From contig JABHWU010000025.1 in the NCBI GenBank assembly GCA_018657625.1, positions 1 to 64,000 of the forward strand: a stretch of 64,000 bases of DNA, given 5' to 3'. The translations under genes and the position numbers were made by a program. Below the pieces are notes generated by a model. The model was not told where the DNA came from. It saw only the letters and a list, made by a program, of their open reading frames with translations, and ran no database searches. This DNA comes from Deltaproteobacteria bacterium. GTDB taxonomy: Bacteria; SAR324; XYD2-FULL-50-16. Below, piece by piece: positions 1 through 64,000 of the stretch; position 1 is the first letter of the stretch; each line of letters starts with the position of its first letter.

Positions 1-3000
1 CTGGGTCATGGCACTGGCGGACATGGCCAGGATGGGCAGGTCTCTAAATTGCGGCTTTTTTTTGATGGTTTCGGTTGCTTCATAGCCATCCATCACCGGC
101 ATCTGGATATCCATCAGCACGATGTCATAAGGCTCTTTTTCAACCGCATCCACGGCTTGCTTGCCGTCTTCAGCGATTACAATCACAAATCCTGCCTGTT
201 CCAACATTTCCCGTGCTACCTGCTGGTTGATTTCATTATCTTCTACCAATAGAATACGTGCCCCTTGAATTGATTTTAAGGCTTCTTTATCAAACCCTTT
301 CTGGGATGAACGAGCGGTTATTTCGGCTTCATTTCCGTGCCCAAATTCAGCTGTAAAAATAAAAGAGCTACCTTTTCCCGGTTCGCTTTCCACCCAGATT
401 TTCCCATTCATCATTTCCACCAACCGTTTACTGATGGTTAACCCTAAACCAGTGCCACCAAATTTTCGGGTCGTAGAAGAATCGGCTTGAGAAAAGGATT
501 TGAATAGCTTACCGATTTGTTTCTTGGTTAATCCGATGCCGGTATCTTTAACCGCGAATTGAAGTATGAATTTCTCTGCTGTTTCTTCGACCAATTTTGT
601 TTCGATGGTCACTGCCCCTTTAGCAGTAAATTTTACAGCGTTGTTGGAAAGGTTGATCAGGATTTGTCCTAACCTGAGAGAATCCCCTTTTAAAAACCGA
701 GGAATTTCAGGTGGTGTCTGGAATTTCAGGGATAATCCTATTTTCTCAGCTTTGATTGAAATTAAGGTGGATACATTGTCTAAAACATCATCGAGATGGA
801 AATCGGCAGCTTCCATGTCCATCTTACCAGCTTCAATCTTAGAAAAATCCAGGATGTCATTGATCAGTCCTAACAGGGATGTTGCTGAACGATGGGTTTT
901 CTTCAAATAGTCTTGCTGCTTTTCTGTCAGATCTGTTTGCAAAGCTAAATGGGTCATCCCCATTATGGCATTCATGGGGGTTCGGATTTCGTGACTCATA
1001 TTAGCCAGGAATTCACTTTTTGATTTGGTAGCGGCTTCAGCTGCCTCCATTGCTTCCTGAGTTTTTGCGTGCAGTCTAGCTTTTTCAATCGCCATGCCCA
1101 AATTCGCGGTCAATGTACTAACGACACGTACATCTTCTGGTGTGTAACGGTTTTTTTCCGGATGTTGGATTGATAAAACACCGATTGGAGTGTCACCTGC
1201 CAGAATAGGAACGCCCAGAAACGATTCCTCACTTCCGCTTGTATTTGTTGCTCCATGTTCAATACCTTCCTCCACTGTATTGATAATCAAGGGAGTTAAT
1301 CTTTTTAGGACAATAGATGTTAACCCTTGTCCGTATTTAAGGGGTTCTCTTTCTGTTCGTTTACCTTCCAGTATATAATAGGGGAAATGAATTAAACCTT
1401 CTTCTTTATCATATAACGCTATAAAAAGCGTAAAAGGATCAAAAAACTTATAAAGCTCATCTCCAGCAAAATTTATTAATTTGTTAAGATCTAGTTCTCC
1501 AGTTAACCCCTGTCCTATTTTATTAATAATTTCCAGTTCTGCATTTCCTTTTTGGGTCTCTTCAAGCAGTATTCTCGTTTTTTCCTCTGCCAGTTTTCTC
1601 TCTGTAATATCCAAATGAACCCCTGTCATAAGTGTTGCTATACTATCATCATTTTGTCCTACAACCTGACCTTTTGATTGAATCCATTTCCAGGAACCAT
1701 TTTTTGCTTTAAATCTAAATTCTGCTTGATAAATATCATTTCGCCCGGAAAAATGATCTTCAAGAGATTTGTTAACAATTTCCTTATCATCAGGGTGAAG
1801 TAGTAAGTCAAATACATCTTGTTTAGGTGTAAAGTCATCGGGACTGTAACCCAATTGTCTGAACCATTGATCACCATAATACAGAGCTTCATTTGTAATT
1901 GGATTCATCTTCCATATACCAGTGTTTGATGCTTCTAAAGCGATGTTTAATGTCTGTTGTAAATTTAGTAACTCTGATTCTGCTTTTTTCCGTTCTGTGA
2001 TATCTAAATGAGCCCCTGTTAATTGTGTTGGGTGGCCATCAGCACCCCGTTCTACCGCTTGCCCTTTGGAAAAGATCCATTTCCATGACCCATCTTTTGC
2101 TCTAAACCTAAATTCAGCCTCATAAGTTTTAGTCAATCCTTTTTCATGATTTTCTATTGCCTTATAAGCTGAATCTTTATCATCAGGATGTATCAGCATT
2201 CCAAACACATCTTGTCCTTCTTCAAAATCGTCTCGAGTATAACCCACTTGTTTAAACCATTGCTCACTCTGGTAAATGTTTTTAGAACCACCAGGTGTCA
2301 AATCGTATGTCCATATGCCGGTATTTGATGCTTCTAATGCTATATTTAAGGTTTGTTCAATATTATGTAATTCTTTATACAGATTTGCTCGTTCTTGTAT
2401 GACTCTGCCCAACCGTCGGTTCCATACAATAAATACAGTTATGACCAACAGCAAGCTAACACAAATTGGGACAACCCAAATGAGAATCGCCTTCAAATCC
2501 AGTCCAAATTTCACCTCAATTGGAGACATCCAGGTATTTTTGAATAATTTCTTTTCCTGATCGCTGATATCAGAAATTGCTTTGTTTAAAATATCAATCA
2601 TTTCAGGCCAGTCTTTCCGAACACCGACAGCAAGATCATATTTATATTCCGTTGGTGCGGAAACCTTAATGTTTTCAAATCCGAATTGTGTTACTGCATT
2701 GGAAACGACTAATAAACTACCAATATACGCATCTATATTTCCTTTATTTAGCTGCTCTAACCCTTCCTTTGACGTTGAAAACCTCACTAGATCAAGTTCC
2801 GGGTAATCATTTGTCAAAGCATCGTCAATGTAGTAATCCTTAACCACGCCAACTCTTTTACCATCAAGGTCAGCTAGACTCTCAACAAAAGTTCGATCTT
2901 TGTGTATCGCGATTATGGTTGGAAGAGAAAAGTACGGATTGGTAAAATTCAAGTACACCTCTCTACTCTCGGTAGGATTGACTCCAGGTAAAATGTCGAT

Positions 3001-6000
3001 TTCTCTTGCCTTAACTTTTTCTATAACCTGAGACCAATTAAGATCCGGAACAGTACTCAACTCAAGTTGCAGTCTTTCTGCCAATGCATTTATATAGCTG
3101 GAACTAATCCCACCGTATTTTCCATTTTCATCGATAAATTCAAAAGGTGCCCAGGAAGGGTCGATACCAAGCCGTATATCTTGATGTTTCTTTAACCAGG
3201 ATTTTTCACCTTTGGTCAATTCGATTAATATTTTTCGACCTGAATTTACACTGAACCATTTTTCAGATAAGTAGGACATCTCCGCATGCGAAACAACATT
3301 TAATGCTTTTTCCAGAATGTTCTTCAAAATAGGTTTGGATTTTATTACTCCAATTTGAAAATAGGATTCTTTACCGATTTCAACAAAAGCTGCTGTTTTC
3401 AACCCTTTTATGCGATTCTTCTTGATGAGGTAAGCTGCAACAGCATGATTACCTACATAAGCATTTGCGTTACCTGTAACTACTGATTTTAAGGCATTGA
3501 TTGTATTATCAACAGTTATTAATTTAATATTGGTATAGTTTTCCTTCAGGTATGATTCTGCATTGTAGCCTTTTTCAACCGCTATAGTTTTCCCTTTTAT
3601 ATCCTCTAAGGATTGTATCTTACTTTCCAAAGTAGTAATAATCACAGATTCCTTTTTACTAACTGGGCTTGTATAGTCGAGGAATTGTTTTCTTTCATCT
3701 GTAACAGTTAAACCTGGTGAAAGATCCAGTTCTTTTTGCTTTAATTGATTTTCCAAAACGGGCCAGGTATTATAAACCGGTTCCAGTTTAAGTTTTGTTT
3801 TTTTTGCCAGTAACCGTAGAATATCAACATGAAAACCTTTATATACACCGTTTTCCTTAAACTCATAGGGTGGCCAGTCTGTTGTAGCTGCAACTTTAAT
3901 AACTGGATTAGTAGAGACCCAGTTTTTCTCTTCAGGGGTGAGAATTAACTCCGGTTCTATTGAAGTTGTGTCAATAGAAATATAAGCACTTAAAATATCA
4001 CGTTGTTCTTTAGATGTGATCGAATCTAAACCTTTTTGCATTATATTACGAAGAATCTTTCGGTCATGTGGCACTCCCATACTGATTTCCAATGGATTCT
4101 TATCAAAATAAGCTGCTACTTTGAGGTTCGAGATAACATGTTTGGTGATCAGGTACGAGGTTACAGCTTGTGTACCCATGTATGCATCAGCTTTACCTGA
4201 TATTACTGCTTTTAGCGCCTTAAGAGTGGACCCAACAACCAGAAGATTGATTTTTGGATGTTTAGAGCGCAGCATTTCTTCGGTATAATAACCTTGCTCC
4301 ACAGCTATTGTCCTTCCTGTCAGGTCACTCAGATTATGGATATCGGTATTATTTTTTTGTGTAATAAAAACATCATTGGAAGTAACAAAAGGTTTAGTAA
4401 AGTATAGAAACTTATCTCGTTTTGGTGTTTGAATAAGTCCCGGTGCAAGATCCAGTTCACCGGTTTTAACACGAGATAAAAGATTGTCCCAACTATCCTC
4501 CACTAATTCAAGTTCGAGTTCAACTCGGGATGCAGCTAATTTTAATATATCATAAGTGATGCCTTCACGCTTACCGGAAGCGTTATTATATTCAAAAGGT
4601 GGCCAGTTAGTTGCTGCAACTTTAATAACAGGGTGGTTCTCAATCCAGGTACGCTCTTTTGTTGTTAGATCAATTTCCTTAGAATCATCAATTGAGAGCC
4701 ACTGGTTGCGCAGATCAACCAGTTCTTGATGACTAATACGTTTCAATCCCTTGTTCAAAATAGTAGCTAATAGTGGTTTGGATTTATGAACTCCGACACG
4801 AAAGGTACCGCCCTCCCCTACATAACGTGCAGCAATTTTAAGGTTTTTAACCGGGGAGGATTTTTGTGTTTTATAATAACGAATCAATCCTGCAATGAGT
4901 GCATCTACTTTACCTTTACTTACTAGCTTCATGGATTCGGAAACACTATTTACCGGTATCAGTTCACCTTTATCACCAATAATGTTTTGCAAACTTTCGT
5001 TGATAGCTCCCCCTTTGATGACAGCAACTTTTTTGCCGCTCAAATCGGTCCATTCGAGTATATCGTTATAATCTTGCCTAACTACAGCTAATAAGGGGAC
5101 AAATGCGTACGGTTCAGTGAAGTTGATATTTTTCTCACGTTCGGGAGTTCTGGACATATTCATTCCAACGGCGATATCACCGGACATTACAGATTTTACA
5201 GCATCGCTCCATTTTGACTTGAATACAGGCACAAACTCCAAACCGGTATTATTGGACAAAAGAGAGAGAAAATCAGGGTTAAGTCCTGTATAAGACCCAT
5301 CTTTTTCCACAATATTTATCAGTGGTAAGCTTGTGACAGCAACAGTCACTGCCGGATTGTTTCTTATCCAGGATTCTTCTTCAGGTGTAAACTTTTTGGA
5401 TAGGAGTAGTTTTTCATAGTACCGATTAATAGGATCAGGTAACCAACGTTGTTCCAGTTCGGCCAGTTGCGTTATTGGAAGGTTTTGAAATCCTTTGTTT
5501 ATAAGTGGGAGTAAATCTTTTCGGTTTTTGCGCACTGTTGCAACAACATGGTTGGAAAAGGATATCTGCTCGCTTTTTATTAGTAGTCCGCGGATTCCAT
5601 AAGAAGCTAAATCGGCTTCGATTTTGACATTTTCGTTAAGGATAGCATTAATCTCACCTCGTAGTAGTGCTAAGATTAAGGATCTCCCATTGGGATAACT
5701 GACCGCTTGAATATTTTTATAATTATCTGTAAGAAACTGAAATTGATATGTACCTTCTATTGCCCCAATTATTTCCCCAGAAAACTTTCCAATAGAAGCT
5801 TTCGCTTCTTTATTATTAGAGAAATACAATGATGTTTTGATTTCATGGATGGGTTGGGAAAAAGCCATCCACTGTGCTCTCTGTTTATTAATGAATAGTC
5901 CAGAATGAATGTCTGCACTGCCTTCATGTAGCGCTTGAATTGATCCTGGTAAATCATTAACCAAAAATTCTATAGGTACACCGGTCTGCTTACTCCACAT

Positions 6001-6207
6001 TCGCCACATTTCCACAAATAACCCTGTGGGTTTCCCAATAGGAGAAATGACTGTGAATGGAGAGTATGTTCGGGCAATTGATATAACCAGGGGTTTTCCT
6101 GCACTTTGCCCTGCGAAGGCACCACTATGGGTACAGAGTAAAATAAGGCAGAAGTACCCTAAAGTATAAATGAATTTATGAATCCGTATACAATTATTTC
6201 GTTTCAT
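1..6207 (-). CDS. Giant hybrid histidine kinase with five tandem periplasmic SBP_bac_3 domains (3' end outside window)
   Basis: Reading the minus strand from the ATG at 6207 gives 2069 codons open to base 1, so the C-terminus lies beyond the window. A signal/anchor segment (about residues 8-30) is followed by five family 3 solute-binding domains starting near 35, 276, 519, 759 and 1002. Repeats 2-5 open with a W[IVL]xxxxxI-type motif, and repeats 3-5 have WPPFE or a close variant. Then come one membrane span (about 1240-1262), two nearly identical PAS_3 domains (about 1286-1530), a GAF domain (about 1549-1700), HisKA with H1739 in [11 protein letters not shown], a HATPase with DTGIGL and GGTGLGL, and a receiver with D2033 in LMDIQMP. 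By analogy with BvgS/EvgS kinases, the binding domains should sense small polar ligands in the periplasm and drive a His-Asp phosphorelay. An Hpt and the shared tail are expected off the window but not seen. The ATG at 6212 hits a stop after two codons, so 6207 is the start. Confidence 0.93.
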
Positions 6208-6363
6208 TTCATCTCTTGATAAAGGTTAAATAATTAGTGATCTGGATATTTGTTGTTTCAATGTATATTTGCATAAAATTGAAATCGATGATTTGTAATG
6301 AAACAATTATCGGTTCTGTATCTAATAAGAATATTGCAAATATCAGATAAAGTTAATGATTTC

Positions 6364-6717
6364 CTAGTTATTTATCATTGTATTTAATACATTCAAAGCT
6401 TCTTTAAACTTGTATTTTAATACATGTTTATTCAAACTTTTAAGTGAATCTGTAAAATCATCCGGCCATGAAAACTGATTAATCTCTTCTAGTTTTTCTT
6501 TACAAGGTTTTGATTTTCGTTTTTTAATTAACGGTTCTAATTCTTTTAATAATTTTTTCAATTGATCCAGTGTTCCAGCCGGTTTTTTGGCCTTGTTTAA
6601 TTCCTCTTTTTTCTGAGATTTCACAAGGATGCTTAATTCAGCCATTGGAATATCCAATTTTTCTTTGAGTTTTAGAATCGGTTCTTTAAAGCCCTTTATT
6701 TCTTTATTTTTAATCAT
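6364..6717 (-). CDS. Stand-alone copy of the post-Hpt kinase tail domain
   Basis: This 117-residue ORF matches the C-terminal ~100 residues of the neighbouring hybrid kinases: a KLKEKLDIPMAEL segment (last Hpt helix and linker), then LEPLIKKRKSKPCKE, then an FSWPDDF...YKFKEALNVL helical end. No Hpt, receiver or kinase part is present. Its ATG overlaps the stop of the upstream nucleotidyltransferase gene by 8 bases, so the two are probably translationally coupled. It may be a remnant of a hybrid kinase whose body was lost or replaced, or a functional single-domain protein; the absence of stops over 117 codons favours recent origin or retained function. The function of the tail is not known to me. 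Confidence 0.7.
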   Translation of the reverse strand: MIKNKEIKGFKEPILKLKEKLDIPMAELSILVKSQKKEELNKAKKPAGTLDQLKKLLKELEPLIKKRKSKPCKEKLEEINQFSWPDDFTDSLKSLNKHVLKYKFKEALNVLNTMINN

Positions 6718-7300
6718 TTAAGATTCCGGCATCATCAAATGCTTTTTGGAATAATTTCCAAAGATCAAGAATTTTTGCCCAGTGTCTCAAATAATCTTGG
6801 TCAAGTTGCTTCTGTTGTACTTTTATTATTCCGAGTATATCTTTCCATTGCTGGTCAGATATACAGTCTCCTTTTTTGAACCAATTTAATTTATTTAAGA
6901 TAATATCCTCAGCGCTTCCCAGGAAAAAAGTAATCTTATTTTGATCATCCAAAGTATCAATTTGCTTTCGAGAAAAAGCACAAAGGTCATAAGGTGTATT
7001 TTTTAAAATAAATACATCAACCTTCAACATAGTCTCAAGATGAATTAGATTAAAAGAAGATGAATGTTGAATGGCATCCACCACTGACTGTTCATTGATA
7101 TAGTATTTTTTTTTCAAAACTTTAATTAGACCGGGCACTTGTTTTGTTTTTAAATTAGATACTAAATCCACATCCAATGTGGCTCGCGCTATTCCATAGG
7201 CTGAACTGGCAACAGAGCCTCCAATGTAATATTGTACTCCTAAATTTTCAAAAGCCTTCACAATAGGATTAATAGCAGTGATGATATCAGATTCATTCAT
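6710..7300 (-). CDS. MNT/AbiEii-like nucleotidyltransferase
   Basis: The protein is 196 residues. Near residues 27-46 it has the Pol-beta nucleotidyltransferase signature: GGS, a short helix, then the DVD metal-binding pair (YYIGGSVASSAYG...TLDVDLV). A third acidic position is likely in KVDVFIL. Such proteins transfer a nucleotide to a protein or RNA and are common in MNT/HEPN-type and AbiEii-type toxin-antitoxin modules. It overlaps the preceding 85-residue gene by 4 bases and the following kinase-tail ORF by 8 bases, which makes a three-gene unit. No HEPN partner is visible. The fold is clear; the toxin-antitoxin role is inferred from gene pairing and size. Confidence 0.72.
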   Translation of the reverse strand: MNESDIITAINPIVKAFENLGVQYYIGGSVASSAYGIARATLDVDLVSNLKTKQVPGLIKVLKKKYYINEQSVVDAIQHSSSFNLIHLETMLKVDVFILKNTPYDLCAFSRKQIDTLDDQNKITFFLGSAEDIILNKLNWFKKGDCISDQQWKDILGIIKVQQKQLDQDYLRHWAKILDLWKLFQKAFDDAGILND

Positions 7301-7554
7301 TTCGTATTTTCTTTTAGGAATTCTTGAAGGTCTTTGGCCAGTTTCTGACCATAGTGGTTTTCAATAAAAATCAAATTTATTTCCTGATCATTCAGTTCAG
7401 GGTTCATCCGTTTAATTGCTCTACGAGCTAATTGAATCATGGTTTGGGAAAGAGATCGAACTAGCGCAATCCTTTTGGCAATGCTTGCTTCTCGAATCAA
7501 AGCTAACTGCGCTTCTTCTGCTTCAAGAGATGTATCCAGTGATTGACGTATCAT
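7297..7554 (-). CDS. Small helical partner of the nucleotidyltransferase
   Basis: This 85-residue, mostly helical protein contains SLEAEEAQLALIREAS, a middle segment RSLSQTMIQLARRAI, and an ending with NLIFIENHYGQKLAKDL. I recognise it as a family of short proteins often encoded directly upstream of nucleotidyltransferases of the type found here, usually annotated hypothetical. The 4-base overlap with the next gene indicates co-translation. By position it could be the antitoxin or a substrate-binding cofactor. It shows no DNA-binding motif I can name and no catalytic residues. Confidence 0.6.
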   Translation of the reverse strand: MIRQSLDTSLEAEEAQLALIREASIAKRIALVRSLSQTMIQLARRAIKRMNPELNDQEINLIFIENHYGQKLAKDLQEFLKENTK

Positions 7555-7603
7555 TTTCTTACCCTAAATAATTGTTCAAATAGGTCCTTGATTTTCATGA
7601 AAC

Positions 7604-10600
7604 TCAGGATGATATTTGTTTTAATAAATCCTCTAATATCTTTATTGCATCCTTAAACATGTATTTTGAAACTTGGTTATTCAATTTGGTAATTAAATCG
7701 CTGTATTTATCAGCCCATGAAAAATGATTTATTTTCTCCATCATTTCCTTGCATGGTTTGGGTTTTCGTTTTTTCAATAGCGGTTCTAGTTCAGTTAAAA
7801 GTGCTCTTAGTTGATCCGGTGTTCCATTTGGTTTTTCTCCCTTATTTGATTCATCTACTTGCTGGGCATCTGCAATGAGCTTTATACTTGGCATAGGGAC
7901 ATCTAATTTTTCTTTTAAGGTTTGGATCATATTTTTTATCTCTTCCAGCTGGTAATTTTTAACAGCTAGTTCCACTACTTCGGCCGCTTTCTGCACATCC
8001 CCTGCGCCGATATTCCCGGCCACGCCTTTAACGGTATGTGCTAATCGTTGAGCCAGCTCATTGTCTTTTTCTTTCAAGGCCTTTTGAATCTGTTCTGTGA
8101 TGTCCTGGTTATCCCGGTGGAATTTGACCAATAGGTCCCGGTAAAGTTTTTGATTGCCACCCACCCTTCTCAAACCGGTTTTCATATCAATACCTGGCAG
8201 TTTATCTGGCAGTTCAATCTTTTCCTCGTTGCCTAGTGCCTTTTGCCTAATGCCTGGATTAACTTCTCTATCACCTGGTTTAATCCATTTAAGCAGGGCC
8301 GCAAACAGCTGCTGAAGTTCTATGGGCTTGGCGACATGATCATTCATTCCAGCCGCCATAGACTCGTCTCGGTCCTGGGTCATGGCGTTGGCAGACATTG
8401 CCAGGATAGGAAGATCGTTGAACTTTGGATTCTTTCTGATGGCTTTGGTGGCTTCATAACCATCCATAATCGGCATTTGAATATCCATTAGTACCAAATC
8501 ATACGTTTTTTTCTGAACCGCAACGATGCCTTGCCTTCCGTCTTCAGCAATATCAATCACAAAACCAGCTTTTTCTAATATTTCCTGCGCTACCTGCTGG
8601 TTGATTTCATTGTCTTCTACTAATAGAATTCGTGCGCCTTGGATTGATTTTAATCTTTCCTGATCAAAGCCTTTCTGTGATGATCGCACCTTTAATTTCG
8701 CTTCATTCCCATGCCCAAATTCAGCGGTAAAAATAAAAGAGCTACCTTGATCCGGTTCGCTCTCTACCCAGATTTTCCCGTTCATCAATTCCACCAGGCG
8801 TTTACTGATGGTTAACCCTAAACCCGTTCCACCAAATTTTCGGGTCGTGGATGAATCAGCTTGAGAAAAAGATTTGAACAACTTTCCGATTTGCTCTTTA
8901 GTCAATCCGATACCAGTATCTTTTACAGCAAATTGGAGAGTGTACTTCTCAGGTGATTCCTCGATCAAGCTCGTTTCGATGGTCACTGAGCCTTTGGCCG
9001 TAAATTTCACAGCATTATTAGCTAAATTGATCAAAATTTGTCCTAATCTGAGAGAATCTCCAATTAGAAATCTGGGAATTGAATCAGATGTTTGGAATAT
9101 TAAATCAAGACCTTGTTCCTCTGCTTTGATTGTGATTAATGTGGAGACATTATTTAGTACATCATCGAGGTGAAAATCGACGGATTCCATATCCATCTTG
9201 CCGGCTTCGATTTTGGAGAAATCCAGAATATCATTAATTAATCCCAACAAAGATGTGGCTGAATTATAGGTCTTCTTTAAATAATCTTCTTGTTTGGGAG
9301 TCAGATCGGTTTCCAGCGCCAGGTGAGTCATGCCCATTATCGCATTCATCGGAGTTCGGATTTCGTGACTCATATTGGCCAGAAAATCACTTTTAGCTTT
9401 GGTGGCTGCTTCTGCATCTTGTTTGGCAATTTGAAGTTCCTTTTCAATTTCTTTTTGATGGGTAATATCTGTCGCTAAACCACACAAACCATAAACAGTT
9501 CCTTGTTGATCAAACAAAGGAAACTTTTCAGTCAAATGAATTCTAAAGGAATCATCCTGATGAGGAATCGTCATTTCAAAGGTTTCCGGGCGTTTATTTC
9601 TCATTATGCGTGCGTCAATTGCCATGATTTCTTCAGCAACGTCTTTTGAAAACAGATCCAAATCTGTTTTGCCAATCACTGCTTCCCTTTTTATCCCAAA
9701 AGATTCTTCAAAAAACGAATTCACTAACACATGCTGACCCTCAGTATCTTTTATAAAAACCAGACTATGAACACCGTCGATAATAGTCTGTAATCTATCT
9801 CCTGCTTCCTTAATTGTTTTTTCTGCTTTTTTTCGCTCTGTGATATCCAGATGAACACCAACAAATCTGTCTGCTTCTCCGATCCCGTTTCTTTGAATAA
9901 CTTTCCCTTTTGCTAAAATCCACTTCCAACTGCCATCTTTGGCTTTTAAACGAAATTCGGACTCATAAATGTCTGAATTACCAATTGAAAGATCTTGTAA
10001 TTTCTCACTAACTCCTTTTTTGTCATCAGGGTGAAGCAAATGATCAAATGGATCTACATCACTATCAAATTCTTCCCGTTGATACCCTAATTGCTTATAC
10101 CATTGCTCATTATTATATACCTCACCACTAATTAAACTCCCATCCCATAATCCTGTATTTGAAACTTCAAGTGCCAAATCCAATCTCTTGCGATTCGTTT
10201 CAAGCTCCTGCTCCATTTGTTTCCGTTTTGAGATATCCGAAGTAATGCCAATTATTCGCTCGGTTTCACCAGAAGCAGTTCTTTCAACAATCTTTCCAAT
10301 GGCGAGGATCCACTTATATGAACCATCTGCCGTCTTCACTCTCATTTCCTCTTGATAGGCTCCACTTTTACCTTCATCGTAATTAGCCAGGCCTTTTTCG
10401 ACTGCTTCTCTATCATCAGGGTGCAAAATTTCTGCAAATGGGTCGTTGTTGCCAGTAAACCTTCCTGGTTCATACCCCAATTGCCTGTGCCATTGATCGT
10501 TCAGGTAAAGTTCTTTCTTGATTGGCTTCAAATCCCACAAGCCAGTATTGGAAGCCTCCAGCGCCAAATCCAGTCTTTGCTGACTTTCGTTCAGCTCGGC

Positions 10601-13600
10601 TTCCATTTTTTTACGCACGGAAATATTTTCTTTAACAGCCACATAGTGTGTAATAATATTGTCATTACCGATGATAGGTGATATGGCAGCTTGTTCCCAG
10701 TAAATTTCTCCATTCTTTTTTTTGTTACAGAATTCACCCTGCCAGGCTTCTCCAGAGGCTAGCATATCCCACATATTCTTATAAAAGCTTTTTGGCTGTA
10801 TACCCGAGTTGAGAATCCTTGGATTTTTCCCAAGGGCTTCTTTTTGAGAATAACCCGTCACTTCCGTAAATTTGGGATTAACATATTCAATTTCACCATT
10901 CGGTTTTGTAATCACTACTGAAACCGGACTCTGTTCCACTGCCTGGGATAATTTCCTGAGTTCACTTTCATTATGTTTTCTTTGTGTAATATCTTCCTGG
11001 ATAGATACAAAATGAGTAATTTCATTTTCGGTATTGGTAATCGGAGAGATCACTACCGAATCCCAATGACAATTACCATTCTTGTCTTTATTAAAAATTT
11101 CACCTCTCCAATCATTTCCTGCTAAAATGGTTGACCACATTTCTTTAAAAAAAGAATCAGGATGAAAACCGGAATTCATGATATTCGGTTTTCTCCCAGA
11201 AACTTCCTCTTTGGAAAATTTTGTAATCACTTCAAATTTTGGATTTACATATTCAATCGAACCATTTTTATCTGTGATAACAATCATGACCGGACTTTCT
11301 TCGATAGCAAAAAATAACTTTCTAAGTTCGGTTTCGGTTTTTTTACGTTCTTTGATTTCAACGGATAACTCAGATGTTCGTTCCCTAACTTTATCTTCAA
11401 GCTCATTACGAGACTCAATAAGTATTTCATTGGCTTTCCTTCCAAACCAGAGGCTAATGGCAGTTAGCAATATCATTAATATAAATGTGATCCCTAAAAC
11501 CGTTATAAATATTGACCGTGTGGCATAATAAGGAGACAGCGCTTCTTTCTCATCAATTTCTGTCGCAAAACCAAAACCCAGGTTTTTGTCCCAAATCCAA
11601 ACACCAAGCACCCTGATACCCCGATAGTCACGATATCCATGTGTGTTTATGCCGCTATTCCCTGAAGTCGCTTTTTTTGCCATCAAAGTAAGTGATTGTC
11701 GATCTTTTGTCAGATTAGCCTTGAAGCCTTCTGTTAAATCCCCACCTGGGTTATTAAGCACAATATTTAACATTGAGTTCGCTTTAAGGTCCAGCAATCC
11801 TATTTCTCTTAGCTGATCTTCAAATCTACTATTGGAAATCAGCTTGCCAGTTTTATCAAAAGCATAGGTTTCTCCGGAGACGCCTATTTTCCCGACTTGA
11901 ACCAGGCGATTGAATTCTTTAGTCGGGTCCATTCTTAGGGTTAATACCGCCATGACATTACCTTGCTTATCTTTAATCGGTGCCGCAAAAAACATCGTGG
12001 GTGGATTGATACTTGATTCAACCTCTTCTGATCCTAGTTTTACATCGGATTCCAAAGGAGGAATAAAAGTCGTATATCCTTCAAAGGCTTTCTGAATAAA
12101 TACCGGTCGTTGATCAACGATCAGATTGGTTTTTCCAATATTGGTGTCTCGCATCGAACCAATGTTGATAAAGTCTTTAGATATAATAAAGAAGCCTAAA
12201 TCTCCTTGTGTGTCCCTTAGCTTATCGAAATGTTGCCGAATATGAGATAGTGTCTGGCTTTTGAGTAGGTCAGGTTTTATGCGGGTTACATCCAGATGTT
12301 TGGCTGTCAACTCCTGAAGTTTTGGATCTTGAGCAAGTCTTTGAACGACCGCTTTCTGGCTTTCGACCCAAACCAATAAGGACTCATGAGCAGAAGTAAC
12401 CACTCCCCTTAATGACTCCCCAGCATTTTTCCGACTCTGTTCTTCAATGCTTTTCAAAGCTGTTAAAGCAAAGATGCTGATCAGGATTAGAAATATTCCC
12501 ATTAATATCGGTGCTACCCATATCACCTTATTGGATTGAATCAGGGAGACAAAAGCATTACCAAAATAGTGTTGAATGAGAAAGTATAGTATTCCAATAA
12601 CACCGGAAACTATCACTAAAAATATTAATCCCTGCCAAAGGATTTTTTGGACCGAAAATGTTTCAACAGGGACCAGCTGGTCCGTAGGTGGCGCAACAAC
12701 GGAAGATTTAATCCAGCGATTTGAGATTTCCTGTTTCTCATCCTGGCTAACAGAGTGAATCGCCTTGTTAAGTATTGATACCAATAATGGATTCCCTTTT
12801 TTAACACCAATTTTAATTTTAAATCGTTCATTGTCATCAATACCAGAGCGACCGACGATTTGTAATCCTGATAAAAAGTTTTCCTGAATCGTGTGATTAA
12901 CAACAACACCGCTTCCAATAAAGGCATCTGCCTTATTTCGCAAAACTAATTGCAGTCCCTCTAAAAATCCATCAGCTGGAACAACGTCTATCTCAGGATA
13001 ATCTTCTTTGACTTTATTAACATAATAGTAACCATCAACCATGGTTAGTTTTTTAGCTTTTAAATCGCCGACACCACTAAGTTCTGTTTCACCAGCCCTG
13101 GTGACAATAACGGTAGGATTAACCATGTAGTGATCGGTAAAATCCGTATACTTGCGTCGCTCCGGAGTATCACCCATAGCAGGCAACAGATCGATTTCTT
13201 TATTGCGTAGTTTATCCAGCAGCTGCGTCCAACTAAAACCGTTGACAAATGTTAACTCCAATCCGGTTTTTTCAGCCAATAATTTCAGATAATCGATAGA
13301 GTACCCTTTGGCTTCCCCATCAATATTGAAATCAAATGGTGCCCAGTCATTTTCATTACCAACAATCAATGTTTGCTTTTTTCCAATCCAGGCTTTTTCC
13401 TCGTTTGATAAAACTAAACCTGGTTCCAGGTTTTTTTGACGCCCCAACCATTTATCATTCAAAGCTTGCTTTTCTTCGGGAGTAATAGACGCCATGGCCT
13501 TGACCAGCATTGATTGTAATTCCGGCCAATCATTTCGCACAGCGATATTCAGGTTTTCAGTTTCCGGGTTACCGGAATTAAATTCCCCGCTGATTTGCAG

Positions 13601-14584
13601 ATCGCTTAGAACATTTTCCCGTATAAGATGTCGGGCCACAGCTAATTCTGCCAGAGCCGCATCGGACCTTCCAAACTCTACGGCTTTTAATGAATCCAGG
13701 GTGTTTTCGACTGGTACCCGGATTATTTTAGGGTATTTTTTTTCCAGGATTTCTTCATAAAAAAAGCCGGCTGGAAAAGAGACCCGTTTGCCAAAAAGTG
13801 ATTCCAGGTCAGTCAAAGGACTGTTTGTTTTGGTGATGATAGCGTTAGGGTTTTTAAAATAGCTGCCGGTAAATAACAGGCGTTTTTGACGATCCTCAGT
13901 TTTAACAATATTGAGCATGACATCCAGTTCTTTTTCAAATGCCATTTGAAGCAGTGCACCCCATTCTCCGGAAATGTATTCCACCTTAATACCGATCCGG
14001 TTTGCCAACAGATCCATATACTCAATAGAAAGACCGGTTGGTACTCCGTATTTATTGAAGTTAAATGGCGGCCAATCGAGTTCATTATGAACCTTAATAA
14101 GGGGGTGATTTTTAATCCAGTTTTTTTCTTGCACTGTAAGAATTATCTTTTCTTCCTGAACGTTAGTTGTCTCAACATAAACCTCAATGAACCCAACCGG
14201 TTCACCGTTATAAAGAGATTCTGTTTTGGAATATTCTAATTTATTAAATCTATCGGGGATTGATTGACCAAAAATCAGTTTTTCCTCATCCCTAAAAAAC
14301 TGCAGCATTACTTCGTCGTCAATGCTCTCAACAATACGAAGCGCTTTGATTGATGGGTTGTCTTGTAAGAATGGCGTAAGAATGCTTTGTAACTGTTCAT
14401 TGTCCAGGTTGTAAATGGGACCGGCACTCAAAGCTGCAATTTTTTTTGACAAAAGATCTGTAGAATTATTATTGGTTTCAGTTGTCATTAAGGCAAATGT
14501 ACCGGATCCGAACAAAAATCCTGAGATAAATATCATCAAAAAGCTGATGAACAAGATCAATTTACGAGACATGATTTTTCTCAT
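7604..14584 (-). CDS. Hybrid histidine kinase: 2xSBP_bac_3, Cache, 5xPAS, HisKA-HATPase, REC, Hpt, tail
   Basis: The 2326-residue membrane sensor runs in this order: an N-terminal span and a ~110-residue extracytoplasmic region, SBP_bac_3 domains at about 155-380 and 395-625, membrane spans near 658-680 and 685-712, a Cache-type periplasmic domain (about 715-1010) and another span (about 1015-1045). Then come two PAS domains with ITDKNGSIEYVNPKF-type starts, two PAS_3 domains, a fifth PAS, HisKA with H1740, HATPase (GGTGLGL), a receiver with D2034, Hpt with H2183 in AHTVKGVAGNIG, and the [15 protein letters not shown] tail. The second in-frame ATG at 14572 is better placed behind AAGGATGAG than the first at 14584, so the true start may be residue 5. 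It lies 8 bases after an orphan binding-protein gene, which probably feeds or tunes it. Two separate sensory inputs, SBP and Cache, share one kinase core. Confidence 0.95.
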   Translation of the reverse strand: MRKIMSRKLILFISFLMIFISGFLFGSGTFALMTTETNNNSTDLLSKKIAALSAGPIYNLDNEQLQSILTPFLQDNPSIKALRIVESIDDEVMLQFFRDEEKLIFGQSIPDRFNKLEYSKTESLYNGEPVGFIEVYVETTNVQEEKIILTVQEKNWIKNHPLIKVHNELDWPPFNFNKYGVPTGLSIEYMDLLANRIGIKVEYISGEWGALLQMAFEKELDVMLNIVKTEDRQKRLLFTGSYFKNPNAIITKTNSPLTDLESLFGKRVSFPAGFFYEEILEKKYPKIIRVPVENTLDSLKAVEFGRSDAALAELAVARHLIRENVLSDLQISGEFNSGNPETENLNIAVRNDWPELQSMLVKAMASITPEEKQALNDKWLGRQKNLEPGLVLSNEEKAWIGKKQTLIVGNENDWAPFDFNIDGEAKGYSIDYLKLLAEKTGLELTFVNGFSWTQLLDKLRNKEIDLLPAMGDTPERRKYTDFTDHYMVNPTVIVTRAGETELSGVGDLKAKKLTMVDGYYYVNKVKEDYPEIDVVPADGFLEGLQLVLRNKADAFIGSGVVVNHTIQENFLSGLQIVGRSGIDDNERFKIKIGVKKGNPLLVSILNKAIHSVSQDEKQEISNRWIKSSVVAPPTDQLVPVETFSVQKILWQGLIFLVIVSGVIGILYFLIQHYFGNAFVSLIQSNKVIWVAPILMGIFLILISIFALTALKSIEEQSRKNAGESLRGVVTSAHESLLVWVESQKAVVQRLAQDPKLQELTAKHLDVTRIKPDLLKSQTLSHIRQHFDKLRDTQGDLGFFIISKDFINIGSMRDTNIGKTNLIVDQRPVFIQKAFEGYTTFIPPLESDVKLGSEEVESSINPPTMFFAAPIKDKQGNVMAVLTLRMDPTKEFNRLVQVGKIGVSGETYAFDKTGKLISNSRFEDQLREIGLLDLKANSMLNIVLNNPGGDLTEGFKANLTKDRQSLTLMAKKATSGNSGINTHGYRDYRGIRVLGVWIWDKNLGFGFATEIDEKEALSPYYATRSIFITVLGITFILMILLTAISLWFGRKANEILIESRNELEDKVRERTSELSVEIKERKKTETELRKLFFAIEESPVMIVITDKNGSIEYVNPKFEVITKFSKEEVSGRKPNIMNSGFHPDSFFKEMWSTILAGNDWRGEIFNKDKNGNCHWDSVVISPITNTENEITHFVSIQEDITQRKHNESELRKLSQAVEQSPVSVVITKPNGEIEYVNPKFTEVTGYSQKEALGKNPRILNSGIQPKSFYKNMWDMLASGEAWQGEFCNKKKNGEIYWEQAAISPIIGNDNIITHYVAVKENISVRKKMEAELNESQQRLDLALEASNTGLWDLKPIKKELYLNDQWHRQLGYEPGRFTGNNDPFAEILHPDDREAVEKGLANYDEGKSGAYQEEMRVKTADGSYKWILAIGKIVERTASGETERIIGITSDISKRKQMEQELETNRKRLDLALEVSNTGLWDGSLISGEVYNNEQWYKQLGYQREEFDSDVDPFDHLLHPDDKKGVSEKLQDLSIGNSDIYESEFRLKAKDGSWKWILAKGKVIQRNGIGEADRFVGVHLDITERKKAEKTIKEAGDRLQTIIDGVHSLVFIKDTEGQHVLVNSFFEESFGIKREAVIGKTDLDLFSKDVAEEIMAIDARIMRNKRPETFEMTIPHQDDSFRIHLTEKFPLFDQQGTVYGLCGLATDITHQKEIEKELQIAKQDAEAATKAKSDFLANMSHEIRTPMNAIMGMTHLALETDLTPKQEDYLKKTYNSATSLLGLINDILDFSKIEAGKMDMESVDFHLDDVLNNVSTLITIKAEEQGLDLIFQTSDSIPRFLIGDSLRLGQILINLANNAVKFTAKGSVTIETSLIEESPEKYTLQFAVKDTGIGLTKEQIGKLFKSFSQADSSTTRKFGGTGLGLTISKRLVELMNGKIWVESEPDQGSSFIFTAEFGHGNEAKLKVRSSQKGFDQERLKSIQGARILLVEDNEINQQVAQEILEKAGFVIDIAEDGRQGIVAVQKKTYDLVLMDIQMPIMDGYEATKAIRKNPKFNDLPILAMSANAMTQDRDESMAAGMNDHVAKPIELQQLFAALLKWIKPGDREVNPGIRQKALGNEEKIELPDKLPGIDMKTGLRRVGGNQKLYRDLLVKFHRDNQDITEQIQKALKEKDNELAQRLAHTVKGVAGNIGAGDVQKAAEVVELAVKNYQLEEIKNMIQTLKEKLDVPMPSIKLIADAQQVDESNKGEKPNGTPDQLRALLTELEPLLKKRKPKPCKEMMEKINHFSWADKYSDLITKLNNQVSKYMFKDAIKILEDLLKQISS

Positions 14585-14592
14585 CCTTAATT

Positions 14593-15327
14593 TTATTTAT
14601 ATTTTGAAACAATTTTATCAATTGTTCCATTAATTTTAAGTCTATCCATGGCTACCTGCCACCTGCTGATAATTTTATCATCAGTATTTAAATTAAAAGC
14701 CAGATGGAGATATCCCTCAAAGACTGGAAAGTCAATTATCGGTTCAATCATCCCTTCATAACCTAGTTTCTTACTATTATACAAACCGCCAAAATAGGTG
14801 GTTGGCCATAGGTTAATTCTTCCTTTGACCAGTTTCTTAATATTTTTTTCGTCTGCACCGCTCTGAAGCACATCAAGATTTGTAAATCCCATCGCTGTTA
14901 GCATCTCGTAGTTGGCAACATTTTTTGTCACACCTATTTTTTTAACTTTTTTAGCATCTTCAACGGATTTTAAAACGATTGGTGAGCCTGTTTTCTTAAA
15001 AAAAACGACTGAAAAGTTAACCAACGGGCCGACCCATTTGAACAGCTTTTCCCGATCAGGTGTCCTTAACATGGAAAAGAGGGCGCTATTCTTTTTCTTC
15101 TTGGTGATTCTCAATCCCCGACTCCAGGGAACAATTTTGACAGGGTCATTACTTTTGACAATGGTTTTTATGCTTTCAATGATCTCTATAGATATACCTG
15201 TTAATTTTTTATCTTCATTATAGTATTGAAACGGTGGCAGTAGTTCAGCCATCAAATTTATTTTTTCTTCAGCATTTATTACTGCTCCTAAAAGCAAAAA
15301 AATCATCAACAGTGTTACTTTTTTCAT
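14593..15327 (-). CDS. Periplasmic family 3 solute-binding protein (orphan)
   Basis: The 244-residue protein has a signal peptide (MKKVTLLMIFLLLGAVINA) and an SBP_bac_3 fold starting at LMAELLPPFQYYNEDKKLTG. It carries a PWSRGLRITKKKKNSALFSMLRTPDRE block typical of binding proteins found in Vibrio- and Shewanella-like genomes without cognate ABC permeases. The start is strongly supported by AAGGAGATATC just before ATG. No permease or ATPase is nearby and the giant hybrid kinase starts 8 bases downstream, so it is more likely a ligand-presenting partner for that sensor than a transporter subunit. The ligand cannot be read from the sequence. Confidence 0.88.
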   Translation of the reverse strand: MKKVTLLMIFLLLGAVINAEEKINLMAELLPPFQYYNEDKKLTGISIEIIESIKTIVKSNDPVKIVPWSRGLRITKKKKNSALFSMLRTPDREKLFKWVGPLVNFSVVFFKKTGSPIVLKSVEDAKKVKKIGVTKNVANYEMLTAMGFTNLDVLQSGADEKNIKKLVKGRINLWPTTYFGGLYNSKKLGYEGMIEPIIDFPVFEGYLHLAFNLNTDDKIISRWQVAMDRLKINGTIDKIVSKYK

Positions 15328-15404
15328 GATATCTCCTTTTGAGATTGAAAAACAGGTTTTTATTTAAACTGTTTGCCTTTTAAGGTTAGCTCTTATTTTT
15401 GTAC

Positions 15405-15660
15405 TCAGGTTGACAATAGACCAGACAACTTGACTAAAGATTTCTCAGCATCCTTAAATTTATATTTTGATACCTTTTTTTTAATTTCCTTGAGTAAAAT
15501 TGTTAAATCATCAGGCCAATCAAATTGTTCATTTGTTACTACTACTACTACTACTACTACATCTTCTTCTTTACATGGTTTTGGTTTTCGTTTTTTTAGT
15601 ATGGGTTCCAGCCCGATCAACAACGTTTTCAATAATAATTTTTAACTCTGCCATAGGATT
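15405..15660 (-). pseudogene. Decayed copy of the post-Hpt kinase tail
   Basis: Homology to the kinase tails starts at PMAELKII (minus strand from about 15660, just inside the ATG at 15654). It then jumps, with a change of frame and loss of the ~30-residue linker, to [22 protein letters not shown], and continues through FDWPDDL...[13 protein letters not shown] to the stop at 15405. Base-level comparison with the tail at 17129-17500 shows the same flanks with the linker missing. A trinucleotide repeat encoding eight valines sits after CKEED. The only full-length frame would start with a TTG and have no ribosome-binding site, so I call it a remnant. It lies directly after the stop of the AlbA_2 gene. 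Confidence 0.75.
15538..15560. repeat. (ACT)n trinucleotide microsatellite
   Basis: Seven complete ACT units plus two bases occur without interruption. On the minus strand they encode a run of valines inside the decayed kinase-tail copy. Related tails have no equivalent run, so the repeat expanded here, probably by slippage in a relaxed sequence. Confidence 0.95.
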
Positions 15661-15672
15661 TTTTTTTTATTA

Positions 15673-17013
15673 TTAGTCAGAATATTTGCGATAAAAAACA
15701 CCTGCACCCTTGCCAAATCGCTTCAAACTGCCATTTTCCACTAATGAACGCAGCTTTCTAGAAATCGTACTTCTAGAAACATTGAAGTGGCTTTCCAAAT
15801 CACGTGGCTTGATCACTCCTTTTTCCTCTATAAGAGAAAAAATTATATCAGTAGAAATTGAAATATCGGTAACCGCTTTTTGAAAAAAAAATGTCACTTT
15901 TACAAAATCACCATCTTCGTTGTATTCAGGCAGCTTTAAACCTTCTTTTTTACAGCTATCATAAATTAAACGTATCCCTGTTCCCAACTTTTCTATTAGC
16001 CTCATTTTCCGTGCTATTCTGGAAATTATGATATTTCTTAAAAATGTTGTACCATCTCCAAGATTTTTTATGGATATCATTCCGGGAAATGATCCGGGAC
16101 TAAAGATTTCCAATCGATCTTCAAACAAACCAAACTTAATCGCTCCAGGAATAGAATATTTCCTATGAATAAGCGCATTGATAAGCGCCTCTCTTAAGGC
16201 TTCCGGAGGAATTAGGTGTTTTCCTTTTAACTGAATACCTTTTAAATGATATTCTCGCTCCAACCATTCGGAAATAAGTAGATATGCTGACTCCGCCAAA
16301 CTTGGGATTGATCCTCTTAGCTCGATGGTTTGAATAATAGATCGTCCTTTTTTACCTGAAAATCGGGTGCAGATGATAATTGCTTCAGGAATATAGTCAT
16401 CAGGCGACTCATTAAACATTAATAAGCCACCATTAGTTACTAGTAATTCATGTGAGAATGAAAGGTTTCCAGTTATTACCTTATCTGCTTGTAATCGCCT
16501 TTCAGAAATATTATTTCCATAAAATCTTTCCAGTAATTGATTTGAAAGAACTGAAATCTGTTGGCCTGACGATTCCTCGTCAAATGAAACTCGGCGTTGC
16601 TCACGACTTAAGTCTTCTACTGATTCAATATTAGCTTTTCGGGTGCTTGCTCCCAATCTAATATACACACCGCTGGGAGTCCCAAGACGCTTCAGAAAAT
16701 ATGGTTTTTTTGTGCCTGGATAGATTTTGATAATTACAACTTGCTGATCTCCTAAGTTTTTTTCATATATGTGAGGAATTAAACTAGGGCTAACAGAGTC
16801 ATAGAGACTATTTGGAAAGTCTTCATAGAGTTTTTCCCGGTCGTTTTCTGATATTCCAGTAATATCATGTGTTTTGTCTTGTACACCAACGATAATCTCT
16901 CCACCTGCGCCGTTGGCGAAGGCTATACAAGTTTTTATGAGCTTTTTAAAGTCTGGTACTTTTGCCTTAAATTCAAGTGTTTTTGATTCTCTCTCAGTGT
17001 ATGTTTGAGTCAT
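15673..17013 (-). CDS. Schlafen/AlbA_2-type ATP-binding transcriptional regulator
   Basis: The 446-residue protein begins with an AlbA_2 (Schlafen-like) domain, seen as ESKTLEFK followed by FANGAGGEIIVGVQD (about residues 8-125). A GHKL-type ATPase-like segment follows with the family hallmark EALREALINALIHRKY and IFSPGSFPG (about 260-345). It ends in a winged helix around RDLESHFNVSRSTISRKLRSL (about 395-440). This architecture is usually annotated as a putative transcriptional regulator or RecG-like helicase relative and is common in accessory regions. A block of five AATTG[T/C]GTC units covers the ~100 bases upstream, fitting autoregulation. A decayed kinase-tail copy follows the stop. It is flanked on both sides by kinase-tail sequence and looks like an acquired gene. 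Confidence 0.85.
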   Translation of the reverse strand: MTQTYTERESKTLEFKAKVPDFKKLIKTCIAFANGAGGEIIVGVQDKTHDITGISENDREKLYEDFPNSLYDSVSPSLIPHIYEKNLGDQQVVIIKIYPGTKKPYFLKRLGTPSGVYIRLGASTRKANIESVEDLSREQRRVSFDEESSGQQISVLSNQLLERFYGNNISERRLQADKVITGNLSFSHELLVTNGGLLMFNESPDDYIPEAIIICTRFSGKKGRSIIQTIELRGSIPSLAESAYLLISEWLEREYHLKGIQLKGKHLIPPEALREALINALIHRKYSIPGAIKFGLFEDRLEIFSPGSFPGMISIKNLGDGTTFLRNIIISRIARKMRLIEKLGTGIRLIYDSCKKEGLKLPEYNEDGDFVKVTFFFQKAVTDISISTDIIFSLIEEKGVIKPRDLESHFNVSRSTISRKLRSLVENGSLKRFGKGAGVFYRKYSD

Positions 17014-17031
17014 TTTTTGACCTGAATGGAA

Positions 17032-17110
17032 ATAATTGTGTCAATTGGATCTATTCGTTAAAATTGCGTCAATTGTGTCATTAAAAAAATAATTGTGTCA
17101 ATTGTGTCAT
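17032..17110. promoter_or_regulatory. Iterated AATTGYGTC operator/promoter array upstream of the AlbA_2 gene
   Basis: AATTGTGTC-type units begin at 17034, 17062, 17071, 17091 and 17100. The pairs at 17062/17071 and 17091/17100 are direct tandem repeats with a 9-base period, and the clusters are 28-29 bases apart. Read on the minus strand the units contain TTGACA/TTGACG, so they overlap possible -35 boxes. The position, directly before the start of a winged-helix regulator, suggests its own binding sites; this is inference. Confidence 0.7.
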
Positions 17111-17128
17111 AGCAGAAATGATAAATAC

Positions 17129-20100
17129 TCAAGATGAAAGCAAATTTTTCAATTCCTCCAATGTTTTACTCGCCTCCTTAAATTTGTATTTTGAAACAAA
17201 CTTGCTTAAATCATCTAGTAAAGTAACATATTCTTCCGGCCATTCGAATTCATTAACCTTTTCCAAAACCTCCTTGCAGGGTTTCGGTTTTCGTTTTTTT
17301 AATATGGGTTCCAGCTCAGCTAAAAATGTTTTCAGTTGATCGATAGTCCCTTCTGGTTTTTCTGCTTTAACTGAATCTTCATTTTTCAGTGCATTTACCA
17401 AGATATTTAATTCTGTTATGGGGACAGTCAGATTTTCCTTTAAGGTCTGGATCATTTCGTTGATGGTATCCAGCTGATTGTTTTTAATAGCCAGTTCCAC
17501 AACTTCAGCTGCTTTCTGGATTTCCTTTGCCCCGATATTCCCGGCCACACCCTTAACAGTATGTGCTAATCTTTGCGCCAATTCATAGTCTTTTTCTTTC
17601 AGGGCCTTTTGAATCTGTTCAGTAATGTCCTGGTTATCCCGGTGAAATTTGATCAATAGATCCCGGTAAAGTTTTTGATTGCCGCCAACTCTGCTTAGTC
17701 CTAAATTTAGATCGATACCCGATATTATTTCGGGCAATAAGTTAGCTGCTTCTTTTACTTCGGTTGGAATTTTTAATTGGCTGATATCCCGATCACCGGG
17801 TTTTATCCACTTTAATAGCGCTGAAAACAGTTGCTGGGGTTCGATGGGTTTAGGCACGTGATCATTCATTCCTGCTGCTACTGCATTTTCCTGATCCTGG
17901 GTCATGGCACTGGCGGACATGGCCAGGATGGGCAGATCTTTAAATCCAGGAAGCTTTCTTATGGTTTTGGTAGCCGTATAACCGTCCATAATCGGCATCT
18001 GGATATCCATTAAGACAATGTCATATTCATTTTGTTGCACGGCTGTGACTCCCTTTTGCCCATCGACAGCGATTTCAACTACAAATCCTGCCTGCTCCAA
18101 CATTTCCCGTGCTACTTGCTGGTTGATTTCATTGTCTTCAACCAATAGAATTCGTGCGCCCTTAATTGTTTTTAAGGTATCCTGATCAAGTCTTTTTTGG
18201 GATGAATTTAATTTAATATCAGCTTCATTGCCGAGACCAAAGTTTGCAGTAAAATTAAATGAACTCCCTTCACCTGGTTCGCTTTCTGCCCAAATTTTTC
18301 CACCCATTAATTCTACTAACCGTTTACTGATGGTTAATCCTAAACCGGTTCCACCAAATTTTCGGGTGGTTGAGCTGTCTGCTTGAGAAAAAGATTTAAA
18401 CAGTTTGCCGATTTGTTTTTGTGTTAAACCGATGCCAGTGTCTTTCACTGTAAATTGCAAGGTACATTTCTCTGATGTTTTTTCAATCAAATCAGTCTCA
18501 ACAGTGATTTCCCCTTTTTCAGTGAATTTTACGGAATTGTTGGCTAGATTTATTAGAACCTGTCCTAACCTAAGGGAGTCTCCCACCAGCATTCCTGGAA
18601 TTGATTCATTTGTATTAAATATTAACTTAAGTCCTTTTTCCTGTATCCTCACGGAAATTAGGGTAGAAACACTGTTCAAAACATCATCCAACTGAAACTC
18701 GATAGATTCCATATCCATCTTGCCTGCTTCGATTTTAGAAAAATCCAGAATGTCATTAATAAGCCCTAATAAAGACTTAGCAGCTCTATGTGTTTTATTT
18801 AGATAATCCTCCTGTTTAGGTGTCAAGTCAGTTTTCAAGGCAAGGTGTGTCAACCCCATGATGGCATTCATAGGGGTACGGATTTCGTGACTCATATTGG
18901 CCAGAAAATCTCCTTTGGCTTTGGTGGCTGCTTCGGCTTCTTCTTTTGCTTTAAAAATCTCCTGTTCCATCTTTTTTCGTTCGGTAATATCCATGTGAAC
19001 ACCAATTACACGCTCTACTTCTCCAGTATCACTGCGGTTGATTACTTTACCCACAGACAATATCCACCGCCACGAATCATCAGAGGCTTTTAACCGGAAT
19101 TCCATTTCATATTCATCGTAACCTTCGTATAGCAGTGCCTGGCTGACCTGATCTTTATCGTCTTCATGCAGAATCATAAAAAAAGGGTCGTCATTGTCTT
19201 CAAAAACTCCTGGTTCGTATCCTAATTGCCTATACCATTGATCGCTTAAATAGTGCTCACCTGCAATTGGATTAAAATCCCATAGACCCGTATTAGACGC
19301 TTCGAAAGCCAAATCCATTCGTTTTTTGGCAGAATCCAGTTCATTCGTTAATTGCTTAATATTTGTTATATCTCTAGCTACCGATACCACTGATGACTGT
19401 CCCGATTCCTGTAAGATCATTGGTGAGTATCGTGCATCATACCATCTATCCCCAATATCGGTCGGTAAACAATACTCTATTTGAATGGTTTTATTCTGTT
19501 CCAGGGAATCTTCAATCGCTGCTTTAATCGCAGTGGCTATATCCGGAGGTAATACATCTTTTACATTATTTCCAACCAGGGTTTCAAAGGCTTCGAAACC
19601 ATCCAGCGTTCCAAGTTCATCACTTTCCATATTTCTAAAGTAGATTTTTTGGTATACGCCATCCCGATCATAAATAATTGTAACATCTGGTAAGGCTGCT
19701 ATTAGGGCCTGCATACTTGCCTGACTCAAATTGAGGTCTTCCATGATGTTCAGCATTGAGCGTTTGGCTCTTGCTAACTCTTCTATTTGCTTTTCCATCG
19801 CCTGAGAAGCATCTTCGCGCTGTTCAAAGGCATTTTGAAGTTGCTTGGTCATACTGTTAAAGGCATCAGAAAATTTCCCCATAAAACCGACATTATGAGA
19901 AAAATCCCCTTTGGAAATTTGTTGAGTTGTCCAGGTAAGGTGCTTTAGGCTGGCTTGTAAACCTTTCAAAGCCTGAAGAATGGAAGTATTACTTTTCGGT
20001 GTTTCTACTTCAACATCCCCTTTGCCAAGGTTAAAAGCAAAATCGCTACTGGCTTTATAGTCTTCCAGGAAGCGATTCATATAATCTACCATTTGTCGAT

Positions 20101-20215
20101 ATTCATTATCCGGATAATCTTGAGGTAAAGTTAATGGATCAGGCGTTTTTCCTTTACTTAAATTATAAAAAACTTCTGTGATTCTTTCGAGATCTAGCTC
20201 TTTGACCGAAATCAT
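17129..20215 (-). CDS. Soluble HAMP/PAS hybrid histidine kinase with REC, Hpt and tail
   Basis: The 1028-residue protein has no membrane span. An N-terminal helical region with a HAMP-like segment (TQQISKGDFSHNVGFMGKF, about 85-140) leads into a PAS domain (about 170-285), a PAS_3 domain (about 290-415), HisKA with H443, HATPase (GGTGLGL), a receiver with D737, Hpt with H885 in AHTVKGVAGNIG, and the C-terminal tail with [15 protein letters not shown]. The V4R-domain gene lies 228 bases upstream on the same strand and is the natural candidate for its input. That gap holds only a short hairpin (ACTACT/AGTAGT, 20409-20425) and no clear terminator. The tail is the best preserved partner of the decayed copy at 15405-15660. 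Confidence 0.95.
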   Translation of the reverse strand: MISVKELDLERITEVFYNLSKGKTPDPLTLPQDYPDNEYRQMVDYMNRFLEDYKASSDFAFNLGKGDVEVETPKSNTSILQALKGLQASLKHLTWTTQQISKGDFSHNVGFMGKFSDAFNSMTKQLQNAFEQREDASQAMEKQIEELARAKRSMLNIMEDLNLSQASMQALIAALPDVTIIYDRDGVYQKIYFRNMESDELGTLDGFEAFETLVGNNVKDVLPPDIATAIKAAIEDSLEQNKTIQIEYCLPTDIGDRWYDARYSPMILQESGQSSVVSVARDITNIKQLTNELDSAKKRMDLAFEASNTGLWDFNPIAGEHYLSDQWYRQLGYEPGVFEDNDDPFFMILHEDDKDQVSQALLYEGYDEYEMEFRLKASDDSWRWILSVGKVINRSDTGEVERVIGVHMDITERKKMEQEIFKAKEEAEAATKAKGDFLANMSHEIRTPMNAIMGLTHLALKTDLTPKQEDYLNKTHRAAKSLLGLINDILDFSKIEAGKMDMESIEFQLDDVLNSVSTLISVRIQEKGLKLIFNTNESIPGMLVGDSLRLGQVLINLANNSVKFTEKGEITVETDLIEKTSEKCTLQFTVKDTGIGLTQKQIGKLFKSFSQADSSTTRKFGGTGLGLTISKRLVELMGGKIWAESEPGEGSSFNFTANFGLGNEADIKLNSSQKRLDQDTLKTIKGARILLVEDNEINQQVAREMLEQAGFVVEIAVDGQKGVTAVQQNEYDIVLMDIQMPIMDGYTATKTIRKLPGFKDLPILAMSASAMTQDQENAVAAGMNDHVPKPIEPQQLFSALLKWIKPGDRDISQLKIPTEVKEAANLLPEIISGIDLNLGLSRVGGNQKLYRDLLIKFHRDNQDITEQIQKALKEKDYELAQRLAHTVKGVAGNIGAKEIQKAAEVVELAIKNNQLDTINEMIQTLKENLTVPITELNILVNALKNEDSVKAEKPEGTIDQLKTFLAELEPILKKRKPKPCKEVLEKVNEFEWPEEYVTLLDDLSKFVSKYKFKEASKTLEELKNLLSS

Positions 20216-20443
20216 TTTTCCCTTAGAATTGGTTTTATTTATTTTAAAAAATTAATATGCAGCACTCCCGAAGGAAGATACTAAAACATCCCTGTTTAAT
20301 CTGCCTGGCAATAAAAAATGACGCTACCTAATATTTATATCAACCTAACGAAGATGCGAATCTCTTTACTTCAGGTTTTTTGTTTTTAACCTTTCACGCA
20401 CTCATGGAACTACTATCTAAGTAGTGTGAATATTTAACTAAAC

Positions 20444-20968
20444 TCAGATAGGTTTCGCCTCAAATCGACAGACCCTGTCTCCAGAACCCCAGCAATCCAC
20501 TTCTTTGACCTCGAATTCGTTTCCAGTGTATTCTGATAAGATTCCTGAAATAAATCCTTCATCATAAGTACAGATTTCTTCATCTGTTACTGGCAAACCG
20601 GAACAGTCCAGGTCCTCAGCAACAGTCAGAGTGAAATGGTGTTTTTCCATGTCGGAAGCCTCTAATCTTAGAATTCCAATCTTTAATTGGCTCAACAGAT
20701 CTTGTAGTTGTTGAATAAAACCATTGAAATCATTCTCTTTATCAATTAGCTGCTTGAAAAACTCCTGACCCGCTTTTTTACCTGCGTCATAAAATATTTT
20801 GTCAGCCTTATCGGCACCAAAATTCTTAATGATGACGTCTCGTAGCGTAAACTGCATCAAACGGTAAACGGACACATCCATAGTTGACCCTAAATTGGGT
20901 CGACCTACGGCTACATCACCAATCATACCCCAATCGAATTGGAGTTCTTCGCGTTCTTCTTTAAACAT
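20444..20968 (-). CDS. V4R (4-vinyl reductase) domain protein
   Basis: The 174-residue cytoplasmic protein has a C-terminal V4R domain with its cysteine pattern, DCWGSGDRVCRF, preceded by EDLDCSGLP. V4R domains bind small hydrophobic molecules or metal ions and occur as ligand-sensing modules in XylR/DmpR-type regulators and in bacteriochlorophyll-biosynthesis-associated proteins. The start follows CCGGAGGAAAA, an excellent ribosome-binding site, 14 bases after the Cache-PAS gene. With the soluble HAMP-PAS hybrid kinase next in line, it probably supplies a cytoplasmic sensing module in trans. No ligand can be assigned. Confidence 0.85.
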   Translation of the reverse strand: MFKEEREELQFDWGMIGDVAVGRPNLGSTMDVSVYRLMQFTLRDVIIKNFGADKADKIFYDAGKKAGQEFFKQLIDKENDFNGFIQQLQDLLSQLKIGILRLEASDMEKHHFTLTVAEDLDCSGLPVTDEEICTYDEGFISGILSEYTGNEFEVKEVDCWGSGDRVCRFEAKPI

Positions 20969-20982
20969 TTTTCCTCCGGTTG

Positions 20983-22974
20983 TTATTCCACAATTTTATA
21001 TTTAGGGGGATTCCCCTTTTGAGTACAAAGTTGGTTTATTTCTTCTTTCAATTCAATCATGCGGTCTTCCCTGTTCATCGTCAGCTGGTTAAAGCGTTCC
21101 AGCTCTTCCATTTTGATTTTTAACGCTTCTTCTGCTGCTTTTCGGTCAGTCAGATCCACAAAGCTTTCCAGCAGGTGTTTTTCCCCTCCCAGAGTCACTG
21201 GAATGACTGTTTTTAGGATTGGAATTTGTCTACCATCAGCGGTCATTAAAATCCGTTCCGCATTATCCACGTTTTTTTCCAGGTCCATGATTGGGCATTC
21301 ATTATGCTTTCGTGGACAAATAAACTGGTGACATGTTTTTCCAAGAATTTCTTCTTTTGGAAGCCCAATCATCCTGGCAGCCACTGGGTTTACGTCAATA
21401 ATACTTCTATGGGTAGGATTGATGATAATAATTCCAGTATTGATAGAATCGAGAATCGTTTGAACACGGTCTTCAGATTCCCGAAGTTTATTTTCCATCT
21501 TTTTCCGTTCAGTAATGTCTCTGATTGTTCCAACAGCATACCATTTTTCCCCTAACTGAAAAGAAGAGACACCCACTTCAACTGGAAATTTATCCTTTTC
21601 CTTGTTAATCGCTGTCAATTCTAACAATTTTCCTATAACTGGTCCTTCTCCTGTTTTAGCAAATTTTTTAAGTCCGTTTTTTGCTTTATTATGGTATTGT
21701 TTGGGAACAAACAAACTATGCATTTCTTGGCCAATTGCTTCTTTAGCAGATAAGCCAAAAAGTAGCTCAGCAGATTGATTCCAGTACATGACGCTGGCCT
21801 TATCATCTATCATAATCAAACCATCATGAATCGCTTCACTCATAGCTCTCATTTTACGTTTACTTTCTTGATGACGTGCTTCAGCTAGTTTTTTTTCTCT
21901 TATTTCTTTAATGAGTCTGCGATTCCAATAAAAAATGATCCCCAATATTATACCCGCTAAAGTTAAAACAGAAATTAGTATCTGCCAGATAATATTCCAG
22001 TCGACTTTTTTCTCAAACCGAGACAACATATCCTGCCTTGGAATCAATACTAGTTTTACAGTTTCATCGCCAAGAAGATATTTGGTTAACTCCATTGAAA
22101 AAAAACGGTTTGTGACCTGATCCTCGGATAATATTTTTGGCCCTATTAGGGAAAAATCATTTATTATTTTTCCCCTTTCTTTAAAATATCGACTCCATTC
22201 TTTATTGCGATCAGGATGGATAATATAGTTGCCATACTGATCGATTAAAAGAATGTCAAAATCTGATGATGCTCGTAAGGTATTTAATACAGGTTCTAAT
22301 CTTAAATTAATGATCACTATTCCTTTAAATTTACCGTTCAAAAAAACAGATGTACCAACCCGAAAGGTCGGGTTAAATGGAATTTCGACCTTACCGTGTT
22401 CCATATTTAAATCAAATTTGGAGTGCCACAGTTCTCCTGCAGGTGTCCCTTTTATGGACAGGAAGTAATCACGTTGACCCTTATTTTGGAGGTTCTTTTC
22501 CTGCACGATTACAGGTGAATTTTGAATTGAAGGTCTGTCTATTCTTACTTTTTCCCAACCCAGGGCATCTAGAAACCGAATCTGGATAAAATTATCATTC
22601 CCAGTTGCGATAGCATTTAATAGATTGATTAGATTAAGTTTATTACTTTCATTGGGTTTGTTAACAAAGGCCAGTGTGAAAGGGTTGTTCCTAATTGCAA
22701 TAACTTTTGCTTCAACCTGTTTAATGAAGTTTGATATATAGACAGTTTTAAAACGAAACTCTGCGTCTGCTTTCTCATTAACAAATTTTCTGACATCCGT
22801 ATCTGAAATGATATCTGGTATAGTAATACGAGTAGGTTCTGGATATATCAGCATTTGATTCGAGGATATGATAAGGATACTGATGATGGTTATCCATTTT
22901 ATTCTTGTGTTAAAAATAAAAAATCGGTGGCTTCTTTTCGATGTATTTTTATGATTACTTCCTGAATTGATCAT
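20983..22974 (-). CDS. Membrane sensor without kinase: Cache domain, two PAS domains, MIELKEEIN coil
   Basis: The 663-residue protein has a membrane span near 25-45, a double-Cache-like periplasmic domain (about 50-330), a second span (about 335-357), a PAS domain (about 370-490), a PAS domain with a cysteine-rich C-terminal half (about 500-615, CHQFICPRKHNECPIMDLEK), and a short charged coil ending in NREDRMIELKEEINQL. There is no kinase, GGDEF, EAL or methyl-accepting domain. The terminal coil recurs in the sensor at 28866-31451, so it probably docks to a shared output partner. Stop and start codons of adjacent genes are 6 and 14 bases away, so it is within the operon. Confidence 0.88.
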   Translation of the reverse strand: MINSGSNHKNTSKRSHRFFIFNTRIKWITIISILIISSNQMLIYPEPTRITIPDIISDTDVRKFVNEKADAEFRFKTVYISNFIKQVEAKVIAIRNNPFTLAFVNKPNESNKLNLINLLNAIATGNDNFIQIRFLDALGWEKVRIDRPSIQNSPVIVQEKNLQNKGQRDYFLSIKGTPAGELWHSKFDLNMEHGKVEIPFNPTFRVGTSVFLNGKFKGIVIINLRLEPVLNTLRASSDFDILLIDQYGNYIIHPDRNKEWSRYFKERGKIINDFSLIGPKILSEDQVTNRFFSMELTKYLLGDETVKLVLIPRQDMLSRFEKKVDWNIIWQILISVLTLAGIILGIIFYWNRRLIKEIREKKLAEARHQESKRKMRAMSEAIHDGLIMIDDKASVMYWNQSAELLFGLSAKEAIGQEMHSLFVPKQYHNKAKNGLKKFAKTGEGPVIGKLLELTAINKEKDKFPVEVGVSSFQLGEKWYAVGTIRDITERKKMENKLRESEDRVQTILDSINTGIIIINPTHRSIIDVNPVAARMIGLPKEEILGKTCHQFICPRKHNECPIMDLEKNVDNAERILMTADGRQIPILKTVIPVTLGGEKHLLESFVDLTDRKAAEEALKIKMEELERFNQLTMNREDRMIELKEEINQLCTQKGNPPKYKIVE

Positions 22975-22980
22975 TCTAAT

Positions 22981-25900
22981 TTATTGTTGAAGAGATTTTT
23001 TGAGATTTGCCAGAGTAACAGCAGCGTCTTTGAATTTATATTTAGAAAGCTGTTTATTTAAATCCGTTAGTGGACCGGAGAGCATAACAGGCCAGCTGAA
23101 TTGTCCTATTTCTTCTATGATTTCTTTGCAGGGTTTGGGTTTGCGTTTTTTAAGGAGAGGTTCCAGTTTGGCTAAAAAAGTTCCCAATTGTTCTTTGGTA
23201 CCTTCTTCTTTCCCCCCCTGATTGGCTGCATTTTTATTTTTTGTTTCTGATACGACCTTCAGGGCTACCGCAGGGACATCCATTTGCTCTTGCAGGGTTT
23301 GAAGCAGATCGTTGATTCCTTCCAATTGATTTTCCCTAGCAGCCAATTCCACCGATTCAGCTGCTTTTTGAATCTCAGTGGCACCGATATTTCCTGATAC
23401 CCCTTTGACGGTGTGTGCTTGTCTTTGTGCCAGTTCCAGGTCCTTGCTATCAAGAGCTTGGCGGATATCATTGATAATCGTTTGATGGTCTTCGTGAAAT
23501 TTTATTAGCAGATCCCTATAAAGTTTTTTGTTACCTCCCACTCGGGTGAGACCGGCTTTGATATCAATACCTGGGATTTCTTCAGGGAGTTGGACAGTTT
23601 CTTTAGTTGTTTGATTTTGCTTTTTGTAGGCTGAAGGTAGTTTCCGTTCTCCAGGTTTTATCCATTTAACCAGGGTTGAATACAATTGTTGTGGATCAAT
23701 GGGTTTTGCCACATGATCATTCATTCCAACTTCGAGTGCCTTTTCACGGTCCCCTACCATAGCATTAGCTGTCATAGCAATAATAGGAAGTGATTCAAAA
23801 GATTGATTTTTCCTGATTGCAGTTGCTGATTCATAACCACTCATCACCGGCATTTGAATATCCATTAAAATTGCATCGTAAGCTTTCTCCATTGCTTTTT
23901 CCGTCCCCTCTTTACCATCATTGGCGATCTCAACAAAGAATCCTTGTCCTTCTAAAAGCTCACTGGCTACTTGCTGATTGATTTCATTATCCTCGACCAA
24001 CAGGATATTCGCACCACGAATACCATTCAGTTCTTCACTGTTTGAGTTTTTTTGAAAAGGCTGTAACCCTCTATCTACATTGCTTTTATCAAAGACCTCC
24101 AATATGGTGTCCAGCATTACTGAAGGGTTGACTGGTTTCATTAAAAATCCATCCAACTCTATTTCCTGGGCTTGTTGAAGGACTTCCTCCCTGCCATAGG
24201 AAGTACACATAACAATCTTTGGCGTTTGCTGTAGTTTTAGATTGTTTTTGATCTGTCGACTGGTTTCAATGCCGTTCATACCTGGCATTTTCCAATCCAT
24301 AATAATTAGATCATAGGGTTTTTTCGATGCCGTAAGCGCATCAATAGCTTTACCTCCGGTAAAAGCGTATTCAACATCAAAACTGAAGGATTCGAGAATT
24401 TCCTTGAAAATCTGCCTGGCTGTTTCATTGTCATCTACCACCAGAACATGTAGGCCTTTTAATTCTTTAGCTAGTGCCAGATTAGTCTCTTTGCGAATCG
24501 CCTGCTGTTTAAATTCCCCGGTAAAAATAAAGCTGCTGCCTTTACCTGGCTCACTTTCAACCCAGATCTCCCCCTTCATCATCTCCACCAACCGTTTACT
24601 TATCGTAAGACCTAATCCGGTGCCACCAAATTTTCGAGTAGTGGAGGAATCTGCCTGGGAAAATGATTGAAACAGCTTTCCAATCTGTTCTTTGGTCATC
24701 CCAATACCGGTATCCCTGACAACAAACCTAATTGTGAAAAGATCACCTTCAGCTTTTACTTTTTCCACTGTAATCACGACTTCACCGTCACTAGTGAATT
24801 TAACGGCATTATTAGCTAAATTAATCAGGATTTGTCCGAGTCTTAAAGGATCCCCAATCAGAAATTTAGGGACATCCGGATGGATCTGGAATAAGAATTC
24901 CAGTTCCTTTTCCTGGGATTTCCCGGCGATCAAGGTAGATACGTTATCCATCACCGTATCCAAACTGAAATCAGTCGCTTCCATATCCAGTTTTCCCGCT
25001 TCAATTTTGGAAAAATCCAGGATATCATTGATAATCCCCAATAAGGACGTAGCTGAGTTATGAACCTTGGTGAGATAATCGGTTTGTTTTGCGGTTAAAT
25101 CGGTTTGCAGTGCCAGGTGGGTCATACCCATAATGGCATTCATCGGTGTTCTGATTTCATGACTCATGTTGGCCAGAAAATCACTTTTGGCTTTTGTGGC
25201 TTCTTCGGCTTTATCTCTTTCTTCATCCAGATCTTCCATCATATTTAGCATTGCTGACTGAGCTTGTTCCTGATCCTCCACCCGCGCTTTTAATTCCTGC
25301 TCCAGTTTTTTTTGGCTGGTAATATCCCGAACAAAGGCCGAAATGCCAATGATATCCTTATGTTCATTTCTGACAGCTGACCAATCAAATTCATAAATGG
25401 TACTCGTACTTGAAGTGGATCTTACTTCTGAAAAAGAATCACCACTAAGGACACGATCAAGACTACTTTGAATTATCGGGACCAGCTTTGGTATTGAGAT
25501 GGCGTCCAACATATTCATTCCCAGTTCAATTTCGGTTCCATAAGTGTCTTTCATTGCCAGGTAATGGCCATCATTAAATGCCGTATAGCAATACCTGGTA
25601 TCAAGAGAAAAGATAGCAATTCCCTCTGGACTATCAATTAATGCCTTTATAAGATTGCTGGTTTCTGCCAATTCAGTTTCGATACGTTTTCTCTCGCTAA
25701 TATCCTCTTTGAGTGCCAGAAAATATTTAATTGTATTGTCTTCAGACATAATGGGGGAAATTGAAGCAGATTCCCAATATAATTCCCCGCTTTTCTTTTT
25801 ATTTTGAAGCTCACCTCGCCATTCACTACCTGACTTGATGACTTCCCATAATTGATGAAATACTTCAGGGGGAGTATCGTCAGATTTTAGGATTCTCGGG

Positions 25901-27717
25901 TTTTGTCCGATAGACTCTGCTTCAGTGTAACCAGTTACTTCACAGAACCTGGGGTTGACATACTCGATAGTACCTTCAGGATCTGTAATAACAATTGATA
26001 CGGGACTTTGCATCACAGCCTGTGACAGTTTTTTTAACTCCTCATCAGATATTTTTCGCTGAGTAATATCTTCAAAAGCAACAGCCACTCCACCACCGGC
26101 GTTTGCACTAATCGGGGTTGCACTGGTATTGATCCAGACCCGATTACCATCGGGGCGGATAACACCCATTTCTATATTTTTAATGATACCTTCCCCACTT
26201 AAAGCCCTTGAAGCCGGATATTCTTCCACCGGCATTTCTGAATCATCAGTGCGGATTATTGTCCATTTATCGGATTGCAGATCCCTCATCTTATGTTCAT
26301 CAGCCGAAAGCCCGAGAATATTTTCTGATATCATATTTGCTTCCCGGATTTCTCCCTGGGGACCAATCATCACAACACCAACCGGTAATGCTTCAAAAAG
26401 TGCCTTTAATTGTTGCTGCGAATTAATCAGTTTTTCCTCAGCCAATTTCTGATCGGTGATATCCATACTGGTTCCGATCATCCGAATCGGTTTTGATAAT
26501 TTGTTTTTTAAAACAATGGCCTGACTAGCTAAAATGCAGGTTTCTCCGTTCGGTTTTTTGACCCTAAACTCATTTCGATAGTCAATACCTTGATTCAAAG
26601 CTTTTTGTACCTTTTCATCAAATTGCTCTCTGTCATCGGGATGGATCATTTCCATAAATGTTTGATGATCAGGAGCTCCGGCTTTGGGATCTATTTTCAA
26701 AATGTTGTAATAGGCTTCATCCCAGTAGACGGTGTTCTCTATAATGTTCCAGTCCCAGAAACCAATACCGGATGTAGATAGTGCGAGGTTGAGGCGTTGC
26801 TTGTTTTTTAATAGTTCATCTGTGGCTAAATTTACTTTTTGGCGAATCAGATTGTTTTGCCTAATTAGCAAACTGAAGAAGAGTGTCAATAGGAGACTGC
26901 CACTAAAACCACCAAATAAAATAAAATCGGCCAATCCTTCATTAGGACCGCCCTCAAATGATTTTTCAGCGTACCAGGTAAACAATAAATCTGCACTGGC
27001 GCTAACAGATCTGGTTGTTGTTTTATGACTGGCATTTTTTATTGGTTTCCCGGCAATGTCTTTTAAATTTCCAGCTCCATTTTTTCCCAGAAATTTACCT
27101 TGAATCAGAAGATGAAGACCATCCGGTTTATGAATATCCATCACTCCCTGCAGCAGGGCGTCAAGATTTAATAATCCCACAACTATTAATGTTCCCTTTG
27201 CGTCATGGGTTGCAAGGGAAACAGCAGAGTAGTTGACATCTTCGACCGATGTTAGTAGTTGACTGATAATCATTTGGCCAGAATTTACATTTGCTGAATC
27301 AAGTACTGATTGTAACTCCGGTTTTTTGCTTAATGGTAACTCCGGGGAAAAGATAGCAAATGGTTCATTGGTATATTCCATGTACCATTGCTTTTCTTTT
27401 TTATTTAATCTGAAAGTTGCATAGGAATCAATAAACAGCGAAGTTGCTCGGGCCTCGAAAGCATCAGCCGCGTTTAAAAATTCATCCTCACTGACACTAT
27501 TTGAATTTTCATATAAAACTGCTAATCCTGAAATCGGAGCGTAGCTTTCCTCTAACCAGCCAATAATAGTTCCTGAGAGCAATTGAGATGTTTGTTCAAC
27601 TTCCGTTTGCCAGGTTTTTCTGGCATCATCTCGAAACATTTGACTGAGGATAAAAGATCCAGAAATGCCAGCCACTAATAAGAAAGTTGCGATAAACCAA
27701 AAAGTTAATTGTTTCAT
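22981..27717 (-). CDS. Hybrid histidine kinase: CHASE-like sensor, 4xPAS, kinase core, two RECs, Hpt, tail
   Basis: The 1578-residue protein has an N-terminal span, a CHASE-like extracytoplasmic domain (about 30-260), a second span (about 265-288), four PAS domains (about 308-800) and a coil. HisKA follows with H853, HATPase (GGTGLGL), receiver 1 with D1141 in [12 protein letters not shown], receiver 2 with D1286 in [12 protein letters not shown], Hpt with H1435 in [12 protein letters not shown], and the tail with [15 protein letters not shown]. Both receivers keep the acidic pair and the phospho-acceptor, so a branched relay is possible. The TorT-like gene ends 13 bases before its start, which suggests that binding protein presents ligand to this sensor. 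Confidence 0.95.
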
Positions 27718-27730
27718 TTAATATGAACCT

Positions 27731-28852
27731 TTATTCATTAATACTAAAGACAGGTTTAAACCCTCTTGGAGCCAAAGTAGTTGAGCTATCCCATTTTCTA
27801 ATATTATTTCTATCAATAACAATTACTTTGGGAGCAATGTGCTTATCATAGTCTTTCTTTTCAATGATTCGAATCATGGTATCGATAGCTATTCTGGCTT
27901 GCAGCACCGGATGATCAGTCGGAGCAGCCAAGATATCACCGCGTCTGATTCCGCGGTGAACACCCGGACCATAATAATATGAAAGTATTTTGATTTTATT
28001 TTTCAAACCTCTTTTTCGGATAAGGTTCACAGCAACTTCCGCTGTAACAGCTGTTCCAGCCAGAATATCTATTTTTCCCGAATAGTCATCCAAAGCCTTA
28101 TCTAACAGTATACTTTGAGCTGTGCTTCCAGTATCTCCTTTCTGATTCAAAAGGATCTGAATATTACTTTCTTTAATAGCTGCATTAAATCCCCTCTCAC
28201 CAGCAGAAACCCAGCCGGCACCTGCTGGTCCGGGAAACCAAGCTACTGATAATGGCTGATTGGATTTTTGCTGATTATTGGCTAGAAAACTACCGGCCTG
28301 AAATCCCATATCCCAGAATGAAACAGCAACGCGTGATGTGATAAAAGGGGACGATATACCGTTAATCAAATCCAGTACCGGAATGTGGTTTTCTGAAAAT
28401 TTTTTAACCAGTTCATTTAATCCATTTTCTGAAATAGCACTGATGATAACGCCATCCGGTTTTTCATTTTCTGATTTTAGAATTGATTCGATCTGTTTCT
28501 TTTGAATATCCAAATGACCATACCCCCCTGCTTGCTGAATAGTTAATTTAACATTCAGGCGACGCGCTTCATCCATAAGTCCATAATTGACGCCCAACCA
28601 ATAGGCATCTTTTAAATGTGGAATAAAAACCTGGATATGCCATTTTTTTTGTGTTTTTTCCAAGGGTTTATACTGCTTTTGAACGCGTTGACGGGTATCA
28701 TTAAAGGGCGGTTCCCAAACGTCTACATCGACCGGATACCAGGTTTTTTTTTCACAGAATATTTGGGGCGATAAAAGCAAGAAATAACTAATAATTAACA
28801 ACAGACAATTCAAATTAGCACTTAATTTCAGCCTGAAATTTACATTTCTCAT
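27731..28852 (-). CDS. torT: TorT-like periplasmic binding protein
   Basis: The 373-residue protein has a signal segment and a periplasmic-binding-protein type I fold. The stretches WYPVDVDVWEPPFN, PHLKDAYWLGVNYGLMDEA, AGGYGHLDIQKKQIE and PVLDLINGISSP match what I know of TorT, the protein that binds TMAO and presents it to the hybrid kinase TorS in enterobacteria. Here it lies between a Cache-HAMP-PAS sensor and a CHASE-like hybrid kinase, each 13 bases away, so a TorT/TorS-like pair is plausible although the kinase is not a TorS orthologue by architecture. No TMAO reductase genes are in the window. The ligand could be TMAO or another small osmolyte. Confidence 0.82.
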   Translation of the reverse strand: MRNVNFRLKLSANLNCLLLIISYFLLLSPQIFCEKKTWYPVDVDVWEPPFNDTRQRVQKQYKPLEKTQKKWHIQVFIPHLKDAYWLGVNYGLMDEARRLNVKLTIQQAGGYGHLDIQKKQIESILKSENEKPDGVIISAISENGLNELVKKFSENHIPVLDLINGISSPFITSRVAVSFWDMGFQAGSFLANNQQKSNQPLSVAWFPGPAGAGWVSAGERGFNAAIKESNIQILLNQKGDTGSTAQSILLDKALDDYSGKIDILAGTAVTAEVAVNLIRKRGLKNKIKILSYYYGPGVHRGIRRGDILAAPTDHPVLQARIAIDTMIRIIEKKDYDKHIAPKVIVIDRNNIRKWDSSTTLAPRGFKPVFSINE

Positions 28853-28865
28853 CCGAATCCTCCTG

Positions 28866-31451
28866 TTACCTTTGAATTTTATATTTCGATTCTAATCCAC
28901 TTTGATCTAATAGATCATTAATCTCTTGTTTTAATTCAATCATTTTATTTTCTCTACCGATGGCCATTTTTCTAAATCGATTTAACTCATCAAATCTTTT
29001 GTTTAATTCTTCTTCAGTGGACTTTGCTGATGTAATATCCAGCAATGAGGCCAACATTTTATCGACTTTCCCATCGGGTTTTCTTAGACAAGAGACGGAT
29101 AGGTTAATATGAACTATTTGACCATCCTTTCTGATCATTCTTTTATTCAGGGTATAGTTATCTATTTTTCCATCCATCATTTTTTGGTATTGCTGTAAGT
29201 CTTTTTCTAAATCCTCTTGATGGGTCAATTTTTCCCAGCTAAGTTGTTTAAACTCTTCTTTTGTATATCCAAAAATGACTGTCAGCCGGCTGTTGACCTC
29301 CAACCAACCTTTACTGGGGTGTGTAACGGCCATTCCTACTTGACTATGTTCAAAATAAGCGCGAAATCTACCCTGGCTCGCTTTTAATTCTTCTTCTGCT
29401 TTTTTCGTATCTGTTACATCTCTAAACGTGATGACTGCTCCTACAATGTCGTTCTCTTTAATTATGGGTGTGCTGGTATAAATGACATCGATGCTGGAAC
29501 CGTCTTTTTTCCAGAGAATTTCATCGTTGATATGGAATGTTTGTCTAGTGGTATAAGCTTTTCTCATTGGGCATTCTTCAACTGGATAATCCGAACCATC
29601 TTTCCTGGTATGGTGAATAATAGTATGGATTTGCCCATCTATTAACTCATCATTCTGGTACCCTAAAATAGAACAGGCAGAGGGATTAATGAAGATAACC
29701 TGACCATCGAGATTGACACCAAAAATTCCTTCTTCAATGTTTTCCAGTACCAGGCGGTTTTTTTCTTCGGATTCCCGTAATGCTTCACCGGCACGGATAC
29801 GTTCTGTGATATCCCGAACAGCAGCAGAGATTAATAATCCTTCGTCTGTCTTCAGAGGACTAAGACTGACCTCTACTGGAAATTCTTCTCCATTTTTTTT
29901 AAGTCCGATCAGATCTAGTTTTGCATCTATCGGTCTGACCAATGCGTCTTTGATGAACTTGTTTCGTTTGGCTGGATGGCTATCTCTGAATCTGTGAGGG
30001 ATGACAAATTCAATTTCTTTTCCAAGCAACTCCTCCCTATTGTAACCAAATAGTTTTTCCGTTTGTGCATTTACAATACTGATGACACCCAATTCATTGA
30101 CAATGATCATACTGTCTGGTGCTGATTCCAGAAGATCTCTGAACCTTTTTTCTATTTTCTCCAAATCACTGGTTCTTTCTTTAACCCTTTGCTCCAGCTC
30201 AAAATTGATATCATGTAGTTTTTGCTCTGCCTGATTTTTCTCTTTAATTTCGCTATCCAACTTATCAATCGTGTCCTTGATCGCTTGCTTCATTTTATTG
30301 AAACTTTTTGCTAAAATACCGATTTCATCTTCAGCTCTATATTTTATATTGATATCAAACTGACCTTCTGCGATTTTTTTACTGGATTCACTTAACCAGA
30401 TTAAAGGTTTTGTAAACCGATCAGCCATAAATACTGATATAAATATCACTAAAACAAAAACAACAATTGCCGAAAATATGATTAGATTTCTTAAATCTTC
30501 GATCGCCATGAAGGCTTCAGTTTCATCTATCTCGGCGATAAGCGCATAAGTTGCTGTTTCTGTTGAGATGGGAACAAAGGCTGATAAAACCTTGATACCC
30601 CGATAGTCGTGAATGATTTTTCTGCCCGTTTCATAATTTAAGGCGGTTTGGCTGGCTTCGGTATCTACGTAACCGACTTTGGGATCATTAAAGGAGGCTC
30701 TAACTGAGTGGGTTAGTGGCTTTAAATATGAATCTGATCGCATTAAATTATCTGCACCCACTAGGTAGGCTTCCCCGGTTTCTCCCATGCCGGATCGTTC
30801 TGTCATGATGTTACTGACAGAATCGATTGATAGCTTTAAAACCACAGCTCCCTCTACTTCACCGAAAATATCTATGGGCGAAAGCAAAAATGCTGTTGGG
30901 CGGTTTCCGGAAGGGGCATAAAGTTCAAAATCAGTCATGATGATGGATTGCATTCCACTGGAAAAATATACCCCCAGGTGAGTATTTTTTGTTAGTGTTT
31001 TAAAAACATTTTGGGCCAGGTCAGATTCTTTTTTCAGGGAATAGACGATGTCTCCATTTTTTGTGATCAGCAACATGTCATGATATCCATATTCCTGACA
31101 AAACTTTGCAAAAGATTCACCGTATTCCAGGCTGGCGAAATAATCATATTGGCTTTCGTCAATTTCGCCATCAACTAGGGTTGAAGAAAAGGCATCCAGG
31201 GCCGCGCCAATATGAGAACTGTTGGCCAATACTGAAATATCAGACTGCGTTTTTGCAAAATAGCGTTCTACTTGTGTTTTTTTTGAATCTCGTACACTTT
31301 CCAATTGAGCAAATATCTTATTGAGTATTGCTTCTTTTGAAATATTAATGGCAACAATTCCAATGGTTACGAAAGGAATTAAACTTACAAATATTAACAC
31401 CAGAATTAAACGCGTTCTAATTTTAAATTTATTTATTATTCTTTTGATCAT
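28866..31451 (-). CDS. Membrane sensor without kinase: dCache, HAMP, three PAS domains, MIELKQEIN coil
   Basis: The 861-residue protein has a span near 14-36, a dCache-like periplasmic domain (about 40-320), a second span (about 320-342), HAMP (about 343-396), a coil, three PAS domains (about 420-805) and a terminal coil containing GRENKMIELKQEINDL. It has no kinase or cyclase output. The end is closely similar to that of the sensor at 20983-22974. The ATG is directly adjacent to the stop of the upstream binding-protein fragment. It was probably paired with that binding protein, now broken, or with the TorT-like protein that follows. Confidence 0.9.
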   Translation of the reverse strand: MIKRIINKFKIRTRLILVLIFVSLIPFVTIGIVAINISKEAILNKIFAQLESVRDSKKTQVERYFAKTQSDISVLANSSHIGAALDAFSSTLVDGEIDESQYDYFASLEYGESFAKFCQEYGYHDMLLITKNGDIVYSLKKESDLAQNVFKTLTKNTHLGVYFSSGMQSIIMTDFELYAPSGNRPTAFLLSPIDIFGEVEGAVVLKLSIDSVSNIMTERSGMGETGEAYLVGADNLMRSDSYLKPLTHSVRASFNDPKVGYVDTEASQTALNYETGRKIIHDYRGIKVLSAFVPISTETATYALIAEIDETEAFMAIEDLRNLIIFSAIVVFVLVIFISVFMADRFTKPLIWLSESSKKIAEGQFDINIKYRAEDEIGILAKSFNKMKQAIKDTIDKLDSEIKEKNQAEQKLHDINFELEQRVKERTSDLEKIEKRFRDLLESAPDSMIIVNELGVISIVNAQTEKLFGYNREELLGKEIEFVIPHRFRDSHPAKRNKFIKDALVRPIDAKLDLIGLKKNGEEFPVEVSLSPLKTDEGLLISAAVRDITERIRAGEALRESEEKNRLVLENIEEGIFGVNLDGQVIFINPSACSILGYQNDELIDGQIHTIIHHTRKDGSDYPVEECPMRKAYTTRQTFHINDEILWKKDGSSIDVIYTSTPIIKENDIVGAVITFRDVTDTKKAEEELKASQGRFRAYFEHSQVGMAVTHPSKGWLEVNSRLTVIFGYTKEEFKQLSWEKLTHQEDLEKDLQQYQKMMDGKIDNYTLNKRMIRKDGQIVHINLSVSCLRKPDGKVDKMLASLLDITSAKSTEEELNKRFDELNRFRKMAIGRENKMIELKQEINDLLDQSGLESKYKIQR

Positions 31452-32380
31452 TTAATTTCGCCCATAAGAATAAGGTATCCATTCATCAACCGATATTGTT
31501 TCAATGCCGAAAACATTTTCTTTATGCTTTGTAATCATAGGTAAGTCCGGTGTTACCACATCCCGAGGAACTTTTGCCCCGGTGATGGCTTTTAACAATA
31601 CACGAACTCCCAACCCACCTAAAAGTGGCGTATAGGGGGATGTCATCTGGCAGGAAAGTTGCCGGTAACCCTGACACGGACCTTTGAGGAGCCAACTAAT
31701 CGGTCAACGGACACACTGGGGATTCCCTTTTTGAAGGCTCGATCTACTGGTGGACCGGTAGGGGCTTCCTGCATGGGCCAGATCAATATTCCATTAAATT
31801 TTTCATTGATCCAGTTATCAATTTGAGCAATCTGTTTTTGATTATCAAAAGCAGGATCTAAAACAGTCAGTTTTACATTTGAATGCTTATTGGCTTCCCA
31901 TATAGCCGAATCAGCATTACTTAAAAGCCATGGATGCCCAAAGCCATGGATGGTATAGCCGATCTTATAAACTCTATTCGGATCGCCAACAGGTCCCTCC
32001 TTTAATGGATAATAATTAGAAAAGGGTAATTTTAGCGATTGCTTACTCATTGGTCCTGTTACATTGGTACCCGTTCCAACCTTGAAATCAGGAACCTTTC
32101 CTTTGGACCGAGGGTATTTATTCAAATAGATGGCAAACGCCTCTTTGCGAAATATCTTGTTAATCTGCTTATTGGCTTTGCTTAAGGGTAGTTTTTTCCA
32201 AAAATTGACTGCTTCCTGGTTTTTTAAACCAAGCGAGTTTACATATTCAACAAAAGCTCTATCTTTTATATTTTTGATTTTCGCCCAGTTAACCTTGACT
32301 GCTATTGCTGATTTTGAAGTCAGTAAAACTAGCAAGAGAATCAATACTGATTTTAGTATTTTTATATAGTAACTTTGCAT
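31452..32380 (-). pseudogene. Broken periplasmic sugar-type binding protein (internal deletion and frameshift)
   Basis: The first part (32380 down to 31643) encodes a signal peptide and the N-terminal lobe of a Peripla_BP_4-type protein, up to VRVRVTGNFPAR and stop. The second part, in another frame from 31646, encodes the C-terminal end starting MTSPYTPLLGGLGVRVLL and finishing VDEWIPYSYG. In the intact members I know, about 100 residues separate TGNFPA from the TSPYTPL segment. Here they are fused with an ATGA overlap, so roughly 300 bases and the reading frame are lost. The two pieces together give about 309 residues. The protein is presumably non-functional unless the sequence is wrong at this point. 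Confidence 0.75.
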
Positions 32381-32426
32381 AATAAAATCCCGATTTTTTG
32401 ATTAAGCGAATTGAATACGAATTGTT

Positions 32427-33518
32427 TTATGCCTGTAAAGCCAATCTTTCTTCTTCAAAGTCAGCGAATTCCAGAGCAGCATTTCTAAATTGTTCTGTAA
32501 TTTTTTCAAAGGTTGCGACCATGATGGGATCAAAATGACTGCCACTACCTTCTTTTATAATATTTACGGCTTTAGTATGAGTGAATGGTGGTTTGTAGAC
32601 CCTTTTACTGATTAAGGCGTCATAAACATCAGCAATGGCCATTAATCGGGCAGAGATAGGAATGTCTTCCCCTTTTAGACTGTGTGGGTAACCTGAACCA
32701 TCCCATTTTTCCTGATGAAATTCTGCGATTTCTTTGGCGATTTTTAAAAAAGAATCATCACCCAGCATTTTTTCTGCAGCAGCGATTGAATTTCTACCAT
32801 AAATAGTATGTTTTTTCATTTCTACGAACTCTTCATCCGTTAATTTGCCTGGCTTTAATAGAATATGATCCGGAACCCCAACTTTCCCTATGTCGTGTAA
32901 AGGAGCAGATTTGTATAGTAGTTCGATAAAATCATCTGTTAAAAAACTTTTGAAATTGTCATGGGTTTGGAGAGATTTAGCTAGCAACTGGACATAGTTT
33001 TGTGTCCTTTTTATATGACCACCGGTTTCCGGGTCCCGATATTCAGCTAATGTCGCTAAAGTAATAATAGTGGCTTCCTGGGTTTGTTCCAGTTGCTTGG
33101 TTCGTAATCTAACCTGTTTTTCCAAATGGTCTTGAAGTAGTTTTAATTCCAGATGATTTTTAATCCGGGATTTCACCAACTCCTGATTAAATGGTTTGGT
33201 AATATAGTCAATGGCTCCAAGACCTAATCCTTTTGCTTCATCTTCGTCTCCGGTCATGGCTGTTAAAAAAACGATCGGAATATGATGGGTTTCAGGGTTT
33301 TCTTTGAGTTGACGACACACCTCATATCCGTCCATCCCCGGCATCATGATATCCAGTAAAATTAAGTCAGGGATGTTTTCTTTGACATCATCTAAAGCAG
33401 ATTGTCCATCCATAGCCACAGAAACTTCGTAATCAGGACTTAAGGCATCTACTAAAATATCTATATTGGCTTCGGTATCATCTACAACCAGTATGTTGCA
33501 ATTGCTGTTTTCATTCAT
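32427..33518 (-). CDS. Response regulator with HD-GYP domain (c-di-GMP phosphodiesterase, RpfG type)
   Basis: The 363-residue protein has a receiver at about 8-120 with phospho-acceptor D56 in LILLDIMMPGMDGYEV, a linking helix, and an HD-GYP domain. The metal and substrate motifs are present: TGGHIKR (H168), the HD pair at 208-209 in PLHDIGKVGVP, HQEKWDGSGYP (GYP at 276-278) and ADVYDAL. It should hydrolyse cyclic di-GMP when phosphorylated, making it the clearest effector of this signalling island. It lies 16 bases downstream of the REC-TerB-like gene in the same operon. Confidence 0.93.
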   Translation of the reverse strand: MNENSNCNILVVDDTEANIDILVDALSPDYEVSVAMDGQSALDDVKENIPDLILLDIMMPGMDGYEVCRQLKENPETHHIPIVFLTAMTGDEDEAKGLGLGAIDYITKPFNQELVKSRIKNHLELKLLQDHLEKQVRLRTKQLEQTQEATIITLATLAEYRDPETGGHIKRTQNYVQLLAKSLQTHDNFKSFLTDDFIELLYKSAPLHDIGKVGVPDHILLKPGKLTDEEFVEMKKHTIYGRNSIAAAEKMLGDDSFLKIAKEIAEFHQEKWDGSGYPHSLKGEDIPISARLMAIADVYDALISKRVYKPPFTHTKAVNIIKEGSGSHFDPIMVATFEKITEQFRNAALEFADFEEERLALQA

Positions 33519-33534
33519 GGTAACCTTTGATTTA

Positions 33535-34506
33535 TTATGTTAATGATCCGAAAATCTGCGGTTCATCTTCCATATTCAAGTAATGTTGATGTTTTTCATA
33601 GTTTAGCATAATTTCACTTTTTCCAAACTCAATCACTTTTTTGACGCTTTCTTTATCCAATCCTAGCTTTCCACATAGGTAAATAATATAGTTGGACTCT
33701 TTTACCGTAATTTTTTTATTTTCGATTGGTATGATTATTAAATTTTGAACAAGCTTCAAGGCCATCTGGCTTTTTTCTTGTCGGTTTTCCAATTGGGGAA
33801 TGGTCTTTTCTTTTACTTTAGTCAGAATGTCATTTACAAATTCCTTGTTCCTGTTTTCTGATACGATGGCACTCAAAAAAATCATTTTAGAGTTGTTGAC
33901 CTTCCCATCCATATTGATCAGACCCAGGCAAGCACGGATAAACCAGTCTTTGTTTTCTGATGATAAAGATCTGATAAATCGCTGAAAAAATACTCGCCGG
34001 TAGAGCTGGTGATCGTCCAATTTAATTTCCTTTGCGGTAATAAAATTTTCAACAATATTAACCCGGAGTTTTTCAATGATGTCTTCTTGCTCTGCAATGA
34101 TTTCATTCGATTGGTATATTTTAATGGCTTCTTGGATTGTCATCCTGAAATCCATTTTTTCCCAGGGTTTGGCAATATACCGATATAATTTTGCGTTATT
34201 GACCACGTTACCAACTGCATCTGCATCTGCCTGACCGGTTAGGAGGATTTTCATGGCATTGGGATATTTTTCATGCATCTTGATTAGAAATTCATCCCCT
34301 TTCATTCCCGGCATAATTTGGTCACTGACAATAACTGCCGGCATGATACCTTCTTCTGCATTTTCATCGATGACGCCGATTGCTTCGTCACCGCTTTCTG
34401 CTATTTCCAGGACGCAATCATCCGATAATATTGACTGAAGTTCATTTGTCAGGCTATCGAGAATTATTTTTTCATCATCAACACATATAACCAAAAATTT
34501 ACTCAT
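33535..34506 (-). CDS. Response regulator with C-terminal TerB-like helical domain
   Basis: The 323-residue protein has an N-terminal receiver with D62 in IVSDQIMPGMKGDEF and the LTGQAD...LYRYIAKPW ending typical of one receiver class (KPW at 113-115). After a linker, residues about 185-310 form a helical region with GLINMDGKVNNSKMIFLSAIV and a repeated second half (ENKKITVKESNYIIYLCGKLGL), resembling TerB/DjlA-like acidic-residue helical domains. No DNA-binding or enzymatic motif is seen, so output is likely protein-protein. It is encoded between the REC-kinase and REC-HD-GYP genes. Confidence 0.8.
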   Translation of the reverse strand: MSKFLVICVDDEKIILDSLTNELQSILSDDCVLEIAESGDEAIGVIDENAEEGIMPAVIVSDQIMPGMKGDEFLIKMHEKYPNAMKILLTGQADADAVGNVVNNAKLYRYIAKPWEKMDFRMTIQEAIKIYQSNEIIAEQEDIIEKLRVNIVENFITAKEIKLDDHQLYRRVFFQRFIRSLSSENKDWFIRACLGLINMDGKVNNSKMIFLSAIVSENRNKEFVNDILTKVKEKTIPQLENRQEKSQMALKLVQNLIIIPIENKKITVKESNYIIYLCGKLGLDKESVKKVIEFGKSEIMLNYEKHQHYLNMEDEPQIFGSLT

Positions 34507-34535
34507 AATATATATCCTTTGTTTTACTGACTTTG

Positions 34536-35972
34536 TTATTGATTTGGAAGTTCCACACGAAAGCAGGTGGTTCCGGGTTGGCTTTTTACACTTATTTTCC
34601 CATTATGCTTGGTGATTATTCGAGTCACAATATCTAAACCTAATCCAGTTCCTTCACCGGCAGGTTTGGTTGTGAAAAAGGGCTTAAAAATTTGATGTTG
34701 AGTTTCCTCCGGAATTCCCGGACCCGAATCGATAATTTCAATCACGGTGATTTGTTCTTTTTGAAATCCTTTAATTTTAAGTGTCCCTACATTTTTCATA
34801 GCCTGTAAGGCGTTGTGAATCAGGTTCGTCCAAACCTGTGAAATTTCGCTTTCGTAACATAGTATTGGATTTAGTATATCCATCTCCAGAACAACTTCAA
34901 CCCCTTGTTTAATTTGATTGTGGTAAAGGGTTAATACCATATCAATGGAATTAGGAATTTCTACCAGGATTTTGTCTGCACCAGTTAAATCTTTTCTAGA
35001 GTAGTTTTTTAAAGCAAACACCAATTTTGAAACCCGGTTAACAGCCATGGTAATATTGTTGAGGCTTTTTTTTTGTTGATTGTATCGGAGAGCTGCTTTC
35101 AGTATTAATTCTCCATTTTCAGATTTTAACAAAGGTTCCAGGTTGGTGACATATTGATCTAATCCAGCCCCCATTAGAATGTCTGCAGTTTGGCGCGGTT
35201 GTGAGACAGCCATTTCCTCCAGTTTTGCCTGGATAGCTTTTCTTTTTTTACGGATCTCTATGGTCGACATTGTCGTCTGGTTTTGTTCTATTTTTTTGAG
35301 AATGATTTCTAATTGTTTGATTTGATTATCTGGCTGCTGTTTGATTTGGAAAATATGATTGAGCAGTACTTCAAAATTAGATTGAATGAATTCTGTAGAG
35401 GATTGTATGGCCCCGAAAGGAGTATTGATTTCATGGGCAATACCGGCAACCAGCTGTCCCAGGGCTGCCATTTTTTCAGATTCAACCAATTGTCCTTGTG
35501 TGGCTTGAAGTGATTGATTGGTGAGTATTAGCTCATTGGATTGCTGTTTGATCTTTCTTTTAGAAGCCTGTAACTCCATCTGGGCTTTTACTCGGGCTTT
35601 TAGCTCGGGCGGGTTAAAGGGTTTGGTAACATAATCTACGGCGCCTAGTTTGAATCCTTTAATAATATCATCCATCTCACCTTTGGCTGTCAAAAAAATC
35701 ACCGGGATATCCTTTGTTGATTGATTTGCTTTCAATTTTTGACAGACTTCATAGCCATCCATCTCAGGCATCATAATGTCCAGTAAGATGAGGTCCGGAG
35801 GAGTTTCCTCTATATCAGTCAGTGCAGATTTCCCATCCATGGCTACGCTGATTTCGTATTGCTCTCCTAAAAGATCTACTAAAACATCAAGATTTGCCTC
35901 TGTATCATCAACAACTAATATGCTGAATTGGGATAGTTCGAATTCGGATAGTTCACTCAAAGGGTTCTCCAT
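34536..35972 (-). CDS. Receiver-histidine kinase (REC-HisKA-HATPase)
   Basis: The 478-residue soluble protein has a receiver at about 15-130 with D65 in LILLDIMMPEMDGYEV, a coiled linker, and a kinase core with H180 in GIAHEINTPFGAIQ. The core is followed by an unusually long helical insertion and a HATPase with LIHNALQAM, DSGPGIPEE and GEGTGLGLDIV. Kinases with an N-terminal receiver usually act inside multistep relays, being switched by upstream kinases. It is the first gene of the minus-strand island; no strong Shine-Dalgarno precedes its ATG. The receiver is closely similar to that of the HD-GYP protein two genes downstream. Confidence 0.92.
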   Translation of the reverse strand: MENPLSELSEFELSQFSILVVDDTEANLDVLVDLLGEQYEISVAMDGKSALTDIEETPPDLILLDIMMPEMDGYEVCQKLKANQSTKDIPVIFLTAKGEMDDIIKGFKLGAVDYVTKPFNPPELKARVKAQMELQASKRKIKQQSNELILTNQSLQATQGQLVESEKMAALGQLVAGIAHEINTPFGAIQSSTEFIQSNFEVLLNHIFQIKQQPDNQIKQLEIILKKIEQNQTTMSTIEIRKKRKAIQAKLEEMAVSQPRQTADILMGAGLDQYVTNLEPLLKSENGELILKAALRYNQQKKSLNNITMAVNRVSKLVFALKNYSRKDLTGADKILVEIPNSIDMVLTLYHNQIKQGVEVVLEMDILNPILCYESEISQVWTNLIHNALQAMKNVGTLKIKGFQKEQITVIEIIDSGPGIPEETQHQIFKPFFTTKPAGEGTGLGLDIVTRIITKHNGKISVKSQPGTTCFRVELPNQ

Positions 35973-36436
35973 AATTTTATTGATATTGATAAGTAATACT
36001 TTTATAGGGCTGTATTTACTGTTTAATTTAATTTGTTGTCTGAATAATTTTGCTCAAATCTTCAGGTATATATTGCCGAGATTATCGCACAAAACATTGC
36101 TAGTTCACAACAAGTTTTTTTACATCCATCTATTTTATTTTGAATTAAGCTAAAAATTACTCAGGAACTGACCTCGTACGGAAATTGGTCATTAAATGAA
36201 GGGTTTAAAGATATTGGATTATATCTTAATGGTTGGTTAAAGTTAGGAGAAATTCAATAAAAAGCCAGGAGATCGGACAGAATATCATTCAATTTTTGTG
36301 AGTATAACGCAGAAAATTTTTTCTTTATTTATCTGATTTTACAGCCTGATTATTCTATTGCCAAATGGTCTTTTTTTTATCATGATTACAATTAATTTAA
36401 ATCCTTTCCAGCTTAATATAAAATCAATTTTATTAG
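35973..36436. other. Divergent intergenic region between the sensory island and the YiiX-sigma54-recN operon
   Basis: This is 464 bases of AT-rich sequence without a credible ORF. It must hold promoters for both directions. I see no long repeat or RNA gene. A possible minus-strand promoter is listed separately. Confidence 0.6.
36081..36110 (-). promoter_or_regulatory. Possible sigma70-type promoter of the sensory island
   Basis: On the minus strand, TTGTGA (36110-36105) and GATAAT (36086-36081) are 18 bases apart. They point toward the REC-kinase gene, whose ATG is about 100 bases downstream. The match is fair in an AT-rich background, so this is a weak prediction. Confidence 0.3.
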
Positions 36437-36448
36437 TTGCGGGTGTCC

Positions 36449-37027
36449 ATGGCCATTAATGAACAATTTTATGAAACCATCCGTGATCAGGTTCAAGATG
36501 GTGATGTCGTATTATATAAAGGGGAGGCTTTTATTTCACGGGTCATACGGTGGGCGATTAAATCTGATTATTCACATTCAGGGGTTGTGGTAAAATGGAA
36601 TCAACGTCTGATGGTTTTTGAAGCTATTGGCGCGGGAGGTGTGGTTGTATCACCCTTATCGATGAATGTAGAAAAATACAATGGCGCTGTGGAATGGTTT
36701 ACCAGCACAAAAGAAATTAGTGAAGAAGACCGTTTGAAAATGGTTGCTTTTGCACAAGGTGAGTTGGGGAAACCATTTAACAAAATCAGCCTGATTATAC
36801 TTGGGATAGCCACGTTTTTTAAGGTTCGATTAGGTTCATCTGATAAAGCCCGGAAAGCAACTGACTATTTTTGTTCCAGCTTTGTAGCCACAGTCTACAA
36901 CTTTATTAAAATTGATTTAAAAAAACATACACCAGATGCGTATGTAACGCCGAAAGACTTATCAATGTCCCCTGAACTTCAATTTGTAGCCGGTTTAAAG
37001 AAGGAAGAAAAACCCCATGTTTCTTAA
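36449..37027 (+). CDS. YiiX/YebB-like permuted NlpC/P60 papain-fold protein
   Basis: From the ATG at 36449 the protein has 192 residues; a TTG four codons earlier is possible but less likely. It shows the circularly permuted papain-fold pattern: DGDVVLYKG at the start, the histidine in DYSHSGVVVKW, and the nucleophile cysteine in YFCSSFVATVY. This order (His before Cys) marks the YiiX/YebB (formerly DUF830) group, putative cysteine peptidases or acyltransferases acting on lipids or peptidoglycan-like amides. No signal peptide is visible. Its end overlaps the sigma54 activator gene by 11 bases. The substrate is unknown. Confidence 0.75.
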   Translation: MAINEQFYETIRDQVQDGDVVLYKGEAFISRVIRWAIKSDYSHSGVVVKWNQRLMVFEAIGAGGVVVSPLSMNVEKYNGAVEWFTSTKEISEEDRLKMVAFAQGELGKPFNKISLIILGIATFFKVRLGSSDKARKATDYFCSSFVATVYNFIKIDLKKHTPDAYVTPKDLSMSPELQFVAGLKKEEKPHVS

Positions 37028-38519
37028 ACTCGTTAATCAAGTTAGTAAGTTGTTAAATTCCAGAGGGGATATGATGCAGAATTTAAATTCCGCATTGTCT
37101 ATTCTTCAGGAGTTTTTACCCATTCGAAATTCATGTATCCTGATTCGGGACAGCATCACTAATCGTTACTATATCAGCCTGGCTCCAGAAATTTCTCAAT
37201 CGGAGCAATACTTATGGAATTCAGACCATCGGAAAGACGCGAATCTTTTTAAACATGAAATTTTTTATAAGCTTTTGCTATCACCAGGTGAACCGGATAT
37301 ACTGGGTTTACCATGTCCTAAAGACCTAAGTCGGCTCCAACGATTTGTTAAATATATTCATCCTGTTATTTACCAGGAGCAAACTTTACCTGTTTGTCTA
37401 CTTTGTTTTTATGTAACGGATGCTAAACTATTACCGGAAGTTGATAATATCGTTAATATATTCTCTGATATGATCGCAATGGCTATGGTTGCCCGGGGAG
37501 TTAAGGTAAATAAAATCAGCGGTAAACAGGATATCCAACCGGTTGAGGACCAGATTTTTGCAAATATCATCGGACGAAACAGTCATTTATTGGAAATCGC
37601 CAGGATCATTAAAAGAATTTCTGCCAGTAAAGCTACTGTCCTTATTCGAGGCGAGAGTGGAACAGGTAAAGAACTGATTGCCAAAGCGATTCATGAAAAC
37701 AGCCTTAATCCCCAATCACCTTTTATCAGCTTAAATTGTGCCGCTTTACCGGAAAACTTAATGGAAAGCGAACTTTTTGGGCATGAAAAAGGGGCTTTTA
37801 CAGGTGCCATTGCCCAAAAAAAAGGGCGATTTGAGTTAGCGAATGGTGGGACAATTTTTCTGGATGAGATTGGATATACATCTTTGGCTTTTCAAACAAA
37901 AATTCTGAGGGTTTTGCAGGAGGGTGAATTCGAGCGACTGGGAAGTACTAAAACTTTAAAGGTGGATGTGCGTGTTCTTTGTGCCACCAATGTGGATCTA
38001 GAACAGGCGATTAGTGATGGAAACTTCAGAGAGGATCTTTATTACAGGATTAATGTGGTAGCAATCCGGGTACCTCCATTAAGAGATCGTAAGGAAGATA
38101 TACCACTACTGGTTAATCACTTTTTAAACGAGCTTAATCAGGAGAATGGGAAACAAATTAAGTTATCAGAAAATGATAATCCGATGTTAATGTCCAGGAA
38201 TTGGCCCGGAAATGTGCGTGAATTAGAAAATGCTGTCCACCATGCCTTTTTGATGGAAAAAAACGGATTTCTATTTTTTGAAATCAGTGCTACCCAAAGC
38301 CCAAGGTACCCAAATTCGATAATTAAAGCAGTTGAATCAACACTGCCCGAATCTGATTTGGTGATTGAAGAAGTGCGGGAAATAGAAAAAGCTTTGGCGA
38401 ATTGTCATGGAATACAGAAAAAAACAGCACAAGTATTGGGTATTAGTGTCCGTCAATTAAGATATCGAATACAAAAATATAATATCATCGTTCGTAAGAT
38501 TAAACCCTTTAACTCTTGA
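37017..38519 (+). CDS. Sigma54-dependent transcriptional activator
   Basis: The 500-residue protein has an N-terminal GAF-like sensory part (about 20-165), then an AAA+ domain with Walker A GESGTGKE (212-219), the sigma54-contacting loop GAFTGA (259-264), Walker B GGTIFLDEIG and the arginine-finger segment FREDLYYRINV. A C-terminal Fis-type HTH follows (KKTAQVLGISVRQLRYRIQKY). The layout is that of NifA/NorR-like activators without a receiver. It overlaps the YiiX-like gene, and AAGGAAG precedes its ATG. The target promoters are unknown; I see no -24/-12 element that I would assign with confidence. Confidence 0.9.
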   Translation: MFLKLVNQVSKLLNSRGDMMQNLNSALSILQEFLPIRNSCILIRDSITNRYYISLAPEISQSEQYLWNSDHRKDANLFKHEIFYKLLLSPGEPDILGLPCPKDLSRLQRFVKYIHPVIYQEQTLPVCLLCFYVTDAKLLPEVDNIVNIFSDMIAMAMVARGVKVNKISGKQDIQPVEDQIFANIIGRNSHLLEIARIIKRISASKATVLIRGESGTGKELIAKAIHENSLNPQSPFISLNCAALPENLMESELFGHEKGAFTGAIAQKKGRFELANGGTIFLDEIGYTSLAFQTKILRVLQEGEFERLGSTKTLKVDVRVLCATNVDLEQAISDGNFREDLYYRINVVAIRVPPLRDRKEDIPLLVNHFLNELNQENGKQIKLSENDNPMLMSRNWPGNVRELENAVHHAFLMEKNGFLFFEISATQSPRYPNSIIKAVESTLPESDLVIEEVREIEKALANCHGIQKKTAQVLGISVRQLRYRIQKYNIIVRKIKPFNS

Positions 38520-38530
38520 AAGTTTTTTGT

Positions 38531-40207
38531 ATGTTACGAAGACTGCTGATTCAAAATTTTGCAACGATTAAAAATCAAACAGTAGATTTTGAGGAAGGAT
38601 TTACTGCTATTACCGGAGAGACTGGTGCCGGGAAATCGATTTTTATTAAAGCGATAAAACTGATTTTAGGAGAAAAATGTTCTAAAGAATTTATCCGATC
38701 AGGTGAAGACAATCTATTGGTAGAGGCAGAATTTGAATTTACAAATCACACTTGGATTGAGAAAATATTAGCAGAAATTGGAATCGACTTTGACTCAAGT
38801 CTGGTTATTCGTCGGAAAGTGTCTAAAGCAGGTAAAAACGCTAATTTTGTTAATGATTGTTCGGTCAGTTTAAATGTTTTATTAAATTTGGGAAAGTATC
38901 TGGTTGACCTTAATGGGCAGCATTCACAACAAAGTTTATTACAGCCCTCTTCTCACATCGATTATTATGATGATTATTTACAAATTACTTCGGAAGTTGA
39001 AGTTTTTAGTAATGAATATCAAAGATATTTAAATATACAAAAACAGTTATCTGATATTCAAAACAGTGTGGCCGATCGCGCCCGGGAATCAGATTTTCTA
39101 CAATTTCAGATTAATGAAATTGAAACAGCCAACCTATCAGAAGATGAAATTAATGAACTGAATCAGGAATATAAGGTTTTAAATAATGCGGAAAAACTGA
39201 TTGCGACCATATTACCAGTCACAAGCTGGATCGAAGGAGTTGGGTCTCCGATAGAACAGATGTCAACAGCAATATATTCCATTGAGAATTTGATAGAGTA
39301 TGACCAGCGCTTAGAAAAAATTACTGCTGAAATGAAGTCAGGTTTTATTGTTTTAGAAGAAGCCCTTCAGGAACTGGCACAATATTCTGGAATAGTTGAA
39401 GCGAACCCGGTGCGTTTAGAAGAGATTAATCAACGGTTAGCGCAACTAGATCAACTCAAAAGAAAATATGGTGCCACCATCACAGAAGTGTTAGCGTTTC
39501 TGGAACTTCAAAAAGAAAAATTAGCCAACTTATCATCTTCCGATGAAAATTTGAGGCAATTGGAAAAAGAACGAAACAAGTTAGGACGTGATCTTCTTGA
39601 ACAGGCTGGTCATCTTTCCGAAATCCGGCAAAAAAATAAAGCAGCATTTGAAAATCAAGTGTTGGATCACTTAAAAGAACTAGGGCTGGAAAAGAGCCGC
39701 TTTGAAATTGCGTTTAAATCATCAGATCCGGAAAATAGCAATAATTTAAGCCGAAAAGGACTAGATCAGGTTGAATTTTTAATTACTACTAATCCTGGTC
39801 ATCCCTTGAAGTCATTAGGAAAAATTGCTTCCGGAGGCGAGCTTTCAAGAATTCTACTCTCCATAAAGTCCATCGTTAGGTCTGATCAGTCTGGCCAATC
39901 TTTGATTTTTGATGAAATTGATACAGGTATTAGTGGGAGAATTTCTGAAACCGTTGGTATTAAATTAAACCAGCTTGGAAAAAGTAAGCAGGTGATTTGT
40001 ATCACGCATTCACCGCAAGTAGCTTCTATTGCCGCTTCTCACCATCTGGTTAAAAAAGAAATGAAACAAAAGGAAGCTGTAACACGTATTTTTAAACTAA
40101 AGCAAAAGGAGCGCATTCAGGAAATCGCTCAATTTTTGGCGGGTAATGAAATATCCAGTAAAACCCTATCAGTGGCTAAAGAGATGCTTAACAATGGAGG
40201 AAAATGA
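38531..40207 (+). CDS. recN: DNA repair ATPase RecN
   Basis: This SMC-like protein has Walker A GETGAGKS near its N-terminus, long central helices with KRKYGATITEVLAFLE, the ABC-type signature SGGELSRILLSIKSI and Walker B SLIFDEIDTGISG, with FDEIDTGISG being diagnostic of RecN. RecN binds DNA ends and helps recombinational double-strand break repair. The ATG at 38531 gives the usual MLRRLLIQNFATI start; an upstream TTG would overlap the sigma54 activator. With a length of about 558 residues it is normal for the family. Its stop overlaps the next ATG, so it is co-translated with the following gene. Confidence 0.96.
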   Translation: MLRRLLIQNFATIKNQTVDFEEGFTAITGETGAGKSIFIKAIKLILGEKCSKEFIRSGEDNLLVEAEFEFTNHTWIEKILAEIGIDFDSSLVIRRKVSKAGKNANFVNDCSVSLNVLLNLGKYLVDLNGQHSQQSLLQPSSHIDYYDDYLQITSEVEVFSNEYQRYLNIQKQLSDIQNSVADRARESDFLQFQINEIETANLSEDEINELNQEYKVLNNAEKLIATILPVTSWIEGVGSPIEQMSTAIYSIENLIEYDQRLEKITAEMKSGFIVLEEALQELAQYSGIVEANPVRLEEINQRLAQLDQLKRKYGATITEVLAFLELQKEKLANLSSSDENLRQLEKERNKLGRDLLEQAGHLSEIRQKNKAAFENQVLDHLKELGLEKSRFEIAFKSSDPENSNNLSRKGLDQVEFLITTNPGHPLKSLGKIASGGELSRILLSIKSIVRSDQSGQSLIFDEIDTGISGRISETVGIKLNQLGKSKQVICITHSPQVASIAASHHLVKKEMKQKEAVTRIFKLKQKERIQEIAQFLAGNEISSKTLSVAKEMLNNGGK

Positions 40208-40728
40208 GAGTTTTTTCGTTGGAATTCCTGATTATTTTTATTCTTTCCGTTTTAATTATTATCTGGAAACTTCGAAGCAAAAAAGGACATTCAAGCATTC
40301 CCAGGAAGTTTGTATCTATTCGGGGGCAACAGCTGGTTACCGAAATCAACCAAAACACACCACTATTATGTCTATTGGAGGAAGGGAAAAAATTCGGTGA
40401 AGATTTTCAGGAAAAGGAAAACCCGGAATTGCCACATGGTGATGATTGTGAATGCGAATTGAAAGAAGTTAACCACAGTAGTGCAGATTGGTTTTTAGAT
40501 AAAAATAAACAGCAAAAAACTGAATACACTGATTTGGGAATTTTAACAAATGCTGAAAAACGATATTATAAGTTTATCCTGATTAGTCAACATCCTAACA
40601 CTCCAGAAGGGGAGAGGGGTGAATATCAGCAAATGGCTGAACAGGTCTTTCCGATTTCAGAAGCTTTTCGGATGGAGGTGAAAGCTCATCTGAAGGAAGA
40701 GTTAAACAGCCAGACAAGTGAGAGGTAA
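40204..40728 (+). CDS. Membrane-anchored hypothetical protein with HGDDCECEL motif
   Basis: The 174-residue protein has one N-terminal membrane span (LEFLIIFILSVLIIIWKL) and a hydrophilic domain with PHGDDCECELKEV around residues 80-90. A histidine, two aspartates and two cysteines in that segment could bind a metal. The ATG overlaps the recN stop codon (ATGA). I do not recognise the family. Position between recN and a thiamine-binding-type protein gives no clear functional hint. Confidence 0.75.
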   Translation: MRVFSLEFLIIFILSVLIIIWKLRSKKGHSSIPRKFVSIRGQQLVTEINQNTPLLCLLEEGKKFGEDFQEKENPELPHGDDCECELKEVNHSSADWFLDKNKQQKTEYTDLGILTNAEKRYYKFILISQHPNTPEGERGEYQQMAEQVFPISEAFRMEVKAHLKEELNSQTSER

Positions 40729-40731
40729 TTA

Positions 40732-41043
40732 ATGTCTATTTTACTAGAGTTTTCAATGTCTCCTTTGGATAAGGGAGAAAGTGTCAGTAAATATGTTTCC
40801 CGATCTCTGGATATTATTGACCGGTCAGGAGTCTCTTACCGGTTAAATCCAATGGGAACAGTTTTAGAAGGGGAATGGGATGAAGTAATGGCGGTCATGA
40901 AACAATGTTATGAAAAAATGCGTCAGGATTGCATTCGTATCAGTTGTGCGGTTAAAATTGATGCCCGGGAGGGGCAGACAGATCGGCTGAGTGCTAAAAC
41001 TAAAAAACTGGAATCAATTTTAGAGAGGGATCTCAGTCAATAG
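40732..41043 (+). CDS. MTH1187/YqgV-family thiamine-binding protein
   Basis: The 103-residue protein has the compact ferredoxin-like fold sequence of the Thiamine_BP (former DUF77) family: LLEFSMSPLDKGESVSKYVSRSLDII, the PMGTVLEGEWDEVMAVMKQCYEKM core and SCAVKIDAREGQTDRLSAKTKKLE. Members form tetramers and bind thiamine-like ligands in the cytoplasm. It is the last gene of the recN operon, 3 bases after the upstream stop. Confidence 0.88.
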   Translation: MSILLEFSMSPLDKGESVSKYVSRSLDIIDRSGVSYRLNPMGTVLEGEWDEVMAVMKQCYEKMRQDCIRISCAVKIDAREGQTDRLSAKTKKLESILERDLSQ

Positions 41044-41093
41044 AGGAAAGTTATTAGATGATAAGGGGTGCCTGGTTTAATATGATTAGATAA

Positions 41094-41996
41094 TTACAGC
41101 TTTTCTTCAGTGATGTAAGGCACCGGATTTTGAGTGATACCATTAAAAACAACCTCATAATATAGTCGATAATCACTGGAGGTACCAATGTTAGCTACTT
41201 TGGCAATAATATCATTTTTTTGAACTAGGTCCCCTTCTTCAATTTCCGGGTTGGTAATAAATCCATAGCGCGTCACAAATCCGTTTCCGTGATCAATGAC
41301 AATCAGATTACTCAATTCATCATCTTTGCCTACAAATAAGACCATACCATCGGCAGTTGTTCGTACGTTAGCGTTCATATTTGTCGCTATATTGATACCA
41401 AAATGCGATAAAATCTGATTTGTATATGGATCCGCTTTAACACCATAGCCATTGATTAGTAAACCTTTTGACGGCCATTGTGATGGAACCTTTTTTAAGG
41501 GGTTTTTTATTTCAGAATAAAAGTCCTCTAAGTTCTTAAATTTTATTTCTTTATCATTAAAATTAGAAATAATTTTTTCGCCGTTACTCGCAATTATTGA
41601 TAATATTCCTTCTTGTTGGGCCTGAATTTTTTGATTGGCTATTTCCTGCTCAGACATTTTTTGACGTTTATTTTTCTTATCCCTTTCCAAACTTGTGACA
41701 CTTCTAAGTTTATAATCTAATGACTTCAGGTGTTCAAAGTTCATTTGAATTTTGTCATATTTTTCATTAAAAATTTTAATTTGTTTTTCTTTTTCTTCAA
41801 ATTCCAATTGAAGTTTGTTAATGCTAACTAATTGTGAACGAATACTTAAATAGTCGATCATAATCCACATCCAGGCAGCAATTAATCCAATAAGAAGTAA
41901 TACCATAAATATTACAAATAACGCCGGTATTCTTCTCTTTTTAACAGCAGCTGTTTTTTGAGGTATGATAACCAGGGTAAAGAATTTTTCAAGCAA
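41094..41996 (-). CDS. M23 (LytM-like) domain protein with altered metal ligands
   Basis: The 300-residue protein has one N-terminal span (about 24-47), a long periplasmic coiled coil (about 55-165), and a C-terminal M23 domain (about 175-295). In active LytM-type enzymes zinc is held by HxxxD and HxH. Here the first motif reads HFGIN (H198, N202 in place of Asp) and the second RLY (277-279) in DYRLYYEV. Histidine 236 in VIDHGNGF is kept. The domain is therefore probably not an endopeptidase and may act as an EnvC/NlpD-like activator or a wall-binding scaffold. It ends head-to-head with the thiamine-binding gene. Confidence 0.85.
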   Translation of the reverse strand: MLEKFFTLVIIPQKTAAVKKRRIPALFVIFMVLLLIGLIAAWMWIMIDYLSIRSQLVSINKLQLEFEEKEKQIKIFNEKYDKIQMNFEHLKSLDYKLRSVTSLERDKKNKRQKMSEQEIANQKIQAQQEGILSIIASNGEKIISNFNDKEIKFKNLEDFYSEIKNPLKKVPSQWPSKGLLINGYGVKADPYTNQILSHFGINIATNMNANVRTTADGMVLFVGKDDELSNLIVIDHGNGFVTRYGFITNPEIEEGDLVQKNDIIAKVANIGTSSDYRLYYEVVFNGITQNPVPYITEEKL

Positions 41997-42014
41997 AACA
42001 AAAACTCCAGGGAA

Positions 42015-42209
42015 TTATTTTAAGCTATGGGTGCTAAGTTTAACGAGTATTATAATAAAACCAACCACTCCTTCAACAATAGCTACCTTTTTAATATCTA
42101 AACTTGGAAAAGCACGATGGAGTAGTGATTCTACTTTGGATAAATTGGCTAAAGTGAATAATGAATCAGCAACCATTAACACTGCAATGATGGTTATTAT
42201 TAAGTTCAT
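42015..42209 (-). CDS. Small two-span membrane protein
   Basis: This 64-residue ORF has hydrophobic segments at both ends (IITIIAVLMVADSLFTLANL and AIVEGVVGFIIILVKL) and a charged middle (KVESLLHRAFPSLDIKK). It lies 18 bases upstream of the M23-like gene on the same strand. No Shine-Dalgarno is obvious, but the sequence looks protein-like and is not a shadow of another gene. Function unknown. Confidence 0.55.
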   Translation of the reverse strand: MNLIITIIAVLMVADSLFTLANLSKVESLLHRAFPSLDIKKVAIVEGVVGFIIILVKLSTHSLK

Positions 42210-42255
42210 AAAAAGTTAAATAGGTATAATTGCCATTTTATCATTTAGATTTATT

Positions 42256-42288
42256 TTTAAAGTGCCTGTTTATGAGATGCACTTTAAA
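42256..42288 (+). terminator. Stem-loop in the glgP downstream gap
   Basis: TTTAAAGTGC and GCACTTTAAA form a perfect 10-base stem around a 13-base loop. On the plus strand it is followed by TAAATTTTTT. No plus-strand gene feeds it, so it may be a regulatory hairpin rather than a terminator; the next minus-strand start is about 45 bases away. Confidence 0.4.
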
Positions 42289-42365
42289 TAAATTTTTTAG
42301 AAAAGACTAGCATTCATCTTTTTTTAATGTATTTGACCTCTTTTAACTGTGAGACACATAAGTAT

Positions 42366-42385
42366 ACCCCGGCCAGCCTTGGGGT
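42366..42385. terminator. Possible glgP terminator hairpin
   Basis: ACCCC and GGGGT enclose a 10-base loop about 75 bases after the glgP stop. The T-rich tail lies on the plus-strand side (TTTTAATTTT), so it is a poor match for a minus-strand terminator. Weak call. Confidence 0.3.
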
Positions 42386-42458
42386 TTTAATTTTCCAATT
42401 ACCCATCCCAGTATCGAAAGAATTGATAGATTAAAGAACTATTAACTTGAAATGAAAC

Positions 42459-44921
42459 TTATGATATCGGGCAAGGGTTTACATGCCAGATATCATCAAT
42501 ATATTCCTGGATGACCCGGTCAGATGAAAATTTCCCCATTCTGGAAACATTTAAAACGGATTTTTTATTCCAGGATAATTTATCCTGATAAAGTAGTGAA
42601 ACTGTTTTCTGACATTCAATATACTGCTGAAAATCAGCCAGGACAAAGAAATGATCTCCAAAGTTTACTAGTATATCGACAAGGTCGGTAAATAACCCAG
42701 CATTATGAGGTGAGAAATATCCTTTTCTGATTTGATCCAGAATCCGTTTTAAGTTTTCATTTTGGTCCAAGTAGTTATGAGGACTATATCCTTTTTGTTT
42801 GATGGACGCTATTTCTTCAACAGTGTGACCAAAAATAAAAATGTTGTCCTGACCAACTTCTTCCATGATTTCTACATTGGCACCATCAAGCGTGCCAATG
42901 GTTAATGCTCCATTTAAGGCGAACTTCATGTTTCCGGTTCCGGAAGCTTCCATACCAGCTGTGGAAATTTGTTCAGATAACTCTGCGGCCGGAATAATTT
43001 TCATAGCAACAGGTACGCTGTAATTAGGGATAAAGGCAACTTTTAACTTTTCCTGAATTTGAGGATCATTGTTGATAATTTTGGCAACAGAATTAATGAG
43101 ATAAATAATATCTTTGGCCATTTTATATCCGGGAGCAGCTTTCCCTCCAAAAATGACGGTTCTGGGATAAAAATCTGTCAGATTATTATCTTTGATCTGG
43201 TTATATAAATAGATAACATGAAAAATATTCATTAATTGACGCTTATATTCGTGAATCCGTTTAACCTGGATATCAAAAATAGAATCCAAATTGATATCAA
43301 TATCACAATTATTGTAAATGACGTCTGCCAGTACTTTTTTATTCTGGTATTTAATTTGTCTCCAATCATTAAGCAGATCCTCATTATCACAATGGTCTTC
43401 AAGGGCTTTTAATTCAGATAAGTTCTTGATCCATGAGCATCCAATTTTGGATGAAATTAGATCCGATAAACGAGGATTTGCACGTTTTAGCCATCTGCGT
43501 GGCGTGATGCCATTTGTTTTATTATTGAATTTTTCAGGAAATAGCTCGTAAAAATCCTTAAAAATGCCTGTCTTCAATAGTTCAGAGTGGATCGCTGCAA
43601 CCCCATTTACTGAAAAACTACCAACGATTGCCAGATTCGACATCCGAATGTTTTCCGGATCACTGTTTTCTATAATTGACATGCGATTCCGGCGATCAAA
43701 GTCACCCGGGAAAACGACTGCAATTCGGTCCAGTAAATCCAGATTAATCTTAAAGATGATTTCCACATGTCTGGGTAATACAGCCTGCATCATGGCAACC
43801 GGCCATTTTTCCAGTGCTTCAGGTAATACTGTATGATTCGTGTAAGCGAATACCTTTGAGGTTATTTTCCAGGCTTTCTCCCAGTGAAGGTGATACTGGT
43901 CCAATAAGATTCGCATCAATTCTACAATTGCGATGGATGGATGGGTATCATTCAACTGGATGACTATTTTTTCCGGTAAGGTTTCAATATGATTATTTTT
44001 AAGATGTTTTTGTAAAATATCCTGAAGTGAGGCTGATACCATGAAATATTGCTGCTTGATCCTCAATTCCTTTCCCTCATAATTGTTATCATTGGGGTAA
44101 AGAATCTTAGAAATTGATTCAGATTGACTCTTATCAATCATGGCACCAATATAATCACCTGAATTAAATGTTTCCAGATTAAATTCGTTGGATGAAGTGG
44201 CTGACCATAGTTTCAAAGTATTCACTGTTTTATTCAGGTATCCCGGTATTGGGATATCAAAACCGATACCAATGACAGATTCAGTATTGGTCCATTGGGA
44301 ATGTGCTGTTCCCTCATGGTCAGTATATTTTGTGATATTGCCCATAAAATGGACTTTGTATTCATTTTCAGTTCTGGCAATTTCCCACGGATTACCATAT
44401 CTTAACCAATAATCCGGGTTTTCCTTTTGCTGACAATCTTCAATGGTTTGTTTGAACATTCCGAACTCATACCGAATCCCATATCCGGTCGCCGGTAGTT
44501 CCAGGGTTGCCATAGAATCCAGAAAACAAGCAGCCAAACGTCCCAGTCCACCGTTTCCCAGACCAGCGTCTGCTTCAATTTCAGTAAGTTCTTCCAGGGA
44601 GGTTCCCAATTCTGATAAAGCAGTATCAACAATCTGGTCAATGCCAAGACTAATTAAGGCATTTCCCATTGATCGTCCCATTAAGAATTCCAAAGAAAAA
44701 TAATAGACGTGTTTGGGTTGCTGGTTATGATAAGTCTGCTGTGTTAATAGCCACTCTTTAATCAATTTATCTCTGATTGTAAATGCGAGTGCCCGAAATT
44801 TATCCAGCCCACTGGAAGTCTCCCAATCCTTTGCGACTGAAAGAGAAAGATGTTGTTGGAAACTTTTTTTAAACGCCTCTATTTGTTTTTTTTTTTCCTG
44901 TTCGTTTTCTGTTTGTTCCAT
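42459..44921 (-). CDS. glgP: Glycogen/alpha-glucan phosphorylase
   Basis: The 820-residue PLP enzyme releases glucose 1-phosphate from glycogen or maltodextrin. Family motifs run the whole length: VYYFSLEFLMGRSMGNAL, GNGGLGRLAACFLDSMATL, the substrate loop region QLNDTHPSIAIVELMR, RIHEYKRQLMN, and the PLP-lysine segment EASGTGNMKFALNGALTIG with the lysine near residue 666. Length is typical. It stands alone on the minus strand without other glycogen genes near it. Confidence 0.97.
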   Translation of the reverse strand: MEQTENEQEKKKQIEAFKKSFQQHLSLSVAKDWETSSGLDKFRALAFTIRDKLIKEWLLTQQTYHNQQPKHVYYFSLEFLMGRSMGNALISLGIDQIVDTALSELGTSLEELTEIEADAGLGNGGLGRLAACFLDSMATLELPATGYGIRYEFGMFKQTIEDCQQKENPDYWLRYGNPWEIARTENEYKVHFMGNITKYTDHEGTAHSQWTNTESVIGIGFDIPIPGYLNKTVNTLKLWSATSSNEFNLETFNSGDYIGAMIDKSQSESISKILYPNDNNYEGKELRIKQQYFMVSASLQDILQKHLKNNHIETLPEKIVIQLNDTHPSIAIVELMRILLDQYHLHWEKAWKITSKVFAYTNHTVLPEALEKWPVAMMQAVLPRHVEIIFKINLDLLDRIAVVFPGDFDRRNRMSIIENSDPENIRMSNLAIVGSFSVNGVAAIHSELLKTGIFKDFYELFPEKFNNKTNGITPRRWLKRANPRLSDLISSKIGCSWIKNLSELKALEDHCDNEDLLNDWRQIKYQNKKVLADVIYNNCDIDINLDSIFDIQVKRIHEYKRQLMNIFHVIYLYNQIKDNNLTDFYPRTVIFGGKAAPGYKMAKDIIYLINSVAKIINNDPQIQEKLKVAFIPNYSVPVAMKIIPAAELSEQISTAGMEASGTGNMKFALNGALTIGTLDGANVEIMEEVGQDNIFIFGHTVEEIASIKQKGYSPHNYLDQNENLKRILDQIRKGYFSPHNAGLFTDLVDILVNFGDHFFVLADFQQYIECQKTVSLLYQDKLSWNKKSVLNVSRMGKFSSDRVIQEYIDDIWHVNPCPIS

Positions 44922-44970
44922 TTTATTTAGCTATATTTTTGTCAATGATTCGTTTTATGATAAATAATCC

Positions 44971-45084
44971 TTGAACGAAAAGGCATCAATCCGGTAATTA
45001 GGGGACATGTAACTATCTGGTATTTCATGGTTAAGTCTTTGCTAAGTATTGTACATGTCCCCGAATTACCTGTTTTTCGTTCAA
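44971..45084. repeat. Long two-part inverted repeat (REPIN/MITE-like)
   Basis: Outer arms TTGAACGAAAA (44971-44981) and TTTTCGTTCAA (45074-45084) are perfect complements. Inner arms 44993-45011 and 45052-45070 are complementary over 18 of 19 bases and carry GGGGACATGTA/TACATGTCCCC. A 40-base loop separates them, and the two arm pairs are joined by unequal spacers of 11 and 3 bases. The GGGGACA core beside AATT resembles ends mobilised by REP-associated tyrosine transposases; that is inference. Confidence 0.75.
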
Positions 45085-45119
45085 ACACTAATTAGTGATT
45101 TTGTTAAACTTTACTGGAT

Positions 45120-46076
45120 TTATTCTGAGGTACCGCCACTATTGGCGTCAATTTTTATAGTTTTTGTTTTATTATCCGGGACTTTGAATCGAATTGATGT
45201 ATAACCTGAGCCAACATCCATCATTTCTCTTCCCTCCATAACGGCAACTATTTCCAGTTGTAACTGATTATAGTCTGTATTTTGGAACGGTAAGACCGTA
45301 GCATCGAAATCCACAAATCCCCGACGGTTTAAAATAACCGGAGGGAACTCAATTTTATCTATATTAGCAGTTAAGTGAACAATTCCTGGTCTTTCAAGAT
45401 TTGTGCGGGATTTTATATCCATTAGTTGAATGGAGAAAGTGATTGAAGTTTGACCGGTATTGGGGATCTCTAATTTTGTTTTTGGTTTTATGACAACACG
45501 ATAGGGGATAGCTTCTATTTTGTCTGAGATACTACCTTGCTTGGTAATCCCTTTTATCATCTTTCCCGAATTCAATAAAATTTCTTCGTCTTCATTTTGA
45601 ACGGATACCTGACCTTCTGATAGACTTAGGTCTAATTTCCCATTTTTCTCCAGGAATGAAACATTGGTACCTTTTATTCCGCAGGTAGCTGTTGGCGTTT
45701 TGATTGTTGTCACCTGATGGCCTTTAACGAATTTCCCCCAAAAACTACCGATTTGAAGGGTAATATTATGAAAAAACCCTCTTTTCTCGCCTTTGACTTC
45801 AGTGGATTTCTCAATGATAAACTTTGTGTTTTCATACAACCTGATTTCACTGCCGTCTCTAAACAGTAATGTTACCTTACCTGTACTGAGCGTAGTTACT
45901 AAATCTTCATCATTTAATATTAAACCTTTTCTGCCTGGAAAGACACGGGTAGACCTTTTTATCTGAACATCGCCTGTTATCTTTTTTATACTGGCGACAG
46001 CATTTAAGGCAAAAGTCGGTTTTTCAATCCAAAAAGAAACAATAATTAAAATTACCATAAAATATTTGATTGTCAT
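45120..46076 (-). CDS. Secreted FecR-domain protein
   Basis: The 318-residue protein has a signal peptide and a FecR domain (about 28-165) with ITGDVQIKR, LNDEDLVTTLSTGKVTLLFRDGSEIRLYENT and the VTTIKTPTATCGIKGT segment. A beta-rich C-terminal part (about 190-310) looks like an immunoglobulin-like fold. Without a membrane span or sigma factor neighbour it is not the classical anti-sigma FecR; stand-alone secreted FecR proteins are common in deltaproteobacteria and spirochaetes, with unknown ligand. Confidence 0.85.
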   Translation of the reverse strand: MTIKYFMVILIIVSFWIEKPTFALNAVASIKKITGDVQIKRSTRVFPGRKGLILNDEDLVTTLSTGKVTLLFRDGSEIRLYENTKFIIEKSTEVKGEKRGFFHNITLQIGSFWGKFVKGHQVTTIKTPTATCGIKGTNVSFLEKNGKLDLSLSEGQVSVQNEDEEILLNSGKMIKGITKQGSISDKIEAIPYRVVIKPKTKLEIPNTGQTSITFSIQLMDIKSRTNLERPGIVHLTANIDKIEFPPVILNRRGFVDFDATVLPFQNTDYNQLQLEIVAVMEGREMMDVGSGYTSIRFKVPDNKTKTIKIDANSGGTSE

Positions 46077-46518
46077 TTTAACCTTTTCTATAAGAATTAA
46101 AGATAAATCGATTATTACCTATTTATTGTATTTGATGGTTATTTAGTAAAAATAAATAATATCCGTTTGTATAGTGTTTAATACCTTTTAGTTGATACTA
46201 CATTTAAGCCTTGATAAGAAGACTTTCCTACCTCCGGTAAAAAAAAATAGAATTTTGGCTATCATTGAAAAAGGGGATGCCTTGTTTAAACTGATTAAAT
46301 TTATTATATTATAATTGTTATTGTAAAAAATGTTTTACATTCTAACAATGCTCTAATCCATAGACAAGTCATTAAAATAGATATCAACTTTTTTGTAAAA
46401 ATACTGTTGAGTATATTGATTTCAGGTATTATTAAAACTGTACAAAGTCTATCATACCTTATATGAAGATACTATAAAAATTGTGTAACTTTATACTTAG
46501 TGAAACATTAAATTATCT
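46077..46518. other. Divergent AT-rich intergenic region
   Basis: 442 bases between the FecR gene and a secreted hypothetical gene, without an ORF. It holds an imperfect hairpin at 46314-46349 (ATTGTTA and TGTAAAA with their complements) and a segment at 46271-46304 that resembles 41063-41096. Promoters for both flanking genes must lie here but none is clear. Confidence 0.6.
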
Positions 46519-47154
46519 ATGATGCGAATTAATTACGTCAAAGTCAAAATAGTATTTATTATTTTTTTATCAGGAATCTGCTGTTGGTCAGGTCAATTAT
46601 TGGCCATTGATCCGGAAATCAAATATTTTTCGGTTCAGGGTCTAAGATTGAATATGAATCTTGATCAGATCATAACAACTTTCAATATCAATAATATCAA
46701 AGATATAAAAGATAAAAATGGCTATACCAGCGAGTATGAAATTAAAAAAAATGTTAGATATAAAAAACTAACCCTAAGGTTCACAGGGGAAAAACGTCTT
46801 TATCGAATCGAATACATTAACACCTATCGTTCTTTTATAAATCGTTCCGGTGAAATTTTGGAACAACTTATCGCAAAATATGGAGAACCTAATTGGAAAT
46901 ATCATCCAACTAAGGATAATCGGCCTTTAGATATTTTTGCTTGTTGGGGAAATCATTGTAGTCGTGAAACCTACATACCCTTAGAGCCTAAATTAACAGC
47001 TAATATTTACTACTTAACCGGAAAAGTTAAGATAGTTTTGGCAAATCATGCTATTTTCAATGAAGACTGGGAAATATATAAAAGCCGGAGACAAGGACAT
47101 CAAAACAATCAACAAAATAACAGCATCAAACAATCGGAAAATCTGGATTTTTAA
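46519..47154 (+). CDS. Secreted hypothetical protein
   Basis: The 211-residue protein has a hydrophobic signal segment (VFIIFLSGICCWSGQLLA) and a mixed alpha/beta domain with LEQLIAKYGEPNWKYHP and a short cysteine pair in CWGNHC. The YGEP segment after a helix is seen in many small periplasmic proteins that model how residues pair, but I cannot name the family. It is followed 3 bases later by another secreted protein, so they form an operon. Confidence 0.65.
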   Translation: MMRINYVKVKIVFIIFLSGICCWSGQLLAIDPEIKYFSVQGLRLNMNLDQIITTFNINNIKDIKDKNGYTSEYEIKKNVRYKKLTLRFTGEKRLYRIEYINTYRSFINRSGEILEQLIAKYGEPNWKYHPTKDNRPLDIFACWGNHCSRETYIPLEPKLTANIYYLTGKVKIVLANHAIFNEDWEIYKSRRQGHQNNQQNNSIKQSENLDF

Positions 47155-47157
47155 ACA

Positions 47158-47934
47158 ATGAAAACAGATCATTTTATCTTATTATTATTAATGACTCTGA
47201 ATCTGTTGATTCCATTTGAAGTTTATGGTCAAGCAGATAAAGGTATTGTGATTTCAACCAACAATGAATTTGGTGGAAAAACTGTTGAATATATTTCTTT
47301 TGATCAATCACGGTATCTTGAATATTTTGATTTGGATAATGCAAAGGTTAAAACCGAAAAAGTATATTCTGAAGATTACCCGGTATTGAATGGTCTTAAA
47401 AAACTTATCAAATACTATTCCTTTGATAAGATGATTAAAGAGGAAAAAGTTTTTACCAAGGCCATGGCCAGAGAAACGATGGTTGAAAGATCTATCCTGC
47501 ATTATGATCGTTTTCTGGGTAAGATCAGCAAGAAAGAAGAATATTTTACACGCAGCTATATGGGCCATTCAATGATTTATTATCAACAGGGGAAAAAAAA
47601 TAGGATAGAGTGGTACTATCCTGGTAATACAATGGGAATAGCCAAAAATATTGTTTATTTAGATCATTTTGGAAAAGAGTTTAAAATCATCTCGTATTTT
47701 ACTCAAAAAACGGTTAAGCAAGAAGGCTATTATAAAAGAGTCAGTCAGCGGGGGTATACAGCTGGTAAATACTATCGAAATTTAAAACAGCTTTTTTATT
47801 TTTCAGATGAATTTGGTTTAAAGAACAGGGGTGTTTATAGAAAGGTTGATACTTTTCGTTATTCTGATTCAGGTTTGGTTAAAAAAACAACCAACTATTT
47901 CAATCGTAATGATGAAATAGTTAATATCAAATAA
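47158..47934 (+). CDS. Secreted hypothetical protein with repeated aromatic strands
   Basis: The 258-residue protein has a signal peptide ending near VYGQA. The rest is made of short repeated strands rich in Tyr, Phe and Lys (KLIKYYSFDKMIKEE, KISKKEEYFT, NRIEWYYPG, FKIISYFT), somewhat like the beta-hairpin repeats of YwqK/MORN-type proteins. Family unknown. It is encoded 3 bases after the preceding secreted protein. Confidence 0.65.
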   Translation: MKTDHFILLLLMTLNLLIPFEVYGQADKGIVISTNNEFGGKTVEYISFDQSRYLEYFDLDNAKVKTEKVYSEDYPVLNGLKKLIKYYSFDKMIKEEKVFTKAMARETMVERSILHYDRFLGKISKKEEYFTRSYMGHSMIYYQQGKKNRIEWYYPGNTMGIAKNIVYLDHFGKEFKIISYFTQKTVKQEGYYKRVSQRGYTAGKYYRNLKQLFYFSDEFGLKNRGVYRKVDTFRYSDSGLVKKTTNYFNRNDEIVNIK

Positions 47935-48062
47935 ATTATTTGATTATTCAGGTAATTTTTCAGATTTATAGCAATTATAACAAATTTAATGTTTTCGCTT
48001 TGACAATTTATTCATTTGACTATTTACTGGATTGTTTAAAATTAATCCTACAATGATGACTC

Positions 48063-48977
48063 ATGGCACCAGTAAAAAACTTTTTTTTAGTTTGCATCCT
48101 AATTATATTCTTGTCTGATTGTACCACTAAACAACTTGAGCAAAATTTTATTGATTCACTTGCCGATAAGTTTTCTGCCAATCAAAGTGATGTGATTCGA
48201 GGAGAAGAAGATCCTGAATTACTAGGAGATTCTTTACCCTTTATGCTGAAAATGCTGGAAATAATGGCTGAAAACTCACCCAAAAATGTGAGCATTAAAA
48301 CCAGTTTGGCTCAAGGATTTACTGCTTATGCCAGTTTATGGCTGGAAAATGATGCTTTAATGGCTGAAGATGACGATTATGAATATTCCGAACATTTGAA
48401 AAATCGGGCTAAACGGCTTTATTCCCGTGCCTGGCAATATGGTTTTCAAGGTTTGGAACTACGTTATCCAGGGATACATGATCAATTAAATGATAAGTTA
48501 TTTAGGCGCGAGCACTTAAAAGAGAGTGATGTTCCTTTATTAACATGGACAGGCTTAGCTTTAGTTTCTTGGATAAAACATTCCAGCGACAACATGGATG
48601 CTGTTTCTCAGTTACCTAAAGCCTTATCATTGCTAAACAGAGCTTTTGAACTTGATCCGAAATACGGTGAGGGGGTTCTTTATGAATTTTTTATTTATTA
48701 CCATAATGAACAAGTGAATAATGTAGATAAAATGAAACAGTTGATCGATTATCGAAACGAAATTATTAATGATTCGGATAATAATAAATGCACACCATAT
48801 CTCACCTGGGCTAGCGCAATATCGATACAAACTCAAAATAAACCAGAGTTTAAAGAGATGTTGGAAAAAGGATTAAAAATTGATGCGGATCGACGGCCTG
48901 AATATCGATTAAGCAATAAAATATGCCAGAAAATGTCAAAATGGTATTTAACTAAAATTGATGATTTTTTTCTTTAA
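48063..48977 (+). CDS. TRAP transporter-associated lipoprotein TatT
   Basis: The 304-residue protein has a lipoprotein signal ending at LSDC (Cys20) and a helical TPR-like body: NVSIKTSLAQGFTAYASLWLEND, LYSRAWQYGFQGLELRYPG and ALSLLNRAFELDPKYGEGVLYEFF. These are features of TatT, the trimeric TPR-like lipoprotein that in Treponema pallidum associates with a TRAP binding protein. The aspartate just before the lipid-carrying cysteine is unusual for a lipobox. The TRAP binding protein and permease genes follow directly. Confidence 0.88.
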   Translation: MAPVKNFFLVCILIIFLSDCTTKQLEQNFIDSLADKFSANQSDVIRGEEDPELLGDSLPFMLKMLEIMAENSPKNVSIKTSLAQGFTAYASLWLENDALMAEDDDYEYSEHLKNRAKRLYSRAWQYGFQGLELRYPGIHDQLNDKLFRREHLKESDVPLLTWTGLALVSWIKHSSDNMDAVSQLPKALSLLNRAFELDPKYGEGVLYEFFIYYHNEQVNNVDKMKQLIDYRNEIINDSDNNKCTPYLTWASAISIQTQNKPEFKEMLEKGLKIDADRRPEYRLSNKICQKMSKWYLTKIDDFFL

Positions 48978-49005
48978 GTAATATTTCATCATTACATGAG
49001 GTAGT

Positions 49006-50001
49006 ATGAAAGTATTAAAAATTTCCCTGATGGTCGCCGCACTTCTAATTGTTTCTCAGACTGGAATTTTTGCCAAATCTGTAAAAATCAAATTAGGAAC
49101 TTTTGCACCCAAGGAAACGTTTTGGGTCAAAGATCTTAACAAAATGGGCAATGAGTGGAAAAAACTCACTAATAATAAAGTTCGTCTTAGAATTTATGCT
49201 GGAGGAGTAGCCGGTGATGAACCAGCCATGGCGGCAAAACTCAGAGCAGGACAGCTTTCAGCAGCAACTTTCACCGTGCTAGGTTTACAAGATTTTATGC
49301 CTGAGACTCTGGTATTCAGTACCCCTTTTCTATTCAAAAATGATGGCGAAGTGCGATTTGTAATGAATAAAATTTTACCTGATCTGGAAAAACGATTTGA
49401 AGCAAAAGGATACAAAGTATTACACTGGGCTACTCTTGGTTGGATATATTTATTTAGTAAGGAAAAAGTAAGCACACCTGATGAATTAAAGACACTGAAA
49501 CTATTTATTGACTCTCCGGAAGGATCAGAAGTATATGAAAAAGCTGGTTTTCAGTCTGAACAGTTTTCTAGACAAAATCTTCTAAAGAATTTGTCCATCG
49601 ATATGGTTTCTGCATATACCGCTGCACCAATTTACTCATTAGCAAACCAATGGTTTGGTGTCGCAGGTCATATGATGGATTACCCAATATCGCCAGCCCT
49701 AGCTGCCACAATTGTCAAAATGGATAAGTGGGAGGCAATTGATCCCAAATATCATGCTGCTTTTTTAAAAGCTGCTCAGGATATTTCCGAAAATGCAGAA
49801 ATTCAGGTTTTAAAATTTGATCAAGAAGCAAAAAAGTTAATGGTAGAGAAAAATTTAATAATTAACCCTCTGACCAATGAACAAAAAAAAGTGTGGCAAA
49901 ATGCATTCATAGAGGCTTATCCTGTGATTCAAAATATGGTTTCAAAGTTGCTGTTTGAAAAAGTTGTTCAACTTTTAGCAGAATATAGAAAAACAAATTA
50001 G
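49006..50001 (+). CDS. TRAP transporter substrate-binding protein (DctP family, TatP type)
   Basis: The 331-residue periplasmic protein has a signal peptide and the DctP-fold sequence: IKLGTFAPKETFWVKDLNKMG, LRIYAGGVAGDEPAMAAKLRAGQLSAA and ETLVFSTPFLFKNDGEVRFV. The arginine that in most DctP proteins pairs with a substrate carboxylate (KIRxP-like) is replaced by phenylalanine (Phe167 in LKLFIDSPEG), a change I associate with TatT-linked binding proteins thought to take hydrophobic ligands. GAGGTAGT precedes its ATG. It is second in the TatT-TatP-DctQM operon. Confidence 0.92.
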   Translation: MKVLKISLMVAALLIVSQTGIFAKSVKIKLGTFAPKETFWVKDLNKMGNEWKKLTNNKVRLRIYAGGVAGDEPAMAAKLRAGQLSAATFTVLGLQDFMPETLVFSTPFLFKNDGEVRFVMNKILPDLEKRFEAKGYKVLHWATLGWIYLFSKEKVSTPDELKTLKLFIDSPEGSEVYEKAGFQSEQFSRQNLLKNLSIDMVSAYTAAPIYSLANQWFGVAGHMMDYPISPALAATIVKMDKWEAIDPKYHAAFLKAAQDISENAEIQVLKFDQEAKKLMVEKNLIINPLTNEQKKVWQNAFIEAYPVIQNMVSKLLFEKVVQLLAEYRKTN

Positions 50002-50023
50002 TTAATCAATATTACAAATATTT

Positions 50024-51883
50024 ATGAATTCTGTTATTGGCGAAAAATCCAGTCCCATCACCAAATCGGTTGATTTTTTTACGGTTTTATTAGTCGGGCT
50101 ATTAGTAGCGATACCTGTCATCAACGTGATTGCTCGAAAATTATTAGGCGTTGGTTTTTCAAGTACATTATCAATCATACAGCATTTAACTTTATGGGTT
50201 TGTTTTCTCGGAGCTGCAATTGCTGCCAGAAAAGGCGAGTTATTATGCATTGGTGACGCAAGTACATTCTTACCTGATTCATTAAAGAAATTTACTAATC
50301 GTAGCGTTAGCACAATCAGTATTTCAGTCGTTGTCATCATGCTAATTGCTTCATATTCAATGATTCAAGTCGAGTACGATTTTGGGAAATTAACCGGATT
50401 TAATATTCCTATTTGGATTGCCCAATTAGCTTTGCCCATTGGCTATGGGCTAATTTTATTCCGACTTATACAGCAAAGTTCTGACAATTGGCAACATTAC
50501 TTGGTTATTGTAATATTTACTGCTCTAATACTTTATCTTGGTTCATTTGAAGATTTACAGGAAAGTGGTATTATCTGGATTGGCATTATAGTCCTACTAG
50601 TAGCATCTGTTTTCAAACTTCCAATTTTTATTGTAATAGGTGGGATAGCGCTTTTATTGTTTTGGAATGATGATACTGTATTAAGTGCCTTCACTATAGA
50701 GATATATACCAAAGTCGCAGCCAATGATACACTGGCAGCATTACCACTATTCACCTTAGCCGGTTTTGTAATGGCTGAAGGTGGGGCTCCTAAAAGACTG
50801 ATAAAGTTATTTCAAGATTTATTTGGTTGGATTCCAGGTGGAGTTGCTGTGGCGACCATCACAGTCTGTACTTTTTTCACTACTTTTACCGGAGCGTCTG
50901 GTGTTACAATCTTAGCGATGGGTGGTTTGTTAAAACCAGCTTTGGATAGCCGTGGGTATAGTGAAAGAACCAGTATTGGACTTATTACCGGATCAAGCTC
51001 TCTGGGAATATTGTTTCCTCCTAGCCTTCCTTTAATTCTTTATGGTAGTGTGGCTTTTCAACCGATTCCGGATATGTTCATCGGAGCTTTTATTCCTGGA
51101 TTGCTTTTATACATGCTGGTTGTCGCATATGGAATGTTCCGTGGCTTTGTTGAATTAAGCCAACCGGAACCTTTTGATTATAAAAAAGCCTTATCTAGTC
51201 TTTGGGAAGCTAAGTTGGAAGCTTTTATGCCAGTATTTGTGCTGGTTTTTCTATTCAGTGGTTTAGCGACATTAGTCGAAACTGCCGCTTTTACAGTTAT
51301 TTATTCAATCGTGTCTGAGTTTTTGGTACATAAAGATCTTAAATTCAGAAAAGATTTTGTCAGGGTAATCAGTTATTCCAGCGTACTGATTGGTGGTGTA
51401 TTAATTATTCTAACAAGTGCTTTGGGTTTTACCAACTATATGATTGATGCGGAAATTCCTACCATAATCATTGATTATGTTCAAAATCATGTCAGTTCAC
51501 CTTTGGTATTCTTGTTTTATCTGAACATATTTTTATTTGTAGCGGGTTGTGTGATGGATGTATTTACTGCCATTGTCATTATATCGCCTTTATTGGTTCC
51601 ACTGGCACAGGCATTCAGTATTAATCCTGTTCATATTGGCGTTGTCTTTTTAATGAATTTGGGTGTTGGTTACTTAACGCCTCCTGTGGGAATGAATTTA
51701 TTCATTTCTTCCTACCGTTTTAAAAAGTCGATGCCCGAGGTTTACATTTCAACTTTGCCAATATTACTGATTTCCATAGCTACCGTATTTATTATCACTT
51801 ATATCCCCTGGATTAGTACTTTTCTGTTGGATCTCATGGGCGGTTTGACCAATGTCAATATTCCGCTGGACAAATTTCAATAA
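50024..51883 (+). CDS. Fused TRAP transporter permease (DctQ-DctM)
   Basis: The 619-residue membrane protein has a DctQ-like small subunit (about 1-170, VINVIARKLLGVGFSSTLSIIQHLTLW) joined to the large DctM subunit (about 180-610). The latter shows GGAPKRLIKLFQDLFGWIPGG, TFTGASGVTILAMGGLLKPAL, GSSSLGILFPPSLPLILYG and LGVGYLTPPVGMN. It couples substrate import to a sodium or proton gradient. Fusions of Q and M are known in TRAP systems. It is the last gene of the operon; a terminator follows. Confidence 0.95.
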   Translation: MNSVIGEKSSPITKSVDFFTVLLVGLLVAIPVINVIARKLLGVGFSSTLSIIQHLTLWVCFLGAAIAARKGELLCIGDASTFLPDSLKKFTNRSVSTISISVVVIMLIASYSMIQVEYDFGKLTGFNIPIWIAQLALPIGYGLILFRLIQQSSDNWQHYLVIVIFTALILYLGSFEDLQESGIIWIGIIVLLVASVFKLPIFIVIGGIALLLFWNDDTVLSAFTIEIYTKVAANDTLAALPLFTLAGFVMAEGGAPKRLIKLFQDLFGWIPGGVAVATITVCTFFTTFTGASGVTILAMGGLLKPALDSRGYSERTSIGLITGSSSLGILFPPSLPLILYGSVAFQPIPDMFIGAFIPGLLLYMLVVAYGMFRGFVELSQPEPFDYKKALSSLWEAKLEAFMPVFVLVFLFSGLATLVETAAFTVIYSIVSEFLVHKDLKFRKDFVRVISYSSVLIGGVLIILTSALGFTNYMIDAEIPTIIIDYVQNHVSSPLVFLFYLNIFLFVAGCVMDVFTAIVIISPLLVPLAQAFSINPVHIGVVFLMNLGVGYLTPPVGMNLFISSYRFKKSMPEVYISTLPILLISIATVFIITYIPWISTFLLDLMGGLTNVNIPLDKFQ

Positions 51884-51897
51884 ACTAAATAGTTCCG

Positions 51898-51960
51898 GTT
51901 TCATGTCACCATTCCTCGATGCTGACATGAAACGTTTCCCCTTTTCTTCTATTTTAATAC
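51898..51960 (+). terminator. Terminator of the TRAP operon
   Basis: GTTTCATGTCA and TGACATGAAAC form a perfect 11-base stem with a 14-base loop, 15 bases after the permease stop. A pyrimidine-rich run (TTTCCCCTTTTCTTC) follows. The U-tract is imperfect but the stem is strong. Confidence 0.7.
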
Positions 51961-52170
51961 CTGACCAACTTCCCTATAATCGGGCGTTTACAACAATAAT
52001 ATTTAAAGAATTAGATGTTATGTAGACATATTTTAATAAATGCTGCTAAGGGTATGAAAAAAGAGATAAATTATGTTGTTAAAGCCGATCCTCGTAAGTA
52101 CAAAATATTTTATCTAGCCTTCGTTAATTCATTATTTATTCAGCAAGTATTTTATTAGTCAGGAGTTTGT

Positions 52171-54234
52171 ATGCATAATAATCATGAAAATAATAAGATC
52201 CATAATATTTCCTTTGTTGGAAAGGATGGAACTGGAAAATCGAAACTTGTTAATGCGATTTTAAAACTAAAATCGAAAAAAAAGGAAAGCGAAATTGTAG
52301 AATACCCGGAAGAAATTGAACGTGGATATACCATTTATAACCGCTTTTATCATTTTGACCGGGAAGATTACACCTATAACCTGATTGATACTCCGGGTAA
52401 TACCAATTTTTTACCAAAAATAAAAACAGCGGCAGCTGTAAGTAATGGTGCTGTAATTCTTATTAGTCCAACAACACCCAATGAATCAGCCTTTAGAATC
52501 TGGCAAAGAGTTGCTGAATCTCATACCCCTCGGGTGATGTTTATCAATGGGCTTGATGAACCTGAAGCAGATTTTGAAAAAGCTATCGAAGATATTGAGA
52601 GTTCATTTTCAGTTAAACCTGCTGTTCTTCAAATGCCATGGTATGAAGATGGAAAATTGACCGGTGTTATTGATGTGATTCAAAAGAAATTGATCAAAGG
52701 TGCACCTGGGAAATTAAAAGAAGAAGAGGCACCTGAATCTGTTAAAGATGAGCTAGATCTTTTACGAGCCACCACAGTTGAAAGATTGGCTGAAATGGAT
52801 GATGAATTAATGGAACTCTATATCGAGGAAACAGAGCCCCCAATGGAGCTGTTGCTTAAGGTATTGGCCAGTGGTGTTGCTGATTGTACTGTAACACCAC
52901 TTTTAGTGGGATCTGCCAAGGAAAACATTGGTATTGAAACTCTTTGTAACTTTATAGAAACCTACTTTAGCTCTTTTGATCACCGACCGGCATTTAGCGG
53001 TAAAGCAGCAAAAACACCTGAAGCTGAAGTGGTAGAAAGAAAACCAGATAGCAGTGAACCTTTTTGCGGTCGCGTGTTTAAAACGCTTTATGATCGTTAT
53101 GCTGGTAAATTAAGTTTTGTTCAAATCGTTTCAGGTACATTGGCGAAAGGAACAAAAGTGGTCAACATTGAAGATAACAATAAACTGACTATTGGTCGAA
53201 TATCTGTCATTTCAGGAGAAACTACAGAAGAAGTTGATGTTGCTTATCCGGGAGATATTGTTGTTTTGGAGAAGGAAGACTCTCTGTCTGCTAATCAAAC
53301 CTTATCTGATCCGGCGAATCCTATTATTCTGGATCCTATTAATTATCTCAAAGCCCGTTATACCAAAAAACTGATCATGACAAACAGCAGTAAGGACAGC
53401 CGAATCATGGATGCCTTACATAAAGTTGTGGCTGAAGATCCAGGATTAAGAATTTCCACCAATAAAGATACTAAAGAAATGCTGCTTTCCGGAGCCGGTA
53501 TCATGCATGTGGATGTGACTAAAGAACATTTAAAAAATGCCTATGACGTTGAATTCGACTTAGGGACTCCTGCAATCGGTTTTAATGAAACAATTACCAG
53601 AACAACTACCGTACAGGGAAAATACAAGAAACAGAGTGGTGGTTCCGGACAATATGGTGATGTTCACATTACACTCGAACCACTACCTCGTGGTGGTGGC
53701 TTTGAGTTTGTAAATAAAATAGTCGGTGGTTCTGTACCTAAAAACTACATTCCCAGTGTAGAGAAAGGAGCTAAAGAAGCATTGTTAGACGGCGCTCTGG
53801 GGAGATTTCCAGTGGTTGATGTAAGAGTCACCCTATTTGATGGATCTTATCACGCGGTTGACTCATCTGATTTTGCTTTTCAGGCAGCTGGGAAACTGGC
53901 TATTAAGAAAGCGCTACCGGATGCCGGATCAGTAATCCTTGAACCGGTTATGGTAGTTGATATTGATGTCGCGGAAGAGGATGTCGGAAAAATATCCAAA
54001 GACATTGCTTCCAGAAGAGGAAAAATCAATAAATACGACTATGGCGAATTTACTTCTATCGTTAACGCCGACATCCCCCTTTCTGAAATGCAGGATTACA
54101 CCCCTACCTTGAGAGGAATGACTCAGGGTATGGGACTGTTTAAAATGAAGCTGGCTGGATATGAGATCATGATCCAGGATTCTGCTAAGAAAGTGATAGC
54201 TGACAGAAAAGTGCAACTTGAAGAAGAGAGTTAA
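52171..54234 (+). CDS. EF-G paralogue (EF-G-2-like GTPase)
   Basis: The 687-residue translational-GTPase-family protein has a P-loop GKDGTGKS (17-24), switch I segment IERGYTI (Thr53), DTPG (73-76), domain II with FVQIVSGTLAKGTKV, domain IV with GKYKKQSGGSGQYGDVHI and domain V with EPVMVVDIDVAEEDVG. The guanine-specificity motif NKxD reads NGLD (126-129). It belongs to the EF-G-like side group rather than canonical fusA, which would sit with ribosomal genes. CAGGAG precedes the ATG. It stands alone, and a bidirectional terminator follows. Confidence 0.88.
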   Translation: MHNNHENNKIHNISFVGKDGTGKSKLVNAILKLKSKKKESEIVEYPEEIERGYTIYNRFYHFDREDYTYNLIDTPGNTNFLPKIKTAAAVSNGAVILISPTTPNESAFRIWQRVAESHTPRVMFINGLDEPEADFEKAIEDIESSFSVKPAVLQMPWYEDGKLTGVIDVIQKKLIKGAPGKLKEEEAPESVKDELDLLRATTVERLAEMDDELMELYIEETEPPMELLLKVLASGVADCTVTPLLVGSAKENIGIETLCNFIETYFSSFDHRPAFSGKAAKTPEAEVVERKPDSSEPFCGRVFKTLYDRYAGKLSFVQIVSGTLAKGTKVVNIEDNNKLTIGRISVISGETTEEVDVAYPGDIVVLEKEDSLSANQTLSDPANPIILDPINYLKARYTKKLIMTNSSKDSRIMDALHKVVAEDPGLRISTNKDTKEMLLSGAGIMHVDVTKEHLKNAYDVEFDLGTPAIGFNETITRTTTVQGKYKKQSGGSGQYGDVHITLEPLPRGGGFEFVNKIVGGSVPKNYIPSVEKGAKEALLDGALGRFPVVDVRVTLFDGSYHAVDSSDFAFQAAGKLAIKKALPDAGSVILEPVMVVDIDVAEEDVGKISKDIASRRGKINKYDYGEFTSIVNADIPLSEMQDYTPTLRGMTQGMGLFKMKLAGYEIMIQDSAKKVIADRKVQLEEES

Positions 54235-54258
54235 TATTTAAGTCATAGCAACTGTCGT

Positions 54259-54290
54259 AAAAAAGCAGAGTCTTAAAGCTCTGCTTTTTT
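54259..54290. terminator. Bidirectional rho-independent terminator
   Basis: AAAAAAGCAGAG and CTCTGCTTTTTT form a perfect 12-base stem with an 8-base loop. Each strand has its own T-tract, so it can end transcription of the EF-G paralogue (plus) and of the export operon (minus), whose last stop codon is 4 bases away. Confidence 0.92.
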
Positions 54291-54293
54291 TAT

Positions 54294-55907
54294 TTAAAAA
54301 CTATATTTAATACTGGCAAAATATTTATCATTTTTCCGGTAGGGGTATAATAAGGCTTCATTATCATTAGCCTCGTAATAAATGGCTCCCAGGCTTCCAC
54401 TAAGTGCATCAATTAAATCATAGTCCAGATTTATCCGATAGACATCACCATTATTATCAGTAAAATGCATCAGAATAAACTTGGCCTTAAAGGTGTCATT
54501 TAAAGCAGAATAGTCGATTGATGTATAAACCAAACCTGATGTTTCTTTAGAAGCTAAATTATCGTCGTAGTCTTCTATCCGGCTTAAAATCCCTTCAAAT
54601 GTGATTGTTAAATCACTGATACCGGAATAATCGATTCCCAGCATTCCCTGATTTTGATTTTTCTCACTCCAGGTTTTAATGATATTTGTGTCTTCATTGT
54701 AGGTACCAAGAGGGATTGTTACCAGTTGCTCTCTAATATCACTCCGACTAAATGCAACTCCATACTTTCTGGCCAATTCAGTTTTAAAAATCCAGGAGCC
54801 AGAAACCATGCTCCCTGTAATTCCCAGCGTTCTAATGCGTTTGAATTTTGGTGTTACTGCTAGTTGACCGTAATAAATATTTGGTTTAGTTAACTTGTAA
54901 AAATCCAAATATGGTGAATCTTCATAGGTGCTGGAATATATCAAAGCCAGATCACCACCGTTAAATAGCTTAGATAAACGCAAGGCATATTCTGTATTTT
55001 CGATGTTACTGTCTGGAACTTCCTCATTCCTGATTTGAATTCCCATGGCCCTTAATGATATAAACGGGTCAAACTCAGAACCTTCAGTAGCGATTTTGTT
55101 ACTACGTATTTCATGCACTGCTACCACATTGAAATCAAAACTATCGAATACCGCGGTATACTTTGAGGCAACCACGGGCAAGCGGGCATCCTCTAAATCG
55201 ACTATCCCCAGTTCTCTTTGATATCTGGGATTTAACATGTCGTTAATCTGACTGGTATTGGATTGTCCCCAGGCGATCACTTGTCTACCAAATTTAAAGT
55301 AGGTTTGATTAGAAAAACTACCATCAATAAAAAAATCCCGTACTTCAAATTCACTTTCATAAGCTTCCAGAGTTTCATCCGTAAATTCAGCTCGGCCTCT
55401 GTACTGATAGGCATAGTCATAAAACCCATTAATATTTAGTTTTGACTTCCAAATTTCAGATACTTTATAATCAAAAGTCAGATTCAGTATACTTTTGATT
55501 TTAGCCCATTCAGGATCTTCATATGCAAATCCATAGGCAATATCTTCTTTAATGAAACCGCCAAATGTTAAAGCGGAACTCTTTTCGGATTCACTTAATA
55601 TTTTTGAAACATCGATTTCTTCCAGGGTCTCAATAACCGCTGTGTTTTCTTCAGAGTCATCATCATAACCCTCCAGATCATTGTCCTCGTCATCAAATCC
55701 TTCCAGGTCTGAGTCTTCATCGGAATCATCATCCTCGTCTCCGAATCCTTCCAATGAATTTTCATCAGTATCTGTCTGGGCAAATTGCACAAATTGAATA
55801 TCGCTTGACACCATTAAATTTTGATTTGCAAATAACGGATTAATCCCCAAAACACTTAAAACGATTAAGGGTAATAATATAAAGTCTATCAAAAACCGGA
55901 TTTTCAT
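54294..55907 (-). CDS. Outer-membrane beta-barrel protein of the RND export operon, with acidic repeat
   Basis: The 537-residue protein has a signal peptide and an acidic N-terminal stretch of three related repeats (SLEGFGDEDDD, DLEGFDDED, DLEGYDDD; residues about 51-87). A long beta-barrel part follows with FKFGRQVIAWGQSNTSQINDMLNP and many alternating strands ending in KYFASIKYSF, a C-terminal aromatic typical of barrels. It resembles DUF1302-like porins found with MMPL exporters and LolA-like proteins. It overlaps the LolA-like gene by 4 bases. The acidic repeats could bind calcium, which is inference. Confidence 0.85.
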   Translation of the reverse strand: MKIRFLIDFILLPLIVLSVLGINPLFANQNLMVSSDIQFVQFAQTDTDENSLEGFGDEDDDSDEDSDLEGFDDEDNDLEGYDDDSEENTAVIETLEEIDVSKILSESEKSSALTFGGFIKEDIAYGFAYEDPEWAKIKSILNLTFDYKVSEIWKSKLNINGFYDYAYQYRGRAEFTDETLEAYESEFEVRDFFIDGSFSNQTYFKFGRQVIAWGQSNTSQINDMLNPRYQRELGIVDLEDARLPVVASKYTAVFDSFDFNVVAVHEIRSNKIATEGSEFDPFISLRAMGIQIRNEEVPDSNIENTEYALRLSKLFNGGDLALIYSSTYEDSPYLDFYKLTKPNIYYGQLAVTPKFKRIRTLGITGSMVSGSWIFKTELARKYGVAFSRSDIREQLVTIPLGTYNEDTNIIKTWSEKNQNQGMLGIDYSGISDLTITFEGILSRIEDYDDNLASKETSGLVYTSIDYSALNDTFKAKFILMHFTDNNGDVYRINLDYDLIDALSGSLGAIYYEANDNEALLYPYRKNDKYFASIKYSF

Positions 55908-56782
55908 AATCCCCTCATCATTCTTTGTACTGTGAACATGGAATCTTCTAGTGGTTTATTGTACTTCATATCTTTAAATAGAAGTATGGTACGGTGCTTC
56001 AAACTTCGGGCGCGTTTCTTTTTAGTTGCAATACTTCCTTTGTAGGTTCTCATCTCCAATTCCTGAGCTGTCCAGATTCCTTGAATTTTTTTTATCTTAC
56101 GGGCAAAAAACAATTTTGTCTTTTTTCCTTTTTTAACCCAGGTCCGTCCCTGCACTACCATGAAGTTGTCTTTTCTGATCCATGAAACACGTTTTAGGTA
56201 TCCGATTTCATTTAGAATTTTTTTCAATTTTTCTTTTTTGGGTAAAGCCTGAATAATCCAACAATCCTGACCATCGATAACCGGATTTAATTTTGATTTA
56301 TCTTTGGAAGTGTACTTATTTGTAAATGTGTAATTCCAATCCTCAATATCGATTGATTCCATATCAGCATAGCTAAAATCACTTCCCATAAAAGGATCCT
56401 TCTTTTTACCACCGGATATTCTGGTTTTGATATTTCCAGCTGGTAAAAACAGCCATTTATCGTCGTCCTCTTCCTCATTATCTTTTTCCCAGGATAAAAA
56501 AGTAACATTCCTTTTATCTGCGGGTGCCGTAAAGAATATTATGGATTTACTATTTTCCCCATATTCTTTGCGGTATGATTTCAATTCCAGTTTTCGTTGT
56601 TGCCCACGTTTATCAATTTTTACCATCATCATGTCACTGATACTGGTTTCTCCATCATCACGGTTGTCCACCTTTTTAATGATATCAAAAGGGGATAAGT
56701 TTTGAGAGTAGGCAATGTTACTAAAAATTACGATGAGTATCGATACGATCGTTTGTGTCATTATTTTTTTGGAAACAATCAT
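55904..56782 (-). CDS. LolA-like outer-membrane lipoprotein-sorting protein
   Basis: The 292-residue periplasmic protein has an N-terminal signal (ending near IAYSQ), an ITRISGG-like strand, and the family hallmark DPFMGSDFSYADM around residues 130-145. These features define the group annotated as outer membrane lipoprotein-sorting protein, always found with MMPL-type exporters. It probably shuttles a lipid or lipid-linked substrate between the RND exporter and the outer-membrane barrel. It overlaps the barrel gene by 4 bases. An alternative ATG at codon 8 is possible. Confidence 0.88.
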   Translation of the reverse strand: MIVSKKIMTQTIVSILIVIFSNIAYSQNLSPFDIIKKVDNRDDGETSISDMMMVKIDKRGQQRKLELKSYRKEYGENSKSIIFFTAPADKRNVTFLSWEKDNEEEDDDKWLFLPAGNIKTRISGGKKKDPFMGSDFSYADMESIDIEDWNYTFTNKYTSKDKSKLNPVIDGQDCWIIQALPKKEKLKKILNEIGYLKRVSWIRKDNFMVVQGRTWVKKGKKTKLFFARKIKKIQGIWTAQELEMRTYKGSIATKKKRARSLKHRTILLFKDMKYNKPLEDSMFTVQRMMRGL

Positions 56783-56811
56783 TTTTAAACCTCAGGTTGA
56801 ATTAATTTCTA

Positions 56812-59220
56812 TTAGACCAAACGGTCAGCCTTTATAGTAGGGTTTTCATTTTTTAAGACTCTGTTTTTATCTTTGGAATATATAATGGTCAATAAAGCTG
56901 GTGCCAATAATACATCTGCCAGAAATGCAATAACCAAGGTCATTCCGGTTAATAATCCAAAAAGAAAAAGATTATTTAAGGTTGCTGCCATGAAAATCCA
57001 AAAACCGGTTGCCAATACCAACGTTGTAACCAGCATCGCTTTGCCTGCTGTTAATAAGGTTTCTTCTATGGCTTTTTTTCTACTGCCAGTGATTTCATAG
57101 TATTTTCTAAAATTGTGAAAGAAATGGATGGTATCATCAACGGCAAGTCCGATAGCAATACTACCTATTAATAAGGTGAACATATCCAGTTGAATATTTG
57201 CCCATCCCATGAAACCAAGAGTAATAATGATGGGCATAAGATTTGGTATCATGCTGACGATGCCAATTTTTAAATTCCCAAGTAATAAAATCATTAGTAT
57301 CGTAATAACAACACCGGCAATTAAATAACTAATAATGGTACTGTTGATCATCGCCCACATTGTTTCCATCATTAAAGTGACGAGGCCTGTGATAAGTATT
57401 TTAACATCAGGATTTAAAACAGCTCTGGAGTATTCTTTGATTTCATCAAGAATATTAACGTAAACTTTGGCATCTTTCCAGGGCATCTTTAGTGTAATTC
57501 TTGTTTTACTAAATAAAGAGTCAACCTGATTTTCAAGATCATCAGAGCCACTATTTTCAAATAATAAAAACTCCTGGGCGATTAAATTTTTATTATCCGG
57601 GATTTTATAGTAGTCGTCATCATTTGCATTTAAGGCTTTATGAATTTCTTTTAATATATCCGCTAAAGACACCGTTTTCCCAACTAAATGTATTCCCTGA
57701 TTATTGGTTATTTCTGTGGCTCGATTGGTTATTTTCTCAATGCTTGTCAATACTTCAGGATCATATAATCCATTTTCCGCTTTTGTGGATACAACGACTT
57801 CCATGGATACCGAGCCCTTTAAATTCTTTTCGATCAGGTCCGTATTTTGGCGAATGATGGAACCTTCAGGAAACCATTTTAAAACGTCATGGGTTACCTC
57901 TAATCGGGAAATACCAATCATAGCAATAATAAATATAATGAACGCCAGGCTAGTAACTTTCCAGGAATGATCAAACGCTAAATCACCACATTTTAAAAGA
58001 ATATTGTCTAACCGGTTACTCTTTTTATTTTGTTGATGATTGATGGCTTTTACCGGAAATATTGATAGTAAAACAGGTATCAGGATCATGGTGTAAAGTA
58101 GTGCCAGCAATACACCGATTGAGGAGTAAATTCCTAAGTCGGCAAAGGGAGCTACTTTGGAAGTACTGAAGGATGCTAATCCGGCTGCCGTGGTTAGACT
58201 GGTCATCATTATCGGTAAACCGGAGTGTGAAAAAGCCCAAATGATGGCGGCTTTTTTATTGTTTCCCTGATAGTGTTTAAAAAACATAGCGATTAAATGG
58301 ACGGAAGCTCCAACAGCTATAGATAATAGAAATGAGGGCAGTATCATAGTGGGTAGCTTGACAGAGGTTTTGAATAAAGACATCAAACCTAAGGTAGATA
58401 CAACACTAAAGATAACTGTTAACAAAGGTAAAAGCACCCCTGAAAATCTACGAAATAAAATAAATAAAAAGGTGGCAATAATAAAAATAGCTATTCCCGT
58501 AAATCGTTTCATGTCAGTTTGCATTGACTCTTTTAAAAAAGCAGTGACTACCGGTGAACCTGCCATAAAAATTTTAAAATCATCCTGTTGATACTTCTGA
58601 CTGATTTTTTCAACACTGGATATAATGGCTGTGTTTTCCTCATTGGTCAGTGGTAACAATTCATCACTGTCTGTTTCTAACTCTGAAAAAGCTTCAGTTT
58701 TGATAACGATAGCAGTGTATTTGCCATCTTCTGAAATCACCAGATTCGTATATAATGGATGGGTAAGTACATAATCTTTTAATATCTGCATTTCTGAATC
58801 AGTTCCAGGTAGCTCTTCAAGTAAATCTTCTACAAACAACTCACCGGTTTCCCCTCTGGTTGAACGGACATTAATAAGACTATCAATATCTCTAAGCAGT
58901 GGTACATTTTCTTCTAATTCATCATGCAATGCTTTCAGCTTTTCCATGAACGAAAGGCTAAATATTTGGTCTGATTGAATCATTAAGATGATCATCTCAT
59001 CACGACCAAATTGATCCCGGAAGGCGTTGTATTCAATTAAAGAAGGATCAGTTTCATGTAAAAAACTTTCGGTCGCAGTATCAATTTTAATATGTCTTAA
59101 TTGTGAACCCAATCCCCCAACTAAGCCTAAAATTAAGATTAATGCTATCCAGTGAAACCGAATGACCATGGCTGCGAATTGTTCAAATTTTAATTCTATC
59201 TGTTGTCTCAATTTTGCCAT
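56812..59220 (-). CDS. MMPL/RND-family exporter
   Basis: The 802-residue protein has two six-span halves, each with a first span, a large periplasmic loop and a five-span block. Examples are WIALILILGLVGGLGSQLR near 25, the block around 245-390 with LPSFLLSIAVGASVHLIAMFFKHY, and the block around 635-780 with GSIAIGLAVDDTIHFFHNFRKY. The TAFA-like DATESF start of the loop (TATESFLHETDPSLIEY) is typical of the MMPL group that exports lipids or hopanoids. It is the second gene of the TetR-regulated operon. Confidence 0.93.
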   Translation of the reverse strand: MAKLRQQIELKFEQFAAMVIRFHWIALILILGLVGGLGSQLRHIKIDTATESFLHETDPSLIEYNAFRDQFGRDEMIILMIQSDQIFSLSFMEKLKALHDELEENVPLLRDIDSLINVRSTRGETGELFVEDLLEELPGTDSEMQILKDYVLTHPLYTNLVISEDGKYTAIVIKTEAFSELETDSDELLPLTNEENTAIISSVEKISQKYQQDDFKIFMAGSPVVTAFLKESMQTDMKRFTGIAIFIIATFLFILFRRFSGVLLPLLTVIFSVVSTLGLMSLFKTSVKLPTMILPSFLLSIAVGASVHLIAMFFKHYQGNNKKAAIIWAFSHSGLPIMMTSLTTAAGLASFSTSKVAPFADLGIYSSIGVLLALLYTMILIPVLLSIFPVKAINHQQNKKSNRLDNILLKCGDLAFDHSWKVTSLAFIIFIIAMIGISRLEVTHDVLKWFPEGSIIRQNTDLIEKNLKGSVSMEVVVSTKAENGLYDPEVLTSIEKITNRATEITNNQGIHLVGKTVSLADILKEIHKALNANDDDYYKIPDNKNLIAQEFLLFENSGSDDLENQVDSLFSKTRITLKMPWKDAKVYVNILDEIKEYSRAVLNPDVKILITGLVTLMMETMWAMINSTIISYLIAGVVITILMILLLGNLKIGIVSMIPNLMPIIITLGFMGWANIQLDMFTLLIGSIAIGLAVDDTIHFFHNFRKYYEITGSRKKAIEETLLTAGKAMLVTTLVLATGFWIFMAATLNNLFLFGLLTGMTLVIAFLADVLLAPALLTIIYSKDKNRVLKNENPTIKADRLV

Positions 59221-59265
59221 CTAAATTTTCTCCATAATTAAATAATTCATAACCATTTCTAAAGA

Positions 59266-59823
59266 TTACTTTTTAGCTAAGTTTAAAACTTTTTCTTGAA
59301 GATTTTGAAGCACCTCCGGTGTTTTAATAGTTGAATCCACAAAACTCAATATCACTGAACCCAAAACACAGATTTGTAAAAAAATGCGATCATTTTCATT
59401 TTCAATTCCAAATATTGATCCAAAAAAATTTCGACGATCTATAATGATATCCCGAACTTTTTCTTTTAACACAGGCATGTGCAAAGATAACAAAATTATC
59501 TCAATTAGTAACTTTCCCAGATCTGTTTCTGTTAAAAACTTAATGGGAAGTTTTTTAGCATCAGTTTGAATAATATACTGTTTTACATTATCAGCGAATT
59601 GAGTCGATTCGTAGTCTAATAGCTGGCAGACCATATTCTCTTTAGAACCAAAATAGTGGTGAATCAAACCTTGATTAACGCCGGCTACTTTAGCAACTCT
59701 TCGGACTGTTAGTGCTGATTGACCTTCTTCCAAAAGTATTTTTTTACAAGCGCTAAACAGTTTTTCCTTTGAACTGACTTTATTCATTGAGTTTGTTTCT
59801 TTTATATGAATTTCTTTTTCCAA
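59266..59823 (-). CDS. TetR-family repressor of the export operon
   Basis: The 185-residue protein has an N-terminal TetR HTH (ALTVRRVAKVAGVNQGLIHHYFGSKENMV, about 38-68) and a helical ligand domain. It is the first gene of the minus-strand operon. A double palindrome starts 15 bases upstream of its start codon, matching self-repression that is lifted by a ligand, likely the exporter's substrate. Another in-frame ATG (codon 13) is possible. Confidence 0.92.
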   Translation of the reverse strand: MEKEIHIKETNSMNKVSSKEKLFSACKKILLEEGQSALTVRRVAKVAGVNQGLIHHYFGSKENMVCQLLDYESTQFADNVKQYIIQTDAKKLPIKFLTETDLGKLLIEIILLSLHMPVLKEKVRDIIIDRRNFFGSIFGIENENDRIFLQICVLGSVILSFVDSTIKTPEVLQNLQEKVLNLAKK

Positions 59824-59837
59824 TTGATAAATGTATA

Positions 59838-59871
59838 TTAGTCACTTGACTAATTTTAGTCAAGTGACTAA
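59838..59871. promoter_or_regulatory. TetR operator: two adjoining palindromes
   Basis: TTAGTCACTTGACTAA (59838-59853), two bases, and TTAGTCAAGTGACTAA (59856-59871) are exact reverse complements. Each half is itself a palindrome (TTAGTCA-2-TGACTAA). The layout allows two repressor dimers to bind side by side between the TetR gene and the divergent coiled-coil gene. Confidence 0.88.
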
Positions 59872-60055
59872 ATACATAAATTTGTAATTTCAGAATCTTA
59901 TAAAATATTTGTGGTAGCCTCAGGAAGTTCATTCAGGTGCAAATGTTATAAAACTATAGACTCTATTGCTTTATTACTTTATGATCACATTACAAATTTT
60001 AACCGATATTATTTATTCGACATAGATTCATTTAAAATAATAGAAAAGGAAACGT

Positions 60056-60814
60056 ATGGCTGAAAGTTCACAAACAGGCGGCAGTCATGAAAATGATGGT
60101 TTAAGAAAAAAGAGAAGAAAACTTGTTACCAAAGATGGAGAACCGGTTCGACGTCTTAAGAAAAGACCTCTAAAACGTAGACCCGCTGCACCTAAATCAG
60201 CAGCCCCTAAACCAGTAAAAGATACCCTGGGATTGATGTCTTCAGCCCGTTTTTCGGATCACATTGAACAGACAGACGAACGACTGACCAGAAAACCTGC
60301 ACCTGACCGCAAGTTAAAAAGACCACCCGGAGTTGAAGCAAGAACCAAAGGTAAAAAGCTTATCAAAAGAAAAGCCAGAAGAAAATTAACTCCGGAAGAA
60401 ATAGAAGCAAAACGACTAAAAAAAGAAGCTGAAGAGGCAGAAGCTGCTGCCGCAGAGGCTGAAGCAAAACTAACTGATGAAGAACGAGAACAGATAGCAA
60501 AAGAAGCTGAAATAGCCCGTCTGGAAGAGGAAAAAAAGCAAAAAGAGGCAGAAGAAAGATTGAGATTAGCAGAAGAAGAAAGAATAAGACTTGAGAAAGA
60601 AGAAGAGGCAAAACGCATAGAAGAAGAAAATGAAAGGCAGCAACAAGAGCGAGAGCGTATCTTTAAAAAAATAGAATATTACAAACCTAATTTAACAAAT
60701 GAAGAAAGAGCTCTTGCTGAAAAAATAGCGAGTGAAATGGTTCAAAGGAATATTAAATGGAATGGCTATATTTCGTTGCATAGTGGGATCGGTGGGGCAA
60801 TGTTGAGGGATTAG
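60056..60814 (+). CDS. Highly charged coiled-coil hypothetical protein
   Basis: The 252-residue cytoplasmic protein starts with basic, proline- and alanine-rich stretches (RRLKKRPLKRRPAAPKSAAP), has a long Glu/Lys/Ala/Arg coiled coil (about 110-205), and ends in a short folded domain (PNLTNEERALAEKIASEM...GYISLHSGIGGAMLRD). The start resembles nucleic-acid-binding tails; the middle resembles TolA/IF2-type linkers. Homology searching will be confounded by composition. It is divergent from the TetR gene and may share the operator. Confidence 0.7.
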   Translation: MAESSQTGGSHENDGLRKKRRKLVTKDGEPVRRLKKRPLKRRPAAPKSAAPKPVKDTLGLMSSARFSDHIEQTDERLTRKPAPDRKLKRPPGVEARTKGKKLIKRKARRKLTPEEIEAKRLKKEAEEAEAAAAEAEAKLTDEEREQIAKEAEIARLEEEKKQKEAEERLRLAEEERIRLEKEEEAKRIEEENERQQQERERIFKKIEYYKPNLTNEERALAEKIASEMVQRNIKWNGYISLHSGIGGAMLRD

Positions 60815-60857
60815 CCTGTTTTTTATGAAGTAATTAACAATAAAGAGAGCGGTAGAG

Positions 60858-61232
60858 TTGGTAGATAAAGATTCTGATGTCCGGAACAAACGACAGTTGG
60901 CTCGTAACAATTTTATTCATAACTTTACTGTCAATGATCAGCAATCAAAGGAAGAAATCGGAGATTTGGCTGATATTACACTAAAAGGTGTGATGCTGAT
61001 TTGCGATAGAATCATTGAAACTGATCGGGACTATATGCTGGAATTCGCCCCTGATAAAAAAATTATCAAAGATACTAAAATAAACTTTAGTGCCAGGGCT
61101 ATTCGCTGTATTGAAACAGAAATTCAGGAAATGTTTTCAGTCGGTTTTATCATTAACGATATTGATGATATTAGTAAAGAAAGCTTAAATGCATTGATTA
61201 ATGAGTACGGTCTGGATTGTAAGCAGCTATGA
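60858..61232 (+). CDS. PilZ-like domain protein
   Basis: The 124-residue protein begins with DVRNKRQLARNNF, a partial match to the RxxxR c-di-GMP motif of PilZ domains, followed by GDLADITLKGVMLICD, equivalent to the DxSxxG motif, and a beta barrel ending SVGFIINDID. It starts with TTG because no ATG lies between the upstream stop and the motif. Together with the HD-GYP protein it is the second c-di-GMP element of the window. It lies 43 bases downstream of the coiled-coil gene. Confidence 0.7.
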   Translation: MVDKDSDVRNKRQLARNNFIHNFTVNDQQSKEEIGDLADITLKGVMLICDRIIETDRDYMLEFAPDKKIIKDTKINFSARAIRCIETEIQEMFSVGFIINDIDDISKESLNALINEYGLDCKQL

Positions 61233-61248
61233 TATGAAGAAACAAAAC

Positions 61249-61273
61249 TGACCTACTCATAACCCGTAGGTCA
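61249..61273 (+). terminator. Hairpin after the PilZ-like gene
   Basis: TGACCTAC and GTAGGTCA form a perfect 8-base stem with a 9-base loop, 16 bases after the stop codon. No T-tract follows, so termination is uncertain. Confidence 0.4.
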
Positions 61274-61466
61274 ATATAGCCTGCCTTATCATTGAGGACT
61301 TTCCCATTTGCTACTTCTTTTTTGAAAACTATATAGCAAACTTCATCCATATTGACATCTACATTAGCCTTGGGGGATCTGTTTGAAAGCTCTTTAGAAC
61401 TGGTCTTGTGATTTCAAATAGATATCACAAGGCGTTACTTTTAGACGATAAGAAGAATGTTATTCG

Positions 61467-64000
61467 CTATAATCTAAATGGTGTTAAATTTAAATTGGCG
61501 ATATCTTTCCTGTTCTTTGCGATAATATCCTCACTTGAAACAGCTGCAATAGCATAATCTGTAATTAACCATTTACTTCCAGTATCTATCAGTTGCTGCT
61601 TTGTACAATTTAAGATGCCAGCTCTAAATTCTTCCCTCAGTTTTTTGGTTTTTCCTTTACGATTAAATATATATTCGGACATGGCTTTCCCTGCTGGTGA
61701 AAGGGGAGTATCCAGTTTACTGCATGTTTGAAGGATGGCTTCGGATACATCCTGATCTGTAAATTTTGCCGACTTCAACCAATCTAAAGTTTGATTGTAA
61801 ACGGAAAGTGTTCTTGCAAAATGAGGATCACGATAGGACACGAAAGTAAAAATTCCTTCATCAGCACCGTATCCTGTCATACCACCATAAGCACCGCCTT
61901 TTTCCCGGATTTCACTATGAATGAAACAGGACTTAATTAGTGTTGCCAAGACAGTTAGTATCGGGGCATCTGGATGAGCATAGGGAGCCGTTTTATAACA
62001 CTGTGCGATATAGGATACTGGTGTGGTTACCAAGCAGGAAGCACGTTGGTAGCTCAAATTAAAAACTGCATCTTCAGCGTTTGGAGCTTTAACTGAACCT
62101 GTTTTCAAATGGCTGGTTAAATTCGAAATTTCCTTATCAGCTTTTGTAAATTCTTTTTGATCACTAATAACTAAAATTGAAAGGTTATTGATCGCAAATA
62201 TTTTATTCAACCATAGGTTAAGTCGATCGATTTCTTCCTTTAATGCTTCATTGGTCATTTGTGTTAAAGTTTTCATGAACTGGATTTGTTTAATACCACT
62301 ATATGTTTCATCTATTTTTCCACTGGTACTAAGTCCGGAACCGGCTAACATCGAAGCATAACTATGACCGGCTTCAACGACAGAATTTAATAATGAGTTA
62401 GTCCTTTGGGCAATTAATGTTTTTATTCGTTCAATATCGCTAAAGTCCCAATTAGTTAATATTCGAGAAATAATATCAAAAAGTCTGGGAATATTTTCAT
62501 ATAAACACTTACCGGATATACTGAAAAAGTCAGTTAGATCTTTTTTTTCAGACAATTTCTTTTCAACGCCAATACTTGCTCCTATGCCGCCGGTATAACG
62601 ATTAATTAAGCTAGATAAAGCTTCATAGTTTAAACCATCTGCTCCCACATTTGGCAGTAAATAAGTGATTAAAGGCAACCAGATACGTTCCTCATCGGTT
62701 AGGTGATCAATCTTGAAATAAAGATTTGAATAAAAAATACCATTGGTTACACAATCGTAATAGGTCATCTGATAAGGGGTTTTATGCTCTTTAAAATGAT
62801 CTTTATATTTCAGTTTTTTTGGAATATCCTCTACCTTTAAACTCGGTAGGCAATTTAAATCTTCAACTTGTTCCTGCTGGTTTTTTAGGGCTGTTGTCGC
62901 GTCGATAATTTCTACTCTTTCATCTTCTGATAAACTGTTTTTAATGTCTTCCAATTGATTCTTTATTTTTGTATCACGTTTGTTTTCCAAGTCCCAATCT
63001 GGCTTTAAAACCACCTTAACCCGATGTTTGTTGTTTATGATGTATTTACGGATTTGTTTTTCCAGGAAGCCGGGTGTTTGAAGGTTTTCTTTAATCTTTA
63101 GCATTAGTGCATCAAAATCTACTGCTAATTGTGGATCACCACCATGAATCCAGGTCCCAAAAAATCTGAATAATAAATTTAAACTGTAGGGGAAATGGCC
63201 ACCACTGATTTCCCTGGTATCCAATTCCATTTGGTGAATTGCAGTATCTATCTGCTCCTGGGAAATGCCAACTGTTACAATCTCATTCATTGTATCTAAA
63301 ATTAATTTTTCAGCCACATCAATATTTTCATTGGTAACGCCTTGTAATCCAACGCTGAAAAAGGGTTCTTTGATTTCATCATCGAACCCTGTTGTATCCG
63401 CTAATGCTTTTCCCAGTTTTGATTCCAGTAACTTTTTCTTTAACGGCGCACCTGAATGTCCTAAAAGTACGAGATTTATAATCTGTAAGGATAAGATTTC
63501 AACGGGATCCGTTATGTTACAAGTTAACCAGGCCAGAGCAACATGATTTTTCTGTCCATCATCTTCAGCCCGATTCAGCGGATAAAAAGCAATACTTTCT
63601 TTTGGCGAATCAAATCGAATTTCATTTGGAACATTTGTTTGAACTTCAATTTTGTCGAATTTAGATAAAACTTGTGCATCTATCAGTTTTAAGCTTTTTT
63701 CTAAAGGAATGGTGCCATAGGTGTAAAAAAAACAGTTTGAAGGATGATAATGCGTCTGGTGAAAATCGATGAGTTGCTGATGAGACAAATTAACAATATC
63801 CTCAGGGTCACCTCCTGAATTATGTTTGTAAGTAACTGTAGGGAATAATAATTTACCGATTTCATAACTTAGAACTCTCCCCGGAGATGCCATGGCACCT
63901 TTCATTTCATTGAAAACAACACCTTTATATTGCAATTCTGATTCTGGATTTTTGGGGTCGCTAAATTCCAATCGATGCCCTTCCTGCTTAAAATTTAAGA
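61467..64000 (-). CDS. PreP-type M16C metallopeptidase (5' end outside window)
   Basis: The frame is open to the right edge (LKFKQEGHRLEFSDPKNPES), giving about 844 codons of an estimated 970-1000. It contains the PreP/Cym1 blocks QYKGVVFNEMKGAM, YHPSNCFFYTYGTI, EIREKGGAYGGMTGYG and FVSYRDPHFARTLSVY. The catalytic HxxEH lies before the window and cannot be checked. The enzyme degrades short unfolded peptides. It ends convergent with the PilZ-like gene. An apparent TTG start at 63971 is an artefact of the window edge. Confidence 0.95.
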   Translation of the reverse strand, partial: LNFKQEGHRLEFSDPKNPESELQYKGVVFNEMKGAMASPGRVLSYEIGKLLFPTVTYKHNSGGDPEDIVNLSHQQLIDFHQTHYHPSNCFFYTYGTIPLEKSLKLIDAQVLSKFDKIEVQTNVPNEIRFDSPKESIAFYPLNRAEDDGQKNHVALAWLTCNITDPVEILSLQIINLVLLGHSGAPLKKKLLESKLGKALADTTGFDDEIKEPFFSVGLQGVTNENIDVAEKLILDTMNEIVTVGISQEQIDTAIHQMELDTREISGGHFPYSLNLLFRFFGTWIHGGDPQLAVDFDALMLKIKENLQTPGFLEKQIRKYIINNKHRVKVVLKPDWDLENKRDTKIKNQLEDIKNSLSEDERVEIIDATTALKNQQEQVEDLNCLPSLKVEDIPKKLKYKDHFKEHKTPYQMTYYDCVTNGIFYSNLYFKIDHLTDEERIWLPLITYLLPNVGADGLNYEALSSLINRYTGGIGASIGVEKKLSEKKDLTDFFSISGKCLYENIPRLFDIISRILTNWDFSDIERIKTLIAQRTNSLLNSVVEAGHSYASMLAGSGLSTSGKIDETYSGIKQIQFMKTLTQMTNEALKEEIDRLNLWLNKIFAINNLSILVISDQKEFTKADKEISNLTSHLKTGSVKAPNAEDAVFNLSYQRASCLVTTPVSYIAQCYKTAPYAHPDAPILTVLATLIKSCFIHSEIREKGGAYGGMTGYGADEGIFTFVSYRDPHFARTLSVYNQTLDWLKSAKFTDQDVSEAILQTCSKLDTPLSPAGKAMSEYIFNRKGKTKKLREEFRAGILNCTKQQLIDTGSKWLITDYAIAAVSSEDIIAKNRKDIANLNLTPFRL

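Follow-up and report, generated by a model that had tools for sequence, protein, structure and literature searches.

Introduction

Orphan toxin tips of Rhs and CDI systems display a particular geometry, in which a conserved core and its tip are followed by small genes and a displaced tip. The MenAT1 toxin-antitoxin module of Mycobacterium tuberculosis (Rv0078A-Rv0078B) pairs the nucleotidyltransferase MenT1 with a small helical partner encoded upstream. In MenT1, T39, D41, K137 and D152 have been identified as catalytic, with T39 as the phospho-site, and toxicity was lost when D41, K137 or D152 was changed to alanine (PMC10435456).

Here we describe a locus in which a candidate module of the MenAT1 type lies between two homologous histidine kinase tails, one of them cut off from any kinase. 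The window, by which we mean the whole stretch of DNA analysed, spans the first 64 kb of contig C26, which is 102.8 kb long and belongs to a metagenome-assembled genome of 142 contigs and 79.8% completeness. Its source is a SAR324-cluster bacterium, as indicated by its closest relatives: they form a class of 52 genomes that includes G015, a named SAR324-cluster MAG, but no member of the same genus. Comparisons were made within this class.

Results

A kinase array with homologous C-terminal tails

Four large hybrid histidine kinases, A to D, are encoded on the minus strand of the window. Kinase C (7604-14584), delimited by its open reading frame and Pfam domains, comprises in order two SBP_bac_3 domains, a Cache-like region, four PAS domains, HisKA, HATPase_c, receiver and Hpt domains, and a tail (7604-7990) with its stop at 7604. 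Tails of about 110 residues likewise follow the Hpt domain in kinase B (17129-20215), identified by its reading frame and tail homology, and in kinase A (22981-27717), an array member included for comparison and identified by its reading frame and a genome search. Kinase D (1-6207) is an open frame of 2069 aa that is cut by the contig end before its tail, contig C26 starting at window base 1.

Five clear tail copies are present in the genome, all within the array: three kinase C-termini and two orphans, which we call T1 and T2. The tails of B and C are 54% identical in amino acids and 67% in nucleotides, and the tail as a fold-search query gave no significant match. An initial profile search for tails across the class failed to recover kinases known to have them, and its results were left out of the counts. 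Elsewhere in the window, a gene for a periplasmic sugar-binding-type protein (31452-32380) runs for 245 aa in one frame and continues in another to 31452; this frame change is a frameshift or an assembly error.

An orphan tail joined to a nucleotidyltransferase gene

The initial annotation placed a nucleotidyltransferase (NTase) cassette between two kinase-tail copies, and its order and coordinates hold: on the minus strand, the tail of kinase C is followed by a gene for an 85-aa protein (7297-7554), the NTase gene (6710-7300), the orphan tail T2 (6364-6717) and kinase D. The 8-base overlap that it reported between NTase and T2 is also present, at 6710-6717. A 49-nt gap (7555-7603) separates the kinase C stop from the 85-aa reading frame, which overlaps the NTase gene by 4 nt, and a 156-nt gap lies between T2 and kinase D.

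Sequence and alignment show that the NTase stop, the T2 start and the start of kinase homology coincide within the 8-nt overlap (ATGATTAA, minus strand). T2 opens with the codons ATG ATT AAA AAT, the last three of which align with the (I/V)KN codons that close the Hpt domain in B and C. The NTase stop codon thus marks the precise start of kinase homology, and is itself made of kinase-derived bases read in another frame.

T2 itself is an intact 117-aa reading frame, recognised by homology, alignment and structural modelling. In a search of its own genome it matched the tails of kinases A, B and C with E values of 1e-24 to 2e-32, so the homology is not due to chance; it lacks HisKA, HATPase and receiver domains, though homologous to the C-termini of the array kinases. 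Its amino acid identity is 48% to tail C, 51% to tail B and 39% to tail A, and its DNA is 65% identical to that of tail C, with a longest exact run of 12 nt. In a tail tree, T1, T2, A, B and C form a star without resolution inside the array. Because it is equidistant from the paralogous tails and the tree is a star, T2 is a paralogue and not a copy of the neighbouring tail C.

Has T2 been free of a kinase for long? It keeps 31 of the 42 positions that are invariant in the other tails, exactly as many as the tail of kinase A, and it has no frameshift; pN is 0.29-0.37 against a pS of 0.56-0.78. Residues ~50-117 are predicted to form a helical bundle (pLDDT ~90, model m896b339c186e). Its GC content is 27%, versus 32-35% in the tails of B and C. 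The simplest reading of these sequences is that T2 was long constrained as part of a kinase and was orphaned recently, having been the tail of a separate working kinase until fairly recently, since a fragment cut off from its kinase at the time of these divergences would by now be decayed, like T1. T2 may still be made through translational coupling to the NTase.

Between kinases C and D we identified no N-terminal remnant of a lost kinase, here called X. All that the 49 nt before the partner gene (7555-7603) encode is a frame of 15 codons, MKIKDLFEQLFRVRK; short as it is, it could derive from the beginning of such a kinase. No recombinase gene and no att-like repeats were seen at the cassette boundaries, and a survey of the locus for boundary repeats, att-like palindromes and structured RNA gave nothing convincing.

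A candidate toxin-antitoxin pair

The AlphaFold model, Foldseek and a profile match mark the 196-aa NTase as a MenT1-like candidate toxin. When the model (pLDDT 87) was used in Foldseek, ranks 1-5 were all MenT1 or MenAT1 structures (8an5, 8an4, 8rr5; E 2e-6 to 3e-5), with a TM of ~0.55 and an rmsd of ~9, and a profile of seven NTase homologues matched MenT1 (8an4) by sequence with an E value of 0.016. Residues T41, D43, K137 and D154 correspond to T39, D41, K137 and D152 of MenT1; T41, D43 and D45 were aligned by the profile, and K137 and D154 were assigned by motif order, not by 3D superposition.

The 85-aa partner is a candidate antitoxin resembling MenA1/Rv0078B, as suggested by conserved pairing and by a match to PF18993 (Rv0078B) with an E value of 0.079. 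Three homologues match the same part of the profile at 1.1e-4 to 4e-3, and all four proteins score below the gathering score of 27.1 bits. Against PF08843 (AbiEii/DUF1814) the NTase had no match at an E value of 0.1, and one relative reached 0.046. PADLOC and NCBIfam contain no family for the gene pair, and the viral contigs contain no relative of the NTase. The pair looks like a candidate toxin-antitoxin module of the MenAT1 type and, by analogy, probably works like MenAT1; we infer its predicted toxicity and neutralisation from fold, motif positions and gene order only. Because its scores fall below the curated cut-offs and toxin-antitoxin activity is only predicted, we do not file it under the AbiEii/DUF1814 or Rv0078B family.

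The pair in other genomes

A copy of the pair is found in a SAR324 genome, G015, where the partner is 73% and the NTase 75% identical and the neighbours are a transposase-like fragment and a BrnT/BrnA-like pair. Homology to the window stops at the coding ends of both genes, and there is no tail. Five further loci, from Chitinivibrionales, Planctomycetota, Eisenbacteria, Archangium and an unclassified bacterium, have the partner upstream of the NTase, and in Herpetosiphon, Nostoc, Calothrix and Pseudanabaena, plasmids encode partner and NTase as a single fused protein. A kinase tail is absent beside the pair in G015 and at all other loci examined. Since the pair recurs elsewhere without it, the tail is not part of the pair, and the mobile unit, if any, is the pair alone.

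The copies differ at the predicted active site. In the G015 NTase (L048:425-1015) a G replaces the first Asp of the D-x-D motif (LGVDLV), and the second Asp is missing in other relatives (DIG in L062, DIY in L064); judging from these substitutions, some copies may be inactive. Elsewhere in G015 (C182:9527-9649, L052), 41 residues of this NTase survive as a relic interrupted by two stops, from which it follows that the pair is both gained and lost. In an unclassified bacterium (L063:4540-7991), a leuC-like gene comes shortly after the partner-NTase pair and is separated from a leuD-like gene by a second pair, a 117-aa MNT-like NTase and a 136-aa HEPN-like protein (all named by eye).

A second, decayed orphan tail

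The window holds a second case, missed by the initial annotation, in which the tail of kinase B is followed by an AlbA_2 regulator gene and the orphan tail T1, all on the minus strand. The regulator (15673-17013) combines SLFN_AlbA_2, RecG-C-terminal-like and HTH features (Pfam E 1.5e-22 and 4e-21). T1 (15405-15660), identified by reading frame, homology and alignment, adjoins this gene directly downstream and consists of 15632-15405 and a frameshifted remnant reading NPMAELKIII from about 15660. It has decayed: besides the frameshift, its linker is gone and it carries a run of eight Val codons. These codons form a GTN microsatellite inside an otherwise conserved tail motif (15405-15632).

Just upstream of the regulator gene start (17013), positions 17034-17103 contain three full-length AATTGACACAATT-like repeats, two exact and one with one mismatch, and an overlapping partial one. 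Their sequence and position suggest a probable autoregulatory operator. The genome also has a cluster of four AlbA_2-type regulator genes or fragments on a different contig (G000:C61:1-11267).

Kinase relics in related genomes

An empty site with one hybrid tail, which the initial annotation had proposed to look for in close relatives, did not turn up among the 52 genomes of the class, none of which is of the same genus. This set contained no orthologous C-D junction, and at this exact locus it revealed neither kinase X in intact form nor an empty site.

A genome of the same family, G007, contains two kinase relics, both without a cassette nearby. On contig C155 a 105-aa tail follows, in a different frame, directly on the sensor N-terminus of a kinase (L085:4006-4873), and on contig C93 a truncated solute-binding protein (SBP) gene is joined to an orphan Hpt-tail (L054:4065-5191). 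With two such cassette-free relics in G007, loss of a kinase body that leaves the tail behind is an ordinary process in the lineage. A further candidate for an orphan Hpt-tail, G023:C29, is cut by a contig end; it was rejected and left out of the count. Genome G006 has a related unit consisting of a PAS protein, a V4R protein and a kinase like B, followed by a convergent gene, with neither an AlbA gene nor an orphan tail.

Discussion

How did a kinase tail come to lie directly behind a nucleotidyltransferase gene? The best reading, and one that we consider likely, is that the body of a separate kinase was lost or replaced and that a toxin-antitoxin-like pair occupies the gap. The array would formerly have had a fifth kinase gene, X, between C and D, of which only the C-terminal tail, T2, would be left, comprising the last 110 codons from the end of the Hpt domain. 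The MenAT1-like pair, an 85-aa antitoxin candidate and an NTase toxin candidate, would fill this gap, its stop codon set by kinase sequence. It would have been inserted through illegitimate recombination, as two genes without a tail, and its insertion and the deletion of the X body may have been one event or two. If the pair acts as MenAT1 does, translation would be blocked by the NTase through nucleotide addition to tRNA acceptor ends, and the 85-aa protein would keep the enzyme inactive. In this reading, T1 represents the same process at a more advanced stage.

Replacement of a kinase body was one of two origins proposed in the initial annotation. It gains indirect support from the start of kinase homology at the NTase stop, the constraint on T2 and the G007 relics; no intact kinase was seen at this exact place among the 52 genomes. 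The annotation had also reasoned that an intact kinase here in relatives, whose deletion explained the tail, would leave no part for cassette movement, and the G007 tails left by body deletions come close to that situation, though at paralogous loci only. Among the points against the best reading, no N-terminal remnant of X was identified, and both orphan tails follow immediately on a non-kinase gene; simple deletion alone does not account for this coincidence.

A single process would explain both arrangements if T2 were the original tail of kinase C, displaced when the 3' end of an incoming kinase, bringing a different tail and the pair, recombined in the conserved kinase core and was joined illegitimately at the Hpt/tail boundary, with T1 displaced likewise at kinase B. 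Exact runs of 26-39 nt shared between the kinase cores would suffice for homologous recombination, while the tails have diverged, and B and C resemble each other more in the Hpt stretch (98% in amino acids, third-position identity 0.75) than elsewhere. However, third-position identity does not change abruptly where the tail begins, with values of 0.50-0.62 in the tail and 0.4-0.6 in much of the core, so the tails look faster evolving in protein, not replaced. No donor locus with tail and pair was found either, the G015 pair having no kinase tail, and we regard displacement as possible but doubtful. One could go further and see kinase tails as exchangeable tips, with regulator or toxin-antitoxin genes repeatedly arriving with a new tail and pushing the old one downstream, and with T2, coupled in translation to a tRNA-modifying toxin, still acting as a free phosphorelay accessory domain; this seems to us a long shot. 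The initial annotation's other proposal, a circle carrying the cassette and a tail copy that integrated by a single crossover in the tail of kinase C, has the tail-cassette-tail geometry itself in its favour but is not supported by the comparisons. The pair is tail-free at every other locus examined, in G015 as in other phyla, and no recombinase and no boundary or att-like repeats were seen. The two flanking tails, at 65% DNA identity and with at most 12 nt in an exact run, are no more alike than any other two tails (67% for B and C), so that the crossover would have to be as old as the kinase duplications, and yet T2 is undecayed; we judge such an integration extremely unlikely.

T2 might also be no relic but part of an adaptive operon, a selected stand-alone tail domain that is translated by coupling to the toxin gene and links kinase signalling to the module. 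Its intact reading frame with a conserved core, the overlap of its start with the NTase stop and the helical-bundle model, with a pLDDT of ~90 for the C-terminal 68 residues, are what such a role would predict, but recent orphaning also predicts conservation. Moreover, T1 has decayed, no homologous pair elsewhere keeps a tail, the orphan tails of G007 have no such linkage, and the GC content of T2 has drifted down from the level of the B and C tails, all of which makes selection of a free tail improbable. That the arrangement arose by collapse or misjoining of paralogous kinases during assembly is very unlikely as well. The fragmented, incomplete metagenome assembly and the truncation of kinase D at the contig end would allow it, but T2, the pair and the kinases on either side can be told apart by sequence, the junction falls within a unique stretch, and tails whose longest exact run is 12 nt are unlikely places for misjoining.

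With loss or replacement of the body of kinase X as the preferred reading, the locus is apparently an ordinary case of gene decay and insertion, with no sign of the pair moving as a circle, and a tail-cassette-tail geometry that is suggestive of a mobile circle can be explained without one. It would also show toxin-antitoxin pairs coming to rest in the gaps left by decaying members of a tandem kinase array. Beyond this locus, the MenAT1-like toxin-antitoxin candidates gain a two-gene family that is widespread but unnamed, and whose pairing is supported by natural fusions on plasmids.

Among described systems, MenAT1 offers the nearest solved fold and shares the small partner encoded upstream, an NTase of 196 aa, and the T-x-D-x-D motif, K137 and a later D at matching positions. 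Sequence identity is only ~16%, however, the pair here scores below the Pfam cut-offs for AbiEii and Rv0078B, its partner has 85 rather than 68 aa, its plasmid relatives are fused, and its activity is only predicted. The type IV system AbiE (DUF1814, AbiEii) has an NTase of the same superfamily beside a small partner gene, but the partner here does not match the AbiEi-type winged-helix protein, and PF08843 is matched weakly by some relatives. Orphan Rhs/CDI tips present the same geometry as this kinase array; unlike them, a kinase tail is not a toxin, there is no step in synonymous similarity at the core/tip boundary, and no donor was seen. The kinase relics of G007 (contigs C93 and C155) have no toxin-antitoxin pair or regulator gene in the gap, but like T2 they are an orphan Hpt-tail or tail that has outlasted its kinase body, in the same bacterial family.
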